Origin: an uncultured Desulfuromonadales bacterium
GTDB taxonomy: Bacteria; Desulfobacterota; Desulfuromonadia; Desulfuromonadales; Geopsychrobacteraceae
Assembly (NCBI GenBank): GCA_945787295.1
Contig: CALZHQ010000018.1
Coordinates: 1-47,308, forward strand
DNA: 47,308 bases
Direction of reading: 5' to 3'
Shown in pieces: positions 1-47,308 of the stretch. Both the position numbers and the translations under genes were made by a program. How positions within the stretch are numbered: position 1 is the stretch's first letter; each line of letters opens with the position of its first letter. The notes beneath the pieces were generated by a model. The model was not told the DNA's origin and made no database searches. It was given only the letters and a program-made list of their open reading frames with translations.

Positions 1-471
1 TTTCCCATCGCGACCAGAACCGGTTTGCGACGGACCGGCCGTGACGACAATACAGGGGATATCGAGCCGAGCAGCGGCCATCAGCATACCCGGAGTGATT
101 TTGTCGCAGTTGGTCAACAACACCAGGCCATCAAGCCGATGCGCCTCGGCGATAGATTCAACCATATCGGCGATCAGTTCGCGGGTCGGCAGCGAATAAT
201 GCATTCCCTTGTGCCCCATGGCGATACCGTCACAGACACCGGGGATTCCGAAGATGAAAGAGTATCCGCCACCGGTGTGAACACCTTTTTCGATAAAGCG
301 CTCCAGGTCGCGCATGCCGGTATGGCCGGGAATCAGGTCTGTAAAGGAAGAGGCAATCCCGATAAAGGGCTTATCCATCTGCTCATTCGGCACCCCGGTG
401 CTTTTCAGCAGTGCCCGGTGGGGAGTGCGTTCAAAACCTTTAGTAATTGCATCGCTACGCTTTTCACTCAT
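1..471 (-). CDS. ilvD: Dihydroxy-acid dehydratase, N-terminal part (runs off window)
   Basis: Dihydroxy-acid dehydratase makes the 2-keto acid precursors of valine, isoleucine and leucine by dehydration on an Fe-S cluster. The minus-strand frame is open from the window edge to an ATG at 471 and gives 157 residues. It shows the family N-terminus ([14 protein letters not shown] near residues 14-26), the Fe-S/Mg region with Cys80-Asp81, and the TNCDK motif at residues 120-124 containing a cluster Cys and the Mg-site Asp-Lys. An AGGTGA ribosome site lies 6-7 bases before the start. The remaining roughly 400 residues are outside the window. No frame damage is seen in this part. Confidence 0.95.
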
Positions 472-546
472 GTCAGTTCACCTATTCAGTGGGCCGTTGC
501 CCAGATCGAAATATGACTACGTCAAACCAAGGATCTTTAAACTAAA

Positions 547-590
547 ATACAGCAAAGGGTTTAAGCAGATGCTTAAACCCTTTGCTGTAT
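547..590 (-). terminator. Intrinsic terminator after the DUF465 gene
   Basis: A perfect 20-bp inverted repeat (547-566 with 571-590) has a 4-base loop. On the minus strand it is followed by TTTAGTTTAA, a weak but usable U-tract. It lies 30 bases past the stop of the DUF465 gene and upstream of ilvD, so it separates the two transcription units. The U-tract is interrupted, so efficiency is uncertain. Confidence 0.65.
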
Positions 591-619
591 AAAACTCTTC
601 CCGCTATGTCGGTTCGGGA

Positions 620-838
620 TCAGGCGCTAACAGTATGAAGAATTTTTTCCATCGCATCCTTACCAGCGAGTTTCATCTTCTTAACTTTATTTTTCTCCAG
701 CTCTTCCTGAGGGGATAAAAATCCCTTTTTTTCGTACTCAGATAACTGTTTTTCAAAAAGGATATGTTCTTCGTAGAGCATGCGGAAACGGGGGTTGTTG
801 TCGAGAAGGGTTTGCAGCACATTCTGATCAATTTCCAT
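620..838 (-). CDS. DUF465 (YdcH-like) small helical protein
   Basis: This 72-residue protein is predicted to be all helical and highly charged. It begins MEIDQNVLQTLLDNNPRF and ends in a Lys-rich helix (KNKVKKMKLAGKDAMEKIL). The pattern of a first helix, the acidic L.EEH..FEKQL segment and a basic second helix matches the DUF465/YdcH family, whose function is not established. A GGAGGT-like ribosome site (GAGGTCCC on the minus strand) precedes the ATG. It follows tsaB by about 97 bases and is closed by its own hairpin, so it could be the last gene of that operon or a separate unit. Confidence 0.8.
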   Translation of the reverse strand: MEIDQNVLQTLLDNNPRFRMLYEEHILFEKQLSEYEKKGFLSPQEELEKNKVKKMKLAGKDAMEKILHTVSA

Positions 839-935
839 TGGGACCTCCGCGTGTCAGGGTTAAAGCTGAAAAACTTGTCTATAGCTAATCAAAATGAAAC
901 AAAAATGTCAACATCCGAACCGGCCTTAACGTCTC

Positions 936-1643
936 TCATATTTGCTTCTTTTTGCCTAACTCCGCATCAGACGGGCGAATATAGGACGGCAACAATTCTG
1001 CAGCGGTAAGCAGCTCTCGATTAGCAAAAGCACGGCAGGCCAAGAAGCCTGCCTGTGAAGCTCTTGGTTGATGTGCCGAAGCAGTCGGGATGAGTGCCTT
1101 TTCAGCGAGATATTCGCGAATCAAATCGCGATAAAGAGGGACCCCGTCTCCGACCAAGGCAACTTCTTGATCGATTTGGCTGAGGAGTTCCCGGGGAGGC
1201 AGAACCCGTCCCTCTTCGAGCGGCGCTGGCCCTTCGGGTGTCCATTGAAACAGTTGACTGTAAACCTCTTTTTTCCGGGCATCCATAAACACACAGATCG
1301 GAACCGGAGAGAGAGGCAGGTTCATCGCCAGCATCTGCAGCGAAGAAATACCGACAACAGGCTTGCCAAGCACCTGGGCCAAGCCCTTGACCGTCGCAAT
1401 TCCGATCCGTAAACCGGTAAAGGAACCAGGTCCGCTCACTGCCGCCAGCAAATCGAGATCCTGAAGCTGCCAACCTGCCTCCACCAGCAGGAGATCGATC
1501 TGCTTGAGGAGTTTCTCACTGTGCGTGCTACGGACATTCAGCAGAGTTTCTGCAACCAGAGTTTCCCCGTAGCATATGGCAACACTTCCGGTCAACGAAG
1601 AGCTATCGACGACCAGAATTTTTGGATTATCAAGTTGTGTCAT
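936..1643 (-). CDS. tsaB: tRNA threonylcarbamoyladenosine biosynthesis protein TsaB
   Basis: TsaB is the inactive ASKHA-fold partner of TsaD and is needed for N6-threonylcarbamoyladenosine at position 37 of ANN-decoding tRNAs. The product is about 235 residues. It has the N-terminal VVDSSSLTGSVAI strand pair and the family signature SGPGSFTGLRIG near residues 70-81. The ATG at 1643 overlaps the rseP stop (TAATG), which implies translational coupling. A TTG three codons upstream is possible but less likely. It is the last well-supported member of the uppS-cdsA-dxr-rseP-tsaB run. Confidence 0.93.
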   Translation of the reverse strand: MTQLDNPKILVVDSSSLTGSVAICYGETLVAETLLNVRSTHSEKLLKQIDLLLVEAGWQLQDLDLLAAVSGPGSFTGLRIGIATVKGLAQVLGKPVVGISSLQMLAMNLPLSPVPICVFMDARKKEVYSQLFQWTPEGPAPLEEGRVLPPRELLSQIDQEVALVGDGVPLYRDLIREYLAEKALIPTASAHQPRASQAGFLACRAFANRELLTAAELLPSYIRPSDAELGKKKQI

Positions 1644-2962
1644 TAACCCCAAAGCCTGACGATGTCGTTATAGAAAGCAAGCACCATTAGCATCAGCAGC
1701 ATTGCCATACCGACCTGCTGAGCCATCTCCCGGGCGCGGACCGAGACCGGGCGACGCATAATCAATTCAATGAGATTGAAGAGAATGTGACCGCCGTCGA
1801 GAATCGGGATCGGCAGCAGGTTAAGAATTCCAAGCTGGATCGAAATAAAAGCCAGCACCGAGAGGATCGCTGAAAGATCGGTCTGCGCAGCCTGCCCGGC
1901 CACCTGCACAACAGTGATCGGGCCACCGATATTCTTTGCCGAAACGCTGCCGCTGAACAGCTTCTGCACAAAAACTACCGTCAGTTCAATCAAATCCCAA
2001 GTGCGCTTTGCCCCTTCTTTGAAAGAATCGACAAAGCCAAAACGTTTCAGCTCGGTTAGCTGTTGCGGTGCAATCCCGATCAGGAAATCCCCTTCGCCGC
2101 CTCGTTGTTCTGGAGTCAGCTCGACAGCCAATGTCTGGCCATTACGCTCCAGCCACACAGGCACCGGCGTTCCACCGATCGTCTGAATAATCTCGCGCAG
2201 GTCATACCAGGATGAAATCTTGTGTTCGGCAATTTGCAGAATCAAATCGCCCGCTTGGATCCCGGCAGCCTTGGCCGGCATATTATCGACTAAGTGACCA
2301 ATCCGGGCTTCTTGATCGGGCAACAGACCGAGGGACTGCATCCCCTCGAGGCTTTTGTTGTCCTCCGGAATGACCAGCTGGAGCAATTTTCCGTTTCGTT
2401 CAACCTGAAAACTGAGTGGATCTCCAGCAGCGGAGACAAAAGCCCTGTTGGTATCGTTCCAGGTGGCAACCGGCTGTTGATTGACAGAAACAACGCAATC
2501 ACCGACATTAAAGCCGGCGACTTCTGCGTTCGATTCCGCAACCACGTAACCGATGCAGGGCTGCTGCTCGATATAGCTCGGCATCTGCACGCCGACCATG
2601 AACGATATCGGCAGAATCAGAAACGGCAACAACAGGTTCATCAAAGGTCCAGCGATAACGATCGCCAGCCGATTTGAGACCGGCTTGTCGGCAAAAGAGC
2701 GTGCCCGCTCCTCCGCTGTAAGTTCAGCCGTCTCACCCTGTTCGCCGCCACCCTCCCCGAGCATCTGGACATAACCACCAAGGGGAATAGCACAAATCAG
2801 GTATTCGGTTTCACCCCACTGCTTCGACGCCAGCTTCGGCCCGAAACCGAGGGAAAACTTCAAGACTTTTACGCCACAGAGCTTGGCAATCCAGAAATGG
2901 CCGAGCTCGTGGACAAAAACCAGTACTCCAAGCATCAGGATACCGGCAATTACGGTCGTCAT
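1643..2962 (-). CDS. rseP: RIP zinc metalloprotease RseP (site-2 protease)
   Basis: This inner-membrane intramembrane protease cleaves anti-sigma factors and remnant signal peptides. The 439-residue product has HELGH at residues 18-22 in the first membrane helix (zinc ligands His18 and His22, catalytic Glu19), two PDZ-like domains in the periplasmic centre, and the second metal motif [11 protein letters not shown] in the C-terminal third, followed by the last membrane segments. The ATG at 2962 is chosen because GGAGG lies 6 bases upstream and it overlaps the dxr stop (ATGA). Upstream alternative starts lack a ribosome site. Confidence 0.95.
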
Positions 2963-4119
2963 TGTAAACCTCCATGAATCAAGCTTCTGGCCTCCTTCCG
3001 GCCCCACAAATCAGCCTGCAGAACCTTGTCGATCGAGGACAGTTTTTCCCGACAGGCCCGTTCCATAACCGCTTCAATCACCCGGGCGATGCCGAGAAAA
3101 CTGATCCGGTTCTGCAGAAACGCCTCTACGGCGATTTCATTGGCCGCGTTCATCACTGCCGGCAGGCTATCCCCTGCAGCCAGTGCTTCATAGGCAAGAC
3201 GCAAACAGGGGAAGCGCTGAAAATCGGGTTCAGAAAAAGTCAGCGGTCCAGCATCCGTCAGACTGAGCGGTTCTAGCTCCAGCGGAAGACGTTGTGGCCA
3301 GGAGAGCGCATAGGCAATCGGTGTTTTCATATCCGGAACTCCCAACTGCGCCATAACTGCACCATCTCGATATTCAACCATCGAATGAATGATACTTTCC
3401 GGATGGATATGAACGGCAATCTGTTCGGCCGGAACCTGAAATAACCAGTGGGCCTCGATCACTTCGAGCCCCTTGTTCATCATGGTCGCCGAGTCGATCG
3501 AGATCTTACGCCCCATATCCCAATTCGGGTGAGCCAGTGCGTCTTCCGGAGACACCGTTTCGAGTTGCTTGAGACCGTGCTGACGAAAAGGTCCGCCGGA
3601 AGCCGTCAAAATCAAGCGCCGAATATCCTCGCTGCGCTGCCCCGCCAGAGACTGAAAAATTGCTGAATGCTCACTATCGACAGGAATCATCTTGACTCCC
3701 TGCCGGGCAACCTCTTCCATCACCAGTGAACCGGCAGCGACCAATGTTTCCTTGTTAGCCAGTGCGACATCCTTGCCTGCCTTAATCGCGGCCATGGTCG
3801 GCACTAGCCCCGCGGCACCAACGATGGCGGCAACGACCATTTCGCAATCGGGATAGGTCGCACACTGAATTAACCCCGCAACCCCACAGACGACCTGCAC
3901 ATCCAGGCCCTTTAAGCGGATGGCAAGGTTATCTGCACCCTGCTCAGTGGCGACAGCAACAATTTTCGGGCGGAAGGTTTCTACCTGCTTGAGCAGCAGA
4001 TCGATATTATTGCCTGCAGACAGCGCTTCGACGCTATATCGCTGCGGAAAATCCTTAACGATCTGCAGGGTGCTCACACCAATAGAGCCGGTAGAACCGA
4101 GTATGGCCAGCTTCTTCAT
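2959..4119 (-). CDS. dxr: 1-deoxy-D-xylulose 5-phosphate reductoisomerase
   Basis: Dxr converts DXP to 2-C-methyl-D-erythritol 4-phosphate with NADPH and divalent metal, the committed step of the MEP isoprenoid pathway. The 386-residue product has the NADPH loop GSTGSIG at residues 7-13, the metal/substrate region [11 protein letters not shown], and the catalytic-loop segment around [21 protein letters not shown]. The length is normal. A GTG at 4131, overlapping the cdsA stop (GTGA), would add four residues. The ATG at 4119 gives the usual [11 protein letters not shown] start and is preferred. It sits before uppS in pathway logic, as both feed undecaprenyl phosphate. Confidence 0.95.
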
Positions 4120-4127
4120 GCTTTCAC

Positions 4128-4879
4128 TCACCCACCATATCCGTACCTGGCAAGATAATAAACCACAGGAAATGCAAACAACAGACTGTCCAAACGGTCG
4201 AGCAGGCCGCCATGTCCGGGAATCATGTTCCCTGAATCCTTAACGCCACAGGCACGCTTCAGTAAAGATTCGAACAGATCACCCAACTGACCGCTAACAC
4301 CAAGGACCAGCCCAATCAGCACACCGTCGATTACACCGACTTGGGGCAGGAAAGTCACCCCTGCCAAGATGACCGCCAGTATCGAGCCGATGACCCCGCC
4401 GACCCCGCCTTCGATACTCTTATTCGGGCTGACCGCCGGATAAAGCTTGTGCTTGCCAAAATTACTGCCGAAATCCATTCCCGGCCAGCAGGCTGCATCC
4501 GCAGCAACACAACATGCCCCAATAGTAATGGCAGGTAGAAGAGCCCCAGACAAAGCCATCCAAGCCGGTGATGAACGACTTTTATATCGTCCAGCCTGAG
4601 TAAAAAAAGCAGGGACAGCAGCAGGAAAGTACCACCAAGCAAAGGAATTAATATATTTATCTGCTGATAATAAAGCAAGGGAGCAACAGCGGCGCCGGAG
4701 AAGGCCGTAAGCCACTGTTCAACAGTATGCTCGGCAGCCAGCCCCATACGATTATATTCAAGTAACGCCAGAAACAGAACGGCTGCCAGAAACAGGGAGA
4801 AGATCAAGGGACTGGCGAAAGCGATCATGGATATCAGCAGCGGCAGAGCAATCGCAGCTGTCAGTATGCGCTGTTTAAT
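4128..4879 (-). pseudogene. cdsA: Phosphatidate cytidylyltransferase CdsA, frameshifted with an internal deletion
   Basis: CdsA makes CDP-diacylglycerol, the precursor of all bacterial phospholipids, and is normally essential. The N-terminal part, membrane helices up to GREWI, is read in one frame. The C-terminal part, from GSNFGKHKLYPAVSPNKS to the [11 protein letters not shown] signature, is in another. At the join near 4470-4475 roughly 15-17 residues are missing that normally carry a membrane segment and the conserved D-[ST]-x-[AS]-[YF] stretch. The best N-terminus is IKQRILTAAIALPLL with an ATT codon at 4877-4879, 7 bases from AAGGAG; the first in-frame ATG (4828) would cut into helix 1. 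It sits between uppS and dxr. Either a sequence error or a true mutation would explain it. Confidence 0.85.
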
Positions 4880-4881
4880 GG

Positions 4882-5655
4882 TTACTCTCCTTGTGCCGAG
4901 GAGGAAGATGAAGATGGCGCAAGTTGATCATCAGTCAATCCAAACCGCCGCTTACGACGCTGGTAATCTTCGAGGGCTGCATGCAGTTCCAGCGCGCCAA
5001 AATCGGGCCAGAGGACATCGGTAAAATACAGTTCGGCATAAGCGGCCTGCCACAGCAGAAAATTGCTGATCCGTTGTTCCCCGCTGGTTCTGATTAACAG
5101 ATCAGGCTCTGGAATTTCACGGGTATCAAGAAGCGTTGAAAAATACTTGTTATCCACAGATTGCAGATCGACTTCGCCGTTACTGAGTTGTGCGGAAAGG
5201 GTTTTGGCGGCGCGGAGGATTTCATCGCGACCACCATAGGAAAGAGCCAGAATCAGTGTCAGGGTTTCACCGCCTGAAGTTTCCGCTTCCGCCTCGAGTA
5301 ACGCCTGACAGACTGATTCACTTAAGCGCGAACGATCGCCGATAACCTGCAAGCGAATACCACCTTCGAGCATTTTCTGCCGCTGTGAGACAAGAAACTG
5401 CAGCAACAGCGCCATTAACGCGTCAACTTCCTGCCTGGGGCGGCCCCAGTTTTCTGAACTGAAAGCAAACAGGCTGAGATAACGGATACCGACTTTCATG
5501 CACTCATCAACAACCTGGATGACTGTCTGCACCCCTTGTTGATGCCCGGCGATCCGAGGCAGACCCTGCTTTTTCGCCCAGCGGCCATTGCCATCCATGA
5601 TGATGGACAGATGCTGCAATGGTGGGTTGCTCTTTTGTAATGACTGTTCCGACAT
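4882..5655 (-). CDS. uppS: Isoprenyl transferase (undecaprenyl diphosphate synthase)
   Basis: This cytoplasmic cis-prenyltransferase builds the C55 lipid carrier for peptidoglycan and LPS from farnesyl and isopentenyl diphosphate. The 257-residue product has MDGNGRWA at residues 20-27 with the catalytic Asp21, SLFAFSSENW in the substrate tunnel, and the C-terminal DLLIRTSGEQRISNFLLWQ signature with the diphosphate-binding Arg residues. The last about 15 residues are a Ser-rich tail (six Ser in a row) not typical of the family. The stop codon lies two bases before the proposed cdsA start. The roughly 90 bases upstream follow the ferredoxin terminator and probably hold a promoter, but no strong one is clear. 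Confidence 0.95.
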   Translation of the reverse strand: MSEQSLQKSNPPLQHLSIIMDGNGRWAKKQGLPRIAGHQQGVQTVIQVVDECMKVGIRYLSLFAFSSENWGRPRQEVDALMALLLQFLVSQRQKMLEGGIRLQVIGDRSRLSESVCQALLEAEAETSGGETLTLILALSYGGRDEILRAAKTLSAQLSNGEVDLQSVDNKYFSTLLDTREIPEPDLLIRTSGEQRISNFLLWQAAYAELYFTDVLWPDFGALELHAALEDYQRRKRRFGLTDDQLAPSSSSSSAQGE

Positions 5656-5747
5656 TTGCTATGCCCTACCCCTCACTAAAAACATAAGGCGTAAAATTAG
5701 CATGATTAATACCGTAACAGCAAGAATGGAAACTCGGCCTTACCATG

Positions 5748-5779
5748 AAAAAAGGGGGTCCCTAACCGGCACCCCCTTT
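5748..5779 (-). terminator. Intrinsic terminator after the ferredoxin gene
   Basis: A GC-rich stem (AAGGGGGT with ACCCCCTT, 9 bp) with an 11-base loop is followed on the minus strand by a run of six T. It is 20 bases past the ferredoxin stop and separates the rpsB-to-ferredoxin unit from uppS onward. Confidence 0.8.
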
Positions 5780-5798
5780 AGCAGCCTCACTATAAATC

Positions 5799-5963
5799 CT
5801 AGTCGACGATTGCATCGACCGGGCAGCTGTCGATACAGGCACGACATTCCGTACACTCATCGGTGATCGTGTAAGTTTCTCCCGCCTCGACAATGGCACC
5901 CAGCGGACAGGTATCGACACACGTTCCGCAAGCGATACATTCTTCGTTAATTTTCAGAGCCAT
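5799..5963 (-). CDS. Small 2[4Fe-4S] ferredoxin
   Basis: This 54-residue protein is translated from the ATG at 5963 with AAAGGAG 7-8 bases upstream. Two complete CxxCxxCxxxCP motifs are present: Cys9, 12, 15 and 19, then Cys37, 40, 43 and 47. These are the ligands of two [4Fe-4S] clusters in clostridial-type ferredoxins. It is a soluble low-potential electron carrier; its partner cannot be told from context. It lies between frr and uppS in a cluster otherwise devoted to translation and lipid carriers and has its own terminator. Codon use and base composition are like the neighbours. Confidence 0.93.
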   Translation of the reverse strand: MALKINEECIACGTCVDTCPLGAIVEAGETYTITDECTECRACIDSCPVDAIVD

Positions 5964-6003
5964 CAGATTCTCCTTTATACTATCAAGTCGTCAGACATGA
6001 AGA

Positions 6004-7193
<1,190 letters not shown>

Positions 7194-8102
7194 TTACTTG
7201 CTCAGGGCGGCGACTTCTGCTGCGAAATCGTCCTCTTTCTTCTCGATGCCCTCACCAAGCTGGTATCGCGCATAACTATTCAGCTTGATTTCAGCACCAA
7301 GCTCCTTGGCCAGGGCCTCGACAATCTTGCCAACCTTCTGATCAGGGTCGATAACAAATGCTTGCTCGAGCAAACAGACTTCGCCGAAGTACTTATTGAT
7401 CTGACCGGTAATGATCTTCTCAACGATGTTTTCCGGCTTGCCGCTATCAAGGGCCTTGACACGCATGATCTCTTTTTCTTTCTCAACCACTGCGGACGGG
7501 ACACTGTCGCGATTCAGATACTGTGGAGCTGCGGCAGCAACGTGCATGGCAATCTGCTTACCGAGTGCATCAACGCGCTCATCCGTCGAGTCGGTTTGCA
7601 TTTCGACCAGTACGCCGATCTTACCAGCACCATGGACATAAGAGGCAACCACACCCTGCCCGGCATCGACACGCTCGAAGCGGCGGATGTCCATGTTCTC
7701 GCCAATGGTTGCGATCTGGTGGGTCAGTTCCTCGGCAACAGTTCGACCGGTTTCCGGGTAGGGCAGTGCCTTGAGAGCTTCGACATCGGCAGCAACATTT
7801 TCCAGTACAACCTGGCCGATACCTGCAGCAAACTCTTTGAAAGCATCATTTTTGGCAACGAAGTCGGTCTCAGCATTGACTTCGACCAGAGCACCTACAG
7901 TGCCTGCAGATGCGGCAACGACCATGCCTTCAGCAGCAATCCGGCCCGACTTTTTAGCGGCAGCCGAAAGACCTTTTTTACGCAAAAAGTCAACCGCTCC
8001 CTCCATGTTAGCACCGGTCTCGGTCAAGGATTTTTTACTGTCCATCATGCCGGCGCCAGTTTTATTGCGCTGTTCTGATACCATCGCAGCTGTAATACTC
8101 AC
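7194..8102 (-). CDS. tsf: Translation elongation factor Ts
   Basis: EF-Ts exchanges GDP for GTP on EF-Tu. The 302-residue product has the UBA-like N-terminal domain (SEQRNKTGAGMMDSKKSLTE), the core contact motif NAETDFVAKNDAF, IAMHVAAAAP, and the C-terminal VGEGIEKxExDFAAEVAA-type ending. GTG at 8102 is chosen because GGAGG stands 6 bases before it. An ATG four codons upstream overlaps that ribosome site and is rejected. It is the second gene of the rpsB-tsf unit. The length is like the long (E. coli-type) form rather than short EF-Ts. Confidence 0.96.
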   Translation of the reverse strand: MSITAAMVSEQRNKTGAGMMDSKKSLTETGANMEGAVDFLRKKGLSAAAKKSGRIAAEGMVVAASAGTVGALVEVNAETDFVAKNDAFKEFAAGIGQVVLENVAADVEALKALPYPETGRTVAEELTHQIATIGENMDIRRFERVDAGQGVVASYVHGAGKIGVLVEMQTDSTDERVDALGKQIAMHVAAAAPQYLNRDSVPSAVVEKEKEIMRVKALDSGKPENIVEKIITGQINKYFGEVCLLEQAFVIDPDQKVGKIVEALAKELGAEIKLNSYARYQLGEGIEKKEDDFAAEVAALSK

Positions 8103-8158
8103 GTTATCCTCCATAGATTTTGCAGGCCATAAGCCCGTATTAATTGATCGTAAAGCAA

Positions 8159-8180
8159 CGGCCGGACCGAAGCCCGGCCG
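8159..8180 (-). terminator. UUCG-capped hairpin in the rpsB-tsf spacer (probable attenuator)
   Basis: A 9-bp GC-rich stem (8159-8167 with 8172-8180, one G-U pair) is closed by a UUCG loop on the minus strand. Only TTGCTTTAC follows, so termination would be partial. A partial terminator between rpsB and tsf is known in E. coli. Here it would lower tsf and downstream expression relative to rpsB. Confidence 0.55.
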
Positions 8181-8220
8181 CCGGCCTTTGCGTTATTAAT
8201 ATGTGTAAACTAAAAGAGCT

Positions 8221-9102
8221 TTATTCAGCGGCCTTTTCAGCTGCCGGAGCGGCCTTTTCAGCTACCGGAGCAGCCTCTTCAGCTACCGGAGCGGCCTCTT
8301 CAGCTACCGGAGCGGCCTCTTCAGCTACCGGAGCGGCAGGTGCTTTATCAACTTTAACAGGTGCGGCCGCGATGACCGGCTCATCCTTACCTTCTGCTTC
8401 AGTTTGTTTTTGATCTTTGCGGCGCTGGCCACCTTCAATACAGGCTTCGGCCATTTTGCTGGCAAACAGGCGGATCGCGCGGATCGCATCATCATTACCC
8501 GGGATGATGTAATCGATATTATCCGGGTCACAGTTGGTATCGACGACAGCAACGACTGGAATCCCGAGCTTTTTGGCTTCCAGGACTGCAATCGCTTCTT
8601 TCTTCGGATCAATGATGAACACAGCTGCGGGCAGCTTAGCCATATTCTTGATGCCACCAAGGTTCTTCTCGAGCTTTTCACGCTCTCGCTCAAGCTGCAG
8701 AGCTTCTTTCTTGGTGTATTGCTCGATAGTTCCGTCAGCAACCATCGCTTCGATCTTTTTCAGACGGTCGATACTCTGCTTGATAGTAGCAAAGTTGGTC
8801 AGCATACCACCGAGCCAGCGGTTGTTGACGTAGAACTGCTCAGCGCGCAGTGACTCTTCAACGATAGCATCCTGAGCTTGCTTCTTGGTACCGACAAACA
8901 GTACCTTTTCGCCGCTGGCGACAGTGTCCTGGATGAACTGGTAGGCGGTTTTGAAATAACGCACGGTCTTTTGCAGGTCAACAATGTAAATACCGTTGCG
9001 GGCGCCGAAAATATAAGGCTTCATCTTCGGGTTCCAGCGCTTGGTCTGATGACCGAAATGAACGCCGGCTTCGAGCAGTTGCTTCATGGTGATTTGTGCC
9101 AT
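8221..9102 (-). CDS. rpsB: 30S ribosomal protein S2 with an Ala/Pro/Glu-rich C-terminal repeat tail
   Basis: S2 is an essential 30S protein at the head-body junction. The 293-residue product starts [19 protein letters not shown] and contains [19 protein letters not shown] and the D-P-x-x-E-x-x-A-V region. After the S2 fold (about residue 235) there is an extension with an Ala-Pro-Val-Ala-Glu-Glu-Ala heptad repeated about five times and ending in AAEKAAE. ATG 9102 has AGGAG 7-8 bases upstream; upstream in-frame starts lack one. It is first in a minus-strand operon with tsf, pyrH and frr. Confidence 0.97.
8228..8332 (-). repeat. 21-bp coding minisatellite in the 3' end of rpsB
   Basis: Five tandem 21-bp units (8228-8248, 8249-8269, 8270-8290, 8291-8311, 8312-8332) differ by one to three bases. 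Units 4 and 5 are identical. Each encodes one Ala-Pro-Val-Ala-Glu-Glu/Lys-Ala heptad of the S2 tail. Because the unit is a multiple of three, copy changes keep frame and could vary between strains. Confidence 0.9.
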
Positions 9103-9221
9103 TTTCTTTACTCCTAATTCTGGTTTAAATCCTCCGCTCCAGTCTTTTCTGCCAGGCCTCAAGTGTGAATCGAGAACCACCCTGAACAGATCCTGAAGCG
9201 TGTGTAATGAATAACTGCACG

Positions 9222-9250
9222 TCTATAACATTCAACTGCAGACCAAGCAA
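9222..9250 (-). promoter_or_regulatory. Possible sigma70 promoter of the rpsB operon
   Basis: On the minus strand TTGCTT (9245-9250) and TATAGA (9222-9227) are separated by 17 bases. The matches to consensus are 3/6 and 4/6, so this is a weak prediction. It would give a leader of about 110 bases before rpsB, room for S2 autoregulation. Confidence 0.3.
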
Positions 9251-9367
9251 GTGAAATTTTATAAATTATTGTCGGCCAAATTGTTCTAGCAGAGCCGCTA
9301 ATTTTCCACCGGCAGGTGCTGTTTACTGTATTTACAGACGCATGCCGCTGTACTAACATGCGCTTCC

Positions 9368-10558
9368 ATGTCTATTTTACGCATCCACCGTTATATCTTC
9401 AAAGAAGTCAGCATACCGGTGCTTTTAAGCATGTTGATTTTCACCTTTGTCCTGCTGATGGGACGAATTCCCAAGTTCATAGAACTGGTTGTCAGCAAAG
9501 GTGTTCCGGCGCTAGAAATTTTACAGCTATTCTGTTTTCTGCTGCCGACCTTTTTCAGCATTACCGTCCCCCTCTCATTTTTGCTCGGCATTCTGCTCGC
9601 TTTTGGGCGACTCTCGGCCGACAGTGAATTTATAGCCCTTAAGGCGTCAGGGGTCAGCCTTTATTCGTTGCTCAAACCGGTCTTGGTGATGGCCGTCTGT
9701 ATTTCCCTGCTGACCGCCGGACTGACAATCATTATTGAACCGAAGGCCAAAACTGCCTTTCGCAGCAAAATATTTCAGATCGCCTCCAGCCGCGCCAGTA
9801 TCGGTATCCGGCCGGGAATTTTCAATGACGATTTTGACGGACTGGTTCTCTATGCCCGCGGCATGGACGATCGCCAAGGTATCATGCAGGGTGTTTTCAT
9901 TTCTGACGAGCGGGAAGGTGAAACTCCGGCGACCATTATTGCCAAGCAGGGCCGTTTTATCCCCGATTCCGACAACTTCAGCCTAACCTTGAGACTGAGC
10001 AATGGCAGCATTCATCGACGGCCGACCACTGAAAAGAAAGCGACCTACCAGATTATCGGTTTCAGCAACTATGATATCAACCTTGACATCAATAAGCAGC
10101 TGGCTTCTGACGAGCAGCGCCATCGTTCCCGCGGTGAGCTTTCCTGGTCTGAGCTGGATCAGGCCGCTGCGGAAACGACCAACGAACGGGCCAAGTATCG
10201 CTTCCTGACGGCTAAACACAAAAGACTCGCCATTGCCTTTGCGCCGTTTGTATTCGCTCTGGTCGGTGTCCCCTTGGGTCTACAGTCAAATCGTTCCGGC
10301 AAGGGCGCTGGTTTCTCATTGGCACTGGCCATCTCACTAACCTACTACCTGCTGCTCAGCCTCGCTCGTACCTTGGCAGGAAAAGGCGTGATTCCGCCAG
10401 CTATTGCCCTGTGGCTGCCAAACTGCTGCTTTCTCCTCGGTGGCGGCTATTTTCTGCATCGCACCGCGATTGAAAAACCTATGCCCTTTCTCAGCTGGCC
10501 GGCACAACTTATCATCAAGGTTAAAAACTTCCGGGTGTCGAAAGGGAAACGGTCATGA
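9368..10558 (+). CDS. lptF: LPS export permease LptF
   Basis: LptF pairs with LptG as the transmembrane part of the LptB2FG ABC transporter that extracts LPS from the inner membrane. The 396-residue product has the YjgP/YjgQ layout: an N-terminal helix after MSILRIHRYIFKEV, two more helices around residues 50-120, a large periplasmic jellyroll domain (about 135-270), and three C-terminal helices. The family segment AIAFAPFVFALVGVPLGLQS is present. Its stop overlaps the lptG start (ATGA). It is divergent from rpsB. Confidence 0.92.
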   Translation: MSILRIHRYIFKEVSIPVLLSMLIFTFVLLMGRIPKFIELVVSKGVPALEILQLFCFLLPTFFSITVPLSFLLGILLAFGRLSADSEFIALKASGVSLYSLLKPVLVMAVCISLLTAGLTIIIEPKAKTAFRSKIFQIASSRASIGIRPGIFNDDFDGLVLYARGMDDRQGIMQGVFISDEREGETPATIIAKQGRFIPDSDNFSLTLRLSNGSIHRRPTTEKKATYQIIGFSNYDINLDINKQLASDEQRHRSRGELSWSELDQAAAETTNERAKYRFLTAKHKRLAIAFAPFVFALVGVPLGLQSNRSGKGAGFSLALAISLTYYLLLSLARTLAGKGVIPPAIALWLPNCCFLLGGGYFLHRTAIEKPMPFLSWPAQLIIKVKNFRVSKGKRS

Positions 10559-11637
10559 CCATACTCAACCGTTTCCTGCTGCAACATTTCTCGCGCATTC
10601 TGTTATTGAGTGTCGGAGCATTTATCAGTATTTACCTGCTGATCGATTTCTTTGAAAAGATCAGCGATTTCATCGACCATAAAGCTTCCGCAGCAGACTA
10701 TCTCAGCTACCTGCTTAATAGCATTCCCTTTATATTTGTGCAGATTTTGCCACTGGCAATCCTGATGACAGTCGTGCTCACCCTCGGTACCCTCGGACGC
10801 ACGAATGAAGTCACAGCAATGCGCGCGTGCGGGGTCAGTCTCTGGAAAATAGTCCGACCGTTCATGCTGCTGGCACTCGGACTCTCGCTGTTGCTGCTCA
10901 GCCTCAACGAATTCATAGTTCCGCTCAACGCCAAAGCTCTCAATGACCTGCTGGAAGTCAAACTCCAGGGAAAACAACAGCTGACCATGAGCCGCGATGA
11001 GATCTGGTATCGGGATGCTGGACGGATCGTTAATGTCATTTTGGCTGATTGGGCTAAACAGGAATTACACGGGGTGACAATTTTTGAAATTGACGACAAC
11101 TCCAGAATTCAACAGCGCCTGGAAATCCCACGGCTCCGCTATCTTGATGGCCTCTGGGTCGCAAGCGAACAGACGGTTCGGACATTCGACCCTCGGAGCG
11201 GAGACCTGCTGCGCAGCGATAAACAATTTAACGTCACCCTGGATACCGGACGCAGTCCGGAGGATTTCGCGCACACCGAAAAGCGCAACGATGAACTGAA
11301 CTACTGGCAACTATCGCGCATGGTTCACAAACTTGAACAGGAAGGCTTTGACGCAACCCGCCAGCGGGTCGACATGCACAATCGCCTGGCGGCGCCTTTC
11401 ACCTGTTTGATTATGGCCTTTCTGGGTGTGCCCTTCGCTCTGCAGCGTGGCCGCAACAGCAATATCGCCCTGGGCATCGGCTTGAGCCTGGGGATTGGCG
11501 TCACCTACTTCATCCTGCAATCTTTGATCACCGCCTTCGGTTATTCCGGCGCCTTGCCGCCTGTTCTTGCGGCCTGGACAAGCAATATTCTCTTCCTGAT
11601 GTTAGGGGTTTGGATGCTACTGAGTGTCAAAGAGTAA
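10555..11637 (+). CDS. lptG: LPS export permease LptG
   Basis: This is the second membrane subunit of the LPS extractor. The 360-residue product has an N-terminal membrane helix after MTILNRFLLQHFSR, helices near residues 55-125, a periplasmic beta-jellyroll (about 130-260) and three C-terminal helices, including APFTCLIMAFLGVPFALQRG, the same signature as in LptF. The four-base overlap with lptF suggests translational coupling, as expected for a heterodimer. The lptB, lptA and lptC genes are not in the window. Confidence 0.92.
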   Translation: MTILNRFLLQHFSRILLLSVGAFISIYLLIDFFEKISDFIDHKASAADYLSYLLNSIPFIFVQILPLAILMTVVLTLGTLGRTNEVTAMRACGVSLWKIVRPFMLLALGLSLLLLSLNEFIVPLNAKALNDLLEVKLQGKQQLTMSRDEIWYRDAGRIVNVILADWAKQELHGVTIFEIDDNSRIQQRLEIPRLRYLDGLWVASEQTVRTFDPRSGDLLRSDKQFNVTLDTGRSPEDFAHTEKRNDELNYWQLSRMVHKLEQEGFDATRQRVDMHNRLAAPFTCLIMAFLGVPFALQRGRNSNIALGIGLSLGIGVTYFILQSLITAFGYSGALPPVLAAWTSNILFLMLGVWMLLSVKE

Positions 11638-11640
11638 TGC

Positions 11641-11678
11641 AAAAAAAGGCCCGGTCAGTTTGTGCTGACCGGGCCTTT
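11641..11678 (-). terminator. Strong intrinsic terminator for ahcY, at the convergent end with lptG
   Basis: A 14-bp stem (11645-11658 with 11665-11678) with a 6-base loop is followed on the minus strand by seven T. On the plus strand it is followed by a weaker AT-rich stretch, so it may also stop lptFG transcription. Confidence 0.88.
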
Positions 11679-11706
11679 GAATACATATTATTTAATCTAA
11701 AGCTTT

Positions 11707-13137
11707 TTAATAACGATAGGTGTCTGGCTTATAAGGTCCACCGACCGGAATACCAAGATACTTCGACTGATCTTCGGTCAGGACCGTCAGCTTCGCACCC
11801 AGCTTATCGAGGTGCAAACGGGCGACCTTCTCATCCAGCTGCTTCGGCAGTACGTAAACCTTGTTTTCATACGTTTCAGCATTCTGGAACAGTTCAATCT
11901 GTGCCATCACCTGATTGGTGAAAGAGTTCGACATGACAAAGCTCGGATGTCCGGTCGCGCAGCCGAGGTTGAGCAGACGACCTTCGGCGAGTACGATCAC
12001 ACCATGACCATCCTCAAATTCCCAGCGGTCGACCTGCGGCTTGATGTTCTGCCGCTTGACAGTAGCGTCCTTTTCAATCGCCGCCATCTCGATTTCATTG
12101 TCGAAATGACCGATATTGCCGACGATCGCGTTGTTCTTCATCTGGCGCATCTGTTCCAGGGTGATGACATCCTTGTTGCCGGTGGTGGTGATGTAGATAT
12201 CGGCGTAATCGAGAACATCTTCGACCCGCTTGACTTCGTAACCTTCCATTAACGCCTGCAGGGCACAGATCGGATCGATCTCGGTGACGATCACCCGGGC
12301 CCCTTGACCACGCAGCGACTGACAACAGCCCTTGCCGACATCGCCGTATCCGCAGACCACAGCGACCTTGCCGGAGATCATCACGTCGGTGGCACGCATG
12401 ATGCCATCAACCAATGAATGACGGCAGCCGTAGACGTTGTCAAACTTGCTCTTGGTGACCGCATCGTTGACGTTCATTGCCGGAAACAACAGGCTGCCCT
12501 CTTCTTCCATCTGATAAAGACGGTGCACGCCGGTGGTGGTCTCCTCGGTGACGCCTTTGATCGAGGCGGCTGTCTTGATCCACTTTTGCGCGTCGGCAAC
12601 AATCGATTTTTCCAATTGATTGACCAACTCTCGCCAATCCTCTGGGTCATCCTCGCTGACGTTCGGCACCGCATCCTTTGACCACTCGTTGCCCTTGAGG
12701 ACAAACATGGTCGCATCGCCACCATCGTCGAGAATCATATTCGGCAGGTCCCCGTCGGGCCAGCTCAGGGCCTGTTCGGTGCACCACCAGTATTCTTCGA
12801 GGCTTTCCCCCTTCCAGGCGTAAACCGGGATCCCTTGCGGAGTGTCGACAGAACCCTCCGGGCCAACGGCGATGGCAGCGGCCGCGTGATCCTGGGTTGA
12901 AAAGATATTACAGGAACACCAGCGAACCTTGGCACCCAGATCGACCAGGGTTTCGATCAATACGGCCGTCTGGATGGTCATGTGCAGCGAGCCGGAAATC
13001 CGTGCCCCCTCGAGCGGCTTTTGACCAGCATACTCTTCACGTAATGCCATCAAGCCCGGCATCTCTTCCTGGGCCAGAATAATCTCTTTACGGCCCCATT
13101 CGGCCAGGGCAAGATCCTTTACTTTGAAATCGTTCAC
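11707..13137 (-). CDS. ahcY: Adenosylhomocysteinase
   Basis: AhcY hydrolyses S-adenosylhomocysteine to adenosine and homocysteine using bound NAD+, clearing the product inhibitor of methyltransferases. The 476-residue product has [16 protein letters not shown], the substrate motif around [14 protein letters not shown], the NAD-binding GYGDVGKGC and the C-terminal lid ending PDTYRY. It is the long bacterial form with the extra segment near residues 150-190. The start is GTG at 13137 with AGGAGA about 8 bases upstream. It appears to be a single-gene unit; no SAH-riboswitch-like GC-rich leader is present in the 88-base upstream gap. Confidence 0.97.
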
Positions 13138-13225
13138 CTGAACTATCTCCTTTAATATTGTTTAACAGGTATTATCAAGAATGCTTTGTTTATCACAGTT
13201 GGCAAACTGAAACAAGTTGACTTGC

Positions 13226-14290
13226 TCAAGCAGCCCGTTCTTTCCATTTCAGCCAGATATCGGTCAGTTCAAACCAGAGGCGCAGCAGAATGGTTGCAGC
13301 AATCCGGCCCGGAAGATGGCTGGTAAGCAGATCGTAAAGCGGTTCGAATAGACGTGTAAGAGCCATCTGACCCTGACCGACCGGGACGCCCTGGCGAAAT
13401 GCTCCACGGGCATCGAGCGCAAAAGTCAGCTGCCAGGCATGACGCTGAACATAACAACCACTTAGCCACCAGATTCTCCAGGCAGGCCTGCGCCCCATTC
13501 TGAACATCAGGCTACGAATCAAGTGAAAGAAAGGCCGGATCTGTAACCTGTCGGTTTCCGCTTGCTGGCGATAGAGCTCAGGAGCAGCAACAAAAAACTG
13601 CTGCCAGCCGATGCTGCGAAAACACATGATCAAAGCACCGAGCAATTGCCGTTGCCAGAGACCTTCTGTCTCGAAGCGGCGTGCCGAAGTGCTGATTTCT
13701 GCCGGGAGCAGTTTCCATTGGCCAGCATTCCGGAGGCGCTCAGCGAAGTCGGTATCCTCCATAACCATTAAATCTTCCCGAAAGCCCCCGAGTTGCTGAA
13801 AAAAATCGCACCGCAACAGAAACCCTTGATCGCCGTGAATCGTTTCCGGCCGGCCAAGCCTCGCCTTCCATTCATAATAGTAGTAACCAACCGAAGGGGA
13901 CTGCTCCGCCCGCCTGAATTTTAAAGCATAGTGCCCGGCAAGTTTTTGACTGCCGGTCTGCTGCAAGGTATCCAAGCCTTTGCGCAGCGACAAGGGATCT
14001 TCGAAACGACTGTCTGCATGCAGAAACAATATCCAGTCGGTATCGGCCTGTTGTGCGCCAAGGTTCATCTGCCTGCCACGCCCACGCGGAGCGGTCATGA
14101 CAGCAGCCTGTAAACCGGTTTTTTCCAAATTGTTTAGTAACCACTCGGGGGAGCCGTCTGCTGAACCGCCATCGACAAACAGCACCTTAAAATCGACCTG
14201 TCGCTGACGCTGTAAATCGGTCAGCAAATCGCTTAATTGAGCAGATTCGTTAAGAATCGGCAGCACAATGCTCAGCTCAGCTTGGTTCAT
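13226..14290 (-). CDS. Family 2 glycosyltransferase, TIGR04283-like
   Basis: The N-terminal 220 residues are a GT-A domain: LSIVLPILNES at residues 6-16, FVDGGSADGS (first Asp motif), LFLHADSRFEDP (the DxD-like metal site), then GDQGFLLRCDFFQQLGGF and the MEDTDFAERLR segment that often supplies the catalytic base. This order matches the TIGR04283 group, which databases link to arsenosugar or selenium-domain contexts. The last about 130 residues are extra, with hydrophobic stretches that may sit on the membrane. There are no arsenic or radical-SAM genes nearby, so substrate is unknown. It reads away from eno and toward ahcY. Confidence 0.8.
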   Translation of the reverse strand: MNQAELSIVLPILNESAQLSDLLTDLQRQRQVDFKVLFVDGGSADGSPEWLLNNLEKTGLQAAVMTAPRGRGRQMNLGAQQADTDWILFLHADSRFEDPLSLRKGLDTLQQTGSQKLAGHYALKFRRAEQSPSVGYYYYEWKARLGRPETIHGDQGFLLRCDFFQQLGGFREDLMVMEDTDFAERLRNAGQWKLLPAEISTSARRFETEGLWQRQLLGALIMCFRSIGWQQFFVAAPELYRQQAETDRLQIRPFFHLIRSLMFRMGRRPAWRIWWLSGCYVQRHAWQLTFALDARGAFRQGVPVGQGQMALTRLFEPLYDLLTSHLPGRIAATILLRLWFELTDIWLKWKERAA

Positions 14291-14325
14291 GTCGAGAGTA
14301 TTCTTGGAAAAGGGGAAAAAACGGC

Positions 14326-14353
14326 TTCACTTCATACCGGCCTGTGATATAAA
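14326..14353 (+). promoter_or_regulatory. Candidate sigma70 promoter of eno
   Basis: TTCACT (14326-14331) and TATAAA (14348-14353) are spaced by 16 bases, with 4/6 and 5/6 matches to consensus. It would start transcription near 14360 and give an 80-base leader before the eno ATG. Confidence 0.5.
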
Positions 14354-14421
14354 TAGTCCCTGTTTTTACGCATCCAGTTCTGACGCGGGTCCATGTCAGG
14401 ACGATAACCTGTTAACCATGA

Positions 14422-15726
<1,305 letters not shown>

Positions 15727-15744
15727 TCGATCGAGTAGACAAGC

Positions 15745-15782
15745 AAAAAGAGCCTGTGACAGGGATGTCGCAGGCTCTTTTT
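15745..15782. terminator. Bidirectional intrinsic terminator between eno and the membrane winged-helix-like gene
   Basis: A 17-bp inverted repeat (15745-15761 with 15766-15782, one G-U pair) has GGGA as loop. It ends in T5 on the plus strand and in T5 on the minus strand, so it serves both convergent genes. Confidence 0.88.
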
Positions 15783-15800
15783 ATTAGCATTCGAAATTGA

Positions 15801-16226
15801 TCAGGCTGGGTAGAGCAGATAGCTGCTGCCCTTCTTTTCTCTCTTAAGCTTGCCACTATCAGCCAGATCTTTCAGCTGTTGTTGCAACTGTTTTTTGCTG
15901 ATATCAGCAAAGCTGCTGTACAACTCAGTCTGCTTGACTCCGGGCAGATTCTCGATCGCGGCCAGGATTTCATCTTCAAGACTTAAAGACGCATCCACTA
16001 CCGGAACAGCTTTTGCGGTCATTTTATCGACCTCAGGGGTTACAATCTCGCTGTCGGACACCTCCTCCTGGACCGGTTTCGGAATCGGAACGGGGGCAGC
16101 AGCGACCTCAGCAGAGACTTTCCCCGCCTCCTGCTCGGCACGAATTTCCCGCTCGATATCCATCATCTTCTGATAAAAGTAGAATCCCGCTCCGGCAAGC
16201 AATAACAGTAAAATAAACCAAAACAT
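15801..16226 (-). CDS. Membrane-anchored protein with a C-terminal winged-helix-like domain
   Basis: The 141-residue product has one N-terminal membrane helix (residues 2-17, Leu/Ala/Gly-rich), a charged and Pro/Val-rich linker (about 20-80), and a C-terminal 60-residue domain with helix-turn-helix-like spacing: EDEILAAIENLPGVKQTELYSSF, then ISKKQLQQQLKDLADSGKLKREKKG, then a short strand pair. The last part resembles wHTH domains, but no family is certain. The ATG directly abuts the stop of the zinc-finger gene upstream, so the two are probably translated together. A cytoplasmic DNA- or protein-binding domain tethered to the inner membrane is the likely topology. Confidence 0.7.
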   Translation of the reverse strand: MFWFILLLLLAGAGFYFYQKMMDIEREIRAEQEAGKVSAEVAAAPVPIPKPVQEEVSDSEIVTPEVDKMTAKAVPVVDASLSLEDEILAAIENLPGVKQTELYSSFADISKKQLQQQLKDLADSGKLKREKKGSSYLLYPA

Positions 16227-16547
16227 TTATACCTCCTGATCAGATGTTTCTTCGTTTTCGGCATGGAACCAGCGGTCGAACCAGGTGCGGTGGTCTTTTT
16301 CCGCCAGAATCTTCAAATCATTCGGTCCGAGCCAAACACCACCGCAGCCGGGGCAGCGGTCGAGTGGCACATCGCGAAAAGTCATCGGTTCAATCATCTC
16401 TCCGCATTTGGGACAACGCCCTTTAGCATATCTTCTGGCAAGGGTTTCTTCTGCATCATGCTTCATATTTTCGATTATTTCCTGCTCCTTCTTATGGAAA
16501 TATTCGTTTTCCAGTGCTTTTTTACGTTCATCCCAGGCATTTGACAT
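16227..16547 (-). CDS. TFIIB-type zinc-finger protein
   Basis: The 106-residue product has a helical, charged N-terminal half and a zinc ribbon with CPKC (Cys44 and Cys47 region) and CPGCGGVWL some 20 residues later, the pattern of PF13453 (zf-TFIIB). A W-rich C-terminal segment (WFDRWFHAE) follows. Family members are poorly understood; DNA or RNA binding is possible. A TATAAT-containing promoter lies just upstream and the ATG has GGAGG 5 bases away. It is followed without a gap by the membrane-anchored protein. Confidence 0.82.
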   Translation of the reverse strand: MSNAWDERKKALENEYFHKKEQEIIENMKHDAEETLARRYAKGRCPKCGEMIEPMTFRDVPLDRCPGCGGVWLGPNDLKILAEKDHRTWFDRWFHAENEETSDQEV

Positions 16548-16580
16548 AACAGCCTCCTTAATTGTGGTTACTCTGTCTAA

Positions 16581-16608
16581 ATTATAACTAAGACTGTCAG
16601 TCGAGCAA
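16581..16608 (-). promoter_or_regulatory. Candidate sigma70 promoter of the zinc-finger gene pair
   Basis: A perfect TATAAT (16581-16586, minus strand) is preceded by 16 bases and TTGCTC (3/6). A start near 16574 would give a leader of about 27 bases with GGAGG before the ATG. It suggests the pair is transcribed independently of the Cas6-like gene. Confidence 0.5.
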
Positions 16609-16634
16609 CAGGGGAAGAGTAAAAAAGCTGAGTT

Positions 16635-17588
16635 CTAACAATAAGTTCTCAGACGGTATTGGCCTGAACCGTAAGTTGCGCCTTTACCGGCATTAAATAA
16701 ACTGCCAAGTTGCAGCAGCCCGAGGAGCTCCATTAAAGCGGGGCCCGAGACGTCCAGACTGCCACTCAGCCCGCCTAGGTCCTGGCCCGGCCCTGGTCCG
16801 GCCAGCCGACGCCAGTCCAGCCACTGCATGCTGTTTTCCCCGACAACAACCTGTTGTGCCAGTGCGAGAAGCGGTTTGGGATTTTTGATCACTTCGACTT
16901 CGGCATGCGAAGACAAAATTGAAGAGACGCGCCGCAACACGAACGGAAACAACTCAACAAAGCTGGCTTTGAACAGGGGCTTATTTTTTTGCAGCAGTCG
17001 CAGAGGGCTGATCACTTCAATCTTAAATTGATCTGCAGCCGACAGCTGCCTCTCCAACAACCAATGCAGGTCACTCACCGGTGGCGAAACTGATGCAGAC
17101 ATGGCTTCCGACCAGAGCATCGCTCGCACGCCACTGGCATCTTCCGACTCGACTCCTTCAAGGACAAATTGTCCGCTGCCATGATAAAGACCCTGCTGCC
17201 CGAGTTGTTGCAGCAGAGCAATAAAGGCATCGATATTCTGGACGCCACGGCCGATAAACAAGGCCGGCAAAACAATTCGCTGTTGTGGCTCGATTGCACC
17301 CTTGAGGTCTGGGTCGGGGAAAAGAATGAAGGCGGGGGCCGGTTTTTGCGTCTGTCGCCTGAGCACGGGGTCATCAGATAAAGGAGGTTGCAACAACCTC
17401 TTTAATGCCTTGGTTTGTTCCGTCGTTCTCCAGCCTTCCAGGGTTCGTAACGCCTGGAACAGTTCGCGACGCAATTGCAGCAATCCCAGCTGCGGCAAAT
17501 CGAAATAATCGGTGACCTGCAGGTGAAAGTACAATTTTACATACTCCACCTGTTGCAACTCTTCTGGAAGCGGGGGAAGATAAGGCAT
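16635..17588 (-). CDS. Solitary Cas6-like RAMP-family protein (PF10040-type)
   Basis: The 317-residue product has the layout of the Cas6 group that carries the PF10040 C-terminal domain. This includes a first ferredoxin-like half with RIVLPALFIGRGVQNIDAFI and a GLYHGSGQF loop (residues 104-141), a second half starting FKIEVISPLRLLQKNKPLF (188-206) and a helix FPFVLRRVSSI. It then has QWLDWRRLAGPG (255-266), GGLSGSLDVSG (272-282) and the Gly-rich loop GKGATYGSGQ (301-310). Known relatives cut pre-crRNA. No CRISPR repeat or other cas gene is in the window, so its substrate is unknown. The Cys-rich N-terminal segment common in relatives is missing, and the usual W-x-D-W-x-R-Y-S-x-R-Q is altered. 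It is divergent from tgt. Confidence 0.75.
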   Translation of the reverse strand: MPYLPPLPEELQQVEYVKLYFHLQVTDYFDLPQLGLLQLRRELFQALRTLEGWRTTEQTKALKRLLQPPLSDDPVLRRQTQKPAPAFILFPDPDLKGAIEPQQRIVLPALFIGRGVQNIDAFIALLQQLGQQGLYHGSGQFVLEGVESEDASGVRAMLWSEAMSASVSPPVSDLHWLLERQLSAADQFKIEVISPLRLLQKNKPLFKASFVELFPFVLRRVSSILSSHAEVEVIKNPKPLLALAQQVVVGENSMQWLDWRRLAGPGPGQDLGGLSGSLDVSGPALMELLGLLQLGSLFNAGKGATYGSGQYRLRTYC

Positions 17589-17604
17589 GACAGCTCCGTT
17601 GTGA

Positions 17605-17633
17605 TTGCACCGCGAGCAAGATTCTGTTATAGG
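17605..17633 (+). promoter_or_regulatory. Possible promoter of tgt
   Basis: TTGCAC (17605-17610) and TATAGG (17628-17633) are 17 bases apart, with 3/6 and 4/6 matches. This is weak support; it lies in the only intergenic space upstream of tgt. Confidence 0.33.
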
Positions 17634-17689
17634 TTAGCGCCTTGCTGGAACTCAGCATCTTAAAGTAACCCACAGGGGAGAACAACTGA

Positions 17690-18818
<1,129 letters not shown>

Positions 18819-18820
<2 letters not shown>

Positions 18821-18854
18821 CAGAAAGGGGCCGCAAAACCGGCCCCTTTCTGTT
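18819..18854 (+). terminator. Probable intrinsic terminator of tgt
   Basis: A 14-bp stem (18819-18832 with 18841-18854) with an 8-base loop overlaps the tgt stop. The 3' arm itself is T-rich (TTTCTGTT), but there is no long T-run after it. It could also stop the minus-strand zinc-ribbon gene that converges from 18877. Confidence 0.65.
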
Positions 18855-18876
18855 CCTAGCTCATCCACTCTAACGG

Positions 18877-19098
18877 CTATGGCACAAACTCTATTTTAGA
18901 ACACTGCTCCATGCCACAGTCCTTACAGTTAAAGACCCTGGTATCATGCCACCATGGCTCTGCGCCCCAGTAATTTTCATTCTCGATACAGTTGAGATGT
19001 TCAACGTCATTGAAGTTTTTCTCTACCCCACATTGCGGGCAGTAGAGCCAGATTTTACCATCTGCACAGGCTTGTAAAAATTCTCCCGGGTTCGACAT
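18877..19098 (-). CDS. Small zinc-ribbon-like protein, function unknown
   Basis: The 73-residue product has two Cys pairs, CPQC near residue 20 and CKDC near residue 58, with an additional Cys in between. This pattern fits a zinc ribbon. Trp and aromatic residues cluster in the middle (NYWGAEPWWHD). No family is recognised. It lies 8 bases downstream of the tautomerase gene and is probably on the same transcript. Confidence 0.65.
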   Translation of the reverse strand: MSNPGEFLQACADGKIWLYCPQCGVEKNFNDVEHLNCIENENYWGAEPWWHDTRVFNCKDCGMEQCSKIEFVP

Positions 19099-19106
19099 CA
19101 GAGATC

Positions 19107-19328
19107 CTATTTTTTCGAAATGTTGGCCGTCTTCCCTTCGGCCCGCAACTTCTTGACCGAGCGGCCAGCAATCCCCCAGCTATCAGTTTCAAATTCTTCG
19201 ATCATCACGTGAGTCGATGCCGGATTTTTATCGAGAATCTTGACCATCAGGTCGGTAATCCCTTCGATCAGCTGGGCTTTCTGCTCGTTGGTGGCTCCCT
19301 TGGTGATATTCACTTTTACGTAAGGCAT
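19107..19328 (-). CDS. 4-oxalocrotonate tautomerase family protein
   Basis: After removal of the initiator Met the protein starts with Pro1, the catalytic base of this superfamily: MPYVKVNITKGATNEQKAQL. It is 73 residues, close to the usual 60-80. Beta-alpha-beta spacing, a mid-protein HVMIEEF strand and a SWGIAG turn follow. The ATG at 19328 is chosen because it exposes Pro1; an upstream Met would bury it. The natural substrate is unknown. It is 32 bases after the transglutaminase gene. Confidence 0.88.
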   Translation of the reverse strand: MPYVKVNITKGATNEQKAQLIEGITDLMVKILDKNPASTHVMIEEFETDSWGIAGRSVKKLRAEGKTANISKK

Positions 19329-19360
19329 AATATTTTCTCCCGAAGTCAATTCAATAAAAG

Positions 19361-21313
19361 TTAAGGACTGTCATTATCGCCAAGCACAGTCGGCAATGCA
19401 ACCTCTATAGCTGGCAACTTTTCTGAAATCCGCGAAATTATTCCCCTGAGCTTTCTATATTCCTCTTCATCCAAAGCTTTATCTCGATAGACAGCACCAC
19501 CATAAATATCTGCGAACTCTAAACATAATGGTTCCCCGGTACACTTAGCCAGCTCAAAAAGACCGACAGCAACAGGCAGAGATTCCAAACCGGCGGCTTT
19601 GGCCAACAGGCGTCGATAACGCAGGAGCAATCTTTCACTTCTGTTTTGACGCTGCCGCCAGAAATAGGCCAGTCCGACAAGCACCATCGGCGGCAAAACC
19701 CAGAGGAGCTTCACCAGGGAACGGCTTTCAAAATCTTTCAGCTCGCGAACCTGATGTGCAACCTGCCGCAGCAGTCTGAATTGATGGCTCAAGTCATAAT
19801 TTAAAACCAGGCGGCTCCAGTTATGCAGTAGCGCGTCGGCCAACTCCCGGAAGGTTGTCGAGACTTGCGTTGAGGAGGCCGAAAAAGCCTGCTCGGCATT
19901 TACTGCCAATTGGCTCGGATCGATACGCTGCCAGACACCCTGATCATCGAGTGCTTCAACCCAAACGTGAGCGGCATCTTCGCCGACCAGGTAATAACCG
20001 CCGATTTGATTATAATCGCCACCCAGATAGCCGCCAACCAATCGAGTCGGAACTCCCGCAAGCCGTAGCAGGATGGCAAAAGAGGAGGCAAAGTATTCAC
20101 AATAGCCACGCCGACTATCAAACAGGAAAGTGTCGACCGGTGACTCGGTTTTCGGCAATTTAGTCGTTGCATAGCTCAGTTGCTGTTGGAGAAAAAAACC
20201 TTCCAGCAGAGCAAGTTTGGCCGGATAATCCTTTCCCTGCTTGATATTGTTTCCAACCTTGCGTAAACGATCTGAGAGATGTTCAGGCAACCTTAAGTAC
20301 TCTGCAACATCCCCTGTCTGCTGGCTGCGGGCTGCCAATTGGGCGCGCACCTCATAACTTAGCTTTCGAGAATCTCTGAAACGGCCACGAACCACCCCAT
20401 CGGCAGACTTTATATTCCGGACCTGCACAACATCGATTGGCCGATCGAGGGTCACCAGATATTGATCCGCTTTCGGCCCCGAATAAACAGCCAGATTAAT
20501 TTCCGAACCAGGATCAGGGAGCAGTATTTCGTCGGCAACGTTCAACATCCGTTTCCAGATTCGACCTTCCAATCGATTAAGCACAATGCCCCGCCAGTAA
20601 AGAGCATCAACCGGTAGCCGTTCACTCTCGGCCCGAAATGCAATTTCTGTACTCTCGGACAACTCTGCAACTGATCCAGGCTGGACCTGATCGGTCATGC
20701 CGATGACGGCATTCGGCTGCGGATTGAGGAAGTTCCAAAGGGGTGTCTGTGTGCGCGGCAAGAGCACAAACAGAACCATCATCAGCAGCAAGGACCCGAC
20801 AGGTAACAAAATAACCGTCTTCAGCAACAACAACCATTGTTGACGTCCAAAACGGAGCTGCGGATCGGCCGTATAAAAACTGAGCAGCACCAGACCGCTG
20901 GTCACCAGCAGAACAATCAGCACCAGATAAAACAGATAGGCCAGATCGAGGGTCAACATCGATGACGCTGCCAGAATAATGGTAGCGAGCAGAAAAAGTT
21001 GCAACATGTGACGGGCAGATTTATCACTGGCCAGACGAACCGCCATCAGCAGGCAAAGCAGATCAATCAGTGGAGGCACCAGGTTGGCAAATGACACCTG
21101 AACACAAAACAGCACAAAGAAGGTGACTGAGAGGACTGTTGCCAAGCGGTTACTGAGCAGATAGTGACCGCTTCGATCTCCGAGAACCCCCAACAGGAAC
21201 CCGCCGCCGAGAATCAGTTGCACCCAGAGATCGAGAAACGGCAACACCGGCATCAAACCGAGCAACGCAGACAGGTAGACCTGTATCTTTAATATTCGTT
21301 CAACGCCGACCAT
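19361..21313 (-). CDS. TgpA-like transglutaminase-domain membrane protein (DUF3488)
   Basis: The 650-residue product has an N-terminal block of six to eight membrane helices (about residues 10-190), a periplasmic linker, and a transglutaminase-like domain. The Cys, His and Asp of the catalytic triad are visible in RRGYCEYFASSF, DAAHVWVEAL and WQRIDPS. One more membrane helix follows, then a cytoplasmic tail. This is the TgpA/DUF3488 architecture. The ATG at 21313 overlaps the DUF58 gene end by 14 bases. The MoxR-DUF58-TgpA order is a conserved triad thought to act in envelope protein assembly; the exact role is open. Confidence 0.9.
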   Translation of the reverse strand: MVGVERILKIQVYLSALLGLMPVLPFLDLWVQLILGGGFLLGVLGDRSGHYLLSNRLATVLSVTFFVLFCVQVSFANLVPPLIDLLCLLMAVRLASDKSARHMLQLFLLATIILAASSMLTLDLAYLFYLVLIVLLVTSGLVLLSFYTADPQLRFGRQQWLLLLKTVILLPVGSLLLMMVLFVLLPRTQTPLWNFLNPQPNAVIGMTDQVQPGSVAELSESTEIAFRAESERLPVDALYWRGIVLNRLEGRIWKRMLNVADEILLPDPGSEINLAVYSGPKADQYLVTLDRPIDVVQVRNIKSADGVVRGRFRDSRKLSYEVRAQLAARSQQTGDVAEYLRLPEHLSDRLRKVGNNIKQGKDYPAKLALLEGFFLQQQLSYATTKLPKTESPVDTFLFDSRRGYCEYFASSFAILLRLAGVPTRLVGGYLGGDYNQIGGYYLVGEDAAHVWVEALDDQGVWQRIDPSQLAVNAEQAFSASSTQVSTTFRELADALLHNWSRLVLNYDLSHQFRLLRQVAHQVRELKDFESRSLVKLLWVLPPMVLVGLAYFWRQRQNRSERLLLRYRRLLAKAAGLESLPVAVGLFELAKCTGEPLCLEFADIYGGAVYRDKALDEEEYRKLRGIISRISEKLPAIEVALPTVLGDNDSP

Positions 21314-22163
21314 AAAGCGCCAGTTCAGTAAGAAGTTTAATCTGCTGGTGCCGGCCATTCGCCGGGGGATACTGTTGATTCTCCAAACGTAAGCCGACAG
21401 CCTGTTGTTCTCGGCTCAACTGATTGATCAAAAAAGTGCACTGGCCAAGCCGCGCTTCCAGTGGCCCACTGAAATCATCAAGGTTGAGTATCACTGAAGG
21501 GGCACCGAGCCGGTTCTGCCGCTTCACCTTGTAATCATCGTGCCTGGCGGAAAGTTTCCAGTGAATCGACTTAAGCGGATCTGAGTCACGATAATTATCA
21601 ATACTCCGCAATTCGCCATCGATCCCCGGTTGCGGTAATTCGTTACGCCGGACCGGGGCACTCTCACCGGCCGACAGAGGCAGATCCGCGCGTAGCGGTG
21701 TCGGGAAGACCAAAAGCTGCTGTTCTTGGTGCAGGAGCCTGGAACGGACAAAAAAGTTGATCGGGAAGCAGGAGCGGATCCAAAGGGGTGGCAGCGGCTG
21801 ATAACCACGATCCGGCAGTTGCAAAGTTAGGCTCTGGCGCTGTTTTTGCCCACCAGCCAGTAATGGAAAAAGGGTTGTTCCTTGGCCGATTTCAACAGCC
21901 AGCAAAAATGCCGGCAACCAGCGGCGGCGGTTTTCAAGCTCGATGGTGACTTTCGTCGGATGGGTGGCAAAAATGTCATCATCCGGGAAAACCTTGACCG
22001 ACATACGTTGCAGGTTCTGCTGGCCGAGCAGTCCGGATACAGCCATAAATCCGAGCAGTGCAGAGACCAGCAAATAGAGCAGGTTGTTACCGGTGTTGAC
22101 TGCGGCAAAGCCAAGCAGCAGGGTCATGGCGATATATATTGCCCCGGCCCGGGTCAGTTTCAA
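21300..22163 (-). CDS. DUF58 protein, partner of MoxR
   Basis: The 287-residue product has two N-terminal membrane helices (about residues 8-45) and a soluble domain with the DUF58 core motif: ELRSIDNYRDSDPLKSIHWK (near 185-205). The length is at the short end of the family. The ATG overlaps the MoxR stop by 4 bases (22160-22163). In known clusters DUF58 proteins accompany a MoxR AAA+ ATPase, often beside transglutaminase proteins, and are thought to interact with it. Confidence 0.9.
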   Translation of the reverse strand: MKLTRAGAIYIAMTLLLGFAAVNTGNNLLYLLVSALLGFMAVSGLLGQQNLQRMSVKVFPDDDIFATHPTKVTIELENRRRWLPAFLLAVEIGQGTTLFPLLAGGQKQRQSLTLQLPDRGYQPLPPLWIRSCFPINFFVRSRLLHQEQQLLVFPTPLRADLPLSAGESAPVRRNELPQPGIDGELRSIDNYRDSDPLKSIHWKLSARHDDYKVKRQNRLGAPSVILNLDDFSGPLEARLGQCTFLINQLSREQQAVGLRLENQQYPPANGRHQQIKLLTELALYGRR

Positions 22164-23101
22164 ACCATAGGAACGGGGATTTCTGCGAGTAGCGATTGAA
22201 ACACCTCTTCTTTGCGCACGGTCTGATATTCGGGCCGGAGTATCAAGCGATGAGCCACAACCGGTACGGCGATGCGCTGCACATCTTCCGGCACAACATA
22301 ATCCCGCCCCTCCAGGTAAGCTTCAGCCCGGGCGGCCGCCGCCAAACTCAAGCCGCCGCGGGTGGAAATACCGGAATAAATCTGGCTATGGGAACGGCTG
22401 CGATCGAGCAATACATGAATATAATCAGCGACTTTATCGCCAAGCTTGATATTTTCGCGGATGTAGCGCCTCGTTTCGAGGATCTTATCCCGTTCCAGCA
22501 ATGGCTTGATCGTTTCCAATTCCTCGCGCACACTCCCTTTCTGGATGATCTGTTTTTCCAGTTCGGTCGGCGGATAACCGATCCCGGTGGTGATCAGAAA
22601 ACGATCAAGCTGCGATTCCGGCAAAGGGAAGGTGCCGACCTGCTCGGCTGGGTTCTGAGTGGCGATTACCAGGAAAGGCTCCGGCAGTTCATAAGTCACC
22701 CCCTCAACCGTGACCCGGCGCTCTTCCATCGCTTCGAGCATGGCACTTTGAGTTTTCGGCATCGCCCGGTTGACCTCATCGACCAGCACCAGATTATTAA
22801 AAATCGGACCCTTTACAAAATGGAACTGATTCTTCTGCCGATCAAAGATCGATAAGCCGGTGATGTCGGATGGCAGCAGATCACTGGTACATTGGATACG
22901 CCCGAAATCAAGATCAAGAATCCCAGACAAGGCGAGTGCCAAGCTGGTTTTTCCCAAACCGGGAATATCTTCCAATAGTAAGTGGCCACCGGCCAAAAGG
23001 CTGACCAAAGCCATCCTGATCGCCCGAACCTTTCCCTGCAGGTACTGACTGGAAAGAGTTTCGATCACATCCAGAATCTGTTTACGCTGGTAGAGTTTCA
23101 T
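22160..23101 (-). CDS. MoxR-type AAA+ ATPase
   Basis: The 313-residue product has Walker A (IPGLGKTS near residues 46-53), Walker B (LVLVDEVNRA), the MoxR region AMLEAMEERRVTVEG, sensor 1 ATQNP, and the arginine-finger segment PLPESQLDRF, then the C-terminal lid domain. It is a hexameric chaperone-like ATPase in the cytoplasm. ATG at 23101 is preferred over a TTG nine codons upstream. It heads the moxR-DUF58-transglutaminase operon. Confidence 0.94.
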   Translation of the reverse strand: MKLYQRKQILDVIETLSSQYLQGKVRAIRMALVSLLAGGHLLLEDIPGLGKTSLALALSGILDLDFGRIQCTSDLLPSDITGLSIFDRQKNQFHFVKGPIFNNLVLVDEVNRAMPKTQSAMLEAMEERRVTVEGVTYELPEPFLVIATQNPAEQVGTFPLPESQLDRFLITTGIGYPPTELEKQIIQKGSVREELETIKPLLERDKILETRRYIRENIKLGDKVADYIHVLLDRSRSHSQIYSGISTRGGLSLAAAARAEAYLEGRDYVVPEDVQRIAVPVVAHRLILRPEYQTVRKEEVFQSLLAEIPVPMV

Positions 23102-23168
23102 CTCTGGCCTCGCAGAAGTAATTACCAAATAGTATATAGGACTCGCTCAAGCTAGCCTACCTCCGGGC

Positions 23169-23200
23169 AAAAAAATGGCTCCACGGTTGCCCGTGGAGCC
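23169..23200 (-). terminator. Intrinsic terminator of the cold-shock gene
   Basis: A 10-bp GC-rich stem (23177-23186 with 23191-23200) with a 4-base loop is followed, after AT, by seven T on the minus strand. It lies 27 bases past the csp stop. Confidence 0.9.
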
Positions 23201-23226
23201 GGTATCGCTAAAACTGTCAAGCGATT

Positions 23227-23427
23227 TTAGAGCTTAACAATGTTGCTGGCCTGAGGTCCTTTTTGACCTTCTGTGACGTCAAAGCTGACGCGGTCACCTT
23301 CGGCCAAAGACTTGAAACCCTCACCACTGATAGCTGAGAAGTGAGCAAACACATCTGGTCCATTGTCTTGCTCGATGAAGCCGAAACCCTTAGAATCATT
23401 AAACCACTTGACTGTACCTTCTGCCAT
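23227..23427 (-). CDS. Cold-shock domain protein
   Basis: This 66-residue OB-fold protein has RNP1-like KGFGFIEQ (residues 13-20) and RNP2-like DVFAHFS (residues 25-31). It binds single-stranded RNA or DNA and melts secondary structure. The start ATG at 23427 has AAGGAG 7-9 bases upstream. It is a single-gene unit with a long leader that contains an intrinsic terminator 65 bases before the start. Which Csp paralogue it represents cannot be told. Confidence 0.96.
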
Positions 23428-23492
23428 TTTCTTTTCTCCTTACTTGTCCCCTGCGGGAGTTGCCGTGGTGCAGTTTTGTGCTGCGACCCATT

Positions 23493-23528
23493 AAAAAAAC
23501 CGCTCAGGCCATAAGGTCGGTGCGGTTT
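23493..23528 (-). terminator. Terminator-like hairpin inside the csp leader
   Basis: AAACCGC and GCGGTTT pair (23497-23503 with 23522-23528), with an inner GGCC/GGTC stem, and seven T follow on the minus strand. It lies upstream of csp, not after it. It may end an rlpA read-through transcript, attenuate csp, or end a small RNA started at the promoter near 23574. The plus-strand side is also T-rich. Confidence 0.7.
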
Positions 23529-23573
23529 CTCTTTTGTCTAAACAGTACAAAATCAACACAACCCTGATCTGAG

Positions 23574-23603
23574 ATAATAAAAAACTAGCATGATCTTTGA
23601 CAA
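23574..23603 (-). promoter_or_regulatory. Candidate sigma70 promoter for the csp leader RNA
   Basis: On the minus strand TTGTCA (23598-23603, 5/6) and TATTAT (23574-23579, 5/6) are spaced by 18 bases. A start near 23567 would give a transcript that meets the terminator-like hairpin after about 40-75 bases. Confidence 0.5.
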
Positions 23604-23761
23604 AATCAAGCATCAAATGAACAATTTAACAATCACCAGAACGCTGGCCTATCTCAAAATGAGACAGAGCTCGTTTTCAAAACGATTGCAAAACTTTTTT
23701 TAACAACAATTTCAGAATCTTAGCGGGCTTTCCATTATGCTTTGCTTTCTAGGCCCCAGGC

Positions 23762-24523
23762 TCAATCAAACGCGACAACAAAACTCCCTGGAAAACCACG
23801 ACTGGAGAAATCGACAACTGCCCGTTCTGCACGTTCCAGCGAACGATAATCGCCGACACGAACCCGATACATTTGTTGACCATTGACAGTTGCCGTCTGG
23901 ACTTCGGCCTTGCCATGTTGATTGCGTAATCTGGTTGCCAACCGATAGGCATTATCACTGACCGAAAAGGCCCCAACCTGAACCGAAAAACTGCCGATAT
24001 CATAACTGCTTGGAGGCCGATAGCTGACCTGCCCCCCATCGGTTTGGCGGTACCCAAGGGCCTGCACCTTCACCTGAGCGGTACCGGCATCAACAATTCC
24101 CAATTGCTTGGCAGCGGAATATGACAGGTCAATAATCCGACCGGCAACAAAGGGGCCTCGATCATTAACCCGTACGGTGACTGTACGACCATTCTGCAGA
24201 TGAGTGACACGGACATGGACGCCGAGTGGCAGGGTTTTGTGCGCCGCAGTCATGGCGTACATGTCATATATTTCGCCATTACTGGTTTTGCGGCCGTGAA
24301 ATTTACTCCCGTACCAACTGGCGACTCCACGCTGGCTGAACCCCTGGTGATCACGCAGAGGCTGATATCGCAGACCATCAACCTCGTAAGGCTTTTCCCA
24401 GCCCTTCAGCTCCCGGGTTTCCGGAGTATCGATCACCCGAGTTGTGTGCCCGCCACCACAACTGCTCAATAACAGAGTCAAGAGCAATAAGTAGCGACAA
24501 TGAAAGAGACGGCTCAACAGCAT
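23762..24523 (-). CDS. rlpA: RlpA-like septal lipoprotein with DPBB and SPOR domains
   Basis: RlpA proteins are outer-membrane lipoproteins; in Pseudomonas they are lytic transglycosylases acting on naked glycan at the septum. The 253-residue product has a lipoprotein signal ending in LLSSC, a double-psi beta-barrel with [20 protein letters not shown] and VRVNDRGPF, including the catalytic-type Glu and Asp, and a C-terminal SPOR repeat ([10 protein letters not shown]... YRVRVGDY). The ATG at 24523 starts a normal signal peptide. A TTG at 24550 would add nine residues and overlap accA. It is third in dnaE-accA-rlpA. Confidence 0.9.
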
Positions 24524-24533
24524 CCGAATGAAA

Positions 24534-25493
24534 TTATTCCGCTTCTTCAATCTTGGACATGGCCCGGAAACGCTGATAACGCTGCTCGATCAGTTCTTCT
24601 CCAGACAGTTCTTCAAGTTCGGCCAGATGCTTGAGCAGATACTCTTTTACTGTCGCTGCCGACTGCTGATGATCCTGATGGGCACCGCCAAGTGGCTCAG
24701 GAATAACATCATCAATGACGGTTCCCAAACTGTCGACGTCCTGCGCCGTTAATTTCAGAGCTTCCGCTGCTTGCGGTCCCTTGGCGCCATCGCTCCAGAG
24801 GATTGCGGCACAGCCTTCCGGTGAAATAACCGCATAAACAGAATACTCCATCATCATGACCCGGTTGCCGACAGCGATCGCCAGCGCACCACCCGAACCG
24901 CCTTCACCCGTGACGGTGACAATGACTGGTACTTTGAGCATCGCCATTTCGCGCAGGTTCCGGGCAATCGCCTCGGCCTGACCACGCTCTTCAGCTCCGA
25001 TACCCGGGAACGCGCCTGGGGTATCGACAAATGTGAAGATCGGCAGACCGAACTGGTCAGCCATCTGCATCACCCGCAGAGCCTTGCGATAGCCTTCCGG
25101 GTTCGGCATCCCGAAGTTACGATGGACCTTCTCCTTGGTGTTACGCCCTTTTTGATGGCCGATGACGCAACAGGGCTTACCATCGATCCGGGCAAACCCA
25201 CAGACCAGCGCCGGGTCATCACGGAAGTTACGATCACCATGTACTTCGAAAAAGTCGGTGAAGATATTTTCGATGTAATCGAGAGTGTAGGGGCGATTTG
25301 CATGCCGGGCCAACTGGGTTCGCTGCCAGCGGCTGAGCTTGGAATAAATCTCGGTTTTCAGTTTCTCAGCTTTTTTCTCCAGTTTCTGGATATCTCCGGA
25401 AAAATCGACACTGTCGGTCGAGTATTCGCGCAATTCGCCGATCTTGGTTTCGAGTTCGGCAATCGGTTTTTCAAAGTCGAGATAATGATTCAT
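24534..25493 (-). CDS. accA: Acetyl-CoA carboxylase carboxyltransferase subunit alpha
   Basis: AccA with AccD transfers the carboxyl group from carboxybiotin to acetyl-CoA to make malonyl-CoA. The 319-residue product starts [19 protein letters not shown], has a helical linker, [22 protein letters not shown], the oxyanion region [15 protein letters not shown] and [12 protein letters not shown]. The length matches E. coli AccA. The start is the ATG at 25493. The 44-base gap to dnaE and the overlap with rlpA indicate one operon. Confidence 0.97.
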
Positions 25494-25536
25494 TATTTAA
25501 CTCCCTGTCCATCAGCGGACATTGATATGCGGAAAA

Positions 25537-28500
25537 CTATTCAAAATTCATTACGTTATAGCCGAACAATTGTTCAGCCGCCGCCATTGCCTCATCGGAG
25601 GCGGCCATTTTTAGATTATCAGGTAAATCAATAATTGTTTCGCTACGATTCGGAATAACGATATGCAGGCTGACCTGACAACTTCCCCGGTAGCGCTGAA
25701 TGATCCCTTTTAACTGGCGCATCTGCATCTCGTCAAGTCCGGGAGTGGTCAGGCGGATATTGACGCGCTCGGTCATCGTTTCATTGACATCCCGCAGCAA
25801 TGATACTTCATTGGCGAGCATTTTACAGGATTCCTCACCAACATCAAGTTCACCGCTGACCAACAGCGGATCTTCACCTTTTAGCAGCTCCATCGACGCG
25901 GCGTAAGTTTCCGGGAAAACCACCATTTCGACTGAGCCACTCAGATCCTCAAGAGTGACGAAGGCCATCCGGTCACCCTTTTTAGTCATCAACTCCTTGA
26001 TTCCGGCAACGATTCCGGCAACCCGCACCTGCTCCTTATCGGTCCTCTCCACCAAGGCAGCGGTCTCGCAGGTGGCAAAGCGTTTGATCGAATCACTGTA
26101 CCGCGCGAGCGGATGACCAGTGACATAAAAACCGAGCGCTTCCTTCTCATTACTGAGCAGAAGCTTTTCGTCCCATTCGGCAACATCGGGCAGCTCACCG
26201 TAACCATTGCCGGCCACCGAAACAATCTCGGTGCTACCGAACAGCGAATGTTGTCCCGATTCACGTTCCCGCTGCAGCCTCTGGCCGATCTCCATCGCCT
26301 CTTCCAACGCCGCCAAAAACTGGGCCCGTTTCCCGCCCAAGGTATCGAATGCACCGCACTTGATCAACGCCTCGCCAACCTTCTTGTTGACCTTGCGCAG
26401 GTCCACCCGTTCGCAAAAATCCTGCAGCGAGCTGAACGGCTTGTTGCGCTTGACCTCAAGAATCGAGTCGAGGGCCGCAGCGCCGACCCCCTTAACCGCT
26501 CCGAGCCCAAACCGCATCGAATCTTCCGCAACGGTAAAAGATCGATCGGAGGCATTAATGTCAGGTGGATGAACTTCTATGCCCATGGCCCGAACTTCAC
26601 TGATATTCTTGATAACCTTGTCGGTATTTTCCATATCCTCGGTCAACAGCGCCGCCATGAACTCAACCGGGTAATGGGCTTTCAGATAAGCAGTATGATA
26701 AGCAACCAAAGCGTAGGCAGCCGAGTGAGATTTATTGAAACCGTAGGCCGCAAACATCTCCATCAGATCGAAAACGCCTTCAGCCTTCTTCAGATCGAGA
26801 TTGTTCTCCTTGGCTCCGGCGAGAAATTTAACCTTCTCCTTGGCCATCTCCTCCGGTTTTTTCTTGCCCATGGCCCGGCGCAGCAGGTCGGCACCACCGA
26901 GACTGTAGCCGCCGAGAACCTGAGCAATCAGCATAACCTGTTCCTGGTAAACGATAACCCCGTAGGTATCATCCAGGATCGGCTCAAGCTGCGGAAAATC
27001 GTACTTGAATTGCTCCTGTCCATGCTTCCGCTTGATGAATGAATCGACCATGCCCGAACCGAGCGGACCGGGCCGGTAAAGGGCAACCATCGCGATCAAG
27101 TCCTCGAAGCAGCTCGGCTTGAGTTTGACCAGATATTCCTTCATCCCCGAAGACTCAAGCTGGAAAACACCTGTGGTTTCACCGCGGGAGAGCAGCTCGT
27201 AGGTTTTCTGGTCGTCGTCGCGCACCAGCTTAAGATCGAATTCGGTATTGCCACCTTCACGGATCAAGCGGACCGCGTTCTCGATGACAGTCAGGGTCTT
27301 CAGACCGAGGAAGTCGAACTTGACCAGGCCGATCTCCTCAACGTACTTCATCGGGTACTGGGTGACCTGGCCGCCCGATTTGGGGTCAACATAGAGCGGC
27401 AGGTATTCCGACAAGGCTTTCGGTGTGACCACGACGCCGGCGGCGTGGGTCGAGGCGTGACGGGTCAGACCTTCGAGGGCCAGAGCGATTTTGGTCAGCT
27501 CGGCGACCTTCTTATCCTTGGCAATCAGCTCCTGAAGTTTCGGTTCCTGAACAATCGCATCTTTCAGGGTGATGCCGAGGACACCGGGTACCAGTTTGGC
27601 GATCTTGTCGACCTCACCGTAAGGGATATTCAGCGCCCGGCCGACATCACGCAGAACCCCTTTAGCGAGCATGGTTCCGAAGGTAATGATCTGGGCAACG
27701 TTCTCCTGCCCGTATTTCTCGCGAACATAATCGATGACCTGCTCCCGCCCGTAGATACAGAAATCGACGTCGATATCCGGCATCGAGATCCGTTCCGGAT
27801 TAAGGAAACGTTCGAACAGCAGATTGTAAGGAATCGGATCGATATCGGTAATGCGGATGGCAAAGGCAACTAGCGAACCCGCCGCTGACCCCCGTCCGGG
27901 CCCGACCGGAATATCGTGGTCCTTGCCCCAGTTGATAAAGTCGGCGACGATCAGGAAGTAACCGGGAAAGCCCATACTCTTGATACAGGCCAGCTCCTCA
28001 GCCAAACGGTCTTTGTAGACCTTTACATCTTCATCAGTGATTTCGCGCAACTTACGGATTTCGTCAAGACGCTCCTCCAGTCCAGCATAACTCTGCTCTT
28101 CGAGCACGTCGTCGAGGGTCTTGTCTTCAGGCTTTTCATACTGCGGGAAGTGGTAGGTATTGAAGTCGAGTTCCAGGTTGCAGCGCTCGGCGATCTTGAC
28201 CGTATTCTCGGTCGCCCCCGGATAATCCTTGAACAGCTCGATCATCTCATCAGGTGATTTGACGTAAAACTCATCGTTGGAAAAGCGCATCCGGTTCGGA
28301 TCGTCCATCGTCTTGCCGGTCTGGATACAGAGCAGCACCTCGTGGGCAAAAGCGTCTTCTTTTTTCAGATAGTGACAATCGTTGGTCGCTACCAGCGGCA
28401 GATCGAGCGCCTCGGCAATCGACACCAGGCCGGCATTCGCCTTGGCCTGCTCAGGAATATAGTTCTCCTGCAGTTCAAGATAGAAGCGGTTATCGTCAAA

Positions 28501-29007
28501 AATCTCCGCCATCGCCCGCGCCCGTTCCAGCGCCTCGTTCGGCTGATTGAGGTTGATCAGGGTCGGCAGCTCGCCACCGAGGCAAGCGGACAGTGCGATC
28601 AAGCCCTCGTTATGCTTTTCGAGCAATTCCCAGTCGATCCGCGGCTTGTAATAGAATCCTTCACGATAAGCAGCTGAGATCAAACGGCAGATATTCTGAT
28701 AACCGGCCAGGTTCATACACAGCAGCACCAGATGGTAGGAGGCCTCGGAAGAGCCGCGCGCATTCCCTTTCGTAAAACGGGACCCGGGAGCGACATAAAC
28801 CTCACAGCCGACGATCGGCTTGATGCCGTTTTTGATCGCCTTGCTGTAAAACTCGACAGCGCCGAACATATTGCCATGATCGGTGACCGCCACTGCCGGC
28901 ATCTTGAATTCTTTAGCGCGAGAAACCAGTTCGTCGAGCTTGATGGCGCCATCAAGCAGGCTGTATTGACTGTGCAAGTGGAGATGTACGAAATTGGCGT
29001 GTTCCAT
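25537..29007 (-). CDS. dnaE: DNA polymerase III subunit alpha
   Basis: This is the replicative polymerase. The 1156-residue product has an N-terminal PHP domain (HLHLHSQYSLLDGA, then ATNDCHYL), the polymerase active site with PDIDVDFCIYGRE plus the preceding GRGSAAGSL segment, the helix-hairpin-helix region, and a C-terminal OB fold (GDRMAFVTLEDLSG). The PHP His residues are kept, so metal-dependent proofreading is conceivable but not shown. ATG 29007 gives the usual start MEHANFVHLHLHSQYS; a longer frame to 29052 lacks a ribosome site. It heads dnaE-accA-rlpA. Confidence 0.97.
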   Translation of the reverse strand: MEHANFVHLHLHSQYSLLDGAIKLDELVSRAKEFKMPAVAVTDHGNMFGAVEFYSKAIKNGIKPIVGCEVYVAPGSRFTKGNARGSSEASYHLVLLCMNLAGYQNICRLISAAYREGFYYKPRIDWELLEKHNEGLIALSACLGGELPTLINLNQPNEALERARAMAEIFDDNRFYLELQENYIPEQAKANAGLVSIAEALDLPLVATNDCHYLKKEDAFAHEVLLCIQTGKTMDDPNRMRFSNDEFYVKSPDEMIELFKDYPGATENTVKIAERCNLELDFNTYHFPQYEKPEDKTLDDVLEEQSYAGLEERLDEIRKLREITDEDVKVYKDRLAEELACIKSMGFPGYFLIVADFINWGKDHDIPVGPGRGSAAGSLVAFAIRITDIDPIPYNLLFERFLNPERISMPDIDVDFCIYGREQVIDYVREKYGQENVAQIITFGTMLAKGVLRDVGRALNIPYGEVDKIAKLVPGVLGITLKDAIVQEPKLQELIAKDKKVAELTKIALALEGLTRHASTHAAGVVVTPKALSEYLPLYVDPKSGGQVTQYPMKYVEEIGLVKFDFLGLKTLTVIENAVRLIREGGNTEFDLKLVRDDDQKTYELLSRGETTGVFQLESSGMKEYLVKLKPSCFEDLIAMVALYRPGPLGSGMVDSFIKRKHGQEQFKYDFPQLEPILDDTYGVIVYQEQVMLIAQVLGGYSLGGADLLRRAMGKKKPEEMAKEKVKFLAGAKENNLDLKKAEGVFDLMEMFAAYGFNKSHSAAYALVAYHTAYLKAHYPVEFMAALLTEDMENTDKVIKNISEVRAMGIEVHPPDINASDRSFTVAEDSMRFGLGAVKGVGAAALDSILEVKRNKPFSSLQDFCERVDLRKVNKKVGEALIKCGAFDTLGGKRAQFLAALEEAMEIGQRLQRERESGQHSLFGSTEIVSVAGNGYGELPDVAEWDEKLLLSNEKEALGFYVTGHPLARYSDSIKRFATCETAALVERTDKEQVRVAGIVAGIKELMTKKGDRMAFVTLEDLSGSVEMVVFPETYAASMELLKGEDPLLVSGELDVGEESCKMLANEVSLLRDVNETMTERVNIRLTTPGLDEMQMRQLKGIIQRYRGSCQVSLHIVIPNRSETIIDLPDNLKMAASDEAMAAAEQLFGYNVMNFE

Positions 29008-29029
29008 AAACCCAGCAGAAAAATAAGAA

Positions 29030-29072
29030 CTAAAAAGAGAAAAACCGATCAATCACCGAAGCTCTGATCGGT
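29030..29072 (-). terminator. Intrinsic terminator of the A/V-ATPase operon
   Basis: An 8-bp stem ACCGATCA/TGATCGGT (29044-29051 with 29065-29072), with a loop that itself can form a UUCG-capped stem, is followed on the minus strand by TTTTTCTCTTTTT. It lies 105 bases after subunit D and just before dnaE. Confidence 0.75.
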
Positions 29073-29177
29073 CGAAATTTATCAGGAGAATTTAGCACCC
29101 TTGATAAAGGGCGGTCAACCGAAACCGGCAGTTAAGACGAGAGTCTGGAGGGATTCGTTGCGAAAGAAATAGGCCCC

Positions 29178-29807
29178 TTAATTCCGCCGCCTAGCCGTAA
29201 GTTGCTTAAACAGTTTCAGCCGGTAGTAGGCTTCCCGCTCACGCTCAGCCAGATAATGGGAAATCTCGCGGATATCTGTCTGCAAACCAGGCAGTACCCG
29301 TTCTTCCAGCACCCGGATACGCCGGGTGATCCGCAACAGTTCCTCACCAAGACGCCGAAACATCCCCTCGTAACGGGCCATGGCCAGCATCTCCTCGATT
29401 ATCGTCTCGAACAGCTGCATCGCCTCATCCAGATGAGGCGTAATCGACGGATAATCGTAGCCACGTTCTTCCAGTGAGCGACTGGCGGATTCAACCTGCT
29501 GCAAATCACGATAGCGCAGGCCAAGGATATTCATATTGACCAGTTCCACTCCCAGGTGCCGTTGACTGATCAAGGCCAGCGAAGCGATATAATCTTCCCC
29601 TTCCAGGCCAAGACTGGTCTGTAGCTCTGCGATCCCCTTGCCGTAGTGGTTACGGGTTTCCTCACGCGAAGCGATCAGCGGGCGGCCGATCTCAAGAAAT
29701 TTCTTGATCAGCGCCTGCCGGCGGCCCTTAAGAATGCCGGTACAGTTAACCACCGCCTTCCGGCGATCTTTGAGCAACAGCAGATTACTTCTGGTCGCCT
29801 GGATCAT
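29178..29807 (-). CDS. atpD: A/V-type ATPase subunit D (central rotor stalk)
   Basis: Subunit D is the long antiparallel coiled coil that turns inside the A3B3 head, like gamma in F-ATPase. The 209-residue product has the family start IQATRSNLLLLKDRRKAV, a second basic cluster, and a long C-terminal helix with EERVLPGLQTDIREISHYL and REREAYYRLKLFK. The ATG overlaps the subunit B stop by four bases. It is the last gene of the ATPase operon. Confidence 0.92.
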   Translation of the reverse strand: MIQATRSNLLLLKDRRKAVVNCTGILKGRRQALIKKFLEIGRPLIASREETRNHYGKGIAELQTSLGLEGEDYIASLALISQRHLGVELVNMNILGLRYRDLQQVESASRSLEERGYDYPSITPHLDEAMQLFETIIEEMLAMARYEGMFRRLGEELLRITRRIRVLEERVLPGLQTDIREISHYLAEREREAYYRLKLFKQLTARRRN

Positions 29808-31129
29808 GTGAGTTTCACCCCGTACTCAGCAAGCAGTTCCAAACCAAGGTCAAGAGTCTGAAAAATATCTCGCCGGTCGCTGCCCTGATGCACAAACCGA
29901 CGTTCGAAGGCTTCAGCCATCGCCAGAATTTCCCGGTCTTCTTCCAACAACCCCTCTTTCCCAACCACCGCTTCCAATTTGCGGAGATCACGCCCCTTGG
30001 CATAATACTGGTAAAGCAGATTGGCCACCTGCCGATGGTCGGCACGGGTCTGTCCTTCGCCGATACCATGCTGCATCAAACGGGACAGGCAGGGCAATAC
30101 GTCGATCGGCGGAAACAGCCCTTTTTGCTGCATTTCCCTGGAAAGGACTATCTGCCCCTCGGTGATGTAGCCGGTCAGATCGGGAATCGGATGGGTGATA
30201 TCATCTTCCGGCATGGTCAACACCGGCAGCAAGGTCACCGAACCGCGCTTTCCTTGCAAGCGCCCGGCCCGTTCATAGAGTGAAGCAAGGTCGGAATACA
30301 TGTAACCGGGATAGCCACGCCGCCCCGGAAGTTCTTCCCGGGCGGTGGAGATCTCCCGCAAGGCATCACAATAGTTGGTCATATCGGAGACAATCACCAG
30401 CACATCCATCTGATGGTTGAAAGCCAGGTCCTCGGCCACCGTCAGCCCCAGACGTGGTGCCTGCAGCCGCTCGACGACCGGCTCACCGGCCAGGTTGAAG
30501 AAAGCGACAAAGCGACTCGCTTGACGGGCCAGTGTCTGCCGATAAAAATCGTATTCATGATAGCTCAACCCCAGGGCAACAAAAACCACGACGAAATCGC
30601 CGGCGCCCGGAAGCCGGGCCTGTGCCAGAATCTGTGCCACCAGTTCCTGTACTGGCAGTCCGGCACAGGAAAAGATCGGCAGCTTCTGCCCCTTGATCAG
30701 ACTGTTGAGACCATCGATAGCGGAAACACCGGTTTCGATCATTTCACGCGGATATTCCCTGGCCACCGGGTTGATCGGCGTTCCAGAGATCGCCCCCCAG
30801 CGCTCTGGGATGTACATCGGCGCGCCATCGATCGGCACAAAAGAGCCGTTAAAAATCCGTCCCAGACAATGCCGCGACAAGGGAGCCCGCTTGACGGCAT
30901 CATGGAAGGTGACTGTGGTTTTCTCGAGGTCGAGACCGTAAGTCTCACCGAACACCTGGATCAGCACCTGCTCGGTGTCGATCTTCAGCACCTCCCCCTC
31001 CAGGGTCTGCCCATCGGGAGCCACCAGGGTCACGGTTTCGCCGATCCGGGCGGCAAAGACCCGTTCGACGAACACCAGCGGCCCGCGGATGGCGCAGATT
31101 GATCGATAGCAGTGTTCAGCCAGCCGCAT
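29804..31129 (-). CDS. atpB: A/V-type ATPase subunit B (non-catalytic)
   Basis: The 441-residue product is the regulatory nucleotide-binding-fold partner of A. It has RIFNGSFVPIDG, PREMIETGVSAIDGLNSLIKGQKLPIF and the degenerate P-loop SCAGLPVQELVAQ, with no GxxxxGKT, the mark of B subunits. DMTNYCDALREISTAREELPGRRGYPGYMYSDLA follows in the usual order. It overlaps subunit A by 14 bases and subunit D by 4. Confidence 0.95.
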   Translation of the reverse strand: MRLAEHCYRSICAIRGPLVFVERVFAARIGETVTLVAPDGQTLEGEVLKIDTEQVLIQVFGETYGLDLEKTTVTFHDAVKRAPLSRHCLGRIFNGSFVPIDGAPMYIPERWGAISGTPINPVAREYPREMIETGVSAIDGLNSLIKGQKLPIFSCAGLPVQELVAQILAQARLPGAGDFVVVFVALGLSYHEYDFYRQTLARQASRFVAFFNLAGEPVVERLQAPRLGLTVAEDLAFNHQMDVLVIVSDMTNYCDALREISTAREELPGRRGYPGYMYSDLASLYERAGRLQGKRGSVTLLPVLTMPEDDITHPIPDLTGYITEGQIVLSREMQQKGLFPPIDVLPCLSRLMQHGIGEGQTRADHRQVANLLYQYYAKGRDLRKLEAVVGKEGLLEEDREILAMAEAFERRFVHQGSDRRDIFQTLDLGLELLAEYGVKLT

Positions 31130-32741
31130 CGGTCTGTTCCCTTAAGATATCGCTCAATGGTTCGCCCGCTTCGAGCTTCGTCACCATCAGGTCGTAAGCA
31201 CTAACAATTGCTGTAATCCGCTCCAGAGTCTGCTGCGGAGTTGAATAGGCATCGCTGGAAAAACTGTTCTGGCAGAGAAACTCGCGCCGGACCCTTTCTG
31301 CGGCAACCATCAACAAGCGGTCACGATCCTGTAAGCCTTCCATCCCGACCACTTCGACCACTTCACGCAGCGCCTCTTCCTGCTGCAGAATCCCCCGGCA
31401 ACGACTCTGCATTTCCGACCAACTCTGATCGACCTGGATTTGAAAATGTTCGGTTGCGCGATTGGCAAACAGAGAATAACTCTGGCCCCAGTTGATCGCA
31501 GGAAAATGTCGCGCGTGTGCCAGACTGGTGTCGAGGAGATAAAAAGCCCCAGCCGCTCGCAGGCAAGCCTGGGTCACCGGTTCGGAAAAATCGGCGCCGG
31601 GTGGCGAGACCGCCAGAATCATGCTCAGCGAACCACGCTTGCCAGCAGCAGTTTCTACCACCCCGGAGCGCTCTATAAAACTGGCCAGCCGCGAGCTAAG
31701 ATAGGTCGGATAACCCTCTTCTCCAGGGATCTCTTCCAGAGAAGAGGAAATCTCGCGCAGCGCCTCGGCCCAGCGGGACAGGCTATCTGCCAGAAACAGC
31801 ACATCGTAGCCCATGTCCCGGTAGTATTCGGCCATCGTCACTGCGGTAAAGATCGAGGATTCCCGCGCCGCCACCGGCATATTCGAAGTGTTCGCGACAA
31901 CGATGGTTCGCTCCAAAAGTGGCCGCCCGTCGGGATCGCGCAGTTCGCCGAACTCACTGAGCAAACCGGCCATCTCGTTGCCCCGCTCACCACAACCGAC
32001 GTAGACCACCACATCGGCGTCGGCGAATTTGGCAATTGCCTGCTCCAGTACGGTCTTGCCGGTTCCAAAGCCCCCGGGGATGATCGCGACGCTGCCCTTC
32101 ATCATCGGAAATAGAAAATCGATACAGCGTTGTCCGGTCAATAAAGGCAGCTCGGCAGGTTGCTTGCTGCCACCGGCCCGCGGCCGCCGTACAGGCCAGT
32201 TTACCCAGGCATATTGCTGCTGACCGTCAACGAGTGTCAGCAACGGTTCGTCCAAACAGATCTGCCCCTGGGCAATGTGGGCAATCTCACCTTCAAGCGT
32301 GGCAAAAATCGGGTGCTGCAGATGACCCTCAGTAATATGGCCAAGAATGTCACCTGAATGGGCAGACTGTCCCGGTTGCATACTCGGGGCAAATTGCCAT
32401 TGCCGTTGTCGATCAAGGGAAGAGAGTTCGTGAACGGTGCCGATAAAATCTCCGCTCTGTTGCTGTAATTGCCGCAGAGGACGTTGCAAACCATCGAAAA
32501 TTCCGCCGAGCAGTCCGGGTCCAAGCATCACCGTCAACGGCGCGCGGGTTCCCTCGGCCGGTTCACCGACACTCAAGCCGTGGGTATCCTCAAAGACCTG
32601 CACCGTGGTGCGCTGCTTTTCCAGGTGGACCACTTCTCCGGAAAGCCGCCCATGGCCGACATAAACCCGATCGTAAAGCTGCAAACCGCGCAGGTCAACG
32701 CAGACGGTTGCACCGGAAATGCTGGTGACCAGCCCTCTCAT
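31116..32741 (-). CDS. atpA: A/V-type ATPase catalytic subunit A
   Basis: This subunit binds and hydrolyses (or makes) ATP in the A3B3 ring. The 541-residue product has Walker A GGFGTGKTV, the Glu-bearing GCGERGNEMAG, NTSNMPVAARE, the SRWAEALREISS segment, and the A-specific insertion (about residues 115-190, GDILGHITEGHLQHP). It is somewhat shorter than most A subunits (about 580). The ATG at 32741 overlaps the F stop; longer in-frame starts read through subunit F and are rejected. Confidence 0.96.
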   Translation of the reverse strand: MRGLVTSISGATVCVDLRGLQLYDRVYVGHGRLSGEVVHLEKQRTTVQVFEDTHGLSVGEPAEGTRAPLTVMLGPGLLGGIFDGLQRPLRQLQQQSGDFIGTVHELSSLDRQRQWQFAPSMQPGQSAHSGDILGHITEGHLQHPIFATLEGEIAHIAQGQICLDEPLLTLVDGQQQYAWVNWPVRRPRAGGSKQPAELPLLTGQRCIDFLFPMMKGSVAIIPGGFGTGKTVLEQAIAKFADADVVVYVGCGERGNEMAGLLSEFGELRDPDGRPLLERTIVVANTSNMPVAARESSIFTAVTMAEYYRDMGYDVLFLADSLSRWAEALREISSSLEEIPGEEGYPTYLSSRLASFIERSGVVETAAGKRGSLSMILAVSPPGADFSEPVTQACLRAAGAFYLLDTSLAHARHFPAINWGQSYSLFANRATEHFQIQVDQSWSEMQSRCRGILQQEEALREVVEVVGMEGLQDRDRLLMVAAERVRREFLCQNSFSSDAYSTPQQTLERITAIVSAYDLMVTKLEAGEPLSDILREQTDAAG

Positions 32742-33052
32742 AGCTGCAACCTCACATGATAACCGAGCGCTCGACGGATCATGCGCTGCAGGGCGTCTTC
32801 CTCGCCGCCCGCTTCCGGAGCCGGCAAGGTGACCAGCATGCCCTGCCAACCTGCCTCCAGTTCAGCTAAACGTTTTTCACCGATGGCCTGAACCAGCCGC
32901 TCATCGAGCACCAGTACGCCAACATCCTTGTCGGCCATCGACGCAATCACTTGTGTCTCGGCCTCAGCTGGCGTGATTATCAACTGCTGCGAACCGGCCA
33001 GGCTGAAGCCATAACGTGCATCTCCCGTGGTGATGAAAATGACCTCGCTCAT
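32738..33052 (-). CDS. atpF: A/V-type ATPase subunit F
   Basis: Subunit F is a Rossmann-like small protein that joins subunit D in the rotor. The 104-residue product begins EVIFITTGDARYGFSLAG and continues with DKDVGVLVLDERL and a C-terminal helical end, the family pattern. It overlaps C upstream and A downstream by four bases each. Confidence 0.9.
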   Translation of the reverse strand: MSEVIFITTGDARYGFSLAGSQQLIITPAEAETQVIASMADKDVGVLVLDERLVQAIGEKRLAELEAGWQGMLVTLPAPEAGGEEDALQRMIRRALGYHVRLQL

Positions 33053-33951
33053 CTGCCCACCGTCCCGGCCGTCTTTCCTGCACTCGAGCCTTCAGCAAAT
33101 AGTTGCAAGCCCTGCTCTCTGGCAGCCAACTGGCAGCGCCACAGGTAGTCGATCACCAGTCCCAGCTGAAGCGGTTCACGCCCCTCTCGCTGCAGACGGG
33201 TTGTCAGCCCTTGCAGCAGATAATCCTCAATGCTCTGATCGGCAGGACGGGTCGATTGCCGGGTGAACTTCTGCATCAGCAGATGGAGCGCAGCATGGTC
33301 CCCACTCTTCCAGATCTTTTCACACTTGATCAGGTCTAGACTCCCGCCCGCCAGAAGTGGTGGCTTCAGTGGCACTTGCCAACGTAAATGCTTCTGCACT
33401 GCCTGCAGGTTACGCATATCGAGCAGATAGAGCAGAAACCGTCGCACCTGGCAAGATTTGCACCGCTTGAGCGCATCCTGCAAATGTCCTCCGAGCAGTG
33501 CCTGTTCAAATCCCCCGGGCCCCTGGCGCAGGTACACTTCCGTCAGATTTCGAAAAACCGGGTACGTTTCTACCAGTAGCTGTTCCAGGCCACTAATTCC
33601 CGCAGCGACCTGTTCAGCAGTTTGTAAAATACTGCGTACTTTTGTCTGGAACAGACTCTTTTGCAGTTGAGTTTTCAGTGATGAATGATCCCCGGCAGCC
33701 AGGAAGCGCAGGGCAACAACCAACAAGCGCAGTTCGAAATATTCAAATATCGGCAGCAGCCTGCGTCGTAGCCGCCGGTCCAGCTGCCGGTACAGCCAGT
33801 GATATTCTGCCAACAGCGCCTGCTGCGGATTCCCTGTTCTGGCACGACGCAGTAACCCACCTGTCGACAGGTCGGCCCGCCGGCATCGGATTCTGGCGTA
33901 AAGGTAATCGCAGGATGCCCCGGCATAGGGGATTTCAAGCAACAGACTCAT
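33049..33951 (-). CDS. atpC: A/V-type ATPase subunit C (AC39-like)
   Basis: Subunit C connects the rotor to the membrane ring. The 300-residue product is helical with the three-fold repeats of AC39-type subunits. Clues are DYLYARIRCRRADLS at the N-terminus, YFELRLLVVALRFLA, and IEDYLLQGL and LVIDYLWRCQLAAREQGL at the end. Sequence identity to known members is low by eye, but the position between E and F is diagnostic. ATG 33951 is used; a GTG two codons upstream is possible. Confidence 0.85.
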   Translation of the reverse strand: MSLLLEIPYAGASCDYLYARIRCRRADLSTGGLLRRARTGNPQQALLAEYHWLYRQLDRRLRRRLLPIFEYFELRLLVVALRFLAAGDHSSLKTQLQKSLFQTKVRSILQTAEQVAAGISGLEQLLVETYPVFRNLTEVYLRQGPGGFEQALLGGHLQDALKRCKSCQVRRFLLYLLDMRNLQAVQKHLRWQVPLKPPLLAGGSLDLIKCEKIWKSGDHAALHLLMQKFTRQSTRPADQSIEDYLLQGLTTRLQREGREPLQLGLVIDYLWRCQLAAREQGLQLFAEGSSAGKTAGTVGR

Positions 33952-34519
33952 GGTCACCTGCCTTGCGCCGCAGTTCGCTCATCAATTCCGGCAGCAGTTC
34001 GCTCCAAAGATGGGCCAAACGTTTTTCCAGGGTATTGACGATCAGGATGCGACCCTCCTCATCCTGAACCTCCACTCCGGCGCTGATTTGATCGTCAAAA
34101 ATTATTTCCGCCTGAGGAAAATGTTCTTCAGCCAGCAAACGGTCACGCAGATTCACCTTAATCTGCTGCCAACTGTAAAGCGGAAGTTCAGCCACCAGAT
34201 TGAGGAACAGAGTGTCCCCTCCGGTCGCCGCCAGCTCTGTGAGCAGCTCATCCGCCAGCTGCCGTAAGTGTTTCGCCAGCTTCTCTTCAGCCTCCAATCG
34301 GCAACGCTGGGCACGCTGTTCGGACTCGGCCTGTTTGGTCGCGTTGAGGGCTAAAACCTGCGCTTCGCAACGGGCCTTCTCGGCCAGTTCATGTCGCCGC
34401 AGGTTGTCGGCCGTCTCAGTCCGCAACCTTTCAGCTTCAGCTTCGACAGTGGCCCAGATCTCTCTGGCCTTGTCATCACCATCCTTGCGTAAGGCCGCTT
34501 CCAGTTCTGACTGTCCCAT
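33935..34519 (-). CDS. atpE: A/V-type ATPase subunit E (peripheral stalk)
   Basis: The 194-residue product has a long N-terminal coiled coil (about residues 3-105; rich in Ala, Glu, Arg, Lys) and a globular C-terminal domain with FDDQISAGVEVQDEEGRI and TLEKRLAHLWSELLPELMSELR, which is the usual E-subunit end. With subunit H it forms the peripheral stalk that holds the head still. It is 6 bases after K and overlaps C. Confidence 0.92.
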   Translation of the reverse strand: MGQSELEAALRKDGDDKAREIWATVEAEAERLRTETADNLRRHELAEKARCEAQVLALNATKQAESEQRAQRCRLEAEEKLAKHLRQLADELLTELAATGGDTLFLNLVAELPLYSWQQIKVNLRDRLLAEEHFPQAEIIFDDQISAGVEVQDEEGRILIVNTLEKRLAHLWSELLPELMSELRRKAGDHESVA

Positions 34520-34525
34520 AAACGC

Positions 34526-34738
34526 CTACAGAACCAGAATCATGATCGCGACAACAAAGCCGAGAATGACCATGGTTTCTGGTATCGCCAGGAGAATGAT
34601 GATCGTTCCAGTCAGTTCGGGCTTTTCTGCCAGAGTACCAGCGCCAGCCGAGCCGATTCGCGATTGGGCCCAGGCAGTCGCCGCAGCGGGGATACCGACG
34701 GCCAGTGCCGCGGCAAAAGCGAGCAGGACTTCTTCCAT
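34526..34738 (-). CDS. atpK: A/V-type ATPase subunit K (proteolipid c-ring)
   Basis: The 70-residue product is a two-helix proteolipid, half the size of duplicated eukaryotic or Enterococcus K. Helix 1 spans about residues 4-35 and helix 2 about 43-70. The ion-carrying Glu54 lies in AIPETMVILG. Gln25 in helix 1 aligns with the sodium-site Gln of Ilyobacter c-subunit, and Thr55 follows the Glu, as Ser does there. This is the pattern of Na+-binding c-rings; coupling ion is therefore inferred as Na+ or both. It lies between I and E. Confidence 0.94.
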   Translation of the reverse strand: MEEVLLAFAAALAVGIPAAATAWAQSRIGSAGAGTLAEKPELTGTIIILLAIPETMVILGFVVAIMILVL

Positions 34739-34752
34739 GATCTGACCTCCTG

Positions 34753-36648
34753 TTACTTGCTGTGGGTTGCCGTTGAGTGATTATTCTTTCTCAGCGGTTT
34801 AAACTGTCGTCCCCCGAATTCAAGAAATTTGCTGAAAAACTCGACATAATGCAGCCGCAGGGCATGCACGGTCGGTGCGAATACGCCGAGCAGCAGGTTG
34901 AAAAAATGCAGCACCCCGGCCACCAGAAATCCAGCCACCAAATCTCCAGTCATCCCGCCCATTTGGTTGGCCACTTGCGCCAGCAGTACCGAGCAGAGAC
35001 CGATCGCCATGATCCGTACGTAGGAAATGATATTACCGAAGCTTTTCAGCAGTTCCAGCGGAGCCAGAAGGCCGCCAGCGACAATCAGAATCGGCAAGAG
35101 CAGCAAAATTGCCAGGAGCAAGGGAACCGTCAGTTCCCAGGGGGAAGGGAACAGATAGCCGAGCAACCAGATCCCGCAAAGAGAGATCAGCAGCAGGTTG
35201 ATAATCTTGACCAGGGCCTCGCGCCGCAATCGCCGCTTGAAGTCATAGCGGATGCCGAGAATCAACCCGAGCAGGACGTGAGCGGTGCCGACCGAAATAG
35301 CAAAAGCGATCATCGGCACAATTGCCTGACTGCGCTCTTGCCAGATCGGTTGCAGATGGAACCAGCGCTCGCCCAGATCGCCGAAGAACTCACCAAACAG
35401 CAAGCCGAACAGAATGGTATAGGCGGCTGAAACACCGAGGATTTTCGCTCCATCGGTCAGGGTTGCACGGCTCGGGTAAAATCTGATCAGCAGGCCGGCA
35501 ATCAGGCCGAGTAACAGTCCATAACCGATATCACCGAGAATCATACCGAACAGCAACGGAAAGAACAGGCCGAGAAAAGGCGTCGGATCGTAAGAGCTGT
35601 ATTTTGGTAGGGGCAAAAGCCGGGCAAAAAGTTCGAACGGTTTAAAATAGAGCGGATTGCGCAACACCACCGGGACCCGATCAAAATCTTCCTGGTGCAA
35701 CTCCATAACACTCAGCACCACCTTGCCAGAAAAGCTCTCGGTTAAATTCTCGCGCAAAACTTCAACATCGGCACTCGGCATCCAGCCATTGACCAGAAAA
35801 CACTGTCGGGTTTCATAAGCCAGTGCACTGGCCTGGTAGAGTGACAAGCGCTCCTCCAGCCAGGACAATGCTTGCCGATAGATCGGCAGCCAGCGGTGGG
35901 CAAAGGTTTCCTGCCGGGCAATCGAATCCTGCAAATTGCTTTCAACCTCTGTCAGCAATTTTTGCAGGGCGATGGTCTTTTCCCGAAACGGCAACTCGGC
36001 CAATTCTGCAGGCAAGGACAATTCCGGGACCTGCTCAGCAGAGAGCATTTCACGCAATGAATCCTCCATACCGAGATCGGTGGTTATCAAACCAACAATG
36101 CTGCCATCTTCGATACTCGCGGTTGACAGGCGACAACGGCCACAGGTCTGTATCTCAAGCAGTTCCTGTAATTTAGAAATTTCATCCGGGTTACGCACTG
36201 TGACGCCAAAAAATGCCAGCCGGGAGTTATCGGCGACATCAGCGACCAAGGGCTCAAGCACGTTCCAGAAGCGAAGATAGCCGGACAGGGTCTCTGCTTC
36301 TTCACGTAAGGCATGACTCTGTTGCTGCCAGTTCCGACAACAGTTGAGATGCTTGTCGACCAGTTCGTTTAACACGTCGATGACCGGTAAGGTCTGCAGG
36401 TAGGTGGTGCGGGTTTCTAGCTCCGGCAGGCAGGCGATTAATTCCTGTATCCGGTTCTGCAGGGCAACGAAAAACTGCTTTTCGCCAACCGCGGTTTCGT
36501 CCAGCAACAGTTCTTTGATGCGGCGTTCATCCTCCTGGCGAACAAAACCACGGATGTCCGCTTCCGGTTGGAAGACCCCCTTACCCCTGAGTAATTCGAG
36601 TGTCTTCAGGAGCAGGTCCTTGGGGCCGACGATTTCAACTTTGGCCAT
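34753..36648 (-). CDS. atpI: A/V-type ATPase subunit I (stator membrane subunit a)
   Basis: Subunit I makes the ion half-channels against the K ring and anchors the peripheral stalks. The 631-residue product has a cytoplasmic N-terminal half with coiled coils and a C-terminal half with about seven or eight membrane helices, including FLGLFFPLLFGMILGDIGYGL and ISYVRIMAIGLCSVLLAQ, where the Arg is the expected channel Arg. ATG 36648 gives the usual MAKVEIVGPK start. A four-codon-longer start at 36660 also exists. It overlaps H. Confidence 0.94.
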   Translation of the reverse strand: MAKVEIVGPKDLLLKTLELLRGKGVFQPEADIRGFVRQEDERRIKELLLDETAVGEKQFFVALQNRIQELIACLPELETRTTYLQTLPVIDVLNELVDKHLNCCRNWQQQSHALREEAETLSGYLRFWNVLEPLVADVADNSRLAFFGVTVRNPDEISKLQELLEIQTCGRCRLSTASIEDGSIVGLITTDLGMEDSLREMLSAEQVPELSLPAELAELPFREKTIALQKLLTEVESNLQDSIARQETFAHRWLPIYRQALSWLEERLSLYQASALAYETRQCFLVNGWMPSADVEVLRENLTESFSGKVVLSVMELHQEDFDRVPVVLRNPLYFKPFELFARLLPLPKYSSYDPTPFLGLFFPLLFGMILGDIGYGLLLGLIAGLLIRFYPSRATLTDGAKILGVSAAYTILFGLLFGEFFGDLGERWFHLQPIWQERSQAIVPMIAFAISVGTAHVLLGLILGIRYDFKRRLRREALVKIINLLLISLCGIWLLGYLFPSPWELTVPLLLAILLLLPILIVAGGLLAPLELLKSFGNIISYVRIMAIGLCSVLLAQVANQMGGMTGDLVAGFLVAGVLHFFNLLLGVFAPTVHALRLHYVEFFSKFLEFGGRQFKPLRKNNHSTATHSK

Positions 36649-36979
36649 TTTGATGATCATCGACTTGCCTCGGCAGTATTTTAACTAGCTGTCGACGTAA
36701 CACCTCCAATAGCTCGTACTGACTGATTTCCTCCAGGCGGCGACAATATTCCATTTCATTTTTCAGCCGAGTTTCAGCCTGCAGCTCGGCCTGCGAAGCA
36801 GCTTGCTCGATAGAGTGCTGATTTTCCTCGCGCAGTTCCTGCTGAACCCGCTCGAAAGCTGTTTCCTGTTCGCGGCGGACTCCAGCAAGCCAGGTCTCTG
36901 CTTTGGCCTCTTCAGTTTGCAGCTGTTGCTCAATCTGATTTTCCAGTTGAATAATGGCATCCAGTATCTGATCAGCCAT
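36635..36979 (-). CDS. atpH: A/V-type ATPase subunit H/G (peripheral-stalk coiled coil)
   Basis: The 114-residue product is almost entirely a charged coiled coil, as in AhaH/G subunits that pair with subunit E. Its identity rests on length, coiled-coil character and position as first gene before subunit I. A GGGGG ribosome site lies 6 bases before the ATG. It is the first gene of the H-I-K-E-C-F-A-B-D operon. Confidence 0.82.
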   Translation of the reverse strand: MADQILDAIIQLENQIEQQLQTEEAKAETWLAGVRREQETAFERVQQELREENQHSIEQAASQAELQAETRLKNEMEYCRRLEEISQYELLEVLRRQLVKILPRQVDDHQNGQS

Positions 36980-37016
36980 ATAGCCCCCGGTGAGACAACC
37001 CTGCTTGTGTTTTTAA

Positions 37017-37025
37017 AGTATAGCA
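37017..37025 (-). promoter_or_regulatory. Extended -10 promoter of the ATPase operon
   Basis: On the minus strand TGC followed by TATACT (5/6) is an extended -10 element; no good -35 is present. It would start about 30 bases before the H gene and lies back-to-back with the antiporter promoter. Confidence 0.45.
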
Positions 37026-37095
37026 AACAGCCGGGAATTTGCGCCCTTCGCGCCAGCGCGACGAGAGTCACTGGGCAGGGAAATGTGTTGAAATA

Positions 37096-37104
37096 TGGTA
37101 AAAT
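37096..37104 (+). promoter_or_regulatory. Extended -10 promoter of the antiporter gene
   Basis: TGG followed by TAAAAT (5/6) is an extended -10 element on the plus strand. The start would be near 37111, some 60 bases before the ATG at 37174. The two divergent promoters are about 75 bases apart, so one regulator could control both. Confidence 0.4.
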
Positions 37105-37173
37105 ATCAGGAGATCGACTGCTTCAATATCTGCCCCGAGGCCCTGACAGGCCCCTGACGGCTGGCAAAACACT

Positions 37174-38382
37174 ATGGATAATATCATTACTGTCATTGCC
37201 CAAATGACTCAGCATAATCCAACCCTCAATCTCTTGATGCTGATGGTTATTGTCTGGACTACCGGAGTCATCTGCCGGATCATCCACCAGCCTCCGGTGC
37301 TGGGCGAATTAACTGCCGGTATTATCTTCGGACCGGCCTTTCTCGGTTTAATCACGCCCAATGAAATGCTCTCGATCCTCTCGGAACTGGGGGTCTTCTT
37401 TCTGATGTTCTACGCCGGGCTGGAAACTAACCCCCTGGACCTGAAGAAGTATCGCCTGCAATCCAGTCTGGTCGGGATTGCCGGGTTCATAATCCCCTTT
37501 GGAGTCTCTTATTTGACCTGTCAGCTGTTCGACTTGCCAAACGTCCAGAGCCTGTTTATTTCTCTCGGCCTGTCGATCACGGCAATCGCCGTCAGCGCCC
37601 GGGTGTTGCATGACCTGGAACTGACCGATCATCATGTCACGCCGGTGATTATCGGTGCATCAATCATTGATGATGTCCTGGCCCTGTCGTTTTTTACCGC
37701 CATTGTCGATCTCGGCACCAATCACGGTTCGATCAATTGGCTTGTATTTGCCTTCACCATGGGCAAGGTCATCCTGTTTTTTGCCCTGGCGATCGGCATT
37801 GGCATCTGGCTCTACCCGAAAATCGGCAGACACTTCTCTTCACGCAGTTCCAAAGGGTTTACCTTCGCCCTGATTATGGCCCTGCTGTTCGGCCTGCTCG
37901 CAGAAATCGCCGGGCTGCACATCATCATCGGTGCCTACATGGCCGGTCTGTTTGTTCGCGAAGGGGTCGTCAGCCAGGAACTGTTGACGAAAATTTCAGA
38001 TCGCTTTGTCTCGATCACCTATGGATTTCTCGGTCCGATTTTCTTTGTCAGCCTTTCTTTTCATGTCACCTTCTCAATTTTTGACAGCCACCTGCTGCTC
38101 ACTCTCTGCCTGCTCCTGGCAGCAATTAGCAGCAAACTGATCGGTGCTGGAGCGGGAGCCCTGGCCGGCGGTCTGAACAGAAAGGAAGCAACCATTGTTG
38201 GTCTGGCGATGAACGGCCGTGGTGCGGTAGAATTGGTCGTCGCATCAATCGGCTTGCAACTCGGGCTGATAAATGATGAGATATTTTCGATCCTGGTGTT
38301 GATCGCTTTCGTGACCACCAGCATGCCACCAATCTCAATGAAGCTGTACCTCGACCGGATCAATTATAATTTCGGAAATTAG
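37174..38382 (+). CDS. CPA2-family cation:proton antiporter
   Basis: The 402-residue product has 11-13 membrane helices and the CPA2/Kef-type core: GELTAGIIFGPAFLGL near residues 48-63, LFFxxLE-like MFYAGLETNPLDLKK, and IIGASIIDDVLAL with the ion-binding Asp-Asp near residue 166. It ends after the last helix with no TrkA-N (RCK) domain, so it is more like NapA-type exchangers than KefB/C. It exchanges Na+ or K+ for H+; which ion is not clear. It is divergent from the A/V-ATPase operon. Confidence 0.9.
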   Translation: MDNIITVIAQMTQHNPTLNLLMLMVIVWTTGVICRIIHQPPVLGELTAGIIFGPAFLGLITPNEMLSILSELGVFFLMFYAGLETNPLDLKKYRLQSSLVGIAGFIIPFGVSYLTCQLFDLPNVQSLFISLGLSITAIAVSARVLHDLELTDHHVTPVIIGASIIDDVLALSFFTAIVDLGTNHGSINWLVFAFTMGKVILFFALAIGIGIWLYPKIGRHFSSRSSKGFTFALIMALLFGLLAEIAGLHIIIGAYMAGLFVREGVVSQELLTKISDRFVSITYGFLGPIFFVSLSFHVTFSIFDSHLLLTLCLLLAAISSKLIGAGAGALAGGLNRKEATIVGLAMNGRGAVELVVASIGLQLGLINDEIFSILVLIAFVTTSMPPISMKLYLDRINYNFGN

Positions 38383-38464
38383 ACAGAATACTTTCTTAAT
38401 GATGAAATGCGACAGTTCGTCAGCTTAAAAAACCAGCATAAACAACCGATTGCAGGAGAAAACC

Positions 38465-39502
38465 ATGCGTATTGAAACCGACCTGAAACTCGGCTTTAAA
38501 GATGTTCTGATCCGCCCGAAGCGTTCAACCCTGAAAAGTCGTGCCCAGGTCAACCTGGAACGGGAATTCACCTTTTTACACAGCAAGCGCAAGTGGCACG
38601 GGACCCCGGTCATTGCTGCTAATATGGATACAGTCGGGACCTTTGAGATTGCCGAAGTTCTCGCCGAATTCGGGCTCCTGACGGCCATTCACAAGCATTA
38701 TACGCTGGAGCAGTGGGACAGTTTCCTCAAAGATCGTGATGATGATATCTACCAGCGGATCATGGTCAGTACCGGAACTGCCGAGGCCGACTTTTCTGTC
38801 ATGCAGACGATTATCGAACGGCACCCGAAGCTGGCTTTTATCTGTATCGATGTAGCCAACGGCTATGCTGAATCCTTTGTCGAATTCGTCAAACAGGTGC
38901 GGGACAGTTTCCCGGATAAAACCATCGTTGCCGGCAATGTGGTCACCGGCGAAATGGTTGAAGAGCTGCTGCTCTCAGGGGCAGATATCGTCAAAGTCGG
39001 CATCGGACCAGGTTCGGTCTGCACCACCCGGGTAAAAACCGGGGTTGGCTACCCGCAACTCTCGGCGGTCATCGAATGTGCCGATGCGGCCCATGGTTTA
39101 GGTGGTCGCATCATTTCTGACGGCGGCTGTGTCTGTGCCGGGGACGTTTCCAAGGCGTTTGGTGGTGGGGCCGATTTTGTCATGCTCGGTGGCATGTTTG
39201 CCGGCCATGATGAAAGTGGCGGCCAACTGGTGCACCGCGACGGCCAGCAATTCAAACTGTTTTACGGCATGAGTTCCTCAACGGCGATGGAAAAACATGC
39301 CGGAGGCATCGCCGAATACCGGGCCTCCGAAGGCAAAACCGTTGAGGTCCCCTACCGAGGGCCGGTCGAGGAAACGGTCAAAGATGTCCTCGGCGGGGTC
39401 CGTTCGACCTGTACTTACGTTGGCGCCGGTGCCTTAAAAGAGTTGACCAAACGAACAACCTTCATCCGCGTGCAGGAACAAGAGAATAAAAAGTTTACTT
39501 GA
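38465..39502 (+). CDS. guaC: GMP reductase
   Basis: GuaC reduces GMP to IMP and ammonia with NADPH (purine salvage). The 345-residue TIM barrel has [11 protein letters not shown] near the N-terminus, [23 protein letters not shown] with the catalytic Cys in [44 protein letters not shown], and the GMP-reductase flap. It lacks the CBS domains of IMP dehydrogenase. ATG 38465 has AGGAG 8 bases upstream; an upstream in-frame start overlaps that site. Confidence 0.96.
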
Positions 39503-39515
39503 TACCGGACCTCAC

Positions 39516-39545
39516 TTGTCAATGACAACCGCGTTCCGTTAGAAT
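39516..39545 (+). promoter_or_regulatory. Sigma70-like promoter with a palindrome over the -35 box
   Basis: TTGTCA (39516-39521, 5/6) and TAGAAT (39540-39545, 5/6) are 18 bases apart, upstream of the DUF3422 gene. A perfect palindrome TTGTCAATGACAA covers 39516-39528, so a repressor could block the -35 box. The operator role is speculative. Confidence 0.5.
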
Positions 39546-39594
39546 CCCATGAAAATTTCAATTCATAGATCGCCTATCAAGAAAAAGGGGACCG

Positions 39595-40872
39595 ATGTCC
39601 GGAGCCAGAACAGTTGAATACCAGCAACACCCCCAGCGGAATGCTCTTTATAATGAACTCCATATTCGTCCATTTCACCCGCTCAGTTGCCCACAACAGA
39701 TCTCACATTTGGCGGCTTGTGCACAACGGGAAGAACTGTACAAATCTTATGAGCTGATCTGTGACCTCTGTCGACGCTATGAAGTCAATCAACCCGCAGC
39801 GGATGCGGTTTCTTTCCAGCAGACATTTGGCGACTTCACGATTCACTGGGAGCGGCACGTCGAGTTTTATTCACTGACCATCATGCAGGCAGCAGCGGTA
39901 ACCGGAGAGCCGTTCGAGCATCCGGCGATTAACCTGCTCCCTGCCGATTGGCTTAGAGCCCTGCCTGGCGAAATGGTCTCTGCATTTCATGTCATTATCG
40001 ATGATCAGCAGTTGAATGATCAGTGGTCTGCCCTGAGTCGTTACTTTGAAGGACATCAGGTTATGGTCAGTGAGGCCAAAGGAGGCAAAGCCCAGCTGTT
40101 TAGCGCCTTTAAGCTGCATGGTGACGGTTACGGTCGACAGCTCGGACAGCTGACGCGACGGCTGATGGAGATGGAAACCTATCGATTACTGGCGCTTATT
40201 TCTCTGCCCATCGCCAAGCGGATCGCTCCACAGCTGGTCGAGATGGATCAACATTTGGCGAATATCCTCAATCAGGTCAGTCACCTTGATTCGTTACGTG
40301 GTGAACGGAACTTGCTGGAACAATTGACGCAGCTCGAAGCTCAGCTGGAAACCTACCGGGCCGAAACTAATCGGCGCTTTTCCGGCACGCGTGCCTATCA
40401 CGAACTGGTCCATAATCGCCTCGACGGCATGAAGGAAGCGACGGTCAATGGTCACCTGTCGCTCAAGGAATTCATCATCCGGCGCCTCGACCCGGCGCTG
40501 CGGACCTGCGAATCACTGCAAACCTGGATGGAAGATCTCTCGAAACGGATCGAACGGGCCAGCGACCTGCTGCGGACCCGGGTCAATCTGAATTTACAGG
40601 AACAGAACCGCTCGCTGCTATCGGCGATGAATCGTCGCAGCCAGCTGCAATTCCGTCTGCAGGAGACTGTCGAAGGCTTGTCGATTGTTGCAATCAGTTA
40701 CTATCTGATCGGCCTGATCGGCTACCTTTTGAGTGGCTTGCCGCTACAGAAATGGGGGTTGAGCAAGCAAGTCCTGATTGCGTGTTCAATCCCGGTTGTT
40801 CTCCTGCTGGTCGGTTACGTGACGCATCGGGTCAAGCACCGCTTGATCAACAGTCCCGTTCGGGAGGAATGA
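39595..40872 (+). CDS. DUF3422 membrane protein
   Basis: The 425-residue product starts with the DUF3422 segment RNALYNELHIRPFHPL, contains FGDFTIHWERHVEFYSLT, a central coiled coil (about residues 220-290) and a C-terminal pair of membrane helices (near 360-380 and 390-410) with a basic tail. The family is widespread in Proteobacteria; its function is not established. The large N-terminal part is predicted cytoplasmic. It has its own promoter and a hairpin after the stop. Confidence 0.87.
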   Translation: MSGARTVEYQQHPQRNALYNELHIRPFHPLSCPQQISHLAACAQREELYKSYELICDLCRRYEVNQPAADAVSFQQTFGDFTIHWERHVEFYSLTIMQAAAVTGEPFEHPAINLLPADWLRALPGEMVSAFHVIIDDQQLNDQWSALSRYFEGHQVMVSEAKGGKAQLFSAFKLHGDGYGRQLGQLTRRLMEMETYRLLALISLPIAKRIAPQLVEMDQHLANILNQVSHLDSLRGERNLLEQLTQLEAQLETYRAETNRRFSGTRAYHELVHNRLDGMKEATVNGHLSLKEFIIRRLDPALRTCESLQTWMEDLSKRIERASDLLRTRVNLNLQEQNRSLLSAMNRRSQLQFRLQETVEGLSIVAISYYLIGLIGYLLSGLPLQKWGLSKQVLIACSIPVVLLLVGYVTHRVKHRLINSPVREE

Positions 40873-40877
40873 CAAAG

Positions 40878-40921
40878 CCGACAACAAGGCCGCTCCCAAT
40901 ACGGGGCGGCCTTGTTGTCGG
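40878..40921. terminator. Long hairpin between convergent DUF3422 and lipoprotein genes
   Basis: A perfect 16-bp stem (40878-40893 with 40906-40921) has a 12-base loop whose CCC and GGG can pair too. It starts 6 bases after the DUF3422 stop and 14 bases from the lipoprotein stop. Neither side has a good T-run (plus: AATCAATCT; minus: CTTTGTCATT), so it could be a terminator for both genes or an mRNA 3'-end stabiliser. Confidence 0.6.
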
Positions 40922-40934
40922 AATCAATCTAACA

Positions 40935-42188
40935 TCAGAAGTCAGGGAGCGGTGGCGGGGTCTGATCAAAAACGGTAGTGAAAGACCAAACGACGTCCTG
41001 TTCCAAGGTATTGCCAAGAGAATCAGCCATTTCCTTCTTTAAGGTGACCTGATAATTACTGAATGGCAACAGCAACTGATTTGGCGTAAAGGTCAGTCTT
41101 TTCTCGTTCTCGTTATAACTGACAGAGCCGTCTTCAAGCCCGTTTGGTCCGGTCAACTGAATCATGTTGTCGTTCAACAGAGTTTCATCGATTGCTTCAT
41201 CAAAAACAATCCCAACCGTCACATCGACCGATGTTGTATCATTGGCAGGCGGCGTTTTACTCTGCAGTTTAGGCGGCTTCATGTCCCAGGTCGGCAGATT
41301 CTGATCGATCCGCTGGTCATAAACCGTCAACAGGTCGGCATTGAGTTCGGCAGGGTCAATCGCCGCTGTCGTTGTTGTGATCAGAGTTGCTACATCGGCG
41401 ACCTGGGCAGTGTTCCGTTCATTCTCCAGAGCCTGCTTTATCAGTGCGGCCTGTTCCTGAATTTTATCTGTAATCATATAGGCAACTGCCGCCTGCTCAT
41501 TCTCGGCGATCTGTCCACCGAGGTTCTGCTCGATATCGGTTTGCAGGCTACCCAACAGTGCAGCAACCACCCGTGCCGCTTTATGAGCCCGGCTGTATTC
41601 AGCAGCCAGTTGCGGGTCTGTCGCCTCAACACCGCCTGTTGCGTGGGCCAGATAATCTTCGAAAACCGAAACATTATCACTGATACCCAGCTCCGAACGA
41701 ACCTGTAAAACGGCCTGTAATTCGGTATAAGAAGGATTCTTTTCTCGAATGTCTTTTACCAGTTTCGTCAGCGGCGAAATAAACTGCCATTTCCCCTTGG
41801 GAGCTTCCAACCGATAGCTGTCAGTAACGGTTAGACCGGTATCCTCGTCGACAGTCTGACCGGCAATAACTTCCGCCACCACGGGGTAAAGGTCCCCCTC
41901 ACCAGGATTCACTTCAAGTGAATAGGCCCCACCAGCGGTTGATGTCGTGGACGGCTCCCCATTGTCATAGAGACGATTGGCATTGCGATCCAGAAACACT
42001 CGAGCGCCGCGGAGGTAACCATCGGCTACGGTTCCGCTTAAGGTCGTCAGGGAAGCGCTGCCACCACTGGTGTCTGCAGTCTTCGACCCAGAGGTATCTC
42101 CCCCCCCGCCGCCACCGCCGCAAGCGCTGAGTAGTAAAATCGATAGCCCACAACACAACAGCTTCGTTATTTTTGCATAGCTTTTCAT
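40935..42188 (-). CDS. Secreted lipoprotein with a carboxypeptidase-regulatory-like and a Big_5-type Ig domain
   Basis: The 417-residue product has a lipobox (LLLSAC, Cys23) followed by a run of seven Gly, then a short Ser/Thr linker. Next is a domain with LSGTVADGYLRGARVFLDRNANRLYD that resembles surface-protein regulatory-like repeats. The centre is helical. The C-terminus (about residues 305-410), with TVGIVFDEAIDETLLNDNMI, LTFTPNQLLLPFSNYQVTL and WSFTTVFD, fits the Big_5/SbsA Ig-like fold. It begins 13 bases after the large surface-protein frame and is likely its co-transcribed partner under the riboswitches. Confidence 0.85.
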   Translation of the reverse strand: MKSYAKITKLLCCGLSILLLSACGGGGGGGDTSGSKTADTSGGSASLTTLSGTVADGYLRGARVFLDRNANRLYDNGEPSTTSTAGGAYSLEVNPGEGDLYPVVAEVIAGQTVDEDTGLTVTDSYRLEAPKGKWQFISPLTKLVKDIREKNPSYTELQAVLQVRSELGISDNVSVFEDYLAHATGGVEATDPQLAAEYSRAHKAARVVAALLGSLQTDIEQNLGGQIAENEQAAVAYMITDKIQEQAALIKQALENERNTAQVADVATLITTTTAAIDPAELNADLLTVYDQRIDQNLPTWDMKPPKLQSKTPPANDTTSVDVTVGIVFDEAIDETLLNDNMIQLTGPNGLEDGSVSYNENEKRLTFTPNQLLLPFSNYQVTLKKEMADSLGNTLEQDVVWSFTTVFDQTPPPLPDF

Positions 42189-42201
42189 TGCTGTTCTCCT
42201 G

Positions 42202-44574
42202 TTACTGTTGCGGTTTTGGAATCAGCAACCTAACCGGCTGATCGGTTGGATTCACGTAGATCCAGTAACCTATCCAAGGCGTCAAAACCGCACTCTGATT
42301 TCCAGCTGCACTCTCGAATGCATTGGTATTACCCCAATCGACCCCGAGGTAGTAGTAGATGCCATCGACAATCAAATTGTCACTTGCAGCGTCCAACCAC
42401 AATTGAGGAGTGGAGTTACCATGCTGTACCTGTACATCGGCCAATGAAACATTCCCTTTATACGGATTGGCTATCAGGTTCCAGCCGGGCTGAACAAATA
42501 TTTCGTGATTCGCCGTTGCAATTTCTCCGTATATGTCCAAGGACGGCAAAGTCCTGTTTGAAGTTCGTTTCAGAACATAGCCTTCACCCGCTTTAACAGG
42601 ACCGCCATTATCAAGCTTCTCATAACTCCCCTTTAGCCGTGTCGATGGTCTGTACCGATAGGCCTGAACAACATTAAAAGCCGTCGAGCCATCCAGCAGT
42701 TCACCATCGATATTGCCCGGAGCGCCAATCACATTCTTGCCACTTAACAGCTCAACCGTCGGCCCCTCCAATTCACCAGTCTGAGGATAGCGGCCCAACT
42801 GACTTCCAGCCTGATCTTCCACTAAATAATGGAATTGATGCGCATACGCCGGTCCCAGGCGGGTGATATGACTGTACTTAGCTCCATTGGCGAGAGAGCC
42901 ACTTACCAGCTGCATCTGGTAGCGGTATCCATCGAGAACCAAGAAGACCTTGCGCTGATCAGCAGTGACAGAATCGCGCATATTGATATGGAAACGATAA
43001 TCGAGATCAAGCTTGGGAGAACCAGAAACCAGGTTTCCGCTGTCATCTCCATCATCGACCCGCTCGACACCAGGTAATCCCTTTTCAGTCGGATCAGTAC
43101 TGAGACCGACTGGAATCGCTTCAAAGATCGCCGCAATATTGTGGTGAGCAGAGATATTGTCAAATTGATAACTGGTAACCTTGCCGATTGAGACGTTATC
43201 AACCAGCAGATCGTTTACATAGTAACCAGCCATCGGTGTCAAAGTGTAATTCTGAGAACCACCATAGAGAACTGACGTTTCTCCTTCCGGCGTGATAAAA
43301 CCGCCGTTGCCAGCATTCGCAGTAATCAGCCAGCCAGATTTGCTGCTATCCAGCGGTGCACCATCACGGACATCAGCCACATTATCATTATCGTCATCGC
43401 TATCCGCGTTATTGCCGATTAAATCTCCATCGGTATCGAGCCATTCGCTCCCATCGTTCGGGAAAGCATCTAGATGATCGAGAACACCATCTCCATCTGA
43501 ATCCACCGGTTCATAAGCCAGGACCTCGACAGAGAACAATGGCAGGAAGACGATTGAGTTACCATCACTGGCCCCGATGGCGATAGCTGAGGTGGTTCCA
43601 ACCTGTAGCTCTGTTGGTGCTCCGCTCAACTGACCGGTTGCCGTATCGAATGTGGCCCAGGCCGGCTTATTGGTGATGCTGAAGGTCAGGGTATCGCCAT
43701 CCGGGTCGTTGGCAGCGGGAATAAAGCTGTAGCCACCTTTCGCCATGACCTGTGTCGCCGGAGTACCGCTGATCGTCGGCGATTGGTTGCTGTTAGTCAC
43801 ATTTATCGCCACAGTTTCCGAATCACTCATGGCACCGTCTGTAACGCTGAAAGTAACAGTAAAATCGCCAGCCTGAGTGAAATCCGGAGTCCAGCTGAAA
43901 CGCTGTTGACCTGCATCAAAGCTCGCCCCTTCGGGCAGCCCAAAGACACTGTAGCTCAGCACATCATTCTCGGGATCGGTCGCTGAAATCGTCAGGGCCA
44001 GTTCAACCCCTTCAGTGGCAGACTGTCCACCGATGGCATCCAGAACCGGTGTCTGGTTGACGTTGGCAACATTCAGAACGACTGTTTCCGAGTCGTTGAG
44101 TGATCCATCTGAGACACTGAACGTAATGTTATAGGTACCTGACTGGTCGAGTGTCGGTATCCAGCTCAATGATCTGGTGGATGGGGTAAATACAGCACCA
44201 GGAGGGAGATTCGATGCAGAGTAGGTCAATGGGCTATTATCTGGGTCACTGGCGTTGACAACAAGATTCAGGCTATCCCCCTCGGTCAAACTCTGGTTGC
44301 CGATAGATTCAAGCACCGGTGCCCGATTGACATTGGTCACATTGATCGTAACCGTCTCAGAATCGCTCAGCGAGCCGTCAGTGACAGAGAAAGTCACCGG
44401 GTAGATACGGGTATTTTCTGTCGTCCCGAAAGCTGGGGTCCAATTGAATTGCCGGGTCGCCGGGTTGAAAACCGCACCTGTCGGCAGATCAGCGACACTG
44501 TAGGTCAAACCATCGTTGTCCGGGTCGAAGCCACTGACTGTGAAGCTGAGAGCGGATCCTTCGGTTGACATCAC
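42202..44574 (-). CDS. Surface protein, C-terminal portion (He_PIG repeats, Ca-binding repeats, C-terminal module)
   Basis: This is the downstream frame of one surface protein broken near 44570. It starts inside a cadherin-like repeat (EGSALSFTVSGFDPDNDGLTYS) and contains four such repeats to about residue 335. Next is a thrombospondin-3-type Asp-rich stretch (DSDGDGVLDHLDAFPNDG, DTDGDLIGNNADSDDDNDN) expected to bind Ca2+, a repeat-like domain with GGFITPEGETSVLYGG, and about 300 residues ending in a Trp/Tyr-rich region (GWNLIANPYKGNVS, PWIGYWIYVNP). The ATG at 44574 is not a true start: it lacks a signal peptide and lies in the repeat. A shared gene with 44489-46006 is inferred. Confidence 0.8.
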   Translation of the reverse strand: MMSTEGSALSFTVSGFDPDNDGLTYSVADLPTGAVFNPATRQFNWTPAFGTTENTRIYPVTFSVTDGSLSDSETVTINVTNVNRAPVLESIGNQSLTEGDSLNLVVNASDPDNSPLTYSASNLPPGAVFTPSTRSLSWIPTLDQSGTYNITFSVSDGSLNDSETVVLNVANVNQTPVLDAIGGQSATEGVELALTISATDPENDVLSYSVFGLPEGASFDAGQQRFSWTPDFTQAGDFTVTFSVTDGAMSDSETVAINVTNSNQSPTISGTPATQVMAKGGYSFIPAANDPDGDTLTFSITNKPAWATFDTATGQLSGAPTELQVGTTSAIAIGASDGNSIVFLPLFSVEVLAYEPVDSDGDGVLDHLDAFPNDGSEWLDTDGDLIGNNADSDDDNDNVADVRDGAPLDSSKSGWLITANAGNGGFITPEGETSVLYGGSQNYTLTPMAGYYVNDLLVDNVSIGKVTSYQFDNISAHHNIAAIFEAIPVGLSTDPTEKGLPGVERVDDGDDSGNLVSGSPKLDLDYRFHINMRDSVTADQRKVFLVLDGYRYQMQLVSGSLANGAKYSHITRLGPAYAHQFHYLVEDQAGSQLGRYPQTGELEGPTVELLSGKNVIGAPGNIDGELLDGSTAFNVVQAYRYRPSTRLKGSYEKLDNGGPVKAGEGYVLKRTSNRTLPSLDIYGEIATANHEIFVQPGWNLIANPYKGNVSLADVQVQHGNSTPQLWLDAASDNLIVDGIYYYLGVDWGNTNAFESAAGNQSAVLTPWIGYWIYVNPTDQPVRLLIPKPQQ

Positions 44575-45370
44575 TGATAGTTATCGAAACAACCTCGGAA
44601 TTGCTCAGGCTGCCGTCAGAGACAGAGAAAGTGACATTATAAACGCCTGTCTGCTCATAATCAGGAGTCCAGCTGAAAGTTCCGGTTGCCGGATTAAAGT
44701 TAGCACCGTTTGGCAAATTAACTGCACTGTAGGTCAGATTATCACGGTCGGCATCGGTAGCCGACACTGTGAAAATCAGTTCGCTGTTTTCAGCCCCCAA
44801 CTTGTTACCGATCTGGTCAAAGACTGGAACATGATTCCCAGCAGTTGCGATGATAGTGACAACTTCTGAGTCGCTGGCATTGCCATCACTGACCGTGAAA
44901 GTGACTGAGTAACTGCCAGCCTGACCAGAGTTCGGTGTCCAGTTGAAGGCGCGTGCTGAACTGTTAAAGCTTGCCCCGTTCGGCAGGTTGGTAGCACTGT
45001 AGCTGAGGCTGTCGCTATCTGGATCACTCGCAGTGACGGAGAAATTTAGGGTTTCAGTTTCGACAACAGACTTAGCTCCAATAGCACTAAGGGTTGGAGT
45101 CCGATTTACATTCCCAACTGTGATAGTAACAACCTCAGAATCACTCGCAGAACCATCACTGACAACGAAAGTAACATCATAACTGCCAGCCTGGTCAAAT
45201 CCGGGCGTCCAGCTGAAAGAACCTGATCCGCTATTGAACCCTGCACCGTTTGGCAGGTTGGTTGCGCTGTAGCTTAAGGAATCGCCATCTGCATCGGTCG
45301 CCGACAAAGTAAAACTGCTCGAAGCCCCTTCGAGAATGCTTTTCGAGCCAATGGCTGATAAGACAGGAGC
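43520..45370 (-). repeat. Array of about seven 270-bp cadherin/He_PIG-type repeats
   Basis: Seven copies of an approximately 90-residue unit are readable on the minus strand. Each has an edge motif such as VNR/VNQ plus P-V-L, then EG, SATDADxDxLxYS, NLPxGAxF, FxWTPxxxQ and TFSVSDGSxSDSE. The DNA copies are related but not identical. The last copy (about 43520-43800) is diverged. Such arrays are prone to slippage and mis-assembly. Confidence 0.8.
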
Positions 45371-46006
45371 ACTATTAGAGCCTCCGCCACCACCAGAGCC
45401 TCCGCCGGCCGGACTTTCAACTACATTGGAATAAGTACTTTCATTACCGCTAGCGTCATAGGCGACGACAGCGAAGTAATGAATCTGATCTTCAGGTAAA
45501 CCTGTCACCGAAAATGTGAGTACATTGGCAACATCAATCGGGGAATTCCCTTCGTTAGCTCCTGTTCCAAGCAGAGGAGACTGTGACGAGCCAGTTGCAT
45601 AATAGATTTTATAACCTGTCACGGAACTTGGACTGGCGTCCCAGGACAGAGTGACATTCTTGTCACTTGGTGGCGTCACGACCGGCGGGGTCACAACGGA
45701 CGGGCTGTGCACAACATTGGAATAAACACTTTCACTACCTGCATCATAAGCCGCTACAGCAAAATAATGATCGAGTTCGTCAGGAAGGCCATTGACGGTA
45801 TAAGTCAATACATTTCCCGCATCAATCTCAATCGTACCGGCGTTACCGAGCTGAGTCTGGTCCGTATGATTGTAAATCTTATAACCAGAAACCGTACTCG
45901 GGCTCGCATCCCAGGACAGTGTGACATTCTTTGCCAGTGCCTGCCCTGCGAACAGCAATGAAACAAAGATAATTCCGAATGTAATTCTCATCAGTCTACT
46001 TTTCAT
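44489..46006 (-). CDS. Surface protein, N-terminal portion (signal peptide, two FnIII domains, three repeats; frameshifted)
   Basis: A Sec signal peptide (MKSRLMRITFGIIFVSLLF, cleavage after AGQALA) is followed by two fibronectin type III domains. Both have the same marks: KNVTLSWDASP, YKIY and HYFAV. After a Gly/Ser linker come three He_PIG-type repeats with shared pattern SDGxxSDSEVV. The frame then goes wrong near 44570 and ends at 44489. ATG 46006 has GGGGGA 5-6 bases upstream. An upstream in-frame start at 46081 lies inside the riboswitch terminator hairpin and is rejected. It is secreted, probably adhesive. Confidence 0.82.
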   Translation of the reverse strand: MKSRLMRITFGIIFVSLLFAGQALAKNVTLSWDASPSTVSGYKIYNHTDQTQLGNAGTIEIDAGNVLTYTVNGLPDELDHYFAVAAYDAGSESVYSNVVHSPSVVTPPVVTPPSDKNVTLSWDASPSSVTGYKIYYATGSSQSPLLGTGANEGNSPIDVANVLTFSVTGLPEDQIHYFAVVAYDASGNESTYSNVVESPAGGGSGGGGGSNSAPVLSAIGSKSILEGASSSFTLSATDADGDSLSYSATNLPNGAGFNSGSGSFSWTPGFDQAGSYDVTFVVSDGSASDSEVVTITVGNVNRTPTLSAIGAKSVVETETLNFSVTASDPDSDSLSYSATNLPNGASFNSSARAFNWTPNSGQAGSYSVTFTVSDGNASDSEVVTIIATAGNHVPVFDQIGNKLGAENSELIFTVSATDADRDNLTYSAVNLPNGANFNPATGTFSWTPDYEQTGVYNVTFSVSDGSLSNSEVVSITISDVNRRIRSQLHSQWLRPGQRWFDLQCR

Positions 46007-46040
46007 TATTTCCCCCGACTCCTTTTTCGTTGTTGGGGCT

Positions 46041-46082
46041 AAAAAAATGCGCTCATCTTCTGTTGCCGAAGATGAGCGCATT
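46041..46082 (-). terminator. Expression-platform terminator of the proximal riboswitch
   Basis: A perfect 15-bp stem (46046-46060 with 46068-46082) with a 7-base loop is followed by at least five T on the minus strand. It ends 35 bases before the surface-protein ATG. Its loop and 5' arm (46062-46072) are exactly complementary over 11 bases to the 3' strand of the proximal aptamer (46119-46129). Confidence 0.92.
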
Positions 46083-46114
46083 ATTATCCTGGTTGCAAAA
46101 AGAAAATACGCTAC

Positions 46115-46200
46115 ATTCTCTTCGGCAACCCGGCTGTCCTAAGCTTGAGGACCCGTGGTTTTGCGTCACCAGATTTCTCTGGTTTTGCCCTTTCGGAGAT
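46115..46200 (-). promoter_or_regulatory. Proximal c-di-GMP-I (GEMM-I) riboswitch aptamer
   Basis: On the minus strand the GEMM-I marks occur in order: GGGCAAA, a P2 stem with a GAAA tetraloop (ACCAGA/TCTGGT), GACGCAAA with the intercalating A47, then the P3 receptor side CCACGG, a small hairpin (GTCCT/AGGAC) and GCCGGGTTGCC. G20 (Vc2 numbering) is at 46189 and is G, typical of c-di-GMP binders, not A as in the Geobacter cGAMP group. A short P1 (46196-46200 with 46115-46120) closes it. It lies 110 bases upstream of the surface-protein ATG. Confidence 0.93.
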
Positions 46201-46278
46201 ACTTTTTATTGTTTAATCGTTCCCTATTAACCTCTGATTAAGTCGGACTAAAGCAGCTAATATTTTACCACGAAAACT

Positions 46279-46310
46279 AAAAAACGCTCACCTCGGTGCC
46301 GAGGTGAGCG
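46279..46310 (-). terminator. Expression-platform terminator of the distal riboswitch
   Basis: An 11-bp stem (46285-46295 with 46300-46310) with a 4-base loop is followed by six T on the minus strand. The 5' arm (46298-46306) can pair with aptamer bases 46355-46363 in 8 of 9 positions. It lies between the two aptamers and so would stop transcription before the second one is made. Confidence 0.92.
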
Positions 46311-46351
46311 CTAATTCTACCTGTATAGTCAGGTTGGAAGAAATGCACTGC

Positions 46352-46437
46352 ATCCACTTCGGCAACCCGGCTGTCCTAATTTGAGGATCCGTGGCTTTGC
46401 GTCACCAGATTTCTCTGGTTTTGCCCTTTCGGTTGAT
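46352..46437 (-). promoter_or_regulatory. Distal (upstream) c-di-GMP-I (GEMM-I) riboswitch aptamer
   Basis: This is nearly identical to the proximal aptamer from the GGGCAAA element through GTTGCCGAAG, with a few changes in P3 and its loop. It carries GGGCAAA, a GAAA-capped P2, GACGCAAAG and GCCGGGTTGCC. G20 is at 46425. P1 (46432-46437 with 46352-46357, one mismatch) differs in sequence from the proximal copy but still pairs, which supports the fold. The promoter starts about 20 bases upstream. Confidence 0.93.
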
Positions 46438-46465
46438 AGCTGTTTAGCTACAATGTTTTTTTTGC

Positions 46466-46494
46466 AATCTATCTGCGACGAGTAAAAATGTCAA
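46466..46494 (-). promoter_or_regulatory. Sigma70 promoter of the riboswitch-controlled surface operon
   Basis: On the minus strand a perfect TTGACA (46489-46494) and TAGATT (46466-46471, 4/6) are 17 bases apart. Start would be near 46459, so both aptamers lie in a 450-base leader. A 17-bp inverted repeat TTGAC-N7-GTCAA (46507-46523) is just upstream. Confidence 0.75.
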
Positions 46495-46519
46495 GCGAAA
46501 ATAAACTTGACTTAATATG

Positions 46520-47107
46520 TCAATCATCCAAAATTCCGACTCCCGCCAGCTCTAACATGGTAATCAATTTTATCAAGGGCAGCCCTATCAAGGCATTGTA
46601 GTCTTCTCCAGCCATCTTTTCCATGAGGGCTATTCCCAAACCTTCAATCTTGAATGAGCCGGCACAATCGAGCGGTTTTTCTCGCTGCAAATAATTCCAG
46701 ATTTGCTCTTCTGTCAGCGGCCGGAAAGAAACCGAAAAGGTTGCAAAATCTGTAGTGACCGAGCCGCTACGACTATCGACCAGCGCCAGACCAGTGTAAA
46801 AGGTGTGGGTTTCACCCGCCATCTGCTGCAGTTGCAGGAAGGCTTTTTGCTGGGTTCCAGGTTTACCGATCGCACGTCCCAGATGATCGACAAAAACCTG
46901 ATCGGAGCCGATAATCAAAGCATCTGGATAAGACTCTACCAGACTCTGGGCCTTACCCAGGGCTAAATGTCGCACCAGCAACGAAGGCTCAATATCAGGA
47001 TCGATATGTTCTTCAAATACCGGCGCTGCTGCCGTGAAAGGAATCTGCAACTGCGCCAGCAGTTGTCGACGGTAAGGACTGGTCGAGGCCAGGACAATCT
47101 GTCGCAT
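46520..47107 (-). CDS. yceF: Maf-family nucleotide pyrophosphatase, YceF type
   Basis: Maf proteins hydrolyse non-canonical or modified NTPs; the YceF group prefers 7-methyl-GTP. The 195-residue product has the Maf start IVLASTSPYRRQLL (residues 4-17), VRHLALGKAQSL, the GSDQVFVDHLGRAIGKP metal-site segment, HTFYTGLAL and CAGSFKIEGLGIALM. The spacing and the SDQV plus HCAGSFK-type features fit YceF better than YhdE. The ATG is at 47107. The gene lies upstream of the riboswitch promoter on the same strand; its last bases overlap a 17-bp inverted repeat. Confidence 0.93.
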   Translation of the reverse strand: MRQIVLASTSPYRRQLLAQLQIPFTAAAPVFEEHIDPDIEPSLLVRHLALGKAQSLVESYPDALIIGSDQVFVDHLGRAIGKPGTQQKAFLQLQQMAGETHTFYTGLALVDSRSGSVTTDFATFSVSFRPLTEEQIWNYLQREKPLDCAGSFKIEGLGIALMEKMAGEDYNALIGLPLIKLITMLELAGVGILDD

Positions 47108-47141
47108 AAGCGTCCTTAAGGCTGTTCAGCAGCCAAAGAGA

Positions 47142-47308
47142 TCAGGCAGCAAGACACGGGTTCGGTCTCGGAGCTGATGCTAAGTCATGATTTTCTTCGG
47201 TTGAATGATGCGCGACCGACCATGCGCCAACAGCCAAAAATACCGTCTGTACCGCTTCCAGCAACTGCTCCACGAGTAACTCTTCATCAACTGCGGAGGT
47301 CAAGGATT
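47142..47308 (-). CDS. Possible C-terminal end of an unidentified protein (runs off window)
   Basis: A minus-strand frame is open from the window edge to a TGA at 47142 and gives about 54 residues (VDEELLVEQLLEAVQTVFLA, then a polar tail). The first half looks like an amphipathic helix. No family is recognised. Length alone does not prove coding; it is kept because it is on the same strand and 35 bases upstream of the Maf gene. Confidence 0.35.
   Translation of the reverse strand, partial: SLTSAVDEELLVEQLLEAVQTVFLAVGAWSVAHHSTEENHDLASAPRPNPCLAA

Follow-up and report, generated by a model that had tools for sequence, protein, structure and literature searches.

The c-di-GMP-I riboswitch was the most numerous same-class tandem in one survey, which listed 347 doublets and 12 triplets (PMC9481103), and c-di-GMP tandems have been reported to be enriched in Thermodesulfobacteriota and Deinococcota (PMC12452182). 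Pseudo-cooperative pairs of this kind are expected to respond more steeply or to leak less (PMC9481103). In Bacillus thuringiensis, the triple tandem Bc3-5 precedes cspABCDE, and the reporter constructs were more tightly controlled as the number of c-di-GMP-I units increased; these are ON units, in which binding of c-di-GMP withholds an aptamer strand from the terminator (PMC4759541). The omcAHG operon of Geobacter sulfurreducens, for example, has tandem GEMM-Ib units, and when the cyclase was deleted no RNA was detectable by the second unit; the tandem cGAMP units of Geobacter are backed by RNA-seq evidence (PMC6456294). Two reported units illustrate the two signs. Cd1 is an OFF switch with the order P-A-T-H, in which strands A and T form the antiterminator and the ligand favours termination, and pilM is an ON switch in which a strand of the aptamer itself forms part of the terminator (PMC9262584). 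The adenine/T-box(Tyr) tandem has promoters both upstream of and between its elements (PMC9481103).

The locus described here lies at the right end of the window, that is, the whole stretch of DNA analysed, 47,308 nucleotides from an uncultured Desulfuromonadales bacterium. Geobacter sulfurreducens is presumably related to this bacterium. Like Bc3-5, the locus has several complete c-di-GMP-I units, each with a terminator, ahead of an operon for a cell-surface protein. However, Bc3-5 consists of three ON units whose terminators require the aptamer strand, whereas the window has two units predicted to be OFF and a candidate promoter between them. The published doublets are of the same class, are described as pseudo-cooperative and have multiple expression platforms, but neither this locus nor an OFF/OFF pair whose spacer holds a promoter was found in the part of the survey that was available (PMC9481103). 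The G. sulfurreducens tandem also places two GEMM-I units in series, but its reported ligand is cGAMP and its units are ON, while both units of the window have G20 and a platform of OFF type. Cd1 of Clostridioides difficile shares the P-A-T-H order with the window units but is a single unit in front of a flagellar operon. The adenine/T-box(Tyr) leader has a second promoter between its elements, the transcripts of which meet the second element only, but it responds to two different ligands and its promoters have canonical sequences. A literature search, in which these papers were available in part, found no OFF/OFF c-di-GMP-I tandem and no promoter between tandems of the same class, although such an absence is not proven.

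The tandem architecture itself is already known, because the 347 doublets, the Bc3-5 triple tandem and the Geobacter GEMM-I pairs have been published, and the locus is otherwise ordinary as a riboswitch architecture. The original prediction had implied that a full terminator in each unit was novel; this is not supported, as serial complete c-di-GMP-I units have been published and tested (PMC9481103, PMC6456294, PMC4759541). The points that distinguish the window are the predicted OFF/OFF sign, which runs opposite to that of the tested Bacillus and Geobacter tandems, an apparently old duplication and a possible internal promoter.

Arrangement of the tandem units

On the minus strand, a promoter-like pair of hexamers is followed by aptamer 1, terminator 1, aptamer 2, terminator 2 and an open frame. 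The elements are:

46466..46494, minus strand: candidate upstream promoter P1, read from the sequence, TTGACA-17-TAGATT, 10/12 match to consensus
46436..46451, minus strand: short hairpin (TAGCT..AGCTA type) immediately 5' of aptamer 1, predicted fold
46357..46434, minus strand: aptamer 1, c-di-GMP-I clan (RF03167), cmscan 65.8 bits, E 1.8e-13
46279..46312, minus strand: intrinsic terminator 1 with U-run, 13-pair stem and T-run, antiterminator partner CCTCGGCACC at 46304-46295
46120..46198, minus strand: aptamer 2, c-di-GMP-I clan (RF03167), cmscan 70.2 bits, E 1e-14
46041..46082, minus strand: intrinsic terminator 2 with U-run, 15-pair stem and T-run, antiterminator partner UCUUCGGCAAC at 46072-46062

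The original prediction had named two GEMM-I aptamers, two intrinsic terminators and a good promoter at 46494-46466, and all five elements were recovered with coordinates that agree within a few bases. A cmscan search of Rfam placed the aptamers at 46434-46357 and 46198-46120 on the minus strand, both above the gathering score of RF03167 (59 bits), which assigns them to the c-di-GMP-I clan. The best family of the clan for both copies was RF03167 (c-di-GMP-I-GGC) rather than RF01051, the family that had been anticipated; there were three lower-scoring matches from the same clan besides. The orthologous pair in genome G001 had RF01051 scores of 73.3 and 67.6. The possibility that one copy is decayed was dropped, since both exceed the gathering cut-off and both have counterparts in other leaders. 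There is no open reading frame of 80 or more residues between the units, and each of the two complete units has its own expression platform.

A 1.8-kb region contained six terminator-like sites, compared with a shuffled mean of 1.7 (sd 1.4), and terminators 1 and 2 had the most pairs of the six (13 and 15). The same region had five promoter-like sites, P1 included, compared with 2.1 in shuffles. For comparison, 20 leaders were assembled, consisting of the window and 19 tandems chosen by eye among the matches listed in a search of 44 genomes of the family. A hexamer pair (TTG at -35,.A...T at -10, at least 8/12) was present 5' of aptamer 1 at a varying distance in 16 of the 20, which is a raw count without a chance level. 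By eye, and uncounted, a TAGC..GCTA hairpin 5' of aptamer 1 recurs in several relatives, and in several relatives aptamer 2 is preceded by a different hairpin (GACAA..TTGTC, GACAG..CTGTC). A plasmid origin was considered and dropped, as positions 45000-47308 had no megablast match in the plasmid collection ("near" mode only).

Ligand of the aptamers

Position 20 is G and position 47 is A in both copies, and by eye the C of GUUGCC occupies the place of C92 in both; this numbering is our assumption, transferred by way of an alignment with Vc2. G20, A47 and C92 are Vc2 positions thought to be important for binding, according to the paper on Bc1 (PMC11218506), and A at position 20 is reported to accompany cGAMP aptamers (PMC9481103). 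Because G20 and A47 occur in both copies, the two computed aptamers are predicted to bind c-di-GMP.

The possibility was considered that the ligand is not c-di-GMP but cGAMP or the ligand of the GGC variant. The best Rfam family is RF03167, and we take the "GGC" in its name to stand for positions 20/47/92. However, position 47 is A in both copies and not the G (after GACGC) of the RF03167 consensus; membership of the GGC variant was dropped for this reason, and the copies are filed as clan members only. Many Geobacter GEMM-I riboswitches are reported to prefer cGAMP (PMC6456294). In both window copies, however, position 20 is G, whereas it is A20 that goes with cGAMP (PMC9481103), and cGAMP sensing was dropped on the basis of this residue. 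A ligand other than c-di-GMP is very improbable, and the two gates are discussed below as responding to c-di-GMP.

Predicted antiterminator pairing and sign

The last bases of the aptamer, GUUGCCGAAG, complement the 5' arm and loop of the terminator of the same unit. The strands concerned, called strand A, are:

46356..46366, minus strand: strand A of unit 1 (GUUGCCGAAGU), at the 3' end of the aptamer, can pair with the 5' arm and loop of terminator 1
46119..46129, minus strand: strand A of unit 2 (GUUGCCGAAGA), complementary to 46072-46062 without a mismatch

In the element names of the class I structure, we take the 3' strand of the aptamer to comprise the base of P3, the C of the binding site and the 3' strand of P1. 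The computed duplex of strand A had an energy of -21.9 kcal/mol in unit 1, with 8 of 10 ungapped pairs, and of -23.4 kcal/mol in unit 2, with all ten; in neither unit were any of 200 shuffles as good.

The complementarity is conserved among the leaders. In 34 of the 39 scored units, at most two of 200 shuffled terminator arms were as good as the native one. The units that missed this mark were the second units of L050 (3 of 200) and L053 (27), the first unit of L059 (36) and both units of L067 (21 and 58). The pairs between strands A and T were kept at a mean of 9.39 of 10 in 38 units, compared with 7.01 for shuffled T, the largest of 200 shuffled means being 7.39. Unit 2 of L057, which runs off its contig, was left out of both counts and unit 2 of L067, which has another platform, out of the ten-pair count, while the terminator arm was set by hand for two units (L057 unit 1 and L062 unit 2). 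At pair 4, A-T replaces G-C in three units; in the tree, two of these (L063 and L065) are sisters. L059 unit 1 has only 7 of the 10 pairs. Leaders with a single unit (n=12) had 6 to 9 of 10 pairs, with the anchor mostly one base off, three unanchored and one without a reachable terminator, and these counts serve as evidence for neither side.

Nearest-neighbour folding, which takes no account of ligand or tertiary structure, was applied to nascent and full-length transcripts. When the 5' arm and loop of the terminator had emerged and the 3' arm was incomplete, strand A paired downstream with mean probabilities of 0.61 in unit 1 and 0.86 in unit 2. Terminators 1 and 2 both form in the full-length minimum free energy structure. 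Strand A of unit 2 pairs (0.90) with a local GCAACC before the terminator arm emerges and again at full length, which would leave terminator 2 free without ligand and thus counts against an OFF switch. This hairpin was considered as a conserved part of the unit and dropped, since by eye the partner is absent in L052 and L062. The conserved TTCGGCAA could be kept partly as a stable, GNRA-capped tip of the terminator.

Each terminator of the window is a hairpin complete in itself and lies 54-59 nt downstream of the anchor of strand A. The arrangement that marks Cd1 as an OFF switch, in which the 3' strand of the aptamer and the 5' arm of the terminator can form an antiterminator, was found in both units, by computation only. 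Because the 3' strand of each aptamer complements the 5' arm and loop of its own terminator, we infer that gates 1 and 2 are both OFF switches.

The possibility was also considered that the two gates are ON switches in series, an AND-like arrangement in which the surface protein would be made at high c-di-GMP. Adhesins are commonly induced by c-di-GMP, which was counted in favour of this alternative. The closest tested tandem, Bacillus Bc3-5, is ON and likewise stands before surface proteins (PMC4759541), and the tandem GEMM-Ib units of Geobacter are reported to be ON for cGAMP (PMC6456294). However, the terminators of Bc4 and pilM are described as requiring the aptamer's own 3' strand, whereas those of the window are self-contained and their 5' arms can pair with the aptamer strand. 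Moreover, an ON-type platform of this family is exemplified by unit 2 of L067, and it is absent from the window units. Two ON gates are unlikely, and the OFF assignment is the one carried forward.

Conservation and history of the duplication

Tandems occur in at least 18 of the 44 genomes of the family, a lower bound because the tandems were chosen among the matches listed. Matches to RF03167 with E <=0.001 were found in 41 of the 44 genomes, 39 being over the cut-off.

A tree was computed for the 40 units of the 20 tandems, aptamer and platform together. It unites the first units of 15 tandems (84/73; 14 of these at 99/96, starred) and separates them from the second units of the same tandems. 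The two units of L055 are sisters, as are those of L057, and L056 and L059 belong to this mixed group too. Five changes of the labels "unit 1" and "unit 2" are needed across the 20 tandems (at least three by starred branches), compared with a shuffled mean of 13.7; with five changes, a single origin for all 20 tandems is unsupported. For the window's clade, the tree suggests a single duplication that copied aptamer and platform together before the genomes split. Outside this clade, we infer separate duplication or homogenisation.

That the unit was duplicated as aptamer plus platform, as had been proposed, is supported by the tree built on both parts and by the 254-base units of L082, two of which look identical by eye. 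L082 is a triple tandem with a 254-base period at positions 731-1323 in G094, another genome of the order. By eye, its units 1 and 2 look identical, terminator and spacer included, which suggests that they were duplicated recently or that the assembly produced the repeat. The two copies in the window's clade appear to have been distinct since one duplication, while at other loci the copies are nearest kin or identical. The locus is a conserved system for asking why bacteria retain the same riboswitch twice in series.

A mixed tandem was observed in L067 (G025:C45), with units at 2567-2488 and 2383-2300 on the minus strand. Unit 1 has G20 and a weak platform resembling the OFF type (21 of 200 shuffles paired as well), and unit 2 has A20 (cGAMP-type) and a terminator formed from its own aptamer strand (ON-type). 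If this reading is true, the gene would be on at low c-di-GMP and high cGAMP. A mixed pair of this kind is absent from Table 2 of PMC9481103, the part of that survey that was compared. A third GEMM-I aptamer with A20 lies at about 1316-1230 of L067 on the minus strand, between the downstream gene and a second FN3-type gene.

A candidate promoter between the units

A further promoter-like element lies between the two gates:

46262..46270, minus strand: candidate internal promoter P2, extended -10 TGG-TAAAAT just 3' of terminator 1, proposed from sequence only

The pattern TGNTANNNT occurs within 36 nt of the start of the T-run in 11 of the 20 leaders, and in nine of these the offset is 12-14. 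The nine leaders have TGGTAAAAT three times, TGGTAGAAT, TGCTATAAT, TGATAAAAT, TGGTATATT, TGGTACTAT and TGGTAAACT. A clade of 14 leaders was picked after the sequences had been seen (L055, L056, L057, L059, L066 and L067 were excluded). In this clade TGNTANNNT is present in 11 of 14 leaders, compared with 2.07 on average in 1000 shuffles, the highest of which gave 7, but since the clade was picked post hoc and the leaders are related, the shuffles do not give a clean probability. Five control stretches had the pattern in 0, 0, 1, 0 and 0 of the 14 leaders. In a cruder test with a weight matrix, the promoter weights of which were entered from general recall, the stretch that follows terminator 1 fell below 0.1 in 8 of 20 leaders and the one that follows terminator 2 in 0 of 19.

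A good -35 hexamer for P2 was not found; by eye, the 3' arm of terminator 1 offers GTGAGC, which matches at 3/6 positions. At the fixed place, 11 of the 20 leaders lack a full match, which is missing in L052 (4/5), L053, L055-L059, L066 and L067 and shifted in L050 and L054. The spacer profile ranks the P2 9-mer with the dozen best-conserved stretches for the window and L061; the exact 9-mer does not rank so for L062 and L063. Given the want of a good -35, the post hoc choice of clade, the kinship of the leaders and the spacer profile of L062 and L063, the chance that the element after terminator 1 is a promoter is about even.

The alternative is a plain serial OFF pair that has no internal promoter, with the TGGTAAAAT element a relic or a chance occurrence. 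The poor -35 and the missing or shifted match in 11 of 20 leaders argue for it; the fixed offset in nine leaders, with changes at tolerated -10 positions, and the controls, with 0/14 in four stretches and 1/14 in the fifth, argue against it. We put it just short of an even chance. It is a narrower form of the explanation that we favour, a serial OFF pair that P2 may also feed, and is compatible with the OFF part of it.

Proposed mechanism

The explanation that we favour, and hold to be probable, is that two complete c-di-GMP-I riboswitches of OFF type act in series on transcripts from P1, and that P2 may feed gate 2 only. The two riboswitches would fold separately and act in turn on P1 transcripts of an operon made up of a gene for a secreted FN3/Ig-repeat protein and a lipoprotein gene. 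When the ligand is absent, the 3' strand of the aptamer would open and pair with the emerging 5' arm and loop of the terminator, allowing read-through. When c-di-GMP is bound, strand A would be locked in the aptamer, the terminator would form and transcription would stop. High c-di-GMP would thus shut the operon twice, and a steeper fall and less leak may be expected in the pseudo-cooperative manner.

The statement in the original prediction that transcription must pass two gates in series stands in so far as two complete units lie in line; if P2 is active, it is true only of transcripts that start at P1. An active P2 would mean that gate 1 misses some transcripts. Transcripts from P2, for which the chances are about equal either way, would skip gate 1, so that gate 2 would be obligatory and gate 1 would apply to P1 transcripts only. 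A real promoter in the spacer would mean that "two gates in series" calls for a check on internal starts before any claim of steepness.

Taken as a whole, a two-promoter, two-gate switch kept since one old duplication, in which P1 transcripts meet both OFF gates and P2 transcripts the second only, is offered tentatively, as a possibility with the balance somewhat against it. If it is true, c-di-GMP would determine how strongly a secreted, adhesin-like operon is expressed and, in effect, which promoter it uses; the two gates would have been kept as distinct parts and not as simple copies.

Neighbouring genes

The genes that flank the tandem are:

46520..47107, minus strand: maf, upstream neighbour with conserved synteny, outside the switch (Pfam Maf)
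44489..46006, minus strand: first open frame of the regulated gene, 505 aa (Pfam fn3, He_PIG/cadherin-like repeats)
42202..44574, minus strand: second open frame of 790 aa, read in a different frame and with similar repeats (Pfam He_PIG etc.)
40935..42188, minus strand: lipoprotein-like open reading frame with a Big_5 domain (Pfam Big_5)

By eye, the N-terminus of the 505-residue frame resembles a signal peptide. Two overlapping frames on the minus strand (505 and 790 aa, overlap 44489-44574) divide the FN3/Ig-repeat protein between them. Several relatives next to tandems are single frames of 695-1268 aa, and some are shorter (280 in G015, 316 in G004, 347 in G025). The split in the window may stem from a mutation, a sequencing error or a frameshift. 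The lipoprotein-like frame at 40935..42188 is probably in the same operon; by eye, 9 of the 19 other tandem loci have such a frame downstream, and several of the 19 stop short of that position.

Inspection by eye, the window included, placed an open reading frame with a Maf-like N-terminus upstream of 15 of the 20 tandems and an FN3-type secreted protein downstream of 16. Both flank 14 of the 20 leaders, some contigs ending too early. The tandems of L050 (G002) and L054 (G016) precede prepilin-like genes with an N_methyl motif and not an FN3 protein. Since their units group with the window's clade, the tandem may have moved as a module in these two loci.

Further into the window, positions 29804-38382 carry genes of a V/A-type ATPase (ATP-synt_ab, V_ATPase_I) and then, on the opposite strand, a Na+/H+ exchanger, and a gene of the IMP dehydrogenase / GMP reductase family lies at 38450-39502.
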